The notes under the pieces: generated by a model | Databases searched by the model: none | What the model was told of the DNA's origin: nothing | The model's input: the letters and a program-made list of their open reading frames with translations, nothing else | DNA from: a virus | Virus record (IMG/VR): IMGVR_UViG_3300035097_000032 | Coordinates: 1 to 39,731 of that record | DNA: 39,731 bases | Strand: one strand, 5' to 3' | Made by a program: the position numbers and the translations under genes | Shown here: positions 1-39,731 of the stretch, in pieces | Layout: each line of letters starts with the position of its first letter | Position numbering within the stretch: position 1 is the first letter of the stretch

Positions 1-2
1 AA

Positions 3-1106
3 TTATGTCAGAACTCCCGGGTCCTGCTCTTTGTTGTGAAAAGCGAAACCATTCGCAAAAAGCGTTTTGTTTCGCAACGTTTCGAAGTTGTAAACCTTCC
101 AGACTTCGCCCGAGAAACGCTTCGCCGATTTGAGAGAAGCTTTGCGCCAGTCGCCGCCCACGAATCTCCAAACGACGGTCGGCGCGGAATCGAACCGCAG
201 CGCGTGCGCAGGAATAAAATTACCGGCTTCATCGAAAAACGGCTCTTCGGAAGTCGTCCTGATTTTCGAATTATCGCTGAAGACGAACTCGAAATATTCG
301 GAAACGAAATTCACAAAGGTCTCGCTGACCGTATCTGATTCGACGGCCATCGTCGCCGGATTAAAATTCCAGACGCGCCAGAATTTCTTTATCGTCTCGA
401 CCGGCTGCGTGCCGCGCGCCGTCAGAATCGGCTCGCCTTCGAAAAAACAATGTCCCGCGCCGACGCCCGTTGCCGGATTGCCGCCCGAGCCCGGCGCCGA
501 CTGAGTCGGGTTTTCGGGAAAAGCGAAGCCGCCGTTATTCGGCTCATTAAGGCGGCCTCGGCATCCTCCGCGCGACTTACGTACAAGATTGCAGAATGTT
601 TCCAAACCGAAATACTGGCAATTATGGTCTTTGAAAATCCACGCGCAGAGCGCCGAAAGCGTTCTAATCGACAATGAAGAGCCTGCCGCCGTCGATTTCG
701 GAACAATATCGAAAACGATTTGCTGCTCGTCCGCCTCGACGTTGACCACCTTTCCCGAAAAGAAATGCTTATGCTGAAAAATGCTCGCATCGGTCAAACT
801 ACGAAACAGGCGCTTGACGACGACATCGGCCAGCTCCAAATCGCGAAGCTCGGAGGCTAGTTTTATTCCCCATTCTAAATCTGTGTTCGATAAAACTACC
901 TGCACGCGATTCGTGGCCGGCGTTCCGGTTTCTTTCACGACGCCGACTTTAAGAATCCGCGGTATATAGGTTTCATCAAGGTCGAGCCGCACATTCGTCG
1001 AAAAGAATTTAGGCGGCCCGATTAGCAGGCGTATATCGACCGTCGATTGTGATTCACAACGGTTAAAAACGAGCGATAAGAGTTCTTCGTTTCGTGTTCT
1101 CGGCAT
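3..1106 (-). CDS. Tail-tip protein, lambda gpL-like, with C-terminal Hint (intein-like) domain
   Basis: This 367-residue protein has two parts. Residues 1-200 resemble phage minor tail protein L and related tail-tip proteins: four cysteines (C154, C163, C172, C182) are followed by a Gly-Gly-Phe-x-Phe-Pro stretch. In lambda gpL such cysteines hold an iron-sulfur cluster at the tail tip. After a Gly/Pro/Ser-rich linker (about 198-219), residues 220-367 form a Hint domain: it opens with C220 and ends in HN at 357-358, close to a typical VYN...FANG..xHN intein C-terminus. The residue after HN is Lys, not Cys, Ser or Thr, so this resembles a bacterial intein-like (BIL) domain more than a splicing intein. 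The block-B Thr-x-x-His position reads T285-S-E-E288, so its histidine is absent. The ATG overlaps the upstream stop as TAATG. The tail assignment follows from position after the tape measure. That the Hint domain cleaves is inference. Confidence 0.8.
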   Translation of the reverse strand: MPRTRNEELLSLVFNRCESQSTVDIRLLIGPPKFFSTNVRLDLDETYIPRILKVGVVKETGTPATNRVQVVLSNTDLEWGIKLASELRDLELADVVVKRLFRSLTDASIFQHKHFFSGKVVNVEADEQQIVFDIVPKSTAAGSSLSIRTLSALCAWIFKDHNCQYFGLETFCNLVRKSRGGCRGRLNEPNNGGFAFPENPTQSAPGSGGNPATGVGAGHCFFEGEPILTARGTQPVETIKKFWRVWNFNPATMAVESDTVSETFVNFVSEYFEFVFSDNSKIRTTSEEPFFDEAGNFIPAHALRFDSAPTVVWRFVGGDWRKASLKSAKRFSGEVWKVYNFETLRNKTLFANGFAFHNKEQDPGVLT

Positions 1107-1303
1107 TATGAAATTTCCTTTCTTTTCTTCAAAACCCTGATATTTTTCAGCGTAAGTTCCTGACCTTCCTCGCTGTCATGAGCTTTAATCGAAACCGACT
1201 TGATTCGCGCCTCGTCGATTTCGCCTTCGACGACGATTGTAATTTGCGGAGCGAAAGTGACAGCCGGCGTTTCCGCTCGCGGCGCGCGCGTCGACGTCGG
1301 CAC
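1106..1303 (-). CDS. Small tail-region protein, 65 aa, unknown
   Basis: A GTG-started 65-residue acidic protein lying between the tape measure and the gpL-like gene. Its stop overlaps the next ATG as TAATG, the usual sign of translational coupling, which supports it being a real gene. It reads in the same frame as the tape measure, 11 codons after that gene's TAG, but a separate GTG start is the simpler explanation. No domain is recognised. Small proteins in this slot are often tail-tip or distal-tail components, which is inference from position only. No strong Shine-Dalgarno sequence is seen before the GTG. Confidence 0.5.
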   Translation of the reverse strand: MPTSTRAPRAETPAVTFAPQITIVVEGEIDEARIKSVSIKAHDSEEGQELTLKNIRVLKKRKEIS

Positions 1304-1336
1304 GGAAACCGAAGGCGCGAACGATATTCCGGTCGA

Positions 1337-4300
1337 CTAATTCGGGATTCGACCGAATTTGAACGGGTCATAACCGACAGCGTCTTTAATCCGCTCAATC
1401 TGCGCAGGATTCAGCACCATTTCGCCCGGCGCAAGCATTGACGGCAGCGTGTCTCGGCCCGTAAATGCTCCGGCCAGCATTCCGTTCCGGCGTTTGAAAT
1501 CGCTGTACTGGCGCATAAAGCCGGAGTCCCTATAAACGCCGCCCGCGAATTCCGGTTTTAATTTACCTTGGACAATATTTGCCTGTGCCGCGACGCCCGC
1601 GAATTCCTTGATTTGTTTAATCAGCAAATCGGCTTCGACAAGTTTTTGGTCAATTTGAGTCTTGGCGATATTCCGGTATTTTTTGCTTTGAAAATCGATT
1701 CCGAAGCCCGAGGCGATTTGCGCGCGAAGCTCATCGGCGCGCGCCGATGAGCCGGTCGGGTCGCCCAGAATCGCATTTTTGTCGGCGGCGAGCGAACGCA
1801 GCTCTTCAAAGGCTTTGGCAAAGCCTTCCTGCAGCTTCGGCATATTTTCCTTTTTGTCGATTTTTCGTTTCGGGTCGCCCATAAACAAACCGGCAATCGC
1901 GCCGGCCGCCGCGCCGATTGCCGCGCCCCACGGACCGCCGACCATCATTCCGATCGACATTCCCGTTCCGGCCATCGAAATGACGTTTCCGACGAGCCCG
2001 CCAATCATTCCGCCGATAATATTCGCGGCCATTCCGGCAATCGCAACGCCGCCGGCCAGCGCTCCGCCGCCGCTTCCGCTTGAGCCGCGAGCCGATTCCG
2101 GCGTAGCTGCGCCCGGTGCCGATGAACTGCCGCCGCCCAGACCGAAGAGACTGCGAATATTGCTGAAATTAAACGAACCGCTGCTGCTGCTGCTTGAGCC
2201 GAGCCTTGGTCCGGCGACGCCGCCGGAGCCCGACGAATTCGGATTAAAATTAGGCGTTGCGGTGACGTTGCTGCCGCCGCCTAAAATTTGATTGATTATG
2301 TTTCCGAAACTGAAACCGCCGCCCGAAGAGCTCGAACTCTGCCCGGTCAGGAATTTCATTATTTTCGACGTAATCAGCTCGGCCGCCATATCGAGCAGCA
2401 TCTTTTTGAAACGGTCGAGAATGCTCTTGAAGAAACCGCCCCAGCCGTCGTCGAGAAGCGTTTGCAGCGAATCGCGGACGACGCCGTAAACATCGTTATA
2501 TGATTTCTGCCATTGACGCTGAGCGTCGATTTCGGCCGCCAGATTCAAAAGATATTGTTTCTGCGCCGGGTCGAGATTTTTATAATCCTTCTCGATCGTT
2601 CGCAGCATTTTTTCATATTCGGTCAGCTGGCGGCCGCCGCGCTGAAGCTCGTCAAGCTGGCCGCTCAGACCTTCTTTCAGAGTCTTGAAATCGGCGTTTT
2701 TCGTCGCTTCCGAAACCTCGTTGTAGCCCTGGGCCGCTTCTTTCAGCCGTTTGATTACGTCGTCGATTTTGCCCGCGTCGAAGTCGCCGACGACCGAGCG
2801 CAGGACGAGCCAGTAGCGGACGTATTTGGCAAATTTCTCCACGTCGATTTGATTGCCGGCCGTGAACAGTCCTTTCAAACCGTCGAGCGAGCCCACGCCG
2901 AGATTTAAATCCTTGATGCCTTCGACCGAGCGCAGAAAATCATTGAGCGGCGATTTTTCGCTGGTTAATTCGAGCTGGCGTTTTTTGAAATCGTCCGTCA
3001 TATTGTCGAACGCGTCCGAGACGGATTTTGCGTCCTGACGAAGTTTTTTCGCCCATTCGGCGTTCGCGGCTTTTTCCAGCTCTTCGCGAGTTTTGGGAAT
3101 GACATTATTGAGAATATCGAGCTGCTCGGCGGTCAGCTTGCCGGATTCTTTTAAGAGCCGAACCTGAAGGTCGAATTTTTGCAGCGACGTCATTCCGTCG
3201 TCAAACTCGGCGGAAAGCTCGGCAACTTGCTGGCGCGCCTGTTCTCCGGTCTGGATAAAGCCGTCGATGGATTTATCGACCAAGTCCCACTGCTCGGCCT
3301 GTTTTTTCGCTTCTTCCGGATTGATCGGCGGAACATTGGCAAAAGTGGTCGAGATGCCCTGGCCGGACAATTTCTCGGTAATACTGCGAATCGACGAGTT
3401 AATCGATTCTTTGCGACGGTCGAATTCCTGCAGAACGCGCAAAGCTTCTTTCCGGTCCTCTTCGGCGACGGGAATCGGCGCGGTAATTTCAAAATTCAAT
3501 TTCTGGCGAAGCTTTAAGATTTCTTCGGTCTGGCTGACTTCATCGGACAATCCCGAAAGCTGAATCTGCTGCTGCAAAGTCGTGTCGCTCAGGCCGGCAG
3601 CCTTCAGCTGGTTAAGACGATCCTGTTTTTCCAGTATCTGGTTGAGAATCGATGCTTCGGCATCAAACGATTTCAACTCCAGAGATTTTCCGCCGCCGGC
3701 CGCGCCCATCGTTTTCTGCAAAACACTGTTCGTGTATTCGCGAAATGACGGATATTCTTTGCCTTTATACATCTGCGGCTTTGCACTGTCATAAAGACCC
3801 ATTGATTTTTCGCCGCGGCCGTACCACGCCGCCGCCGCCATGCGAATCGCGATTTTTATATCTCCGCCCGCTTTTTGCAGGGCAGTCTTGAGATATTCGC
3901 CCATCTGCCCGTTGAAAACGGCGATTTGCGCTTGAATATCTTTTCTGAAAGCCTCGACCGACATTGATTTTCCGAGCCACTTTTTAGTCCAGGCAGGAAT
4001 ATTGCCTTCCATAATCTGGAACGCTCCGGTCGCGCCGCTATCGATGTTTTTTATATCGCTTCGACCGCCAGACTCCTGCTGTATCGTGCCTTTGCGCATA
4101 GCGTCGAGGACAGATGCCAAATCGCCGAGTTCGCTTCGTAAATCCTTGACCGCTTTTTTCGCCTCGGTCGCATCTTTTTTGATTCGGCTGACACCGCTTT
4201 CTTTCTTCTCGTCCGGACTGACGATATCGGTATAGGTTTTTTCGAAATCTTTGAGCTGTTTAACCGCCGCCAGGTCGTTTTTCAAATCTTCCTTGGCTTG

Positions 4301-7063
4301 TTTGGCTTTTTGAATCAGGTCGTTTTTATCGACGGCCGAGCTGATTACATTGAACATTCGATTTTGAATGTTTTGTTGATTTACGCTCGTCAAGCCGTCC
4401 AGAGCTTTCCGCAAATTGAAGACTTCGACCGCCGCTCCGGCGGCTTTGCTGGCCGTATTATCGAGCGTCGTGCCGAGATTATTCTGCGCGGTCGTGGTTT
4501 TTTGAGCCGCCGCCGTCAGAATATCGACTTGCTGTGCGGAATAGCCCGCGTTTGTGAAAAATTGTCTTAACTGTTCATTATTTAAGCCGAGCCCCTGCGT
4601 CGCCTGCAGAATCTTCGCGTTATTTTCAATCAGGCTCGTATTAAAATCTTTCAGCTTATCACCGGCCGCGATATTGGACTGGGTCAGATTTCTGACGCTG
4701 GCATCATTTTCATTAATCGCCTGTGTCAGAACCTGCCATTCGTTCGAGTCGGGCGCGACATTGGCGCGCTGCTCATTGAGCTTTATCCGGTCCGCCGCCA
4801 GCTGATTGATTTGCTCACTGTTAGATTTTAAAGCGATATTTTCGGCCTGAATTTGCCGAATCGCTTCGAGCGAGCCTTCGGCGGCGGTCCGTAATTTTGC
4901 TTCGAGAAGAGCTTTCTGAGCTTCGATATTGGCGCCGATGATTTCATTCAAAACTTCGACTTTCGTTTTCTCATCGACGAGCGTTTTGATGTATTCGGCG
5001 GTAACCGGGTCAAGTCGGCCGAGAATATTGTTAAGCCGGTCGTGGACGTCGCCGCTTTGCGTCTGCGCCTGGCTGACCTCATTTGACGCCGACACCAGGT
5101 TCCGAGCCTCGGATTGCAGAGCCTTATAGCTTTGCAGCGAATCGATGTTAGTTTTAATCGAGTCCAGTGTGACGGCATTTGCTTTACTAATCGCCGATTC
5201 CGTGTTGTAAAACGCGTAGATTACGCCGCCGAGAATCGCAATCAGCGCGGCCCATCCGGCGACAGCCGCGACCGTTACTTCCAGACCGATGAACGCGTTT
5301 TGCAGTCCGAACATCGCGCGGGCGACATTCGAAGCGATAAAAACCAAACCGCTGAGCGAGCTGCCGTAGGAAATTAAAACCTGGATGCCGGCGGCGATAT
5401 TTACAGCGTTAAAGGCCACCGCGAGCAGCCCGACGCTGACCGCCGCGGCCGCGAATGTAACCGGATATTGACCGACTAGGCCGATGAAATTAGCAAAACC
5501 GAGAACGATTGTTGTAAGAGCCGGCGCGATGCTGCCAAAGATTGTCAGACCTAAAGTTTCCGCCTGCGATTTGAGATTTTCCCACGCGCCGCCAAGCCCC
5601 TTCGAGCGAGCCGCCGCGAGTTCGGCCGCCGCATTGTGTCGCTGAACCGCCTGCGACATAGTATCTAAACCGGCTGCGCCCTGGCCGAAGATGATCGTCG
5701 CGCCGCGGACTGCATCGGCACCGAAAATCGTATTCAGCGCCTGGTCTTTTTGTTCCTGAGAAAGTCCCTTCAATCCGCTTTCAAATTGGGCGATAATATC
5801 GCGCATCGGACGCATTACGCCGGCCTGGTCGTAAATATCGACGTTGAGGCCTTTGATTGCCGCCGCCGCGTCGTTTGTCGGCGATTGGAGACGCTGAAGC
5901 ATTGTTTTGAGAGAAGTTCCGGCGTCAGAGCCTTTAATACCCGCGTTCGCCATCTCGGCGATTAAGGCGACCGTCGTTTCAATCGGAATATTCGCGTTAT
6001 GGAAAACCGCGCCCGCCTGCTGAAGCGAAGCGGCGACGTCCATGATTTCAGCCGAGGACGCATTCGCAGCGGCCGCCAGTAGGTCAGCCACACGACCCGC
6101 TTCCGACGCCTGCAAACCGAACATATTCAGCGAATTTGCGGTAATTTCGGCGGCGGCGGCGGCGCTGATATTGGCGGCCGTCGCGAGCTGCAAAGTTCCT
6201 TTTGCGGCTGCCATCGCCTGCTCGACCGACATTCCGGCTTTTCCGAGCTCGGTCATCGCTTCGGCGGCATCGGCAGCGGACATTCCAGGCAGACTCAAGT
6301 CGTTTCCTAGCTGTACCGCTATGCCGTCCGCTTTCTGCATTTCGGCCGCCGTCGCGCCCGTCACGGCCTGAAGCATATTCATCGACGCCTGGTATTTCGC
6401 GCCGATATCGAGAATGGCGTACACGCCGGCGACTGCGGTCGAACTTGCAATCGCAGTTCCGACGAGCCCGGCAATATCGCCCGCGCCGTATTTACCGGCT
6501 TTCGTAATTGCCAGTTGAGCTTTTTGGCGCTCGATGCGCTGGTATTCCTGAAACTCGCGCCGTTTCTGAGCTTCGACGCCGCGGGCGGCAATTTCCGCCT
6601 GTTTCATCTGGCTTCGCGCGGATATTTCGGCGATTCTTTGTTTTGATTTTTCGGAATCCTCGAAAACTTTCAGCCCGACTTTCGACGACTGCGTTTGCCG
6701 GCGCGCGAGTTCCTCATTGAGACGGGACTGTGTCTGAACGCTTATTTCCGTAATTTTCTGTTTGGATTTTTCCGCGCTCTCGAATTGACGCAGTTCGGAT
6801 TGTTTTGCCTGGGTAATCTGCTTGGCAGTTTCTTCGGCGAGACGCGCCTGCGAGCGGGCGTTAACTTCGCTGATGCGGGCGGATTCTTTCGACATCCGGA
6901 CGAAATCCTGCATCTGCCGCGTGTCGATGCTCGAAGAGCCGCCCGCTGTGAACTGCCGGGCGGCTCGATTGTTGAGAGCGTCTAAACCTTTGCCTAAAGA
7001 GGCGATTTCGGCTTTTGCCTGGCTCCCGTCTAACCTGACGATTATTGGTACTAATTTCGCCAT
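1337..7063 (-). CDS. Tail tape measure protein (TP901 family) with internal lysozyme-like domain
   Basis: A 1908-residue protein that sets tail length and is ejected during DNA entry. Residues 1-190 are coiled coil, with three tandem units of about 40 residues (near 60-99, 100-139, 140-179) sharing an I-x-E-I/V-x-A/V-R/Q-x-Q pattern. Residues 195-480 match the TP901 tape-measure core (alternating Ala-rich helices, with an MFGLQASEAGRVADLL segment). Hydrophobic helices follow at about 500-640. Residues about 990-1118 are a lytic-transglycosylase-like domain: QESGG with the probable catalytic E997, then GATGAFQIM and AAAAWYGRG. After more coiled coil, the C-terminus is Gly/Ser-rich with hydrophobic Gly/Ala helices and ends in an APGEMVLNPAQIE motif common to tape measures. 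Sitting directly after the frameshifted tail chaperone is the standard order. The peptidoglycan-cutting activity is inferred from the motifs. Confidence 0.95.
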   Translation of the reverse strand: MAKLVPIIVRLDGSQAKAEIASLGKGLDALNNRAARQFTAGGSSSIDTRQMQDFVRMSKESARISEVNARSQARLAEETAKQITQAKQSELRQFESAEKSKQKITEISVQTQSRLNEELARRQTQSSKVGLKVFEDSEKSKQRIAEISARSQMKQAEIAARGVEAQKRREFQEYQRIERQKAQLAITKAGKYGAGDIAGLVGTAIASSTAVAGVYAILDIGAKYQASMNMLQAVTGATAAEMQKADGIAVQLGNDLSLPGMSAADAAEAMTELGKAGMSVEQAMAAAKGTLQLATAANISAAAAAEITANSLNMFGLQASEAGRVADLLAAAANASSAEIMDVAASLQQAGAVFHNANIPIETTVALIAEMANAGIKGSDAGTSLKTMLQRLQSPTNDAAAAIKGLNVDIYDQAGVMRPMRDIIAQFESGLKGLSQEQKDQALNTIFGADAVRGATIIFGQGAAGLDTMSQAVQRHNAAAELAAARSKGLGGAWENLKSQAETLGLTIFGSIAPALTTIVLGFANFIGLVGQYPVTFAAAAVSVGLLAVAFNAVNIAAGIQVLISYGSSLSGLVFIASNVARAMFGLQNAFIGLEVTVAAVAGWAALIAILGGVIYAFYNTESAISKANAVTLDSIKTNIDSLQSYKALQSEARNLVSASNEVSQAQTQSGDVHDRLNNILGRLDPVTAEYIKTLVDEKTKVEVLNEIIGANIEAQKALLEAKLRTAAEGSLEAIRQIQAENIALKSNSEQINQLAADRIKLNEQRANVAPDSNEWQVLTQAINENDASVRNLTQSNIAAGDKLKDFNTSLIENNAKILQATQGLGLNNEQLRQFFTNAGYSAQQVDILTAAAQKTTTAQNNLGTTLDNTASKAAGAAVEVFNLRKALDGLTSVNQQNIQNRMFNVISSAVDKNDLIQKAKQAKEDLKNDLAAVKQLKDFEKTYTDIVSPDEKKESGVSRIKKDATEAKKAVKDLRSELGDLASVLDAMRKGTIQQESGGRSDIKNIDSGATGAFQIMEGNIPAWTKKWLGKSMSVEAFRKDIQAQIAVFNGQMGEYLKTALQKAGGDIKIAIRMAAAAWYGRGEKSMGLYDSAKPQMYKGKEYPSFREYTNSVLQKTMGAAGGGKSLELKSFDAEASILNQILEKQDRLNQLKAAGLSDTTLQQQIQLSGLSDEVSQTEEILKLRQKLNFEITAPIPVAEEDRKEALRVLQEFDRRKESINSSIRSITEKLSGQGISTTFANVPPINPEEAKKQAEQWDLVDKSIDGFIQTGEQARQQVAELSAEFDDGMTSLQKFDLQVRLLKESGKLTAEQLDILNNVIPKTREELEKAANAEWAKKLRQDAKSVSDAFDNMTDDFKKRQLELTSEKSPLNDFLRSVEGIKDLNLGVGSLDGLKGLFTAGNQIDVEKFAKYVRYWLVLRSVVGDFDAGKIDDVIKRLKEAAQGYNEVSEATKNADFKTLKEGLSGQLDELQRGGRQLTEYEKMLRTIEKDYKNLDPAQKQYLLNLAAEIDAQRQWQKSYNDVYGVVRDSLQTLLDDGWGGFFKSILDRFKKMLLDMAAELITSKIMKFLTGQSSSSSGGGFSFGNIINQILGGGSNVTATPNFNPNSSGSGGVAGPRLGSSSSSSGSFNFSNIRSLFGLGGGSSSAPGAATPESARGSSGSGGGALAGGVAIAGMAANIIGGMIGGLVGNVISMAGTGMSIGMMVGGPWGAAIGAAAGAIAGLFMGDPKRKIDKKENMPKLQEGFAKAFEELRSLAADKNAILGDPTGSSARADELRAQIASGFGIDFQSKKYRNIAKTQIDQKLVEADLLIKQIKEFAGVAAQANIVQGKLKPEFAGGVYRDSGFMRQYSDFKRRNGMLAGAFTGRDTLPSMLAPGEMVLNPAQIERIKDAVGYDPFKFGRIPN

Positions 7064-7072
7064 AGCGCCGTT

Positions 7073-7516
7073 TTATTGGAGAAAACCACCGGCTACGATG
7101 CCGAGCTTGATTTGAATATTTCGTTCGAAATCGCGCTCGATTTTTCGCCAGTAAACAAATAAATCCCATTTCCAAAGCTCGAAGTCGGAAGGACGAAGTT
7201 TTTCTCCGGCGTGAAATTTATCGGCCATCTCTTCAATCTGCCCGCAGACGAATTCAGATTCCTCATTGGAAACGTTTTCGTGTTCGTCGTCGCCTTCGCT
7301 GTTTTCCGGCAAAGGCGGAAGCTGGCAGCGTCGCGAGCATCCGGGCGACGCTTCCTCGAACATTTCCTCAATCGTCCAGTTCGGCTCGCCCACGCCGTCG
7401 ATTCGCTCACAAAACTCCGGACCCGGGCAGCGAACCACAATACCTGTTCCGCCTTGTAATTGCTCGCCGTAGCGCCGGGCCAGAGTTTCAAAAATCGCCG
7501 GCTTTAGTAACTCGAC
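7073..7516 (-). CDS. Tail assembly chaperone -1 frameshift extension (GT-like T domain)
   Basis: An open frame of 147 codons that begins inside the end of the preceding chaperone gene and runs to just before the tape measure. It has no ATG, GTG or TTG until position 7438, which would remove 26 well-formed residues (VELLKPAIFETLARRYGE and on). It is joined in the -1 frame to the chaperone at an A AAA AAG heptamer, so the expected product is a fusion of about 383 residues over 8223-7073. This is the lambda G/GT arrangement, where a small share of ribosomes slip to make the long chaperone that loads the tape measure. The extension is acidic in the middle (NSEGDDEHE) and has a charged aromatic C-terminal helix. 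Frame, heptamer and gene order are seen directly. The frameshifting itself is inferred. Confidence 0.75.
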   Translation of the reverse strand, partial: VELLKPAIFETLARRYGEQLQGGTGIVVRCPGPEFCERIDGVGEPNWTIEEMFEEASPGCSRRCQLPPLPENSEGDDEHENVSNEESEFVCGQIEEMADKFHAGEKLRPSDFELWKWDLFVYWRKIERDFERNIQIKLGIVAGGFLQ

Positions 7517-8223
7517 TTTTTTGTCTGCGATTGCAGATTCGCTTCAAACCGTTCCCGCATCGCAAGCACTTTCAAATGCGCCGCCGGATTCGCGTCACAC
7601 TGCACTTTGAGTTCGTCATACAGAGCGCAAATCGCTTCCCACGTTTCGCGCATAAATCTGCCTTCGCGGCCTTTCTTGAAAATCGCGCCGACGGTTATCG
7701 CGCGGAATTTTCCGATCTGGTCGCTGTTTTTCGGCGGAAAATCGAAGTCTAAAAGCGTTTCCTCGCCGTTGAAAGCTGCTTTGAGCGTGATGAGATTATT
7801 CGCTTTTGCTTGGCCGAATTTTCGTTTGCCGAGAATTTTAGTTTCTTCTTTAACGACGACGTCGCAGTCGAGCAGGGCATTGACCACCGCCGCCCGTTCC
7901 TCGTCGTCGAAATCTTCGCGCCAATTGTCGGGAAGCTCGCCGTCGAAACCGTCAATCAGCTGGATTCGTTCCTCGAAAAACCAGCGCGATGCCGGAATCG
8001 CATTCGTTTTGAAAAGCTGGTTGTTTTTGTTCTTGCTGATAACCTGCGTTTCGGAAAGCTTATCGTATTCGAATAAATCCGCGTCGGGCAGGCCTTCGAC
8101 CGCAAATGTTAAGACATAGCGATTCTCGTCGTCCTCGCCCTCGAACTTAAATTCCTGGCGCGCGTCTTTGTCGTAAGCTGCTTTTGCAGCCGAATTCTGG
8201 TCGTTATTTTCAAATTCACTCAT
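7504..8223 (-). CDS. Tail assembly chaperone (gpG-like), zero-frame product
   Basis: A 239-residue, soluble, acidic protein placed between the tail tube and the tape measure, the invariant slot of the tail assembly chaperone in siphoviruses. Such proteins coat the tape measure during tail assembly and are absent from the virion. No membrane segment or enzyme motif is visible. The sequence is not close to lambda gpG, so the call rests on position, length class and the slippery heptamer at codons 235-236, which leads into the long -1 frame. The start is ATG at 8223 with AGGAAA about 13 bases upstream. The protein ends in QTKKSSY, or runs on into the extension after slippage. Confidence 0.75.
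   Translation of the reverse strand: MSEFENNDQNSAAKAAYDKDARQEFKFEGEDDENRYVLTFAVEGLPDADLFEYDKLSETQVISKNKNNQLFKTNAIPASRWFFEERIQLIDGFDGELPDNWREDFDDEERAAVVNALLDCDVVVKEETKILGKRKFGQAKANNLITLKAAFNGEETLLDFDFPPKNSDQIGKFRAITVGAIFKKGREGRFMRETWEAICALYDELKVQCDANPAAHLKVLAMRERFEANLQSQTKKSSY
7516..7522 (-). promoter_or_regulatory. -1 ribosomal frameshift slippery heptamer A AAA AAG
   Basis: On the minus strand the chaperone reads CAG ACA AAA AAG TCG AGT TAC TAA. Its A AAA AAG fits X XXY YYZ exactly and is the same heptamer used in E. coli dnaX. Slipping one base back continues as GTC GAG TTA CTA into a 147-codon open frame. The zero-frame stop comes only three codons later. A short GCCGG/CCGGC pairing lies downstream, but no strong stimulatory hairpin is obvious. 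Confidence 0.75.
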
Positions 8224-8314
8224 AAAAATTTTTATTTTCCTGTGGTATTTAATTTGGTCGGCGACAAATCTTTTTAGACGTGCCGCCGCCGAGAAAAAGA
8301 ATAAAACTCGGGCA

Positions 8315-9361
8315 TTAGGCCGGAGTCGCGTATTGAGTCGTCACGCTGACAATCTTGTTGTCCGCTTCGTTGTAAAACGCGTCGGGCGAGATTTCCAGCG
8401 TCGTAAAGCCGTTTTTACTGCCGAGGTCAACGGATTTGTAGAAGGCGAGATGCATCACGATTTCGAACATATTTTTATATGCGCCGGTGATGGTCTTGCC
8501 GTACATACCCATTTTGAGATTGAGTTCGGTCTGCGCCCGCAGAAGCGCCAGCTCCGGCGCGGAATCTTCGAGCCAGATGACATATTTGCTGCCGTATTTG
8601 CGTTTCCCGAAAAGATGGTACGAGCGAATCTGGCCGCTGTCAGGATCGTTCGCGGTGAAAAAGCGTTTGCATCCGGGGTCGTAGCCGACTTTCTGGTCGG
8701 CGGCGTTATCGACGTCGAACATAAACGACTGCAAGCCGCAGGCGTAAGTTTTGGCCACCGTGTTGGGCGTCGCTGCCAATGCGCGGGCGATTTCGCTCAT
8801 CGTATTTTTGAGATAATACTTTCCGGTTTCCTTGACTATGTCGACATCTTCGCCGAGTAGCTGCTGGCCCGAGCCTCGGAAATTTCCGGCGACGTTCAGC
8901 TTGCCGGATTCTTCGCCCTTGAAAGTCGCTTTTTCGAGCATACAGGACGGATACAGCGCGTCGTGCCGGTCGCCGCATTGTTCGCCCATCCAGTAAACCG
9001 GAAGCTGGCGAGAAGCGGCGTCCTGCGGAGTAAATACGTTTTTCGTAACTCCCGCAGTCGGCGAAGTCGTAACCTTTTGACCGAACGCGGCCAGAAGTAA
9101 CCGTGTCAGCATCAACATCGTCGGGTCAATCGAGAACGGGATTTCGGCGTCGTGACTTTCAATCCACTGCTCGGTCCCCCAATCCGTTCCGGTCGATTGT
9201 CCTTCGTTGTTGGCCGTGTTGACGGTGTATTTCGCCGATTGCTGGTCGGTCGTAACAAATTTAATGAGCTCGGCCGGCGGCGAGCCGTCGTCCGTGTAGT
9301 TGGACATCGGCGTATCGCCGATGCCGTAAATCCAATTCGATTGATTAAGTGGCGGTGCCAT
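8315..9361 (-). CDS. Major tail tube protein
   Basis: A 348-residue protein rich in beta-strand-type sequence, with no membrane segment, preceded by a strong AAGGAG eight bases before the ATG. Length, composition and position (after the tail-completion genes, directly before the chaperone and tape measure) identify the tail tube subunit, which polymerises into hexamer rings around the tape measure. It is somewhat long for a tube protein, so it may carry an extra surface domain. No exact family signature is claimed. The strong ribosome binding site fits a protein needed in many copies. About 90 bases separate it from the chaperone gene and hold only a weak inverted repeat without a U-run. Confidence 0.8.
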   Translation of the reverse strand: MAPPLNQSNWIYGIGDTPMSNYTDDGSPPAELIKFVTTDQQSAKYTVNTANNEGQSTGTDWGTEQWIESHDAEIPFSIDPTMLMLTRLLLAAFGQKVTTSPTAGVTKNVFTPQDAASRQLPVYWMGEQCGDRHDALYPSCMLEKATFKGEESGKLNVAGNFRGSGQQLLGEDVDIVKETGKYYLKNTMSEIARALAATPNTVAKTYACGLQSFMFDVDNAADQKVGYDPGCKRFFTANDPDSGQIRSYHLFGKRKYGSKYVIWLEDSAPELALLRAQTELNLKMGMYGKTITGAYKNMFEIVMHLAFYKSVDLGSKNGFTTLEISPDAFYNEADNKIVSVTTQYATPA

Positions 9362-9408
9362 AATTTATCTCCTTAACGAAAAATTTTCCTAAACCACGAA
9401 CGGATTTT

Positions 9409-9825
9409 TTAACCCTGTTCCTTTTCTTCTGTTTCCTCTCCCGATTTTTCGTCAGAGGGTGTTTCCGCAGCATCAGCGCCGTCCGCGGCTTTTGCCGGCA
9501 GCTTGGCAGCTTGCAGAATCGCTTCGGCAACGGCTTTTTTATCGGCGAGTTTTTCCGGCTCGCTGATATTAAATTCCTTCGCCTTGGCATTGAGAACGTC
9601 GCGTTTGAGCTTCATCAAGCTGGCTAAAGTCATAGCCTCCGGCTCGGTTTCTTCAAACTCGACAAAATAATCGTATGAGCGCAAAAGCACGTCGGCCCAT
9701 TTCTTTTCGATATGGAAAGGCGCGTCTGACGGCTTGAACGTTCGTGAAAAATCCATCCCGATTTCGATTGTAAAATCGACTTTCGGCGCGTTTGCTGATA
9801 AAGCTAAAGTTTTTGTTTTAGACAT
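9409..9825 (-). CDS. Phage structural-region protein with HeH/LEM-like C-terminal helix pair
   Basis: A 138-residue protein with a conserved-looking N-terminal half (MSKTKTLALSANAPKVDF) and a middle segment DVLNAKAKEFNISEPEKL, followed by KKAVAEAIL, which resembles a HeH/LEM/SAP-type helix-extended loop-helix. The last 35 residues are a low-complexity Ala/Glu/Lys tail. AGGGAG lies about seven bases before the ATG. It sits between a tail-terminator candidate and the tail tube. HeH-type modules bind DNA or proteins and are frequent as small add-ons in phage head and tail genes. A second such module is at 11518-11919. The exact role is unknown. Confidence 0.6.
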   Translation of the reverse strand: MSKTKTLALSANAPKVDFTIEIGMDFSRTFKPSDAPFHIEKKWADVLLRSYDYFVEFEETEPEAMTLASLMKLKRDVLNAKAKEFNISEPEKLADKKAVAEAILQAAKLPAKAADGADAAETPSDEKSGEETEEKEQG

Positions 9826-9834
9826 ATTTTCTCC

Positions 9835-10329
9835 CTAACAACGATGAATATTGACGACTAACTGGCCGCCGCCGAAATGCAGAAAACCGCCTGCATCGAT
9901 TAAACCGATTGGGCGAAACTCGACGTATTCGGTCGTCACCTCGTCCTCTTCATCTTCAAATTCCCAGACGGGACTTTCCGTATCCAAATCAGCCAGCCGC
10001 CGGGCGATTCTCTCAATCGTCAGCTGCCAATCGTCCTCACTATTTTCGGCTTCAGTTCCGGCAACGTAGCCTTTGAAGCCGAGAATTTCAAAAATATACT
10101 GCTCGAACGGGACGCTCTTGCTCCGCGGCTTGTAACCAGTCCGGCGTGCGATAAAAGCCAGCGTAACCGGCGTCATTTCGCCGTTGATTTCAACTTCGTG
10201 CGTGAAATGTCCCGCCCATTTCGAGCGGTCGCCGGTAAAAGGATTGCGGCGGATTTTCCTGGCGGTCGGGCAAATCGCCCAGATTTCCGCGAGAATTTTT
10301 TCCCTTACCTTTTTTTCCGTTAACGCCAT
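9835..10329 (-). CDS. Putative tail terminator / tail-completion protein
   Basis: A 164-residue protein beginning with a basic helix (MALTEKKVREKILAEIW) and containing a long acidic stretch (EFEDEEDEVTTEYVEF). Its start overlaps the previous gene's end by ten bases. Its slot, after the gp10-like gene and before the tail tube, is where siphoviruses carry the tail terminator that caps the tube, and size and mixed alpha/beta character are compatible. No diagnostic motif is visible, so the call is positional. The two cysteines near the ends (CPTARK and the final residue) do not form a metal-site pattern. Confidence 0.5.
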   Translation of the reverse strand: MALTEKKVREKILAEIWAICPTARKIRRNPFTGDRSKWAGHFTHEVEINGEMTPVTLAFIARRTGYKPRSKSVPFEQYIFEILGFKGYVAGTEAENSEDDWQLTIERIARRLADLDTESPVWEFEDEEDEVTTEYVEFRPIGLIDAGGFLHFGGGQLVVNIHRC

Positions 10330-10721
10330 TCTTCTTCCATCCGGCCTTCGACTTTTTCAGCGATTTCCGGTATTGCCAGCTCAACAGCGGGCTCGGTAAA
10401 CGGCCGGTCGCGTTTTTCCTGCAAAATATTGCCGTAATCGATATCGGAATTGATTTGCGCTTCGTCCATCGAAAGCGCGATGACATCGAAGGAGCCGACT
10501 AAATCTTTCGAGTTAATTCCCGGCGCTTCGCCTTCCTCTGAGGCCGGTCGAACGGTGTTGTCGCGGTGCTTATACGGATTGCCGTGTTTCGGCTCGTTCA
10601 TCAAACCGACGATTTTCTCGTGAATAATTTCCGCGCCTTCATACGCGACGCCCGCGAGCATCACGTCGACATCGACGACGGCGAAAGGATTAAACTGAAC
10701 CTCGGCTGAAAAAAAACTCAT
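10320..10721 (-). CDS. HK97 gp10-like head-tail completion protein
   Basis: A protein of 133 residues from the ATG at 10721. An earlier in-frame start would run through the neighbouring gene and is rejected. The central part, VAYEGAEIIHEKIVGLMNEP followed by a Lys/Arg/Pro-rich stretch and NSKDLVGSFDV, follows the HK97 gp10 family layout: an alpha helix, then a loop with a proline-rich turn and a short strand. Such proteins join connector and tail or complete the tail. Context fits: head-tail joining genes lie on one side and the terminator candidate on the other. The assignment to gp10 is moderate; the exact subfamily is uncertain. Confidence 0.55.
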   Translation of the reverse strand: MSFFSAEVQFNPFAVVDVDVMLAGVAYEGAEIIHEKIVGLMNEPKHGNPYKHRDNTVRPASEEGEAPGINSKDLVGSFDVIALSMDEAQINSDIDYGNILQEKRDRPFTEPAVELAIPEIAEKVEGRMEEEWR

Positions 10722-10725
10722 CGTA

Positions 10726-11097
10726 TTACTCCGGCGAGAAGCTCTGGCCTGTGCGTTTGTAGGAAAGTTTCCACCACGGCTCTTCGCCTTCGGGCGGAAC
10801 TTTGCCGTCGCCGCCTTCGCCGTCATCATCCTGCAGCTCGTAAACTCGGCCGCTGACGCTGAAATAGCCGGACAGTTCGAGCTTTTTGGCGAAATCCGTA
10901 TCCGGCGCGGCAACCAGAAGTTTTTTCTGTTTGGTGTCGAGATACCAGCCGCCGCTGATTTCAAGCTTTACGCTGAAAACTTCTTCGTCGCCGTCGCCGG
11001 CGAGCAGATAGCAAACCGGGCTTTCCGGATAGAAAATCTCGCGCAGGGCGTCGAATTCCAGCTTTTTCGCAGCGATAATTTCACCAAGAATCGACAT
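10726..11097 (-). CDS. Putative head closure / head-tail joining protein
   Basis: A 123-residue protein opening with MSILGEIIAAKKLEFDALRE, then a beta-rich middle (EEVFSVKLEISGGWYLD) and a Gly/Asp/Glu-rich C-terminal region. It lies four bases from the next gene inside the set of short head-tail genes between capsid and tail tube. Head-closure (stopper) proteins have this size and position, but no family signature is recognised. The call is by position only. Confidence 0.45.
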   Translation of the reverse strand: MSILGEIIAAKKLEFDALREIFYPESPVCYLLAGDGDEEVFSVKLEISGGWYLDTKQKKLLVAAPDTDFAKKLELSGYFSVSGRVYELQDDDGEGGDGKVPPEGEEPWWKLSYKRTGQSFSPE

Positions 11098-11111
11098 ATT
11101 TACCCTGATTT

Positions 11112-11453
11112 TTACCAGCTATAGCCGATTGGAACGCTGCACGTTTCGCTGCTGCCGGTTTGATTTTCGTCGCCGTATTGTTCGGTCAGCTCGGACAACC
11201 CGAGACGAACGCGAACGCGATTGCGAATTTCCATTCGCGTTCTTCCGGGGTCGATATCGACGCCGCTTCGACCGCCTTTCAGCCGCGTAAATTGATTTTT
11301 TACGCTGCTCCAAGCAGTAATATCGGCAAGCATCGCCGCCCACTGTTCATCATTCAAAGAACTGATGCGCTCCTGCGCGTCGGCAAAAGAAGAGAGTTTG
11401 GCGATTTCCCGCACAGTCTCGGTTTGTTCATTTGTCGGCGTCGGTGTCGGCAT
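11112..11453 (-). CDS. Putative head-tail connector (adaptor)
   Basis: A 113-residue protein with a Thr/Pro-rich first ten residues, then helical segments (SFADAQERISSLNDEQWAAM and a later RNRVRVRLGLSEL). All-helical small proteins directly downstream of the capsid genes are usually the gp6-type adaptor that docks under the portal. The basic helix near residues 70-90 could contact portal or DNA. No motif is diagnostic. The 64 bases between it and the upstream gene hold no other ORF. Confidence 0.45.
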   Translation of the reverse strand: MPTPTPTNEQTETVREIAKLSSFADAQERISSLNDEQWAAMLADITAWSSVKNQFTRLKGGRSGVDIDPGRTRMEIRNRVRVRLGLSELTEQYGDENQTGSSETCSVPIGYSW

Positions 11454-11517
11454 CTAAAATTAAAAAGTTCCGCGGAAAGCGCGAATCGCCTGCACGACCC
11501 GCGCCCGCGTAAAAAAA

Positions 11518-11919
11518 CTACTGCTTATTTCCTTCGGCGCTCATAATCGCCTGAATGATGGTGGCTTTCGTATCGGCCTGGGCAACCTCGATGCTGAAAC
11601 CTTTTGTATTCAATTCGTCGACGATGCCGAGCAGATTGGGTTTGTTTTCTTTCTCCAGGTCGCTTTGCTTGTAGCCGGTCGCCGATTCCGACGGCGGCTC
11701 GCTGGTCTGGCTGCCGGTCGAAGCGTCGCCGATTTCAAGAGCCGCGCTGAGCTTGGCCGACGTCCAATTGCCCGAAAGTATTTCGCGCGTGATGAAGCCG
11801 TCCAGCTCTTCCTGCGTGAAATTCGCGGAAATTTCATCGACGTCGATGTAGGTTTTCTGTTTGCCGTCTTCGCCGACGACGCTCAGGCCTCTAATTACTT
11901 CTCGATTATCTTTTGGCAT
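11518..11919 (-). CDS. Capsid-downstream protein with HeH/LEM-like C-terminus
   Basis: A 133-residue protein directly after the major capsid gene, with AAGGAG eight bases before its ATG. Residues 1-60 are mixed alpha/beta, 65-85 a Ser/Thr/Glu linker, and 95-130 (NLLGIVDELNTKGFSIEVAQ then TKATIIQAIM) look like a HeH/LEM/Rho-N-type helix pair. The same kind of module ends the protein at 9409-9825. Proteins in this slot may be minor head proteins. Its ribosome binding site lies just after the U-run of the capsid terminator, so it is expressed by readthrough. The function is not known. Confidence 0.5.
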   Translation of the reverse strand: MPKDNREVIRGLSVVGEDGKQKTYIDVDEISANFTQEELDGFITREILSGNWTSAKLSAALEIGDASTGSQTSEPPSESATGYKQSDLEKENKPNLLGIVDELNTKGFSIEVAQADTKATIIQAIMSAEGNKQ

Positions 11920-11932
11920 AAAAATTCTCCTT

Positions 11933-11982
11933 AAAAAATCAGCTTCAGGGCGGAGGATTTTTACCCGCCGCCCGCCGGCTGA
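11933..11982 (-). terminator. Intrinsic terminator after the capsid gene
   Basis: Just downstream of the capsid stop the minus-strand transcript can form an outer TCAGC/GCTGA stem around a GGGCGG/CCGCCC stem, followed by six Us. The AAGGAG of the next gene starts right after the U-run. It probably acts as a partial terminator that keeps capsid mRNA more abundant than the genes beyond. Confidence 0.5.
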
Positions 11983-11984
11983 AA

Positions 11985-13034
11985 TTAGCTCATGATACCC
12001 GTATCGGTCGTGTAGATTTTCTCGTCGGTCGGAATCGGCAGAGCGTCGAGCTGCGCTTGCAGCTTCAAAGCTTTGTCGTCGTTTTCGGCGAAGTGAAAAA
12101 CGGATACGCCGCGGACGTCGATTTTCGCGTCGGGAACTAGCGTGGAAAGGTCCTGCGCGCGCGAGACCGGAGCGAACGGTGTTTTGCCGACCATGCCGCC
12201 GACCGGAACAACCGCGATATAGCTTTCGTCGAAATATCGTTTTTTCTCCGTGCGTGTACCGCCGTCAACGAAAAAGTCGCCCGTTTCGTTGTTTTCGATA
12301 AAAACGATATTCAAACCGGTTCGATTACGAATTTCCTTGTAAAACTCTTCGTAACCCATACGCTGGCCGTTTGCCAGCGCCGGCGCGTCGTCGAAAATCG
12401 CCTGGATGACGGTTGCCGAGCTCATTACGCCGAGAATTCCGCCTTTGACATATGTTTTCGCGACTTTGAGCCACGCGATGAATTTGCCGAACGCGCCGGA
12501 AGTCCAGGGCGAAACGGCGACGGTCTGGCGCGCAACATCGATGCCGAAAGAAGTCCGGTAAAACTTTTTCGACTGCGCGTCATACTGGTCGATGTAGCCT
12601 TTAAGCCACGCGTCCATCGCGTCTTTTTCGAGCGTTCTCCAAGCCGCCATCGCGAGCGTGTCGCCGCGTTCCGGGATTGTTACCTTGAGCTGCTCGACCA
12701 TCAACTGCTGGTTGTTCAGAAATCTCTCTCTGAGCGCCACCAGCTCCTGTTCGTGAATCAGGTCTTCGGTTTCAATCGGGATGATGTTAATTTTCCGCGT
12801 GTCCGGCGTGATAATCGGAATGCGCCGGCCGTGAGCGTCCCATTCGCGGCGCGCGCCGACCGGGCGGAAATCCTTCGTAATCAAATCGGTCACGTCGTGC
12901 GTTTGAACGTCGACGCGCGGGAAAAGCGTCGACCATTTGAGCGTGCCGTTGTCCGTCGGGTCGAGCATTTGCACTCTGACCGTGAGAGCAGCAGCAGTTA
13001 ATTTTTTGACTTTTTCAATCCAAGATAACTTCAT
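11985..13034 (-). CDS. Major capsid protein (lambda gpE-like, HK97 fold)
   Basis: A 349-residue protein, the usual length for a lambda E-type capsid protein. It has the family layout: N-terminal arm, then DVTDLITKDFRPVGARREWD and RRIPIITPDTRK, a long helical spine (ELVALRERFLNNQQLMVEQL), DAMDAWLKGYID, and a C-terminal A-domain with VVPVGGMVGKTPFAPVSRAQ. AAGGAG lies ten bases before the ATG. Gene order scaffold, decoration protein, capsid is typical. A terminator follows. No head maturation protease is seen in the window, and the N-terminus shows no long delta domain, which fits a separate scaffold without cleavage. Confidence 0.85.
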   Translation of the reverse strand: MKLSWIEKVKKLTAAALTVRVQMLDPTDNGTLKWSTLFPRVDVQTHDVTDLITKDFRPVGARREWDAHGRRIPIITPDTRKINIIPIETEDLIHEQELVALRERFLNNQQLMVEQLKVTIPERGDTLAMAAWRTLEKDAMDAWLKGYIDQYDAQSKKFYRTSFGIDVARQTVAVSPWTSGAFGKFIAWLKVAKTYVKGGILGVMSSATVIQAIFDDAPALANGQRMGYEEFYKEIRNRTGLNIVFIENNETGDFFVDGGTRTEKKRYFDESYIAVVPVGGMVGKTPFAPVSRAQDLSTLVPDAKIDVRGVSVFHFAENDDKALKLQAQLDALPIPTDEKIYTTDTGIMS

Positions 13035-13048
13035 TGCTTTTGTTCTCC

Positions 13049-13795
13049 TTATAATGCGGTCAGACGCAAGCCGCTGTTTTTAATCGCGGCCAGCTCAACA
13101 GCTGTCAACGACCGGCCGAGGTTGTCCTCGACGATCGAACGATTCACCGTCGCAATCGTCGCGCACGCCACCAGCGGGTCATTCGTGATGCTGCTCAGTG
13201 AAGTGTTCGAGGCGGCGATTTTCGTCGGTGAAATAACCATAACTGCGTCATCGGGCGCAACTCCCGCAGTCGAATTGGTTGAATTAGACGCGGCCGTAAT
13301 TCCGGTAACCGGCGACTGCTGCGCGTGCGCTAAATTCAACGAAATGTCATTCGGGCCGATTGTCTTGGCCGTTAAGCTGTAATTCGCGCCCGCGCCGCCG
13401 ACCGTGTAATAATCGGTAACTCTGGAATCAGCGCCAAGGGCTGTGCGGATTTTTCCGCCGATAGCCGCGGCATTGTCCGTATCGGCGACGGCGACGAGAA
13501 TTTCAATCGGTTCTTCATACAACTCGGAAGTAATCGTAACTTTTACGTTTCCGGCTCCGTTCGCTGTACCGACAACCGTTTGCGTTTCAACCTGCGCTGT
13601 TCCGTTCGGAGAACCGAAAGCGCCGCCATGCGATGGCAGCACGACACCCGGCTTCAAAATTCCGTCCTCATCAACCTGCGATGTCGAGAGCAGCGAAACA
13701 TCCACTTTTACGTGAATAACGTTGCCCCCGAGGTTGCTGAGAAACGGGGAGGCGTAAGCCGTTCCGCCCGTAGTTTTTTCAATCAAAAGTGGCAT
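13049..13795 (-). CDS. Head decoration protein with inserted domain
   Basis: A 248-residue protein between scaffold and capsid genes, the lambda gpD position. Residues 1-65 (MPLLIEKTTGGTAYASPFLS, then DGILKPGVVLPSHGG) and 180-248 (PDDAVMVISPTKIAASN to the end) read like the two halves of a decoration protein. Residues about 66-178 are a separate beta-rich unit with VAVADTDNAAAIGGKIRTAL and a YTVGGAGANYSLTAK pattern, a small module often seen repeated in phage surface proteins. The simplest reading is a capsid-stabilising protein carrying a surface-displayed domain in a loop. The strong AGGAGA before the ATG fits high copy number. Family knowledge supports the slot; the split-domain reading is inference. 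Confidence 0.6.
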   Translation of the reverse strand: MPLLIEKTTGGTAYASPFLSNLGGNVIHVKVDVSLLSTSQVDEDGILKPGVVLPSHGGAFGSPNGTAQVETQTVVGTANGAGNVKVTITSELYEEPIEILVAVADTDNAAAIGGKIRTALGADSRVTDYYTVGGAGANYSLTAKTIGPNDISLNLAHAQQSPVTGITAASNSTNSTAGVAPDDAVMVISPTKIAASNTSLSSITNDPLVACATIATVNRSIVEDNLGRSLTAVELAAIKNSGLRLTAL

Positions 13796-13805
13796 AAAAT
13801 TTCTC

Positions 13806-14624
13806 CTATTTCGCTGTTGCCGGCGGCGGCGCGACGGGCTGGCCGCTCAGGGCGGCGAGTACCGACGCGTTGTCCGTTGGCTTCGCGGTATTCTGGTTTT
13901 TCATTTCCTCGCGAATTTCGTCGAATTCGTTTGTGCCTTTCGCCTTTTTGCCCGATTCCTGTTTGACCCACTTCTTACCGCTGCCCTGGCTTTCGCCCGG
14001 ATCGCCATCGCCATCGCCTGCGTCTTCGGCGGCGAACATATCGGCGAATTTGCTGAAAAAGTTGTCTTTTTCGAGAAATTCACCCAGCTTTTGCCGTTCC
14101 GTTTTGCCGTCTTTTTCCTGAACGACGTACCAGACTTCCGTCTCGTTTTTGTCGTCGTCCTTTTCCTTTTTGCTTTCGAATTTCAGTTTTTTGTCCTTCG
14201 CCAGCTCGACAAATTTATCGTTTAATTTGTTGGCCGCTGCGACGGTTTCAACCGTTTTTTCGTAATCGACAGCATCGAGTTTTCCTTGCAGTTCGTCGGC
14301 TTTGGTTTTCAAAGTCGGGATTTCACCGGCGGTCAATCCGGCCGTTTTCGCCGCATTGCCTAGCTCTTCCACGTCAGGGTCGACCGCGATTTTGCCGGTC
14401 GGAAGCGTTTTTGCTTCGGCGCGGGTCGCACGGTCCTCGGCTTTGCGCAAATCTTCTTTCAACGTGCGCTGCGTGTTTTCCAGGCTGACTTTGTTCTGGA
14501 TAATCGGAACATCATCATCAAGTTCGATAAGCTCCCATCTGCCGTCTCTTTCCTCGTATGCGTCAACGAGGCCGGCGGGAACGTCTTCTTTTTTCGCGTA
14601 AAAATGTTTAAGTTTTTTTGGCAT
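13806..14624 (-). CDS. Capsid scaffolding protein
   Basis: A 272-residue, highly charged, coiled-coil protein (heptads around 45-75 and 85-140) with almost no hydrophobic core, a Gly/Asp linker near 205-220 and a basic C-terminal region, placed directly before decoration and capsid genes. This is the usual form of a phage scaffold, which templates the procapsid and then leaves. No Ser-protease or ClpP-type motif is seen, so it is not a protease-scaffold fusion. The gene follows the second copy of the promoter/leader/terminator module, which separates it from portal. No strong ribosome binding site precedes the ATG. Confidence 0.7.
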   Translation of the reverse strand: MPKKLKHFYAKKEDVPAGLVDAYEERDGRWELIELDDDVPIIQNKVSLENTQRTLKEDLRKAEDRATRAEAKTLPTGKIAVDPDVEELGNAAKTAGLTAGEIPTLKTKADELQGKLDAVDYEKTVETVAAANKLNDKFVELAKDKKLKFESKKEKDDDKNETEVWYVVQEKDGKTERQKLGEFLEKDNFFSKFADMFAAEDAGDGDGDPGESQGSGKKWVKQESGKKAKGTNEFDEIREEMKNQNTAKPTDNASVLAALSGQPVAPPPATAK

Positions 14625-14683
14625 ATTCTTTTGAATTGTCCGGGATAAATTGGCTTTTGCCTGTGGATTTTGCGCTTTTGCGC

Positions 14684-14735
14684 GGAAAATAAAAACGCCG
14701 TGTAAGCTCTATTTTTCAAGAGCTTACACGGCGTT
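14684..14735 (-). terminator. Terminator/attenuator hairpin of module A
   Basis: A perfect 17-bp inverted repeat (arms 14694-14710 and 14719-14735) with an 8-base loop, followed on the minus-strand transcript by UUUAUUUU. It has the form of a strong intrinsic terminator. A candidate promoter (-35 at 14818-14813, -10 at 14795-14790) lies upstream in the same transcript, so RNA from it must pass this hairpin to reach the scaffold gene. A second, diverged copy is at 19731-19779. Confidence 0.75.
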
Positions 14736-14818
14736 ACTCGCGTTTTCTGCCCGAAATTGTTAGCGGGCAAACCAAATTTTTCAGATTCCAAAGTAAACGA
14801 TAAACGGAAAAAAAGCAA
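14684..14818 (-). repeat. Promoter-leader-terminator module, copy A
   Basis: One of two related intergenic units (the other is 19731-19861). Order on the minus strand: TTGCTT, 17 bases beginning TTTTT, TACTTTGG; an AT-rich stretch; a small hairpin with TGCCCG/CGGGCA arms (14748-14769); then the terminator hairpin. Both copies share the -35/-10 spacing of exactly 17, the TTTGCCC leader hairpin and the terminator stem. Copy A separates portal from scaffold. It probably starts or gates a capsid transcription unit. Confidence 0.65.
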
Positions 14819-14848
14819 GATAAAACGAAATATTTCGTAAAATTAGCA

Positions 14849-16612
14849 TCAAGCGCCCGCGCCAGCTCCTGCGCCCTGACCGCTATGACCGCCGCCCGAG
14901 TCGACGACGGTCATCTGGTCCAAAATCTGTTTTCGCTCGGCATCGTCCCTGTAGCCTGCAATTTTGAGTATCTCGTCATTCGGCAAGCCGACATTTTTCG
15001 CGAGATTCGCGACTTCCAATCGTTTTTTCATCAGGCTCAGTTGATAAAATTCACTTTCCTGAAGCCGCGCCACTTCCGCGTCAGGGTCTTCGATGCCGCG
15101 CCGGGCATGATAGGTTTCGACGGACATATAGCCGCTGTCGACGTCCTCGCGGTCGACTTTGACCTGTTCAGGGTCAACGGCGCCGGCGTCGACAATAGCA
15201 TTGAAATCGACACGAAAATTTTCGAATTCTTTCTCGCGCGTCGCGCCACCGCCGCCGGTCGTGTGAGCCGCCGCAAAGAGCAGGCCGACTTCCAGAATCC
15301 ATCTGCCGAGCGGGTCGGCCGCGGACTTTGAAGTTTTCAGCGATTTTTCGAATTCGGCGCGTCCTTCCTGTTTCGAAATGCCGGAAGCGTCAGTCATATC
15401 GTTGAGCTGCACGTGACTCTGTTTGGCGCGGCCGAGCATCGCCATTTTCAGCTTGTCGCGCCGCTTATCGAAAACATCCGACTGAACAGGGTCGACGATG
15501 ACGACATTGGCGGTGGCGTAGCCTACGAGCTTTCTCTGTTCACCTTCCGTGCCCTGATAAATCGGCGAGCCGCCCAGAAAAGTCGCCGACGAACCGCCGA
15601 TTTGAAGCGGAGCGTCTTCGGTCGTTTCGACAGTAGAGCCGTCCGTTCCGCGTCTTTTAACCGTTTTTTTTGGCCTCTGTGAATTGATAAAATATCGCTC
15701 TCGGCTGCCGGCGATGACGATGTTTTTCCCGCCCATCGTCCAAGTCAAATTCACCTGCTTCTGCTGCGAGCGAACCTGCTCATCAATCAGCGTCGAGCGC
15801 GAAAGCTCAAACATTAAAAGATTTCCGTCGAGCTTGAGCGGCTGAATTTCGGGCGGTGCTTCCTCAGAGTCGGCGGGCGGAATATAAGCCGCAATCGTCG
15901 GCAGAGTTTCCTGAGCGAATTCCAGCAAAGTCTGTTCTTCAAAAACTCTAAGACGAGTGTTGCCCTCTTTATCGAGAAAGGTCAGCTCTACCTTTTTATC
16001 GTCGCCGCCAGTCGCGAAGATTCCGAAAGGCTCGTTGCGTTCCGAATCGTAAAAAATGCCGGCGACGTCTGCGGGCAAAACCTCGAACTGAAGCATTTTC
16101 AGCGCGTCCGACAGATTCTTATGCGTTTGAATATTTCCCGATTCGTCCACAAACCCGGGCGGAACATATGCGCGGACGACGCATTTATCCTGAATCAGCG
16201 CGGTGGACAGGGCCTCGCGCAGCGTTCCGAGCATCTTCCGGTCGTTCCACCATTCGACGAGCGCGGCGACGGTTTCCCGAATCATTCGTTCCTGCGGAGT
16301 TTCCCCGTCGCCGGCGTTTCCATCCGGCTCGGCCGCCGCCATATCGACCAGATTCCAGTCCGGTTCGCGTGCGATGACGCCGTCCAGGTGTCGCTCCACG
16401 ATTTCGGCGATTACGTTTTCCGAGGTAAAAGCTTTTTGAATCGTGTCGATTATCTGCTGGCGATTCTCGACGTATAGCGGAGGCAGCGCCGGAAAGCCTT
16501 CGCCTTCCTGCCAGTGGTCTCCGTCGAGAAAAAGTTTATTTGCCTTGTGTCCCGCTGTGATGCGGTCTTGCAGCAATCGCTGCGCTTCGCCTAAAGTAAT
16601 GTTTTTATCCAT
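14849..16612 (-). CDS. Portal protein
   Basis: A 587-residue protein directly downstream of the large terminase. Portals form the dodecameric ring through which DNA enters the head. The family layout is visible: an N-terminal helical part with GDHWQEGEGFPALPP, WWNDRKMLGTLREALSTALI in the clip/stem-proximal region, and FEVLPADVAGIFYDSE. Helical stem and wing segments follow (KLKMAMLGRAKQSHVQL, then QEGRAEFEKSLKTSKSAADP), and a Gly/Ala-rich tail ends the protein. It looks like the SPP1 gp6-type branch. GAGGTG lies seven bases before the ATG and overlaps the terminase stop, so translation is coupled. The gene ends before module A. Confidence 0.85.
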   Translation of the reverse strand: MDKNITLGEAQRLLQDRITAGHKANKLFLDGDHWQEGEGFPALPPLYVENRQQIIDTIQKAFTSENVIAEIVERHLDGVIAREPDWNLVDMAAAEPDGNAGDGETPQERMIRETVAALVEWWNDRKMLGTLREALSTALIQDKCVVRAYVPPGFVDESGNIQTHKNLSDALKMLQFEVLPADVAGIFYDSERNEPFGIFATGGDDKKVELTFLDKEGNTRLRVFEEQTLLEFAQETLPTIAAYIPPADSEEAPPEIQPLKLDGNLLMFELSRSTLIDEQVRSQQKQVNLTWTMGGKNIVIAGSRERYFINSQRPKKTVKRRGTDGSTVETTEDAPLQIGGSSATFLGGSPIYQGTEGEQRKLVGYATANVVIVDPVQSDVFDKRRDKLKMAMLGRAKQSHVQLNDMTDASGISKQEGRAEFEKSLKTSKSAADPLGRWILEVGLLFAAAHTTGGGGATREKEFENFRVDFNAIVDAGAVDPEQVKVDREDVDSGYMSVETYHARRGIEDPDAEVARLQESEFYQLSLMKKRLEVANLAKNVGLPNDEILKIAGYRDDAERKQILDQMTVVDSGGGHSGQGAGAGAGA

Positions 16613-16624
16613 AAGTTTTACACC

Positions 16625-18037
16625 TCAAAATTGGTAATAGCTTTCGGTCGATTCTTCCTCGTAGTCGTCGCCTCTCGGCTTCAAATCGATTTCGGCGACC
16701 ATATAGCGCATGCAGTCGCATCCGTGGTCATTTTCCTTAACCGGAGCTTCTTTGTCTTCGTCCCAAACGTATTCTTCAATTTCGTCTTCGGTGCAAAGCG
16801 GTTTTTTCGCTTCGACTAGCTCGGGGTCGCGTTCGACCAAAGAATCTCTCAGTAAATAAAGACCGGCTTTCCCGTTCGCTTTGACGCGCAGGCGAGACTC
16901 GACCTGCTGCAATCCGCTTGAAACGTCTTTGAACGCCGGAACAGTCGCCATTCCCAAATGTTTTTCCAGCGTTGCGCGGTCTTCGGCGTCGTGGTCGCAA
17001 ATAATTTTTTGGGGCAAAGGCTCGGCGTCTTCACGGATTTTTGTTCTTTTCCGCGTTGTCGGGTCGTAGTGCCAGCCGCAAACTTTGAGAATTTCGCGGG
17101 CGTGGTCTTCGACCAATCGGTTCGTGAAATAAATCTCGCGAATTCGATAAAGATTTCCGTCATTATCCATCGCCCATTCCTGCCAGACGAACGGATTACG
17201 ATAACCGAAATCGACCACCCAAAACCTGCGCCAATCGCGCGGAATGATAAATTCATCGTTCTCGTCATAACGATTTAACAGGTGAATTTTCGGGTCGTAG
17301 TTGTCCCAAATCATTCCCTCGGCCTGGACCCAGAGGCCTTTACGCAGTCGCAGATATCGCACGCCGGTCAGGTTGTCGAGCTTCGCCAGATACGCAACGC
17401 CGCGCGGCGTCATCTCGCGCGTTTGCTGATTAAATAAAACCGGATTGTCTTCGTGCCGTGACTGGAACATTTTCAGCACGCCGCGTTTCTGCCGCTGTTT
17501 GAGAAAATGTTTCGGGTTTTGCGGGTTGCAGTCGGCGAGCAGCTGCTGATATGGCATCACGCCGTTACGCAGGCGAGTAGTCAAAGCTTCCCAGTCGTCT
17601 TCGGTTGCCTCGGTAGCTTCCTGCATAAAAATCATATCGTATTCGGACGACATAATTTTCGACGATTTATCCAGACCGCCTACGACCAGAACAGAGCCGT
17701 TTTTGTATCGATATTCCTGGTCGGAAGTGAAGAAATGAACCAAACGGCCTTTGCCGAGCGCGCCGACCGGCAGAACGTGATTTTCGTAAGTGACCAGCGC
17801 GGTTTGACTGATTGACGTACGGGTTTTACGGACGAGTAGGCCGCGCATACCGGAATATTTCATCGCGCACAGGTGCATCTTTTCGAGACAGCCGCGCGAT
17901 TTTCCCGTTCCCGCCGGCCCGTCCGTGACCACTTCATCGTCCTGGCAGTAAAAGACGTCGAGCGCCGCGCCGATGGGTTGGTACGGCCGCTCTTCCGGTC
18001 GTGGCGTAATTGTTTTGGAAGACATTACTATCGCCAT
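16625..18037 (-). CDS. Terminase large subunit
   Basis: The packaging motor ATPase and headful/cos nuclease. From the ATG at 18037 it has 470 residues; a start four codons later is also possible. An earlier in-frame start at 18121 would overlap the small subunit gene and add a non-homologous basic leader, so it is rejected. ATPase motifs: Walker A GPAGTGKS at 40-47, and Walker B YDMIFMQE with catalytic E140. RNase H-like nuclease: VVDFGYRNP with D276, then IICDHDAEDR with D348/D350, and a late acidic END motif before the C-terminus. It follows the small subunit by ten bases and precedes portal. All key residues are present, so it should be active. Confidence 0.93.
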   Translation of the reverse strand: MAIVMSSKTITPRPEERPYQPIGAALDVFYCQDDEVVTDGPAGTGKSRGCLEKMHLCAMKYSGMRGLLVRKTRTSISQTALVTYENHVLPVGALGKGRLVHFFTSDQEYRYKNGSVLVVGGLDKSSKIMSSEYDMIFMQEATEATEDDWEALTTRLRNGVMPYQQLLADCNPQNPKHFLKQRQKRGVLKMFQSRHEDNPVLFNQQTREMTPRGVAYLAKLDNLTGVRYLRLRKGLWVQAEGMIWDNYDPKIHLLNRYDENDEFIIPRDWRRFWVVDFGYRNPFVWQEWAMDNDGNLYRIREIYFTNRLVEDHAREILKVCGWHYDPTTRKRTKIREDAEPLPQKIICDHDAEDRATLEKHLGMATVPAFKDVSSGLQQVESRLRVKANGKAGLYLLRDSLVERDPELVEAKKPLCTEDEIEEYVWDEDKEAPVKENDHGCDCMRYMVAEIDLKPRGDDYEEESTESYYQF

Positions 18038-18047
18038 AACCAGAAAA

Positions 18048-18659
18048 CTACACTTTAGAAGGGTCGAAACCTGCATAAACTTTCGGGAACAACGGCTCGC
18101 CGCCCGCGCCTGTGTGTTCATGTTTTTCGGTAAATAATTTGTGATATTTCCCTAAATCTCTGCGCGCTTCGTGTGCCGAATACAATTCAAACTCGACCTC
18201 TTCGTGAAGGATTTCAACGTCTGACTGTAAATCTTCGATTTCATCTTCGGCCAGAAAACCGCGCATATCTTCTCTGACTTCCGTTTTTCTCTGTTTGATG
18301 GAACGCTTCACTTTGAGTTTTTTTATCAAATGAGTTTTCCTGCGTTTTTTCGCCAACTCAAAGCTAAAATTTCCGTGCTCGTCGCAAACATCTTCGATAT
18401 TTCCTTCGGCGTATTCGGTAAGCGTTGCGAGAACAACATTTGAGGGCATAGTCATTGCCGACAATCTTTCATCGATATAAGTCTTAATCTGAGGTTTTCT
18501 AAGGTTTTCGTAAGCCACCGCCGCAAGTGTCGCCCGATTGCCTTTATACTCTGCCAACTCAGCCGCCTTCGTGCCGTTAAAATGTGCTTCGTGCAAATAA
18601 TAATCGGCAAACAATTTTTGCTTCGGCGTGAGTTTTATTTCTTCTCTTTCGTCGCTCAT
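18048..18659 (-). CDS. Terminase small subunit
   Basis: A 203-residue DNA-recognition subunit of the packaging complex. The first 70 residues match the Terminase_2 family: LTPKQKLFADYYLHEAHFNG with a following KAAELAEYKGNRATLAAVAY helix-turn-helix. The middle is a very basic helical region (KKRRKTHLIKKLKVKR), the oligomerisation part is coiled coil, and a short acidic C-terminal region would contact the large subunit. Its ATG overlaps the PAS gene's stop as ATGA, and the large subunit follows directly. The N-terminal signature is clear. Confidence 0.88.
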   Translation of the reverse strand: MSDEREEIKLTPKQKLFADYYLHEAHFNGTKAAELAEYKGNRATLAAVAYENLRKPQIKTYIDERLSAMTMPSNVVLATLTEYAEGNIEDVCDEHGNFSFELAKKRRKTHLIKKLKVKRSIKQRKTEVREDMRGFLAEDEIEDLQSDVEILHEEVEFELYSAHEARRDLGKYHKLFTEKHEHTGAGGEPLFPKVYAGFDPSKV

Positions 18660-19279
18660 ATCTTCTGCGTAGTTCCCTGCATCTCGACAAACTCGCCTTT
18701 GGCATTAAAATAAGGCTGCCACATCGAACGCGCGGGAAAAATGGTTTTGTCGGGAAGAACGGCGTCAAACTCGATATTGGATTTGGCTCTGCGCTCGCAG
18801 GCTCGAATCCAATAAGCGCTTACGCGTTCGAGGTCGTGCTTTGCTATTACCGAAAACCAGCCGTCGCCGAGCAGATCCTTTTCCTCTTTTTGAAATAATT
18901 TGCAGTAGGCTTCGTTCGCTTCGACGCATTCGCCTTTATCGTTCGCGCGCCAGAAGGGAACGGCCGAAACGTCCAATAAAAGCTCAATGCGTGCCGAGTT
19001 ATAGCGGTGAAGCTCGGCGGACTCTTCCATTTTTTGATTTATTACCGTTTCGATTCGATTCAATGCCGTTTCGACCTGCATCAGCTCTTTGAAAGCTGCG
19101 AGCACGCCGACGCCTTTTTTATAGTTGTTCCGGCTCTTGCGGATTTTATTTACAATCCAGCCTAAAATAATGCCGCCGATGGTCAGCAATTCCCAGTAAT
19201 CCTTAACCGTATCAATCCAAGTTTTGCCGTCGTCAATCATATAAATAGGAGAATGGAAATTTTCAACATCAAAAGCCAT
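18656..19279 (-). CDS. Membrane-anchored PAS-domain protein
   Basis: A 207-residue protein with one N-terminal membrane segment (about 31-45, LLTIGGIILGWIV), a coiled-coil linker (60-98) and a PAS fold at about 100-207 (SAVPFWRANDKGECVEANEA, then a WFSVIAKHDLERV segment and a PAC-like FNAKGEFVEMQGTTQ end). PAS domains sense small ligands, redox state or light, or dimerise, and this one has no output domain such as a kinase. It is co-translated with the terminase genes (ATGA overlap), so it belongs to the late transcript. Roles could include holin-like timing, membrane sensing or superinfection control, but none can be chosen from sequence. The bound ligand is unknown. Confidence 0.7.
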   Translation of the reverse strand: MAFDVENFHSPIYMIDDGKTWIDTVKDYWELLTIGGIILGWIVNKIRKSRNNYKKGVGVLAAFKELMQVETALNRIETVINQKMEESAELHRYNSARIELLLDVSAVPFWRANDKGECVEANEAYCKLFQKEEKDLLGDGWFSVIAKHDLERVSAYWIRACERRAKSNIEFDAVLPDKTIFPARSMWQPYFNAKGEFVEMQGTTQKI

Positions 19280-19318
19280 TTTGTCTCTCTCGTCCCCGTT
19301 TGCTCATCGTTGTTAATA

Positions 19319-19382
19319 TTTGCGGCTCGCCGCTAATGCGTCCGCGCGAAGCTTCAAAACACGCGAACCGGCGAGCCGCAAA
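19319..19382 (-). repeat. Stem-loop between small ORF and PAS gene
   Basis: A perfect 14-bp inverted repeat (arms 19319-19332 and 19369-19382, TTTGCGGCTCGCCG and its complement) encloses 36 bases that can form a smaller inner pairing (GTTCGCG/CGCGAAGC). No U-run follows, so it looks like a structured leader or mRNA-processing element rather than a terminator. It starts three bases after the stop of the 74-residue gene. Confidence 0.6.
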
Positions 19383-19385
19383 ACT

Positions 19386-19610
19386 TTATCTATAATCAAC
19401 CCCTGCGTCTTTGAGCATTTCCTGCCCTTCTTCGTCGTCCTCGTCGCATCTGACTTCCGATGCCCGAAAAGCTGCGTCCTTGAATATCAAAACATTTCGC
19501 TCGTCGCCGCCCGTCAGTTCGTATGCCTCGACTTTGTTCCGCGACAATATGTGCAGAAGCCGGGTAAACGCTTCTTCAGGAATGTCGTAAATTGGAACGT
19601 CGATATTCAT
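19386..19610 (-). CDS. Small acidic phage protein, 74 aa, unknown
   Basis: A 74-residue protein, MNIDVPIYDIPEEAFTRLLH with a following SRNKVEAYELTGGDE and an acidic C-terminal helix (CDEDDEEGQEMLKD). It lies at the head of the late transcript, between module B with its 21-residue ORF and the PAS gene. No motif, membrane segment or metal site is recognised. Codon use and composition match the late block, so it is probably a genuine phage gene. The start is ATG without a clear Shine-Dalgarno sequence. Confidence 0.5.
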   Translation of the reverse strand: MNIDVPIYDIPEEAFTRLLHILSRNKVEAYELTGGDERNVLIFKDAAFRASEVRCDEDDEEGQEMLKDAGVDYR

Positions 19611-19653
19611 AAAATAGAATCGAGCCGAATCACCCTTTTCGTTCCGAGAAAGC

Positions 19654-19719
19654 CTATAGCTTCAGGAAGCCGCTACGCCCGCCGGTTTCGGATAGTTTTG
19701 GCTGTAATTCTTCGTTCAT
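19654..19719 (-). CDS. 21-residue ORF just after module B
   Basis: ATG at 19719 is preceded by GGAAG five bases upstream, and the frame encodes MNEELQPKLSETGGRSGFLK plus Leu. It starts about a dozen bases beyond the terminator U-run of module B, so it would be the first reading frame on any read-through late transcript. It may be a real small protein or a chance frame with a good ribosome binding site. Confidence 0.35.
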   Translation of the reverse strand: MNEELQPKLSETGGRSGFLKL

Positions 19720-19730
19720 CGTTTACTTCC

Positions 19731-19779
19731 AAAACGAAAACACCGCGTAAGCCCTCTTTTTGAAGACTTACACGGCGTT
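19731..19779 (-). terminator. Terminator/attenuator hairpin of module B
   Basis: The arms 19739-19756 and 19762-19779 pair over 18 bp with a 5-base loop, and the minus-strand RNA continues UUUUCGUUUU. Four positions differ from perfect complementarity, and each is a G-U wobble in the minus-strand RNA but an A-C mismatch in plus-strand RNA. That pattern indicates the structure is maintained as RNA of the minus strand. Confidence 0.75.
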
Positions 19780-19861
19780 AGTGTGTTGACTGCCCGAGAT
19801 TAGTGGTGGGCAAACCTAAATTTTCATAGTCCAAAGTAACGGAAAGTTTCAAAAATTGCAA
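19731..19861 (-). repeat. Promoter-leader-terminator module, copy B
   Basis: Homologue of 14684-14818. On the minus strand: TTGCAA (19861-19856), 17 bases beginning TTTTT, TACTTTGG (-10 at 19838-19833), AT-rich stretch, small TGCCC/GGGCA leader hairpin (19791-19812), then the terminator. It stands at the 5' end of the late operon (small ORFs, PAS, terminase, portal). The -35/-10 match to the sigma70 consensus is partial, suggesting that an activator may be needed. Confidence 0.65.
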
Positions 19862-19993
19862 TGAAAACTTTACTGAAGCAGTTTATTGATTAATATTGCT
19901 CTCTAAATACTTCAATTTTGATGTATATAGTGTTATTATGCGGAACAATTTAACGAATAACATTATATTTAATCTAATTCATGGGATAAAACT

Positions 19994-20770
19994 ATGGAAC
20001 AAACTACTCCTACTCCAGATTTGAATGCCTCGGGGAAATTAGATGTGCAGGATATAGCTATTACTCTGGGAAAGAGTCCTACAGCTATCGTATACACAAC
20101 AAAAGATAATCAACTCCGCTGGCGTTATTTCGGCAATAAGGGCAATCTCCCGAACAGGCTCATTAATGCTGTATCAGAGTTTGACACCATAATGACGAAA
20201 ATAGGAGTTTCAGTTCCAAAATCTTATAAAAAAGAGGCATACTATCAATTAGGCAAATCATTGTTTGCGGCTTTAAATTGTCCTGGAACTACAAAACATG
20301 TTAGCTATTTTCGCGATGTAAAATTATTTGTAGCAGCGAAATCTAAAGAGCGCGGCCGGTTTGTTTACGTTGCTGCAAGCATGGCCTCGATATTAATTTT
20401 GGCACTTCTTATAAGTTTTTCCTACTTTGAAACAAATAATATACATGCTGATGCTGCACTAATTGAGCTCGGTGGATTGTTTGGCGCTATAGGCGCTTGT
20501 ATTTCTGTCCTGCAGAGAAATAACTCGTTAAAGATTGATCCATTCGTCGGTATTGGTTATATCTCTTTTCAAGGAATCGCTAGAATTTTTCTGGGATTCA
20601 TTTTTGGATGTATTTTTGTAATCGCCAGTAAGGCTAATTTCATTTTAGGAGTTGTTGGAAATACTGTTTATCCATTATTTATCTTATCTATTGTTGCAGG
20701 GTTTAGTGAAAGATTTATACCCGAGTTATTAAGCAGATTTGAGGCTCAAAATTTTAGGGATATTGAGTAG
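19994..20770 (+). CDS. Four-pass membrane protein, probable moron
   Basis: A 258-residue protein on the opposite strand to its phage neighbours and visibly AT-richer. Residues 1-115 are soluble (with TAIVYTTKDNQLRWRYFG). Four membrane segments follow at about 123-145, 156-174, 186-211 and 214-236, then AGFSERFIPELLSRFE at the end, a terminal pattern seen in other bacterial membrane proteins of unknown role. Lone inverted AT-rich genes between early and late blocks are usually morons expressed from the prophage, often for exclusion of other phages or host benefit. That role is inference. A GGGAT lies about eight bases before the ATG. The 130 bases upstream are AT-rich, and no clear promoter was fixed. 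Confidence 0.6.
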   Translation: MEQTTPTPDLNASGKLDVQDIAITLGKSPTAIVYTTKDNQLRWRYFGNKGNLPNRLINAVSEFDTIMTKIGVSVPKSYKKEAYYQLGKSLFAALNCPGTTKHVSYFRDVKLFVAAKSKERGRFVYVAASMASILILALLISFSYFETNNIHADAALIELGGLFGAIGACISVLQRNNSLKIDPFVGIGYISFQGIARIFLGFIFGCIFVIASKANFILGVVGNTVYPLFILSIVAGFSERFIPELLSRFEAQNFRDIE

Positions 20771-20792
20771 CATAAAGTCCTTGAAGTTCTAA

Positions 20793-21008
20793 TTATTTAA
20801 CTGTAAGTTTTTCATTTCTCTTCCAGGCCATCCTATAACCGCATTTATCGCAGATAACGTGTTGAACTTTCAAGTTCGGATTAAGTATCAACCCGAAGAT
20901 ATAGAGATACTGTCCGTCCGATTGATACAAAACGGCATTGCACGACTTTCGCGTGTCCGGCATACGTCCTTTGCAGCGAACGTCTTTAATTTCTTTTTTG
21001 TTTTTCAT
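20793..21008 (-). CDS. Com-like zinc-ribbon protein
   Basis: A 71-residue basic protein with four cysteines (C12, C23, C53, C56): RCKGRMPDTRKSC at the start and HVICDKCGYRMAWKR near the end. The pattern RCK...C...ICDKCGY resembles the Mu Com family, small zinc-binding proteins that can activate translation by binding mRNA, but it is longer between the two cysteine pairs. It lies two bases downstream of the primase-like gene at the end of the early operon. Metal binding is likely. The RNA-binding role is inferred from family likeness and no mom-like gene is next to it. Confidence 0.55.
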   Translation of the reverse strand: MKNKKEIKDVRCKGRMPDTRKSCNAVLYQSDGQYLYIFGLILNPNLKVQHVICDKCGYRMAWKRNEKLTVK

Positions 21009-21010
21009 TA

Positions 21011-22141
21011 TTAGGCTATAAATTCGACTATCGCCCTTAAGTTTTCCGGCTTTAACGCTTCCTCTTCCGATTCCATAATCGCTACACGCTCATCGAGCAT
21101 TTCATTAAATAAATCGAATAAGTATTCATCAGATAAAATTTTATTGACCTTCGAGTTGTAAGCATCAGTATAGCCATTGTGCCTCCGGGCTTTGAGTTCT
21201 CCGGCAATCAAATAATCCGCCAAATCGAATCCCCCTTTCTTTTCTTCGACGGTTGCCGCATCTTCGATAATTCTGGAAGTCGTTACGTTGAGTCCGAATC
21301 TTTGAGCCTCAATTGCTTCTCTCTGCCAGAGGTCGAAACCGTCGGCGTCGGGAAAGAGTATGATTTTCCTGCCTCTGAACCGGCGCAGTTTTTCGGCTTT
21401 AAGATAAGACTTTCCGCCGATGGCGAGCCAGATGAAATTATCGAGAAAAATCGACGCGACCGCGGCGGTTTTTTCGGCTTCGACGATTGCCACGGACTTC
21501 CTTTTATCCCTTTTCAAAAGATGCTCGCCGAAAAAGCAGATTTTGTGCTCAAAGGTTTCCGCCAGGACTTTCGTCTTTTTGAGCTCGTAGTGTATCCATG
21601 ACGGATTTACTCGTTTATCGCGCTTTCCCGTTTTTTCATCGTAGGAGATAATCTTTCCCGTCCGGGCACGCCCTTTGTCATCAATCTGCCAGAAGACGGT
21701 TTTGCCCGTCTTGGTCGTTCCTATCAGATAATCCTTAATCATCTTTTCGACGAGCTCCGGGTCGACGAAAGACAATAGGAAATTCAGGAAGCGGTTTTTA
21801 TTTGTGTGTTCGAGCGAGCGGACGACCAGAGAGTTATCGATAGTGTCGAAGTATTCGGCCTGCTCCTTTCGGCTCGCAGCATTTATCCGTGTCACGACCG
21901 CTGCGTTCATTCTGGTTTTGCCGGTAGCGGGGGCGTTTGTGCCTGACTGGGTGCCGAGCCCGAGGAACTCCTTCGGCGTCAGGTGATAACCGCAGGAGGA
22001 TTCCCGGTTGCAGCGGCCGACCGACGAGTCAAGATAATCTCCGAGCTCGTCAATGTATCTGGCGAACTCGTTTTTCTTTCCGCATGACGGGCAGGTGTAG
22101 CGAGAACGCGAACCTCTGTATTTTTCCAGTTGATATTTCAT
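21011..22141 (-). CDS. DUF6371/TOPRIM primase-like protein
   Basis: A 376-residue protein from the ATG at 22141; its MKYQLEKYRG opening is how this family usually begins, so an upstream TTG at 22228 is not preferred. Residues 5-60 are a zinc ribbon (YTCPSCGKKNEFARYID, with C17, C20, C44, C50 and RCNRESSCGYHLTP), matching DUF6371, mostly known from Bacteroidota elements. A TOPRIM-type segment follows: SVAIVEAEKTAAVAS with E221, IGGKSYL, then ILFPDADGFD with D265/D267. Zinc ribbon plus TOPRIM is the layout of DNA primases, so it should prime replication. It stands beside the iteron region and the RepA-like helicase, together forming a replication module. Confidence 0.7.
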   Translation of the reverse strand: MKYQLEKYRGSRSRYTCPSCGKKNEFARYIDELGDYLDSSVGRCNRESSCGYHLTPKEFLGLGTQSGTNAPATGKTRMNAAVVTRINAASRKEQAEYFDTIDNSLVVRSLEHTNKNRFLNFLLSFVDPELVEKMIKDYLIGTTKTGKTVFWQIDDKGRARTGKIISYDEKTGKRDKRVNPSWIHYELKKTKVLAETFEHKICFFGEHLLKRDKRKSVAIVEAEKTAAVASIFLDNFIWLAIGGKSYLKAEKLRRFRGRKIILFPDADGFDLWQREAIEAQRFGLNVTTSRIIEDAATVEEKKGGFDLADYLIAGELKARRHNGYTDAYNSKVNKILSDEYLFDLFNEMLDERVAIMESEEEALKPENLRAIVEFIA

Positions 22142-22200
22142 CAATGTTTGTAGCTTTTCCAGCCTCGTATCAATAAAAAGGGTATGACGCGATTGGGAAG

Positions 22201-22583
22201 TGTCATCTTCAGTCTTTCCTATCAACAAAACCCTTTATTTATAGTAGTTCTACTGAAGATGTCGGATAGTGTCATCTTCAGTCTTGATGACATCTTCAAA
22301 ACGTCATCTTCAGCAAGAAAATACCTGAAAATTTATAGACCTCTACCTACCCTTATCTTTCTCGCTTTTGAAAAATTCGATTCAAAAACGGTTCCGGCAA
22401 AGGTGATTTTCTTCCGATAGGTTTCCAAAGAACTTGTTTGACGCGCCTGAACTTGACGCTTCCAACCGGCTGAAGATGACACTTGCGTCATCTTCAAGTA
22501 AACCGTTAAAATAAAAGAGCTTACGGTAAAAATCCGGCTGAAGATGACATCTGCAAACGAGAGTCGCAGGCCGTCATCTTCAA
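22201..22583. other. Putative phage replication origin with nine iterons
   Basis: A gap of 438 bases between the primase-like and helicase genes. It holds seven exact copies of GTCATCTTCA (22202, 22271, 22303, 22487, 22573 in plus orientation; 22470-22480 and 22538-22548 in minus) and two GACATCTTCA variants (22288-22299 plus; 22253-22263 minus). They form two clusters, 22201-22313 and 22470-22583, flanking an AT-rich stretch at about 22315-22400. The last copy overlaps the helicase stop codon. Iterons, an AT-rich core and flanking replication genes are the form of a replication origin. The alternative is an operator array for an early regulator. Confidence 0.6.
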
Positions 22584-23689
22584 TTCTCGGCTTCGGAGCG
22601 GTTGTCCGCCTCGGCTTCCAAAAGCTCGATCGGGAGCTTCCATTTCCACTGCACGTCGCCGCCGAAATAACCGCCTGTCTTAAAGACGACGACGCCTAAT
22701 TTTTGCCGCGCGGTTCTTAAGGAACGCTCGGTAATTCCCAAATCGTGAGCTTCCTTTTGAACTTCCTTGGCGCAGCGTTCTCCTTCCTTGAGGGCTTCGC
22801 GCAGAAACTTCATCGCTTCGACCCAGCCCGCCTGATTGTCCGAGGTTTCGGGCTTGAACGAAGTGAGTATCTGCGTTGCGGTCAGATTCGACGCGCCGAG
22901 CCAGAACAGGCCTTCGTGCGTTATCTCGTAGCCCAGGGACTCGCCCTTCATAGCGTAGTTGCATTTGTCGTGAATGAACGCTCCCTTGGTTCTGCTTTGC
23001 GGGTCGCGCCCGATGATGATTTCCGAGCGCGCGATGGCGCGCAGGTCGATGCTCCCCAATCCTGCAGCCCGGCCTTCTCCGCCGCCTTTCGCTTTGCCGA
23101 TATGGCGGACCAGAATAAAGGAAGCGTTATATTCGACGGCGATTTCCGTCAGGCGAGTGGTAATCGGACGGATGGCCGTCGCGAGATTGATATTCGTGTC
23201 TTTGGGGACGTAGGAAAAAAACGGGTCGATAAAAACTAAAGCGGGCTTGATTTTCTCCATCAAGTTCTCGAATCTGAGAAGCCCCATTTCGTCGAAGGTT
23301 ATCGGCTCGGTGACGGTCGCTATGTTTTCGTGTTTCGCGCCGACCTGCGTCAGCCTCGGCTTGAGCGTGTCTTCGGCGTCGTCCTCCTCGGCGAGGAACA
23401 GCACTTTTCCCTCTTTGATATATTCCTCCGAGTTCGGAAATTTCCACCCGTTCGAGACGACGGCTCCGAGAGCGGAGGTGATATAGGATTTTCCGATGCC
23501 CTCTTCGCCCGTAAAAAGAGTAATCTTCTTTCGCGGGATATACGGAAACCAGAGCCATTCGACGGATTTGGCCTCGACGTCGCTCAGCCAGGCGAACTTC
23601 ACCCCGCCTCCGTCGTTTTCCGCGAGACGCTCCGCTTCCGCCTTAATTTCTTCGATATTTATCGCGCTCTTCGAGTCGCTTGAATCCAT
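22580..23689 (-). CDS. RepA-like replicative helicase ATPase (AAA_25)
   Basis: A 369-residue RecA-fold ATPase. Walker A is GEEGIGKS at 61-68, a second motif is FLAEEDDAEDTLKPRL (about 98-113), Walker B is LVFIDPFFSY with D155, and a sensor-like SFILVRHIGKAKGGGEGRAA follows. Residues about 290-350 (CAKEVQKEAHDLGITERSLR) form a winged helix that could bind the iterons. The layout matches RepA/AAA_25 helicases of plasmids and phages. The gene overlaps the last iteron and is next to the primase-like gene. Origin recognition by its C-terminal domain is inference. Confidence 0.78.
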   Translation of the reverse strand: MDSSDSKSAINIEEIKAEAERLAENDGGGVKFAWLSDVEAKSVEWLWFPYIPRKKITLFTGEEGIGKSYITSALGAVVSNGWKFPNSEEYIKEGKVLFLAEEDDAEDTLKPRLTQVGAKHENIATVTEPITFDEMGLLRFENLMEKIKPALVFIDPFFSYVPKDTNINLATAIRPITTRLTEIAVEYNASFILVRHIGKAKGGGEGRAAGLGSIDLRAIARSEIIIGRDPQSRTKGAFIHDKCNYAMKGESLGYEITHEGLFWLGASNLTATQILTSFKPETSDNQAGWVEAMKFLREALKEGERCAKEVQKEAHDLGITERSLRTARQKLGVVVFKTGGYFGGDVQWKWKLPIELLEAEADNRSEAEN

Positions 23690-23732
23690 CTATATTTTCC
23701 CCGTCCTTTTTTTTGCTTTCTCCAATTTCGTC

Positions 23733-24092
23733 CTAGCCGATCTTGACAGTCGACCGCCGTCTGACCGGTTTCGCTTTCGCTCTTTCCTCGGCCGCCTTTT
23801 CTTTCGCCGGGCGCGTCTGCTCGCGCCACGCGGCGTCGACGTCGCGTTTTATCCATTTCAAGGGTTTTTCGGATACGCGCTTCTCTTTGAGCAGATGAGT
23901 TCCGGCCCGCCCGCGCACCACGGCTTCTTCAGAGCATCCGAAGCGATAGGCGACGTAATCTTTGCCGACCGTCGCGTTTTGAGGAAGCGCTTCGAACGCC
24001 GCGGCGCGGGTCGGATTGACGGACTTCAGGCGCTCGACCTCGTTTTCGAGATTCTCGATTCGTTCCAGAATTGTCCGCATCTCGTCGCTCAT
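23733..24092 (-). CDS. Small coiled-coil protein with possible helix-turn-helix
   Basis: A 119-residue protein: an N-terminal heptad coiled coil (MRTILERIENLENEVERLKS), then a segment VGKDYVAYRFGCSEEAVVRG followed by KPLKWIKRDVDAAW that resembles a short helix-turn-helix of the excisionase/AlpA type, and a basic Ala/Lys/Glu tail. It is in the early operon between the helicase and a regulator-like gene. It may bind DNA as a dimer. No exact family is recognised, and a role in excision or replication is not shown. Confidence 0.5.
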   Translation of the reverse strand: MSDEMRTILERIENLENEVERLKSVNPTRAAAFEALPQNATVGKDYVAYRFGCSEEAVVRGRAGTHLLKEKRVSEKPLKWIKRDVDAAWREQTRPAKEKAAEERAKAKPVRRRSTVKIG

Positions 24093-24095
24093 CGT

Positions 24096-24539
24096 TTATT
24101 CGCTCAACTGTTTGATTTTTTCGTAAAAATCCCTGACCGCCTGAAGGAGCTCGAATCCCTCTTTTTGCAGCTCGGCGCGCGAAGCGCCCTCCTCTCGCGC
24201 GCAAACCACGTCGCCGAGCTCCGTGTGAATCCGTCGCATCAGCTCGGCAAGCTGCGTCACGACCGGCGCGGCCTGAAGCTTTTTGGTTCGCTCGCGCTCC
24301 AGAATTTTCCAGATTTCCGCTTCGAGCCCGGGCGAAAACGACAGCATCGCTTCGTGGATTTCCAGTAGCTCGACGTAAGGATTGTCGCGCTGCTCGTCCG
24401 TCGGGTTTATCTGGCGCGAGAACTTGCTCGAATCGTTGCGCTTCAAATAGCCCGATACGGTGCTGATCGAGCCGGGATGCCGGCGAAAGAGCATGTAAAT
24501 TTCGAGCGCCGCTTTTTCGTAATCGGGGTTATGCGTCAT
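24096..24539 (-). CDS. Possible CII-like regulatory protein
   Basis: A 147-residue helical protein from the ATG at 24539; a start at 24584 would add a hydrophobic leader that does not look native. The part EIYMLFRRHPGSISTVSGYL, followed by SSKFSRQINPTDEQRDNPYV, recalls phage CII-type and similar regulators, where a helix-turn-helix is followed by a short ExxxxMLxxSP segment. The rest is charged helix with RERTKKLQAAPVV. It precedes the coiled-coil gene by three bases. A transcriptional role is plausible but unproven. Confidence 0.45.
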   Translation of the reverse strand: MTHNPDYEKAALEIYMLFRRHPGSISTVSGYLKRNDSSKFSRQINPTDEQRDNPYVELLEIHEAMLSFSPGLEAEIWKILERERTKKLQAAPVVTQLAELMRRIHTELGDVVCAREEGASRAELQKEGFELLQAVRDFYEKIKQLSE

Positions 24540-24660
24540 AAACAAATCTAAGTGCAAAAATTGCGTGTAAATAAGCCTTTTCAAGTAAGAAATTTTCGTC
24601 TAATCTCAATCCGGTTCTTTGAAAATCTACTTCTTTTCTTTACGTTTTAGGAATTAATTT

Positions 24661-25077
24661 TTAAGTTTCAGAACTTAGCCCCAATTCGAGAAGCTCGCGG
24701 AAATCTTCCGTCTCCACTCGTTCCAGACAATCGCCGCACGCGCAGATTCCTAAGAAACAGACCGAGCCTTCGGGAAACTCGTCGTAGGGCGCGCGAAAGC
24801 CGCAGAAGCTGCACGTCCGGAGCTTTTCTACGGGCAGGCGCCAGACGCCGCAGTGACTGGCAAAGCCTTCCATCCCGATATACTCGGACGTGCGGAGGGA
24901 CTTTACGGGGCGTTCGACGCATTCGATGAGCTCCATTTTTTCGAGCTTTTCGAGATGGCGAATCGTTATCGTTCTATTCGAGCCGATAACTCCGACGGAG
25001 CTTATGCCGCCGCGCGAGCGCAGGAAATCGAGTATTTCTTTCCCGGTCGGGGAAATCCTTAATTTCGGTTTTTGCAT
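24661..25077 (-). CDS. Winged-helix plus zinc-finger protein, paralogue 1
   Basis: A 138-residue protein from the ATG at 25077 (an ATG at 25089 is equally possible; neither has a clear Shine-Dalgarno sequence). Residues 8-80 are a winged helix (SPTGKEILDFLRSRGGISSV, then RHLEKLEKMELIECVERPV and HCGVWRLP). Residues 89-117 are a zinc finger (CSFCGF and CACGDC; C89, C92, C114, C117). The gene just upstream at 25147-25818 has the same two modules in the opposite order. The start codon region adjoins a perfect inverted repeat. Most likely an early transcription regulator; partner sites are unknown. Confidence 0.6.
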   Translation of the reverse strand: MQKPKLRISPTGKEILDFLRSRGGISSVGVIGSNRTITIRHLEKLEKMELIECVERPVKSLRTSEYIGMEGFASHCGVWRLPVEKLRTCSFCGFRAPYDEFPEGSVCFLGICACGDCLERVETEDFRELLELGLSSET

Positions 25078-25084
25078 AGGGTGA

Positions 25085-25143
25085 TTCATTGACTCAATCA
25101 AGGGCAAGACCGTGAAAGCCTTGCCCTTGATTGAGTCAATGAA
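25085..25143. repeat. Perfect 24-bp inverted repeat
   Basis: Arms 25085-25108 and 25120-25143 are exact reverse complements (TTCATTGACTCAATCAAGGG then CAAG) with an 11-base loop. The repeat starts three bases after the stop of the upstream paralogue, and the first possible ATG of the downstream paralogue (25089) lies inside one arm. There is no U-run, so it is not a normal terminator. It could shield a start codon, protect an mRNA end, or bind a dimeric regulator. Confidence 0.85.
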
Positions 25144-25146
25144 CGT

Positions 25147-25818
25147 TTATGCGGCCACTTTCCTTCCCGCTGCCTTCAACTTCCAAATACCACAATGCAG
25201 TTCTTCAGGCGTTAATTTCCCGCGACGTTCCAGCGGGAAATCGTTCTGGTAAACCGGACGTTGAACATTTTCGATTAAACGTAGCTCTTCAAGCTGTATT
25301 AATCTTTTAACGGTTCGCTGTTTGGTGTCGGCGAAGTTTGCGCCAATCGTAGCCTGACCGCCGTTTTCTTTAAGATAGTCGAGAATTTCCTGTTGGCTTT
25401 CGGTAATTTTGGAAGACTTCGCGGGAAGTTGTTTTGCGTTGCCTTGAACGGCAAGCTGGCGTCTGAAATGAACTGTGCTTTCTTGTTTTAGACAATAACC
25501 ACACGCGACTAAATTATTGACCGAAGGTGCGTCCGGGCGAACGGCTGCCTCAACCAGACAAAAGGAACAATCTATCATTCCGTCAATTGCATATTGCGGA
25601 ACTTCTTTTTCGAACGGATCTTTTTCTTCGGGAACAAATCCGGAACCGAGCCCACCGGTGGCTTTGATTAAATTGGTTTCGGAAGTAATAAGATTTGCAA
25701 TAGCGTTTGCGCCTTTATACATTGTCTCTGCTGTTCGGGAGTCAATTTTCCCTGCTCGAAGGTCTTTGAGCGATAAAATTAACTCTGCATAAACGTCTTT
25801 TATCGTGTTGCTTGACAT
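25147..25818 (-). CDS. Zinc-finger plus winged-helix protein, paralogue 2
   Basis: A 223-residue protein with three parts: an N-terminal helical region (1-60), a zinc finger at 84-109 (DCSFCLVE and ACGYCLKQ; C84, C87, C106, C109), and a winged helix at about 139-215 (TESQQEILDYLKENGGQATI, then RLIQLEELRLIENVQRPVYQ and HCGIWKL). The winged-helix and HCG-W patterns match the 24661-25077 protein, but there the zinc finger comes last. Its start overlaps the end of the 594-residue gene by 19 bases. A regulatory DNA-binding function is likely. The N-terminal part is unrecognised. Confidence 0.6.
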   Translation of the reverse strand: MSSNTIKDVYAELILSLKDLRAGKIDSRTAETMYKGANAIANLITSETNLIKATGGLGSGFVPEEKDPFEKEVPQYAIDGMIDCSFCLVEAAVRPDAPSVNNLVACGYCLKQESTVHFRRQLAVQGNAKQLPAKSSKITESQQEILDYLKENGGQATIGANFADTKQRTVKRLIQLEELRLIENVQRPVYQNDFPLERRGKLTPEELHCGIWKLKAAGRKVAA

Positions 25819-27584
25819 ACTGAAATTTCTCCTCTTGGTTGAATCAAATTAAATGGAACATCTTGAATCGGCTTAGAAAACTGATTCCTTTGCGGCGATT
25901 GGTTCAGATAATCTTTTGCAATCGCCCAAGATTTAACAAAAGTTCGAAGCTTTTCGGCTTCATCCTTATTTGTCATTGGCAATTCACAGTTATTGATAAA
26001 ATCGACAACTGTTTTCGCAATTTCTTCGGTGCTAAAATGACCGATGAAAAAATGTTTTTTTCCAAATACAGGGCGACAAAGCATAATCACTCGCCACGTC
26101 TTGGAAGTATCTTTTTTAATGAAAAATATGTGCAGATTGAACGGCTTGTCTTTTCGCTGTTCCTGCCCGATTAAAACCGTCGATTTGTTAGCGTGTCCGT
26201 TCGCAATCGCCCAGCGGCGCGCCTCATTCCGAAGAACTTTAAAATCTTCCCAATTCGAAAGAGGCTTGTCCCAAGCTGTTGCAAATTCAATAACAGCTTT
26301 TGCGGCATCCTCGGAAACGTAATAACCGAGCATCGTTCGCTTGTTTAGAAACCAAACAGTAATAGCGTGATTTGATTTACTGGCTTTTCGGTTTTTTGCG
26401 AGAGTAATTCCGAACGAAGGTTTATTAACTGTGCCAGGTCGAGAAAAATAATGAACAGAAAGATTTTTTTGTCTGTAATCGAATGTTCGTTTGTTAATCT
26501 GAGAAATTCGCACTTTTTCTTTTGGGTCAATGTCCAAAATAAGGTGCGCGAGTGTAGCAATTTTATATTGCCGATGCCCGATTTTAGCCCGGTAGCCGAC
26601 AACCTTTTTGCCCTGACTGTTCAAAAGTTTCCATTCAAAATCTTTGACCTTTTCAAAATCTTCCGTGTCCACGATGGCGAGTTTTTCGGTGCCGATAACT
26701 TTCACCAGACGAGTTTTCTTTTTATTTTGTTTGTCTAGTTCCTGTTGCAGCTCGCGCACCACCGAAAGAAGCGGTCGAAGTTCTGCTGGTCGCTGGCTTA
26801 GCGCAAGGCGATGCCCGGCTTCTGACTGCGAAACCAATTCCAGATTTTCAATGTCGAAATTTCTTTTATTACCGTCTTTGAACAGTAAAAAATGAGTTTT
26901 AGGGATGCGTCTTCCCTGTTGCTTCCAAATGAAATAATGTTTCATTTGCCAACCGCTGTCGGTTTTTATTTGGACAAAATCCTTGTCAACGACTCTTTCG
27001 TCGCCAATTTCATATTTTGGTTTTACTGTGCCATATACAGGTAAATTTGTGATTCCATTTTCCAACGCCCAAGCGCGAACAGTCGGTTTTATTGCTTCAA
27101 TTTCTGCTTTGGTGGAGAGAGGGAAATTACTGTCTTTTATAAATTGGATAACGTCTTTTAACGCCTTTTCCGATGTATAGCTACCGAGAGAAACCTGTGT
27201 CGGGCTGAGATAGACGTATAAACGCCACGAAGAATTTCTGCGTTTTTTATCGCAAAAATAATAAAACTTTGTTTCTCCGATTACCGGACTAACATTTTTT
27301 GAGAGGCACAGATTTGCTTTTCTCAAATCAAACCGATTGCCGTTTAGATAGGTAACGTAAGCCCGACCGTCGCCGTCGGATTTTTCGACGCCGAGAATCA
27401 TATGCGACAGACGGTAGCATTTTTGCCCGGTCGCTTTATCACCAATTCGGCAGCCGATATGAAACCAGCCCGCGCGCCCGGAAGTTTCAATCTGCCATTC
27501 AAACGGAGAGACTTTTTCATAGTCTTCCGCATCAATAATGGCAAAACCCTTGGCGCCTTTAACTTGTAAAAACGTAGTTTCCAT
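25800..27584 (-). CDS. Multi-unit protein of HNH-like and AP2-like modules, active site eroded
   Basis: A 594-residue protein built from parts of phage HNH/AP2 homing endonucleases. Residues 1-95 and 290-378 are related HNH-like units (AIIDAEDYEKVSPFEW and AIVDTEDFEKVKDFEW). Residues 195-260 are another HNH-type unit (KHYFIWKQQGRRIPKTHFLL, then FKDGNKRNFDIENLEL). Three AP2-like segments lie at about 104-152, 387-436 and 480-530, each followed by a W-A-[IL] helix (AWALENG, RWAIANG, SWAIAKD). Active homing enzymes of this kind have an HxxG/DHxxGN core; here it reads TYLNGN, LLFKDGN and SQINKR, so key histidines are missing. It is probably a DNA-binding protein rather than a nuclease. It sits in the early operon, in frame and intact. 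Confidence 0.6.
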   Translation of the reverse strand: METTFLQVKGAKGFAIIDAEDYEKVSPFEWQIETSGRAGWFHIGCRIGDKATGQKCYRLSHMILGVEKSDGDGRAYVTYLNGNRFDLRKANLCLSKNVSPVIGETKFYYFCDKKRRNSSWRLYVYLSPTQVSLGSYTSEKALKDVIQFIKDSNFPLSTKAEIEAIKPTVRAWALENGITNLPVYGTVKPKYEIGDERVVDKDFVQIKTDSGWQMKHYFIWKQQGRRIPKTHFLLFKDGNKRNFDIENLELVSQSEAGHRLALSQRPAELRPLLSVVRELQQELDKQNKKKTRLVKVIGTEKLAIVDTEDFEKVKDFEWKLLNSQGKKVVGYRAKIGHRQYKIATLAHLILDIDPKEKVRISQINKRTFDYRQKNLSVHYFSRPGTVNKPSFGITLAKNRKASKSNHAITVWFLNKRTMLGYYVSEDAAKAVIEFATAWDKPLSNWEDFKVLRNEARRWAIANGHANKSTVLIGQEQRKDKPFNLHIFFIKKDTSKTWRVIMLCRPVFGKKHFFIGHFSTEEIAKTVVDFINNCELPMTNKDEAEKLRTFVKSWAIAKDYLNQSPQRNQFSKPIQDVPFNLIQPRGEISVCQATR

Positions 27585-27596
27585 ATACTTTTAATT

Positions 27597-28205
27597 TCAT
27601 CTCCTTGAAAATTGATTTTTTATTTCAGCCGAAGCAGACAAAAAAACCGTCTCCGACGGCTGGACGCCCAAAAGGGCGTCGCGCAAAGTATAGCCGATGT
27701 GCTTGCAGATTTTGTTTCTGTAAAGAAAATCTTTGCACCCGCAGGAAGCTAACTTCTTTAGGTCAATGGTTTTCAAGGTAACTCTGTATTCGCTTTGGCT
27801 GTCGTGATTGACGACAACGAACTTGTCCGATTCCCAATCGGAAAAAATTTCCAGATTATCACACCCGGCGTGCTTCATGACTTCAGCTAACTCTCTCTGG
27901 CGTTCGTTAAGACAAATCAAAAGAGTTTCCGCCGTCTTCTCGTTTGCGACGAGCAGAACGTCGTCGCTCATAACCTTTCGTCCATCGGTGCAAATCATCA
28001 CGACGATGCCGTCCGAGTAGCGGGTTAAAGTTTCAACTTTGTGCCACGTCTTTTCTCTTTCGGGGTTAACCCCGGCGAAATTTGAATTGAAAACGAGAAT
28101 GTGACTTCCCGGTTGTATCGAATCGGAACGCATCCGTTTAATTCGCGCGGCCTGCATTTCACTGTCAATGAACTTTTCGTAATCTTTTGCGTTAAAATCT
28201 GCCAT
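27597..28205 (-). CDS. SWIM zinc-finger protein
   Basis: A 202-residue protein, first gene of the leftward early operon. Residues 155-169 form a SWIM motif, CGCKDFLYRNKICKH, with the CxC...CxH ligands C155, C157, C167 and H169. Upstream, residues 30-145 contain beta-rich segments (SHILVFNSNFAGVNPE, KFVVVNHDSQSEYRVTLKTI). SWIM domains bind DNA or proteins and occur in SWI2/SNF2 proteins, MuDR-type transposases and phage genes. Here it is alone with no ATPase. AGGAG lies 13 bases before the ATG. Transcription should start at the promoter 28258-28287 and be controlled by the overlapping operators. Confidence 0.65.
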   Translation of the reverse strand: MADFNAKDYEKFIDSEMQAARIKRMRSDSIQPGSHILVFNSNFAGVNPEREKTWHKVETLTRYSDGIVVMICTDGRKVMSDDVLLVANEKTAETLLICLNERQRELAEVMKHAGCDNLEIFSDWESDKFVVVNHDSQSEYRVTLKTIDLKKLASCGCKDFLYRNKICKHIGYTLRDALLGVQPSETVFLSASAEIKNQFSRR

Positions 28206-28257
28206 TTTCTTCTGCTTTCTCCTGATATTTGGTTTGTCATTTCTGACTTACAAATAC

Positions 28258-28287
28258 AATGTAACATTTTATGTCGCATTTTGTCAA
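28258..28287 (-). promoter_or_regulatory. Leftward early promoter
   Basis: On the minus strand TTGACA (28287-28282), an 18-base spacer and TACATT (28263-28258). Both operators 28264-28274 and 28287-28297 overlap or adjoin it, so a repressor bound there would block the early operon. Confidence 0.6.
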
Positions 28288-28297
28288 CATAAAATGT
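28264..28297. promoter_or_regulatory. Operators O1 and O2
   Basis: Two 11-bp sites, ACATTTTATGT (28264-28274) and ACATAAAATGT (28287-28297), reverse complements of each other and each a near-palindrome. The first falls in the spacer of the leftward early promoter and the second abuts its -35. Matching sites lie on the other side of the Cro-like gene (28576 and 28613). They are the likely targets of the two XRE proteins. Confidence 0.65.
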
Positions 28298-28314
28298 CGC
28301 AGAAGAGAAAATAC

Positions 28315-28539
28315 TTAGGCAGCGATTGCTACAGGTTTTGAGTAGATTAAATCGTGAGTTGATTTTTTATAGAGGCCACAGAGCCCGGCAAGCAGATCGT
28401 AAGAAGCCACTTTCCCTTTCTCTGCGCGACTTATTGTATTGCGGTCAACGCCAAGAATTTCTGCGATTTTTTCTTGTGTTTTGCCTGACTCTTCGCGCCA
28501 CTCAACTAATTTTTGGGGGTTGTAATGATTAGCGTTCAT
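28315..28539 (-). CDS. Cro-like XRE regulator
   Basis: A 74-residue helix-turn-helix protein of the XRE family: PQKLVEWREESGKTQEKIAE with ILGVDRNTISRAEKGK. It runs leftward and lies between two pairs of matching operators, opposite to the repressor gene, as in a lambda-type switch. Its promoter, TTGACA-17-TATTAT, ends so close to the ATG that the mRNA should have only two or three untranslated bases, as in leaderless lambda cI transcripts. It probably competes with the 143-residue repressor at the shared operators. Confidence 0.75.
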   Translation of the reverse strand: MNANHYNPQKLVEWREESGKTQEKIAEILGVDRNTISRAEKGKVASYDLLAGLCGLYKKSTHDLIYSKPVAIAA

Positions 28540-28547
28540 AAATCTGA

Positions 28548-28576
28548 ATAATAAATACCTGGTAGCTTTTTGTCAA
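28548..28576 (-). promoter_or_regulatory. Promoter of the Cro-like gene
   Basis: Minus-strand TTGACA (28576-28571), 17-base spacer, TATTAT (28553-28548): a near-consensus sigma70 promoter. Operator O3 (28576-28586) touches the -35. The expected start site is about two bases before the ATG at 28539. Confidence 0.7.
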
Positions 28577-28623
28577 CATAGAATGTCGCTAAAAGCATCT
28601 TGTAATGTCTAAACATAAAATGT
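28576..28623. promoter_or_regulatory. Operators O3 and O4
   Basis: ACATAGAATGT (28576-28586, one mismatch to the ACATAAAATGT consensus) and ACATAAAATGT (28613-28623). O4 lies within the first codons if the repressor starts at 28605, or just upstream if it starts at 28650, where an ATG opens a more XRE-like N-terminus. Confidence 0.6.
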
Positions 28624-29036
28624 TACAAACTTTACTTAATAAAAAAGCAATGTCATTTGATAAAGAAAGGTGGCGCGTTTTCGGTAATTGGCTGAAAACT
28701 CAAAGGGAAAATGCAAAGCTGTCGCAGGATGGATTAGCTGATCTGATTGATGTTGACAGACAAACAATTTATAGGCTTGAAAATGCTTTGAGCGGTACAA
28801 AAAGAGAAACGGTTTTAGCTTTGGCTGAAGCACTAAAGGCTAGTGAATCCGAAGCTCTCTTAAAAGCCGGTTTTGCATCACAAGGCTTAATAACGGATTC
28901 GCATGAGATTCTCAAAGGGGTAACTGTCCAATTTGACCACTCCATAAAACTTTCCAATGATGAAAAGGAAAAAATTATCGAAGCTATGAAGCTCGTCGCG
29001 GAGGGGGTTAGGGCAAGACAGGAAAATAAAGAATAA
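28605..29036 (+). CDS. XRE-family prophage repressor (ImmR-like)
   Basis: A 143-residue protein (128 if translation starts at the ATG at 28650). The N-terminal XRE helix-turn-helix reads RVFGNWLKTQRENAKLSQDG, then LADLIDVDRQTIYRLENAL. The rest is a short helical C-terminal domain, too small for the S24 self-cleaving peptidase of LexA/CI proteins, so inactivation must come from elsewhere. The next gene is an ImmA-type protease, the same pairing as ImmR/ImmA of ICEBs1-like elements, where the protease cuts the repressor upon DNA damage. No strong Shine-Dalgarno sequence precedes either start. It faces the Cro-like gene across the shared operators and is the probable lysogeny repressor. Confidence 0.8.
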   Translation: MSKHKMLQTLLNKKAMSFDKERWRVFGNWLKTQRENAKLSQDGLADLIDVDRQTIYRLENALSGTKRETVLALAEALKASESEALLKAGFASQGLITDSHEILKGVTVQFDHSIKLSNDEKEKIIEAMKLVAEGVRARQENKE

Positions 29037-29042
29037 CTGAGA

Positions 29043-29480
29043 ATGAAGTTTGTTCTCGAAAAACTCACATCATACGGCTTCAACTCCCGCGTTCTAACGG
29101 AACAGGATTTTTATGCGATTTGCGAAGCCGAGAAAATAGAAGTTCTGGAGATGAATGTCTCCGCTTCGTTTTATATGAATGTGCTCGGCGAATCGATTAT
29201 CGTTTTGAACAAACGGTTAAAAGGATTGAAGCGAACGTTCGCAATGTTCCATGAACTTGCACATCATTTTTTACACGGCGGAAAAAACGGCACGAACGCT
29301 TTTTTCTTAGGTCTACTCGACTCGAAAAATGAAATGGAATCTGATGCCATTGCTTTAATTGCTATCCTCCCTGTTTCGGCTTTATCAAATTTTGATTTTT
29401 TAGATGAAAATCCGAGAAGCCGTTACGCCAAAAAGTTATATAAAGACAGGCAGAGACTTTATTTTTTGTATGGAGTTTAG
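29043..29480 (+). CDS. ImmA/IrrE-family metallopeptidase
   Basis: A 145-residue zinc peptidase with HELAHH (H70, E71, H74) in a MFHELAHHFLHGG helix and a downstream EMESDAIAL segment whose glutamate (E97 or E99) would be the third ligand. This is the ImmA/IrrE family, whose members cut XRE repressors to induce mobile elements. It begins six bases after the repressor gene, so the two are co-expressed. All catalytic residues are present. A diverged C-terminal fragment of a second copy lies at 30675-30830. Confidence 0.85.
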   Translation: MKFVLEKLTSYGFNSRVLTEQDFYAICEAEKIEVLEMNVSASFYMNVLGESIIVLNKRLKGLKRTFAMFHELAHHFLHGGKNGTNAFFLGLLDSKNEMESDAIALIAILPVSALSNFDFLDENPRSRYAKKLYKDRQRLYFLYGV

Positions 29481-29483
29481 TAA

Positions 29484-30107
29484 ATGACAGCATTCGAATG
29501 GATTCTAATTTTTGCAACTATATTGGCTCCTATTTTGGCGGTTCAGGCGCAAAAGTGGCTCGAAAGAGGACGCGAGAGAAAACAACGTCGTGAATGGGTT
29601 TTTAAAACTTTAATGGCAACGCGCGCCTATCCAATATCACAACCACATGTTGAAGCATTAAATTTAATCGATATTGAGTTTTATAATGACAAAGAAATTA
29701 GAGATGCTTGGAATGCTTATCTTGACCATTTGCGCCAAATATTTGAAGAAACTGAAGACAATGCAACTAGTCAACTTTGGCAGGAGACGCGGAAGAATTT
29801 ATTTGCTGAAATGATGTATAAAATGGGTAAATCTCTTAGATATCATTTTAATACAACTCATATTAAACGAGCCTCCTATTTTCCTGTTGGATTAGGCGAA
29901 ATGGAAAATGATTTCCAAGTTATTCGCAAGGCATTAATTGATGTCCTTAACGGTAGAAAGCACATTTCTATGGCCGTTGTTGATTTTCCTGATATGGAAG
30001 ACAGCGATGCACAAAAGATGGTTTACGAAACCATGAACCAACTACTTAAAGAAGGAAAAGTACCACCGGACATGATTGCTAAGCCAGAAAATTCAGATAC
30101 CGTTTGA
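29484..30107 (+). CDS. DUF6680-like membrane-anchored protein
   Basis: A 207-residue protein with one N-terminal membrane helix (about 5-22, EWILIFATILAPILAVQAQ), then ERGRERKQRREWVFKTLMAT and HVEALNLIDIEF, which is the DUF6680 pattern, and a charged helical C-terminal region. DUF6680 proteins are found in prophages and defence-gene neighbourhoods, but no activity is established to my knowledge. GGAG lies eight bases before the ATG, and the gene follows immA by three bases. It is AT-rich like the rest of the cargo. A possible remnant reading frame after its stop (about 30110-30178) shows no homology. Confidence 0.65.
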   Translation: MTAFEWILIFATILAPILAVQAQKWLERGRERKQRREWVFKTLMATRAYPISQPHVEALNLIDIEFYNDKEIRDAWNAYLDHLRQIFEETEDNATSQLWQETRKNLFAEMMYKMGKSLRYHFNTTHIKRASYFPVGLGEMENDFQVIRKALIDVLNGRKHISMAVVDFPDMEDSDAQKMVYETMNQLLKEGKVPPDMIAKPENSDTV

Positions 30108-30230
30108 AGAAATCGAGCAAGAAATGTTGGAGATGCTTATAAGACGGAAAGAGATTTTCGAGCAATATGGAATTTGAATAAAGAAAAGAAGAAATAACGT
30201 CAAAAATAAACCAATACAAAGGAGAACACT

Positions 30231-30638
30231 ATGGAACCGTACAATGAAGAAACAAATTTAGAATCATCGGAAAATGTTGTTAAGAATCAAGCATTTGATG
30301 AACACAATTGGCAAACTTGCTCAGACAAGAAAAGCTATGTAGTTAACGGGCAAACTCTTTGGCTGCATATTACTGCTTATTATGAAATAAGGCCAGGAAC
30401 TCTTTATTACTGGGCTGAAAGCTTTGCCTCTAGTGATGAAGGGGGCAAAAACTTTATTATTGCGGAAAAATTTGAAATTGAATTAGAAGGAGAAGGGACT
30501 CCTTGGAGGCTTGGAAATGCTACTGGTGTTAGAACACCGGTAAGCAAATCGCGCTATAGCTCAGGATTGACTTTAACTGCTGCAACAAGATGTTATGACC
30601 CTAATATGGGATTGCTATCAGTTTCATTTCCCTGTTAA
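30231..30638 (+). CDS. Unknown cargo protein, 135 aa
   Basis: A 135-residue soluble protein preceded by AAAGGAGA six bases before the ATG, a strong ribosome binding site. The middle is beta-rich (TLWLHITAYYEIRPGTLYYW, then AEKFEIELEGEGTPWRL) and ends in TRCYDPNMGLLSVSFPC. It has no signal peptide, membrane segment or enzyme motif that I recognise. It lies between DUF6680 and the immA remnant, in AT-rich sequence, and was likely brought in together with them. It could be a partner of DUF6680 or a free effector. Confidence 0.5.
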   Translation: MEPYNEETNLESSENVVKNQAFDEHNWQTCSDKKSYVVNGQTLWLHITAYYEIRPGTLYYWAESFASSDEGGKNFIIAEKFEIELEGEGTPWRLGNATGVRTPVSKSRYSSGLTLTAATRCYDPNMGLLSVSFPC

Positions 30639-30674
30639 AAGCGACTTTAATAAACGTTTTTTTTCTTGCCTGAT

Positions 30675-30830
30675 ATGAAAGCAGAAGTCAAAGCCGACAC
30701 TCTAGCTTTAATAGCGCTTATTCCTTTATCTAGTTTGGATAGTTACGAATTTTTAGAAGAGAATCCGAATCGTTACGTTCGGAAGTTGTGGCGAGAACGG
30801 CAGAGATTGAATTTTTTGTATCAGATTTAA
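30675..30830 (+). pseudogene. Truncated immA (C-terminal fragment)
   Basis: A 51-codon frame encoding MKAEVKADTLALIALIPLSS, later EFLEENPNRY and RERQRLNFLYQI, which lines up with the last third of the intact ImmA (MESDAIALIAILPVSAL, FLDENPRSRY, DRQRLYFLYGV). The HExxH half is absent and no ribosome binding site precedes it, so it cannot be a working peptidase. The two copies differ at many positions, so it is not a fresh duplication. It marks a recombination joint between related elements. Confidence 0.8.
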
Positions 30831-30859
30831 TTCTATTAAAAGCATTAAATAACTCAATT

Positions 30860-32818
30860 ATGTTAAAAGAATTAAGACTTGAAAGATTTAAAAAATTTAA
30901 AGATTTAAGAATCTTTTTCTCTCCCTTTACAGTCTTAATGGGAGAAAATAGCAGCGGAAAAACATCAATTCTCCAAGCACTCAATTTAGCTCTAATTAGT
31001 TTGCACAGTTATAAGCTTGTCGAGTCTGATGGAAGAAATGTAAAAATTCGCCCTAAGGGAGTAGGTTTAACAAAACTCCCTGGTTTCGATCTATCAGACT
31101 TTAGAGATGTGTATTATGCAAGAATTTCACGCGCCACCCGCGTTGCAGCCGCAGAGCAAATAAAATTTGGCGCTAATTTATTGTTAACCGATGAAAAGGA
31201 CAATAAATATCAACTCCGATTAAATTCGCTTTTTGGGGCGTTTAATATCAGCTGTGCCTCCTCTCCAGAAGACTTGCCGAACACACCAACGCTTCAAGAT
31301 AAACCTCCCTTATTCATTTCAGGCTTTGTTGGGCTAAGTGCTGTAGAAGAAAGGATTTTTCCCGTTGCGCTACAGGATCGCTTACGACTAGGAAATGTAA
31401 GCGCTGTTATTCGCAATCTAGTTTTTGATATGAAAGAAAATGCTGAACCTGAATATCAAAGGCTAAAGAAAAGAATGGAGGATGATTTTGACTTTCATTT
31501 GGATACCATTGAATTTAATGAAGAAAAAGATTTATATGTTACGGCTCAGTATAGCGAACTCTGTGAGGAAAAAAATCTTTCATTAGATTTCAGTTCGTCA
31601 GGGAGCGGTTTCATGCAAATTCTACAAATTTTAGCTCCAATTTATCGCTTCTGTCCTAGTCATTCGGATATTGTATTATTAGATGAACCAGACGCTCATC
31701 TGCATCCTAATTTACAAACTACATTAGCAAGTAGTCTAAGAAAAATAAGAGAAGAGTTAGGAATTCAGATTATTATTTCTACACATTCAACTTCAATTAT
31801 TCGGTCGGCCTCGCCGAGTGAGGTTGTGCCTATTTCTGCCAAAGCAAGAATTTGTAAGCCATTAACTGCACAGTCAGAACTTGATGAAGAAATAAGAGCC
31901 AAAATAGACTCTTACCACCTAGCAAAATCAGTCATTAGCGGAAAACTAGTTTTCATAGAAGATTTAAATACTTCAGTTTTGGAAAGATTTGATGAAGTTT
32001 TAAACAAAAAAGTATTTAAGGGAGCTAACACTTCACCAATAATTCGTGGGCGCGGCAAAACTGATCGAGTTCCTTTTCAAATCAGGGAAATTATTAGAGA
32101 GGTCTCCGGCGAAGAAGTAGAAGTAATATTTGTTAGGGATGGGGATGGATTACCCCCTGATTGGAGAGAAAGGCTATCGAATTTTGCAAATGAAAGAAAT
32201 GTGAGGCTTTGCATTTTAGATGGGTTTGAAATCGAGAGCTACCTTTTAAATCCAAATCTCATTTTAAGAACAATCCAGAATAAATACGATGATACTCGCG
32301 GTTTAACCAGTGAATCGTTGACTGAGAAAATCACAGAATTATTAAAAAACACTATTACACTCGCAAAATACAATTATAGAGATGACCTTGAAGAAGAAAT
32401 TAGACAAGTTTCCCTCCTTCTAAACTTAGATGAATATAGAAATCCTCAGGTGATACAAAGCGAAGTTAGAAGCTGGTGTGAAAGATTAGAAAACCTTAAT
32501 ACCTTAGGCGAATTACGGAAATACGGTAAGGGAAAAGAAACTCTGAAAGATCTTTTTCAGTGGCTAGCAGAATTTGGTATAAATCTTTCTGTCGGGAGCC
32601 TAATTAAAGAGTTACTGGAAGAAGATTCACCTCCTGAAATCCCAGCAATTTTAGATCTTTTACAATCTAATGAAAGCCGCGAAAACCCTGAAGGTGCAAC
32701 GCCCTATGATAAAGAACAATCGGCAGATGATGAAATAGACGTTGTTAAAATAATAGAGTCAACTGTGATCGGTGAAACTCAGCCAGACTTATTTTCAGGT
32801 ATAAGCGAAGCGCCCTAA
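30860..32818 (+). CDS. OLD-like AAA ATPase with TOPRIM-type nuclease domain
   Basis: A 652-residue protein from the ATG at 30860; an upstream GTG would run through the immA fragment. The N-terminal part is an SMC/ABC-type ATPase: Walker A GENSSGKTS (28-36), signature SSGSG (246-250), Walker B IVLLDEPDAHLHP (271-283) and H-loop ISTHSTS (306-312). After residue 360 a TOPRIM-like part follows: LVFIEDLNT with E367, VIFVRDGDG with D427/D429, and DGFEIESYLL. Overcoming-lysogenization-defect (OLD) and GajA nucleases share this layout and act in phage defence. The first acidic motif reads IEDLN instead of VEG, so nuclease activity is not certain. No GajB or AriB-like partner is adjacent. It starts the defence block. 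Confidence 0.7.
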   Translation: MLKELRLERFKKFKDLRIFFSPFTVLMGENSSGKTSILQALNLALISLHSYKLVESDGRNVKIRPKGVGLTKLPGFDLSDFRDVYYARISRATRVAAAEQIKFGANLLLTDEKDNKYQLRLNSLFGAFNISCASSPEDLPNTPTLQDKPPLFISGFVGLSAVEERIFPVALQDRLRLGNVSAVIRNLVFDMKENAEPEYQRLKKRMEDDFDFHLDTIEFNEEKDLYVTAQYSELCEEKNLSLDFSSSGSGFMQILQILAPIYRFCPSHSDIVLLDEPDAHLHPNLQTTLASSLRKIREELGIQIIISTHSTSIIRSASPSEVVPISAKARICKPLTAQSELDEEIRAKIDSYHLAKSVISGKLVFIEDLNTSVLERFDEVLNKKVFKGANTSPIIRGRGKTDRVPFQIREIIREVSGEEVEVIFVRDGDGLPPDWRERLSNFANERNVRLCILDGFEIESYLLNPNLILRTIQNKYDDTRGLTSESLTEKITELLKNTITLAKYNYRDDLEEEIRQVSLLLNLDEYRNPQVIQSEVRSWCERLENLNTLGELRKYGKGKETLKDLFQWLAEFGINLSVGSLIKELLEEDSPPEIPAILDLLQSNESRENPEGATPYDKEQSADDEIDVVKIIESTVIGETQPDLFSGISEAP

Positions 32819-32939
32819 TAAACTTAGAAAAGGCAAGAGCAGGCTTTATTTTATAACAAGAGCTCAAATGAAAGTAGAATTTTAGATATTATTTGAAATT
32901 TTCTATTGATCTTGTAAATTTATAGTAGAGGTTTTTATT

Positions 32940-33863
32940 TTGACTAAAAGCGCCGCAAGCCTGAAAAAAAGAAAAGCAAATGAAGAAGTCGCAGAAACCG
33001 GCAAAAATGAAGAGTCGGCCATCTCCGCTTTTTTGAATCGTATTATCTGCGGCGATTCTTTGGAAGTCTTGCGCCTAATGCCGGATAATTCCGTCGATTT
33101 AATTGTCACCTCCCCGCCGTATGCAGACCAGAGAAAAAAAACTTACGGCGGCATTCATCCTGATAAATATGTAGAATGGTTTCTGTCAATTTCGGAAGAA
33201 CTCAAAAGAGTCTTGAAGGACGACGGTTCGTTCATTTTGAATATCAAGGAAAAAGTTGTTGATGGCGAGCGGCACACTTATGTTCTGGAGCTGATCCTTG
33301 GACTTAAAAAACAAGGCTGGTTGTGGACGGAAGAGTATATGTGGCACAAACGAAATACTACTCCCGGCAAATGGCCTAATCGTTTCCGCGACTCCTGGGA
33401 ACGGTGTCTTCAATTTAATAAGCAAAAGAAATTCAAAATGTTTCAGGATGAAGTGATGATTCCGATGGGTGATTGGGCGGATAAGCGCCTTAAAAACCTC
33501 AGTGAAAACGACAGCAAAAGATTTAACTCACAAGTCGGCAGCGGTTTCGGGAAAGACATTTCAAAGTGGGTAGGTCGTGAAAAAGCATTTCCGACAAATG
33601 TTCTGCACCTCGCCTCTGAATGCAGTAACAGAAGCCACAGCGCAGCTTTTCCTGAATCTCTGCCGACATGGTTTATAAAACTCTTCTCTGAAACGGGTGA
33701 CGTTATTCTCGACCCCTTTTCCGGTTCAGGAACAACTTGTGTTGCGGCAAAAAAAATAAATCGGCAATATATTGGAATTGAACTTCAAGAAGATTATTGT
33801 AAAATCGCTGCCGATAGAATTCAGAAGATCAAGTCTCAACCATTTCAGCCCAAATTGATATGA
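32940..33863 (+). CDS. Type II DNA methyltransferase (beta-class, N4/N6 amino)
   Basis: A 307-residue methyltransferase with a TTG start preceded by AGAGG. Catalytic motif IV is TSPPY at 57-61, and the SAM-binding motif I DPFSGSGTT is near the C-terminus (258-266). Motif IV before motif I is the beta-class order. TSPPY with SPP is common in N4-cytosine enzymes, though N6-adenine cannot be ruled out. Its stop overlaps the next ATG (ATGA) of the restriction enzyme, so the two are co-translated and the methylase comes first, protecting host DNA. The recognition sequence cannot be read from sequence. Confidence 0.85.
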   Translation: MTKSAASLKKRKANEEVAETGKNEESAISAFLNRIICGDSLEVLRLMPDNSVDLIVTSPPYADQRKKTYGGIHPDKYVEWFLSISEELKRVLKDDGSFILNIKEKVVDGERHTYVLELILGLKKQGWLWTEEYMWHKRNTTPGKWPNRFRDSWERCLQFNKQKKFKMFQDEVMIPMGDWADKRLKNLSENDSKRFNSQVGSGFGKDISKWVGREKAFPTNVLHLASECSNRSHSAAFPESLPTWFIKLFSETGDVILDPFSGSGTTCVAAKKINRQYIGIELQEDYCKIAADRIQKIKSQPFQPKLI

Positions 33864-34861
33864 CAGAAAATTTACCGCTCTTCAAATCCAAGGAAGAAAA
33901 TGAGAAAAGCCCCAGTGAAATACTTCTCTCTTATTCCAGAATTGCGCCCGAAGAAGAGAAAGAAGTAGAGAAAGAAGCTTACAATAAATTTCTTTCAAAA
34001 AGAGTTGTAACGCCTTTTTATTATGAGCGATTGATGTATTTGCGTTGCAAAATGAGTCTCAAGTATATTCTCAGCCGAAAAAATCCTTATTTACTCAAAG
34101 CGAAAAATATCTCCTCTCCGGACGAGTTGGTGCGGAGCGTAGTCGATGCTTTTATGTTTTCCCAGGAAGAAACGATGTTCGGAAACCGGCTCGAAGAATT
34201 TGCGATTTTTGTTTCTGAAAAACTTTTCGACGGCTTTAAATCCGATCTTCCGAGCGTAGATTTAGAATTCGAGCGTGAAAAGAAGTATTTCATCGTTGGT
34301 ATCAAATCCGGCACAAACTGGGGAAACAGCGATCAGATAAATCGAATGAAGGATAACTTCAAGTCGGCGAGAAAATACCTTCTAGATGAGCGAAAAATAA
34401 CAAAAGAAATTGTCGCAGTTAATGGCTGCATTTACGGGAAGGATGCCAATCCATTCAAAGAGAACGGTAAAGACAAAGAAAAAAGTTATTTCAAATTTGC
34501 CGGTCAGGATTTCTGGCAATTTATATCAGGTGACAGTGAGCTTTACAGGGAAATTATAAAACCCATTGAAGAAGAAGCATTGGAGCGTGATGCTGAGTTT
34601 AAGAAAACCTTCGACGGAAAAATCAACAATATGGTCAAGGAATTTAGCAATATTTTTCTTGATGCCGAGGGTCAAATTGATTGGGTAAAAATAGTTGATT
34701 ACATTTCTAAACGCGGTAAAAGCAAAATAGAATTTCCTGTTGTTAAAAAGACTGATGAGTGCAAAGAATATGAGGCTAGGAAAGAAGCCGAAAAAGAGGA
34801 ATTAAAGGCTGAAAAAGCTCGTAAAGAAAAAATGAAGAAGAAAATGAAAGAAGCTTTATAA
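33860..34861 (+). CDS. PmeII-family type II restriction endonuclease
   Basis: A 333-residue protein co-translated with the methyltransferase. The region YILSRKNPYLLKAKNISSPD, then MFSQEETMFGNRLEEFAIFV, and VDLEF followed by FIVGIKSGTNWGNSDQI is the PmeII-type endonuclease pattern. D134 and K149 should be part of a PD-(D/E)xK-like centre; as in the family, the residue two before the Lys is not acidic (G147). The last 50 residues are a Lys/Glu coiled coil. It should cut unmodified DNA at the sequence the partner methylates. Together they form a complete restriction-modification system. Confidence 0.8.
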   Translation: MTENLPLFKSKEENEKSPSEILLSYSRIAPEEEKEVEKEAYNKFLSKRVVTPFYYERLMYLRCKMSLKYILSRKNPYLLKAKNISSPDELVRSVVDAFMFSQEETMFGNRLEEFAIFVSEKLFDGFKSDLPSVDLEFEREKKYFIVGIKSGTNWGNSDQINRMKDNFKSARKYLLDERKITKEIVAVNGCIYGKDANPFKENGKDKEKSYFKFAGQDFWQFISGDSELYREIIKPIEEEALERDAEFKKTFDGKINNMVKEFSNIFLDAEGQIDWVKIVDYISKRGKSKIEFPVVKKTDECKEYEARKEAEKEELKAEKARKEKMKKKMKEAL

Positions 34862-35237
34862 TCTGGTAATGTCCTAAAGTTATAAAGAAACTTGGGTTAT
34901 CCCAAGAATAGAAAAACTCCAAGAATCTCTTAATATGTTGGAAAAATAAACAAATAAAACTCTACTTTTGATGAGCCTCATTTAAAGGTCTAATTTTTGA
35001 TTCTGTCTGGCGCGGCAAATATTTTTAGGGTAGACACAAAATTTGTGTGTAGGTATGGGGCTAAATGAATAGTAGACATTTTGTTAATTGAGTGGCCCAC
35101 TCAATTAACAAATCTGGTCCTTATGTGTAAAATTTATTTGAATCTGTGATTTTTTATGCTATAAGAATTAAAGTTTCAGATTTTTTATCAAAATAATTTG
35201 CTTTCTATTTGTTCTTACACGTTAACGGGATTAGTGT
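34862..35237. other. 376-nt gene-free AT-rich gap upstream of the deaminase
   Basis: No protein frame of note. It holds a CTTGGG/CCCAAG hairpin (34891-34906), an ACACAAA/TTTGTGT palindrome (35034-35048) and a 33-base perfect palindrome (35080-35112). In Vibrio AvcID systems the gene for the inhibitory RNA AvcI lies beside avcD, so a small RNA here is possible. No promoter was fixed with confidence. Confidence 0.45.
35080..35112. repeat. Perfect 16-bp palindrome with 1-base centre
   Basis: Arms TTTGTTAATTGAGTGG (35080-35095) and its exact complement (35097-35112) with one C between. Such near-continuous symmetry favours a site bound by a dimeric protein or a recombination site rather than an RNA hairpin, whose loop would be too small. 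No second copy was noticed in the window. Confidence 0.8.
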
Positions 35238-36749
35238 ATGCTAACAGAGGACTTTCTAGACCGCTTTGATTCTGAATTAGTAATCGGTTTAGTCGCGCCC
35301 GTTGGAACAGAAAAAGCCATCATTATCAATGAATTAAAAGATAATCTCAAAGCTTTCGACTATGATGCGATCATTATCAAATTGAGTGGTTTCCTCAAAG
35401 AACCAAACTTACAAAAGGTGCATAACATTCAGCTCTCAACTGAACCTGAAGTTCTAAGGATTAATTCTTATATGGACGCAGGGGATAAAGTCCGAGAGGA
35501 AATGAAGCGAGGTGATGCTTTAGCTCTTTGGGCAGTTACTGAGATTGCAAGATTACGCCCACCGGAAGAGCAATGGGGTGAAAAAAGGGCATACATTCTC
35601 GATTCGTTAAAACACCCTGAAGAAATTAAAACTCTTCGTCGCGTTTATGGAAACGGTTTTTTTCTAATTGGTATTTATTCATCTAGAGAAAAAAGATTTG
35701 ATTTTTTGCATCGTAACCGAAACATTGAAGAAGAAGATGCAGAAGCTCTCATTGACAGAGATTATAACGAGGATAAGCCAACCAATGTCGGACAACAAAC
35801 GCGTGAAGCATTTCATGTTGCAGATGCGTTTGTTAGTTTAACAAATCCAAGCGATGCCAAACATCAAATTTCTAGGGTTATTGATTTATTTTTCGGGCAT
35901 CCGTTTACGACCCCGACTATGGATGAGTATGCGATGTTTCAAGCCTTTACTGCAAAGTTGCGGTCAGCAGATTTATCAAGACAGGTTGGCGCGGTCATAC
36001 TATCGGAAACTGGAGAGTTAATCGCAGTCGGGGCCAACGATGTTCCTTGTTACGGCGGTGGTCTCTATTGGCCAGGAGACAATGACCATAGAGACTATGA
36101 TTGGGGAATTGACTCAAATGCTAAACGTCGTGACCAAATTTTATCTGATATTGTGCAATTAGTCAGAAAAAAAACTTCTAATAATGTGGACACCGATGAA
36201 AAGGAACTATTAAAAGAGGTCAGAGAGGGGTTGTCCCACAGCATTTTGCTGGACATTACGGAATTCGGTCGACCCGTGCACGCAGAAATGGAAGCTTTAT
36301 TGAGCTGCGCCCGTATCGGGGTTAGTCCCGGAATGGGGACGCTTTATTGTACAACATTTCCTTGTCATACTTGTGCGAAACATATTGTCGCCGCCGGAAT
36401 CAAAAGAGTTGTATATGTCGAGCCCTATCCCAAAAGTAAGGCAAAGGAATTGCATAGTGATTCTATTGAAATAGATGAGGAGTCTGACGATTCCGACAAA
36501 GTAAGTTTCGTTCCATTTGTGGGCGTAGGTGCAAGAAGATTTATAGATTTGTTTTCGATGGGACTTAATTCTGGATACGAGATGAAAAGAAAGAAGCAAG
36601 GTTCTATCGAAAAGGTTGATTGGAAAAGAGAAAGTGCCAAAGTGCGTGTTCCAATGTTGCGCACTTCATATTTAGAAAGAGAAAAAGCTGCGGCAAGCAT
36701 AATTGCTGAATTTTATAGAGGAGAGAAAGATGAAAAGGAAGCAAACTGA
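35238..36749 (+). CDS. avcD: AvcD-like antiviral nucleotide deaminase
   Basis: A 503-residue protein with two domains. The N-terminal part (1-220) is a P-loop kinase-like domain with GLVAPVGTEK (17-26), where the usual GxxxxGKS/T is changed. The C-terminal part (230-470) is a cytidine/deoxycytidylate deaminase: RPVHAEMEALL with HAE at 348-350 and FPCHTCAKHIVAAGIKRVVY with PCHTC at 375-379. This fusion is the AvcD / antiviral dCTP-dCMP deaminase type, which drains deoxycytidine nucleotides during infection so phage replication stalls. All zinc and catalytic residues are present. In Vibrio it is held off by an RNA (AvcI). A small gene downstream overlaps its end. Long gap and palindrome lie upstream. 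Confidence 0.82.
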   Translation: MLTEDFLDRFDSELVIGLVAPVGTEKAIIINELKDNLKAFDYDAIIIKLSGFLKEPNLQKVHNIQLSTEPEVLRINSYMDAGDKVREEMKRGDALALWAVTEIARLRPPEEQWGEKRAYILDSLKHPEEIKTLRRVYGNGFFLIGIYSSREKRFDFLHRNRNIEEEDAEALIDRDYNEDKPTNVGQQTREAFHVADAFVSLTNPSDAKHQISRVIDLFFGHPFTTPTMDEYAMFQAFTAKLRSADLSRQVGAVILSETGELIAVGANDVPCYGGGLYWPGDNDHRDYDWGIDSNAKRRDQILSDIVQLVRKKTSNNVDTDEKELLKEVREGLSHSILLDITEFGRPVHAEMEALLSCARIGVSPGMGTLYCTTFPCHTCAKHIVAAGIKRVVYVEPYPKSKAKELHSDSIEIDEESDDSDKVSFVPFVGVGARRFIDLFSMGLNSGYEMKRKKQGSIEKVDWKRESAKVRVPMLRTSYLEREKAAASIIAEFYRGEKDEKEAN

Positions 36750-36921
36750 AAACAGCGAACAAAGCAAAGAACGATGGGAATTTATAGAAAAAGCATCGAA
36801 AGAGGTTGATAGCTGGTCAGATTCAAAGAAAGCAGAAGTTTACCCAAGCAAATTTCGCAGAGAAGAGGAAAAGATAGACGTTTCATCTTTAAATTCTACA
36901 CACAAACTTAACTTTAAATAG
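36730..36921 (+). CDS. Small charged protein overlapping the deaminase gene
   Basis: A 63-residue protein from the ATG at 36730, five bases after GAGGAGAG; an earlier ATG in the frame lacks such a site. The segment ERWEFIEKASKEVDSWSDSK resembles short proteins and antitoxin-like tails with an xxVxxWxxxK helix, and the rest is basic and acidic helix. It overlaps the deaminase stop by 20 bases, so the two are translated together. It may regulate or stabilise the deaminase. No family is established. Confidence 0.5.
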   Translation: MKRKQTENSEQSKERWEFIEKASKEVDSWSDSKKAEVYPSKFRREEEKIDVSSLNSTHKLNFK

Positions 36922-36948
36922 CTATAACTTTATTAATCAGAAAAGGGA

Positions 36949-36981
36949 AGTATGGAAGTATTTCATACTATCTTTTTCTAT
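36949..36981 (+). terminator. Weak terminator after the deaminase operon
   Basis: AGTATG/CATACT stem (36949-36954, 36964-36969) followed by ATCTTTTTCT. The stem is only six base pairs, so the call is tentative. It would end the defence transcript. Confidence 0.35.
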
Positions 36982-37033
36982 TAAGAACTAAAATAATACA
37001 CTTAAATCTTTCCTTCCTTATCTTCAAAACCTC

Positions 37034-37061
37034 CTTACATTTCTCCAGCTTATGCTAATAA
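37034..37061 (+). promoter_or_regulatory. Promoter-like repeat, copy 1
   Basis: CTTACA, 16 bases, TAATAA, with an AATAAA 10-15 bases downstream. Two related copies are at 37901-37928 and 39111-39138. It faces the 20-residue ORF and the 177-residue gene. Confidence 0.5.
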
Positions 37062-37096
37062 TCCGTCTTAAGAAATAAACGAGTTTGGGGATAGTA

Positions 37097-37159
37097 ATGA
37101 TTGGACTATTGGTTTCAGCAATTAGTGCATTAATATGCGTCTTATTTGTAATAAAATAA
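37097..37159 (+). CDS. 20-residue hydrophobic peptide
   Basis: ATG at 37097, six bases after GGGGAT, encodes MIGLLVSAISALICVLFVIK, a single membrane span with a positive end. It is 36 bases downstream of a promoter-like sequence. Small hydrophobic peptides of this form can be type I toxins or membrane regulators, but no antisense RNA or homology is seen. It may also be a chance frame. Confidence 0.3.
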   Translation: MIGLLVSAISALICVLFVIK

Positions 37160-37201
37160 TAGTTCGGCGGCATTGCCGTCATTTCAAAAGAAGGAGTTTA
37201 T

Positions 37202-37735
37202 ATGAGTTTAAGAGAGTTCAGACCGGATGAAATATTATTGTCCCAACAACAGGCTGTAACGGTTTTTCGTATGTTTTGGTCTCATACCCAGGTTACTGCA
37301 AATATGCTTAATAGCAGTAGTGTTGCCTTTGCTCAAGGTCTTTTGCTGGAAGCTATCGACGCTAGTTACCGTATGGGCTATGTTGAAGCAATGTTTCGTT
37401 CTTTCTATCTGAGAGTTCCTTATGGATTAGGTTGGAACATGCCGGCCGTTTTTGGCGCGGCAAGAGGACATCTTCAGCCCGGTGCTGTTAGTAATTTTAT
37501 TAACTCATCGGCTCCGAATACACCCGGCGTTACGCCGACGAGGATGCCGGATAACGGGTCAATTGTGGGCTTAGTAGCAAGTTTTGCCTTTCGTGCTTCA
37601 ATAAACTGGTTTCGTCACGCGACAGTAACGGATTTGGAACACCCTCATATCTACGAGGCTGTTCGTGTACAGCTAGCAAACAACTTTCGTACAGATTTCG
37701 CCCTTATCGAACAGGGAGTGGGACGTGGAACTTAA
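37202..37735 (+). CDS. Unknown protein, 177 aa
   Basis: A 177-residue protein with AAGGAG seven bases before its ATG. It contains hydrophobic helices (AFAQGLLLEAIDASYRMGYV, then VEAMFRSFYLRVPYGLGW) and an Asn/Pro-rich loop (NSSAPNTPGVTPTRMPDNGS), but no signal peptide. No family is recognised. It is flanked by two promoter-like repeats (37034 and 37901), in sequence less AT-rich than the defence block, so it probably belongs to the host side of the junction. Confidence 0.5.
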   Translation: MSLREFRPDEILLSQQQAVTVFRMFWSHTQVTANMLNSSSVAFAQGLLLEAIDASYRMGYVEAMFRSFYLRVPYGLGWNMPAVFGAARGHLQPGAVSNFINSSAPNTPGVTPTRMPDNGSIVGLVASFAFRASINWFRHATVTDLEHPHIYEAVRVQLANNFRTDFALIEQGVGRGT

Positions 37736-38043
37736 TAAACATTCATATACGAGCGAAATAATAAATATGGCGAGAGACGAGAACGTCCGGAACTGAAAAT
37801 TCCGGGATGGAAGCCGGGCATCGTTTGGTAGTGCGGGCTGAAGAACGTTGAAAAGCTGGCGGAGAGATTGGTACAGGAAATTAACCTCTAAAAAGAGCTC
37901 TTTGCTTTTCCCTGACTTATCCTAACATGCCGATTCAATAAATAAGCCGCCTGTAAAATATATCTGCAACTTAAAATTTCGGAAAAACGTTCTTTTCTCC
38001 GAGCCGTTCTTTATAAAAAAGATTCAGCTTCACCGGAGAATCG
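37736..38043. other. 308-nt gap with promoter copy 3
   Basis: Right after the stop, the same frame continues open for 30 codons (to about 37831) past a second stop, which may be decayed coding sequence. The only other feature seen is the promoter-like repeat at 37901-37928. The ribosome binding site CGGAGAA of the WD40 gene is at its end. Confidence 0.4.
37901..37928 (+). promoter_or_regulatory. Promoter-like repeat, copy 3
   Basis: TTTGCT, 16 bases, TAACAT, in the same layout as copies at 37034 and 39111, 116 bases before the WD40 gene. Confidence 0.45.
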
Positions 38044-39090
38044 ATGAAAAAGATAATTGTTTCACTTACGATAGTTTCGCTGCTTCTCGCTTTAGCTACC
38101 GTTTATTTCCAAATCTGGAAAAAGCCCGCCGAGCTTAACAGCGGAATCGCAAAACACCATCTCACTTTTAAGGAACATTCCAACTGGCTTTGGGAATCCG
38201 CGTTTAGTCCCGACGGCGAATTGATTGCCAGCGGAGATGTCGGCGGCGCGGTTAAAATCTGGCGCAAAACCGACGGTCAGGTCATCCGCTCAATGGAGCA
38301 TTCCGGCGGCGTGACGGGGGTAGAGTTCAGTCCCGACGGAAATTATTTAGCGACTTGCGGCTATGACTCAAATATCAAACTCTGGCGCGTTTCGGACGGC
38401 TCGCTTTTCAAAACGCTTTCCGGCAACGGAAAAACCATCTGGGATATTTCTTTCAGTCCTGACGGAAACACGATCGCAAGCGGCGGCGAAGACGCGACCG
38501 TAAAACTGTGGGACGTTAATCAAGGAACTTTGCTGCGAACTTTTGAGGGGCATAAGCTGAATATCTGGTCGGTAGCCTTTAGTCCCGACGGTAAGGAATT
38601 AGCGAGCGGCAGTTTCGACACGAATATAAAAATCTGGAACGTTGCGGACGGCCGGCTAATCAGAACCATCTCCGGGCATACGCAGGCGGTTTTAAGCGTC
38701 TCTTTCAGCAAGGACGGTAAATATCTGGCAAGTTCAGGGGACGACAGCACCGCGAGACTTTGGAATGTCTTTGACGGCAAGTTAATACGCATTTTCCAGG
38801 GCGAGTCGGAGCATATTTATTCGGTCGCGATTAGTCCCGACGGAAAGCGAATTTTAACCGGCGGAAGAGACAGAAATACATTCGGCGAGCTGATACAAAA
38901 CTTTTTCGGCGCTTCGGAAACGCATAAGTGGGTAACGGTCAGACTTTGGAACTTAGAGGACGGCAGTTTACTGCAAACGTTTTCAGAGCATTCAAACGAC
39001 GCGTTTTCGGTCGCATTTAGTGCTGACGGCGAATGGTTTGTCAGCGCGAGTGAAGATAAAACGGTCAACGTCTGGCATTTAACACGATAA
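38044..39090 (+). CDS. Membrane-anchored WD40 protein (seven blades)
   Basis: A 348-residue protein with an N-terminal signal/anchor helix (about 4-22) and seven WD40 repeats, enough for one closed propeller. Typical repeat ends are FSPDGELIASG with KIW, FSPDGKELASG with KIW, and FSADGEWFVSA with NVW. The sixth blade has an insertion of about 19 residues (FGELIQNFFGASETHK). WD40 propellers of this bacterial type act as protein-binding platforms, here outside the cytoplasmic membrane if the helix anchors it. No enzyme domain is fused. CGGAGAA lies five bases before the ATG. Likely a host gene. Confidence 0.8.
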   Translation: MKKIIVSLTIVSLLLALATVYFQIWKKPAELNSGIAKHHLTFKEHSNWLWESAFSPDGELIASGDVGGAVKIWRKTDGQVIRSMEHSGGVTGVEFSPDGNYLATCGYDSNIKLWRVSDGSLFKTLSGNGKTIWDISFSPDGNTIASGGEDATVKLWDVNQGTLLRTFEGHKLNIWSVAFSPDGKELASGSFDTNIKIWNVADGRLIRTISGHTQAVLSVSFSKDGKYLASSGDDSTARLWNVFDGKLIRIFQGESEHIYSVAISPDGKRILTGGRDRNTFGELIQNFFGASETHKWVTVRLWNLEDGSLLQTFSEHSNDAFSVAFSADGEWFVSASEDKTVNVWHLTR

Positions 39091-39110
39091 AAATTGTTTT
39101 TAGACCTCTC

Positions 39111-39138
39111 TTTACATTTCCCAAATCCATACTAATAT
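39111..39138 (+). promoter_or_regulatory. Promoter-like repeat, copy 2
   Basis: TTTACA, 16 bases, TAATAT followed by TCC and an AATAAA, closely matching copy 1. No plus-strand gene follows in the window; it points into the antisense of higA. Confidence 0.45.
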
Positions 39139-39175
39139 TCCTTTTCAGAAAATAAATCACTTTTTAGTAAAGACT

Positions 39176-39577
39176 TTAAATAAAAGCCGCAGGCGACAAT
39201 GAGAATTTTTCACCCAGTTTCCTTGCCTGCGCTTTATTTATTTCACGCTTACCTTTCAAAACATCCGAAACTACCGACTGACCGCCGAAAATTTCAGCCA
39301 GGTCTTTTTGCTTCAGGTTATTTTCCCGCATCAAATATTCAAGTGTTTCGACCGGCGAGGCTGCGGCAATCGCTTCGAGCGTCCGGCGCTCGTAATCTTC
39401 CATCAGGTTTGCGAGTAAAGCAAACAGACGAATTTGTTCGGGCGAAAGATTTTCTTCGCCTTTGTTTATTAAATCATTGAAAATGTTTTCGAGCCGTCCG
39501 TATTCCTCATCAGACTCGATGATTCCGGGAAGCGCTTCCAGTAAAAGCGTGCCGTAAATTTTTTTGTCGTAATTCAT
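39176..39577 (-). CDS. higA: HigA-family antitoxin
   Basis: A 133-residue protein. Residues 1-70 are the helical HigA-type N-terminal part (EALPGIIESDEEYGRLENIF). Residues 75-133 form an XRE helix-turn-helix: ETLEYLMRENNLKQKDLAEI with FGGQSVVSDVLKGKREINKA. This matches HigA antitoxins, which bind and block HigB and repress their own operon. AAGGAG lies about eight bases before the ATG. The toxin gene lies directly upstream on the same strand. Complete by length. Confidence 0.85.
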   Translation of the reverse strand: MNYDKKIYGTLLLEALPGIIESDEEYGRLENIFNDLINKGEENLSPEQIRLFALLANLMEDYERRTLEAIAAASPVETLEYLMRENNLKQKDLAEIFGGQSVVSDVLKGKREINKAQARKLGEKFSLSPAAFI

Positions 39578-39620
39578 TGTTTTAGCTCCTTAGATTTTTT
39601 GCTCAAAAGTTCGTCTCTGC

Positions 39621-39731
39621 TTATTTGCAGTCGGATTTCCATTTGCCTTCATCATATTCAACGTGTGTAAGGATAAAGCGAATAAAAACAACTTTTATTC
39701 CGTAAGAGACTTTTCCGATAATTCGATATTT
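39621..39731 (-). CDS. higB: HigB-family toxin, C-terminal part (cut by window edge)
   Basis: The last 36 residues of a HigB/RelE-type mRNA interferase: KYRIIGKVSYGIKVVFIRF followed by ILTHVEYDEGKWKSDCK. The motif IRFxLTHxEYDxGKWK is typical of the HigB C-terminus. The frame is open to the window edge, so the N-terminal part lies outside. It precedes higA by 43 bases, the toxin-first order of higBA operons. Catalytic residues cannot all be checked here. Confidence 0.8.
   Translation of the reverse strand, partial: KYRIIGKVSYGIKVVFIRFILTHVEYDEGKWKSDCK

Follow-up and report, generated by a model that had tools for sequence, protein, structure and literature searches.

A duplicated promoter–leader–terminator unit heading two late transcription units in an uncultured temperate phage

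The window analysed here is a virus record (IMGVR_UViG_3300035097_000032, 39,731 nucleotides in full) from a temperate phage with a Cro/repressor-like pair at 28.3–29.0 kb. Its minus strand carries two units of 131–135 bp each, one at 14818–14684 (module 1, copy W1) and one at 19861–19731 (module 2, copy W2). It is well supported that these are copies of one promoter–leader–terminator unit heading two late transcription units. The initial annotation had placed one copy before the packaging genes and the other before the capsid genes. Two late units are indeed found, with the assignment corrected such that 14818–14684 leads into the capsid block and 19861–19731 into a PAS-domain gene followed by the terminase genes. 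In our preferred reading, to which we assign a probability of roughly 0.57, late transcription starts at both units, stops after about 97 nt by default and continues only with a modified polymerase.

To our knowledge, only a few cultured hosts have yielded a detailed picture of processive antitermination at phage late promoters. Here, two complete promoter–hairpin–terminator cassettes occur in an uncultured phage lineage in which the scans made recognised no antiterminator gene. The unit offers a compact cis element together with a short list of candidate factors, and its serial placement raises the question of whether polymerase must be licensed twice.

Composition and position of the two units

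Both units have the same order of elements, namely TTGC(T/A)(T/A), 17 nt, TACTTTGG, a TGAAAA stretch, a small hairpin, a linker, a hairpin of 17–18 pairs and T-rich DNA. The promoter motif previously proposed, TTGC(A/T)(A/T)-N17-TACTTTGG, is exact in both, as TTGCTT-N17-TACTTTGG and as TTGCAA-N17-TACTTTGG. The proposed succession of leader hairpin and terminator in one orientation is also present, on the minus strand, which the initial annotation had left unstated. The promoter of module 1 (14790–14818) consists of TTGCTT (14818–14813), 17 nt and TACTTT (14795–14790), with sigma-70 matches of 3/6 and 3/6, and that of module 2 (19833–19861) of TTGCAA (19861–19856), 17 nt and TACTTT (19838–19833), with matches of 4/6 and 3/6. 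Right after the predicted start lies GAAAAAT in module 1 (14776–14782) and GAAAAT in module 2 (19820–19825), each containing a −10-like hexamer (4/6) that is suggestive only. The small leader hairpin, TGCCCG...CGGGCA in module 1 (14748–14769) and TGCCC...GGGCA in module 2 (19791–19812), has a loop of 10–12 nt. It is followed by the terminator-like hairpin, which has 17 pairs, a loop of 8 and −30.4 kcal/mol in module 1 (14694–14735) and 18 pairs (four of them G-U), a loop of 5 and −27.6 kcal/mol in module 2 (19739–19779). The T-rich tails are TTTATTTT (14686–14693) and TTCGTTTT (19731–19738), respectively. From −35 to T tail, the covariance model scores 151 bits for module 1 (14684–14818) and 142.3 bits for module 2 (19731–19861), each copy having been included in building the model.

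The two units stand out within the window. A self search of the whole window with module 1 recovers module 2 (E 1.3e-22, 80% over 111 nt), and across the unit the pairwise identity is 74.8%. With up to three mismatches the promoter motif occurs at two sites in the window, exactly the modules, compared with 0.03 expected in shuffles. The module hairpins have the highest pair counts among the 24 terminator-like sites in 10001–25000; in the rest of the window the maximum for such a site is 14 pairs, in an operator palindrome. Their stems (17 and 18 pairs) also exceed the longest stem of any kind in every one of 12 shuffles (12–16). One stem in the window beats both, with 28 pairs and no T tail (25084–25144). 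No tRNA is found in the window and no Rfam family matches it at the gathering score, while a relaxed Rfam search of 14600–19950 gave five matches, all far under the cut-off and to implausible families.

This longest hairpin (up to 28 pairs, minus strand) stops 6 nt short of the start codon of an early gene (ATG at 25077). It is also present in the second phage described below (L005:2090–2148), with one arm changed, and may control translation.

The early promoter (28576–28548) is close to the sigma-70 consensus (11/12). The early arm, on the minus strand, encodes an HNH protein, an AAA_25 helicase-like protein, a DUF6371 protein and a 71-aa four-cysteine protein. After it come an opposite-strand gene (19994–20770), module 2, the PAS-domain gene, the genes of the small and large terminase subunits and a 587-aa gene in portal position; module 1, a gene in scaffold position and then the major head protein follow. 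Module 2 therefore marks the early/late junction, and module 1, which starts 30 nt past its upstream gene, lies between the packaging and the capsid genes. 'Portal' and 'scaffold' are named by place only, and neither gene matched a family.

The first clear gene of the packaging block (18656–19279, minus strand) encodes an N-terminal membrane-like stretch and a PAS domain (Pfam PAS, 2.8e-10), and a PAS gene is also there in the second phage. It is preceded by a 74-aa ORF without family match (19386–19610). The small (18048–18659) and large (16625–18121, minus strand) terminase subunits are assigned from PHROGs and Pfam. The capsid block opens with the scaffold-position gene (13806–14624, minus strand), assigned by place only, followed by a further gene (13049–13795) and the major head protein (11985–13034; phrog_29, 1.5e-10).

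Conservation and RNA pairing in a second phage

The record IMGVR_UViG_3300000549_000017 (L005) carries both units at the same two junctions. Copy 5a (L005:8818–8950) precedes its PAS/terminase block and copy 5b (L005:14852–14984) its scaffold/capsid block, with two extra ORFs separating the portal-position gene from copy 5b. The proteins of the two phages are 85% (large terminase), 61% (portal position) and 56% (scaffold position) identical. The hairpins, whose absence outside the window would have spoken against the initial annotation, are thus kept in this second phage at both places. A further record, IMGVR_UViG_3300041409_001206, does not differ from the window in any of the 19104 bases compared (100% identity) and was left out as an independent case. 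The comparison comprises four distinct copies (W1, W2, 5a and 5b) in two uncultured phages, and the order of promoter, hairpin, terminator and late block holds in all four.

Conservation begins abruptly at the promoter. Upstream of TTGC, identity in three blocks is 24.6%, 29.4% and 34.4%, and it reaches 88.3% over the ten positions that open the unit. Of the six pairwise BLAST alignments, five start within the unit or no more than 3 nt ahead of TTGC; the W2–5a alignment begins 12–13 nt before it. This jump from 24–34% to 88% indicates that conservation is bounded by the transcription unit. For comparison, four-fold degenerate sites are 48–56% identical between the window and L005 in five of six genes, and 71% identical in the helicase gene. 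Invariant positions amount to 8/10 in the −35 stretch, 5/6 in the −10 hexamer and 19/24 in the basal terminator stem; in the apical stem they fall to 4/18, and its columns 96–100 and 109–113 are still paired in all four copies.

The long stem has 16–18 pairs over the four copies. Given the structure, 95.8% of 96 cells pair and five pairs have changed on both sides, one of which (columns 55–66) holds in just two of the four copies. Controls in which the structure was slid give 0–1 such changes and shuffles a mean of 1.8, with 7 of 500 shuffles reaching five; further pair types are no more numerous than in shuffles (308/500). Three of the both-sided changes lie in the terminator stem, which also contains seven G-U cells, all in W2 (four) and 5a (three). 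Together these changes and G-U cells argue that an RNA helix is kept rather than a DNA palindrome. The small hairpin forms five pairs in every copy with one compensatory change, an outcome equalled by 19 of 5000 column shuffles. Its recovery by single-sequence folding of the leaders is not significant (z of −0.6 to −1.4), and the mean folding energy of the leaders is reached by 3 of 500 shuffles.

Copy W1 is less similar to its positional partner 5b (66.2%) than to W2 (74.8%) or 5a (75.4%), and the W1–5b alignment continues beyond the unit, to 245 nt in total. Exchange between copies within a genome, or faster change of one copy, would explain this pattern.

Only four copies, in two phages, are known. 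In the window and two whole records (L004 and L005), the covariance model R1 finds no third copy at E < 0.1; at this threshold it matches only the two places and their reverse strands, and weaker matches (E 0.15 to 9, at other loci too) were taken as chance. More distant terminase relatives (L006, 53%; L007, 38%) give no R1 match in the DNA examined. Scans of viral contigs with two patterns that fit all four copies returned only L005 and the duplicate of the window, and a pattern fitting two of the four returned nine other loci, none of which holds a unit. A scan of genome contigs gave 24 loci with helicase relatives of 27–34% identity, where the best R1 E value is 1. BLAST of module 1 reaches at best E 5 against phages and 1 against plasmids.

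Downstream of module 1, both phages retain GCGCAAAAGCGC and GGCAAAAGCC directly before the scaffold-position gene (window 14625–14683; L005:14985–15040). In each phage the first clear late gene encodes 207 aa, with a hydrophobic stretch at the N-terminus and a PAS domain (window 18656–19279; L005:8966–9589), and the two proteins are hardly similar (tblastn gives no match at 1e-4). Different opposite-strand genes occupy the interval from the last early gene to the late promoter, namely a membrane-like protein in the window (19994–20770, plus strand) and a sugar-epimerase-like protein with an 8xMP membrane protein in the second phage (L005:7119–8638, minus strand).

Proposed mode of action and alternative explanations

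In the mechanism that we propose, each unit would be a late promoter bearing its own stop signal. An unaided polymerase would start about 7 nt past TACTTT, transcribe a leader with the small hairpin and halt some 97 nt on, where it meets the long hairpin and its U tract. In lytic growth, either a phage product or the leader RNA would be loaded onto the enzyme at the promoter–leader segment and carry it past the terminator such that the packaging block (from module 2) and the capsid block (from module 1) are expressed. Transcripts from module 2 would also run into module 1, and because module 1 lies in their path only modified polymerase could link the packaging to the capsid genes. Loading might take place on the promoter spacer and GAAAAT box, in the manner of Q and AlpA, or on the leader hairpin, in that of LoaP and put; the conservation of the leader hairpin makes us lean slightly towards loading on RNA. 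While the sequence, place, conservation and RNA pairing of the units are observed directly, the start site, termination, antitermination and the use of one factor for both copies are what we infer from them.

The promoter itself is weak. Across the four copies it matches the sigma-70 consensus at only 3–4/6 and 3/6 positions. Such a weak late promoter next to an early promoter near consensus is as expected for a promoter that is helped. In the spacer between −35 and −10 (columns 11–23), 4 of 13 positions are invariant, and a repeat ACTTT-N5-ACTTT is exact in W2 and 5b, has one mismatch in 5a and is absent in W1. The −10-like hexamer after the start matches 4/6 and has A2 and T6 in every copy, which is not above chance (1340 of 20000 shuffles equal all four).

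A predicted hairpin and T-rich tail lie between the late promoter and the first late gene in all four copies, and the terminator stem is reached 96–98 nt from the assumed start. Three copies have an imperfect T tail (TTTTCGTTTT, ATTTTGATTTT and TTTTCAATT), so termination may be weak. In L005, the ATG of the PAS gene (L005:8966) lies 25 nt past the end of the stem (L005:8941), and a further start in the frame comes only at residue 66, past the hydrophobic stretch. A usual promoter would not fit behind the terminator there and must precede the stop signal, which favours a default stop that is relieved by antitermination. In the window the PAS gene begins about 460 nt behind the module 2 terminator, a distance into which a separate promoter for this gene could fit.

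A promoter of the Bacteroidota type (TAnnTTTG) was considered because the relatives of the DUF6371 protein on plasmids are all from Bacteroidota (11/11 records); the ten phage records with DUF6371 relatives include phages of Parabacteroides and Verrucomicrobia. It was set aside in view of a Shine–Dalgarno-like box in 17 of 38 chosen ORFs and the near-consensus sigma-70 early promoter. The pattern TTG-N17-21-TAnnTTTG has only two matches, both within genes, which also counts against it.

The initial annotation had suggested attenuation, phage-encoded antitermination or a put-like RNA. Of these, antitermination or attenuation remains the best reading, although it is one that we infer, and classical attenuation through a leader peptide is unlikely. 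Only the W2 leader contains an ATG, which opens three codons. All four leaders share a TTG at one position, whose frame runs for 11 codons in W2 and 5a (with similar peptides), for 14 in 5b and without a stop in W1, which argues against a leader peptide, and inspection by eye of the four leaders showed no start with a fitting Shine–Dalgarno box. Two alternative pairings were likewise set aside. An antiterminator helix ACAC/GUGU (columns 76–79 with 90–93) can form in all four copies but nowhere changes on both sides, and a universal four-pair helix turns up at least once in 1937 of 2000 column shuffles. A helix between the 5' end and the T tail (36–40 with 125–129) is not above chance either, being equalled in 979 of 2000 shuffles for five pairs and in 276 with a double change.

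The put-like reading fits in shape. The two stem-loops would together form a functional RNA that modifies polymerase in cis and guards against later terminators, the long stem being no real terminator. HK022 has two similar put sites of about 70 nt, both made of two stem-loops, and one site directly follows its promoter (PMC9378689); the units likewise come in two copies with two stem-loops adjoining a promoter, and their basal stem is kept in sequence beyond what pairing needs (19/24 invariant versus 4/18 in the apical stem). Against this, a T-rich tail stands behind the stem in all four copies and R1 finds no match at E ≤ 10 in HK022 25000–40751, a stretch in which put sites were neither annotated nor located. 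Moreover, none of the terminator-like sites on the minus strand beyond module 1 exceeds 10 pairs, which leaves a put-like RNA without an obvious strong terminator to act on, and we consider this reading unlikely. The clean ends of the unit and a folded RNA with conserved unpaired parts would also suit a gene for a small RNA of about 97 nt acting elsewhere, with the late genes read by leak-through or from other promoters. As all four known copies head a late block, no further copy turned up in the three records searched and L005 has no room for another usual promoter before its first late gene, this is distinctly improbable.

A stem of 16–18 pairs with weak T tails in three copies could, in principle, be a 5' leader stabiliser or an RNase III processing site, in which case the hairpins would protect or process the late mRNA and the T tail would be accidental. 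We give this little credence because a T-rich tail recurs in all four copies and because the conserved sequence of the basal stem and the small hairpin would be left unexplained. The least probable explanation, which we regard as remote, is an insulating terminator that stops early or upstream read-through, the promoter-like boxes being unused. The short distance between module 1 and its upstream gene (30 nt) and the poor sigma-70 matches of the boxes are in its favour. The boxes are, however, among the best conserved parts of the unit, with a sharp boundary at TTGC, and the order of promoter and then terminator is the reverse of an insulator that precedes its promoter.

Known antitermination systems and candidate factors

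If antitermination at both units is correct, the unit would work like the class that comprises lambda Q, AlpA, HK022 put and LoaP; we file it as a member of none of them. The LoaP-dependent leaders of the dfn and mln operons of Bacillus velezensis have a small hairpin and then a terminator (PMC12691694), and the unit resembles them in its predicted small RNA hairpin followed by an intrinsic terminator and in being repeated at the head of two long operons. In the same work, the LoaP hairpin has a UNCG tetraloop, LoaP is a NusG paralog and the dfn leader is far longer (417 nt), whereas the units have loops of 10–12 nt and no NusG-like gene was found among the proteins scanned.

The Q-dependent late promoters of lambdoid phages also have a late promoter followed by a terminator, and 21Q requires a binding element between −35 and −10 together with a −10-like sequence (PMC6606751). 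The conserved spacer positions and the −10-like box after the start may be counterparts of these. Unlike the Q systems, our phage has two complete copies of the unit and no Q homolog among the proteins scanned, and the conserved leader hairpin of the units goes unmentioned for Q systems in the parts of PMC6606751 that we drew on. AlpA of Pseudomonas aeruginosa acts at two loci with predicted terminators ahead of the first gene (PMC7969949, PMC9371919). One antiterminator thus serves two target loci, each with a promoter and predicted terminators before its first gene, which is similar to the arrangement proposed here. The AlpA loci described in these papers are, however, not a phage late region, and no AlpA-like match was found among our proteins scanned. 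The likeness to HK022 put is in shape only (a pair of similar RNA elements, each with two stem-loops, and one element lying directly behind a promoter). In contrast to the units, put acts in early operons and needs no dedicated protein (PMC9378689), working via the zinc domain of beta-prime, and the units differ further in the T tail behind the second stem.

The lambda boxB loop is short, and the loop of 10–12 nt in the units looks unlike it. Among the matches listed for a few keywords in open-licence papers, no title or opening of an abstract describes a phage with two such complete late cassettes.

The search for a factor covered nine early-arm proteins with both Pfam and PHROGs and other ORFs with part of these libraries. 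Among the proteins scanned there is no match to an antiterminator family, no Q, AlpA or related gene and, in the Pfam scans, no NusG domain. As 21Q, lambda Q and AlpA share no sequence similarity (PMC9371919, PMC6606751 and PMC7969949), a diverged antiterminator could be missed by such a search.

Two proteins can be guessed at as the factor by place and kind only. One is the 71-aa four-cysteine protein (20793–21008, minus strand), the last gene of the early arm and 77% identical in L005, which has no convincing family match and an unusable structure model (pLDDT 43). The other, an alternative guess, is a 138-aa winged-helix and zinc-ribbon-like protein (24661–25077, minus strand; 72% identical in L005), for which NCBIfam cas_HTH scores 2.3e-4, below the cut-off, and whose model (pLDDT 64) has no fold match at E ≤ 0.001 in the PDB or BFVD. 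Sequence searches against solved structures give best E values of 0.72 (71-aa) and 0.59 (138-aa), and neither protein has a match against phages. It is conceivable, if rather doubtful, that one 131–135 bp cassette bundles a helped late promoter, a hairpin that loads an antitermination factor (or is self-acting) and a terminator, and is used twice in series as checkpoints, with polymerase re-licensed or kept licensed between the packaging and the capsid genes. The factor would then come from a protein family not yet known in antitermination, with the 71-aa cysteine protein and the 138-aa winged-helix zinc protein as possible examples.

Some other features of the window deserve mention. Around the cro-like gene there are three similar 27-nt stretches (28271–28297, 28560–28586 and 28597–28623, the latter two being 81% and 74% identical to the first), which are probably repressor operators, one of them over the near-consensus early promoter. 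The accessory arm (30788–39090) encodes an ATPase with AAA_15/SMC-like domains, an N4/N6 methyltransferase adjoining an EcoO109I-type restriction enzyme, a large deaminase of family phrog_9198 and a WD40 protein. A palindrome of 15 pairs with a loop of 3 lies at 35080–35112, upstream of the deaminase gene.
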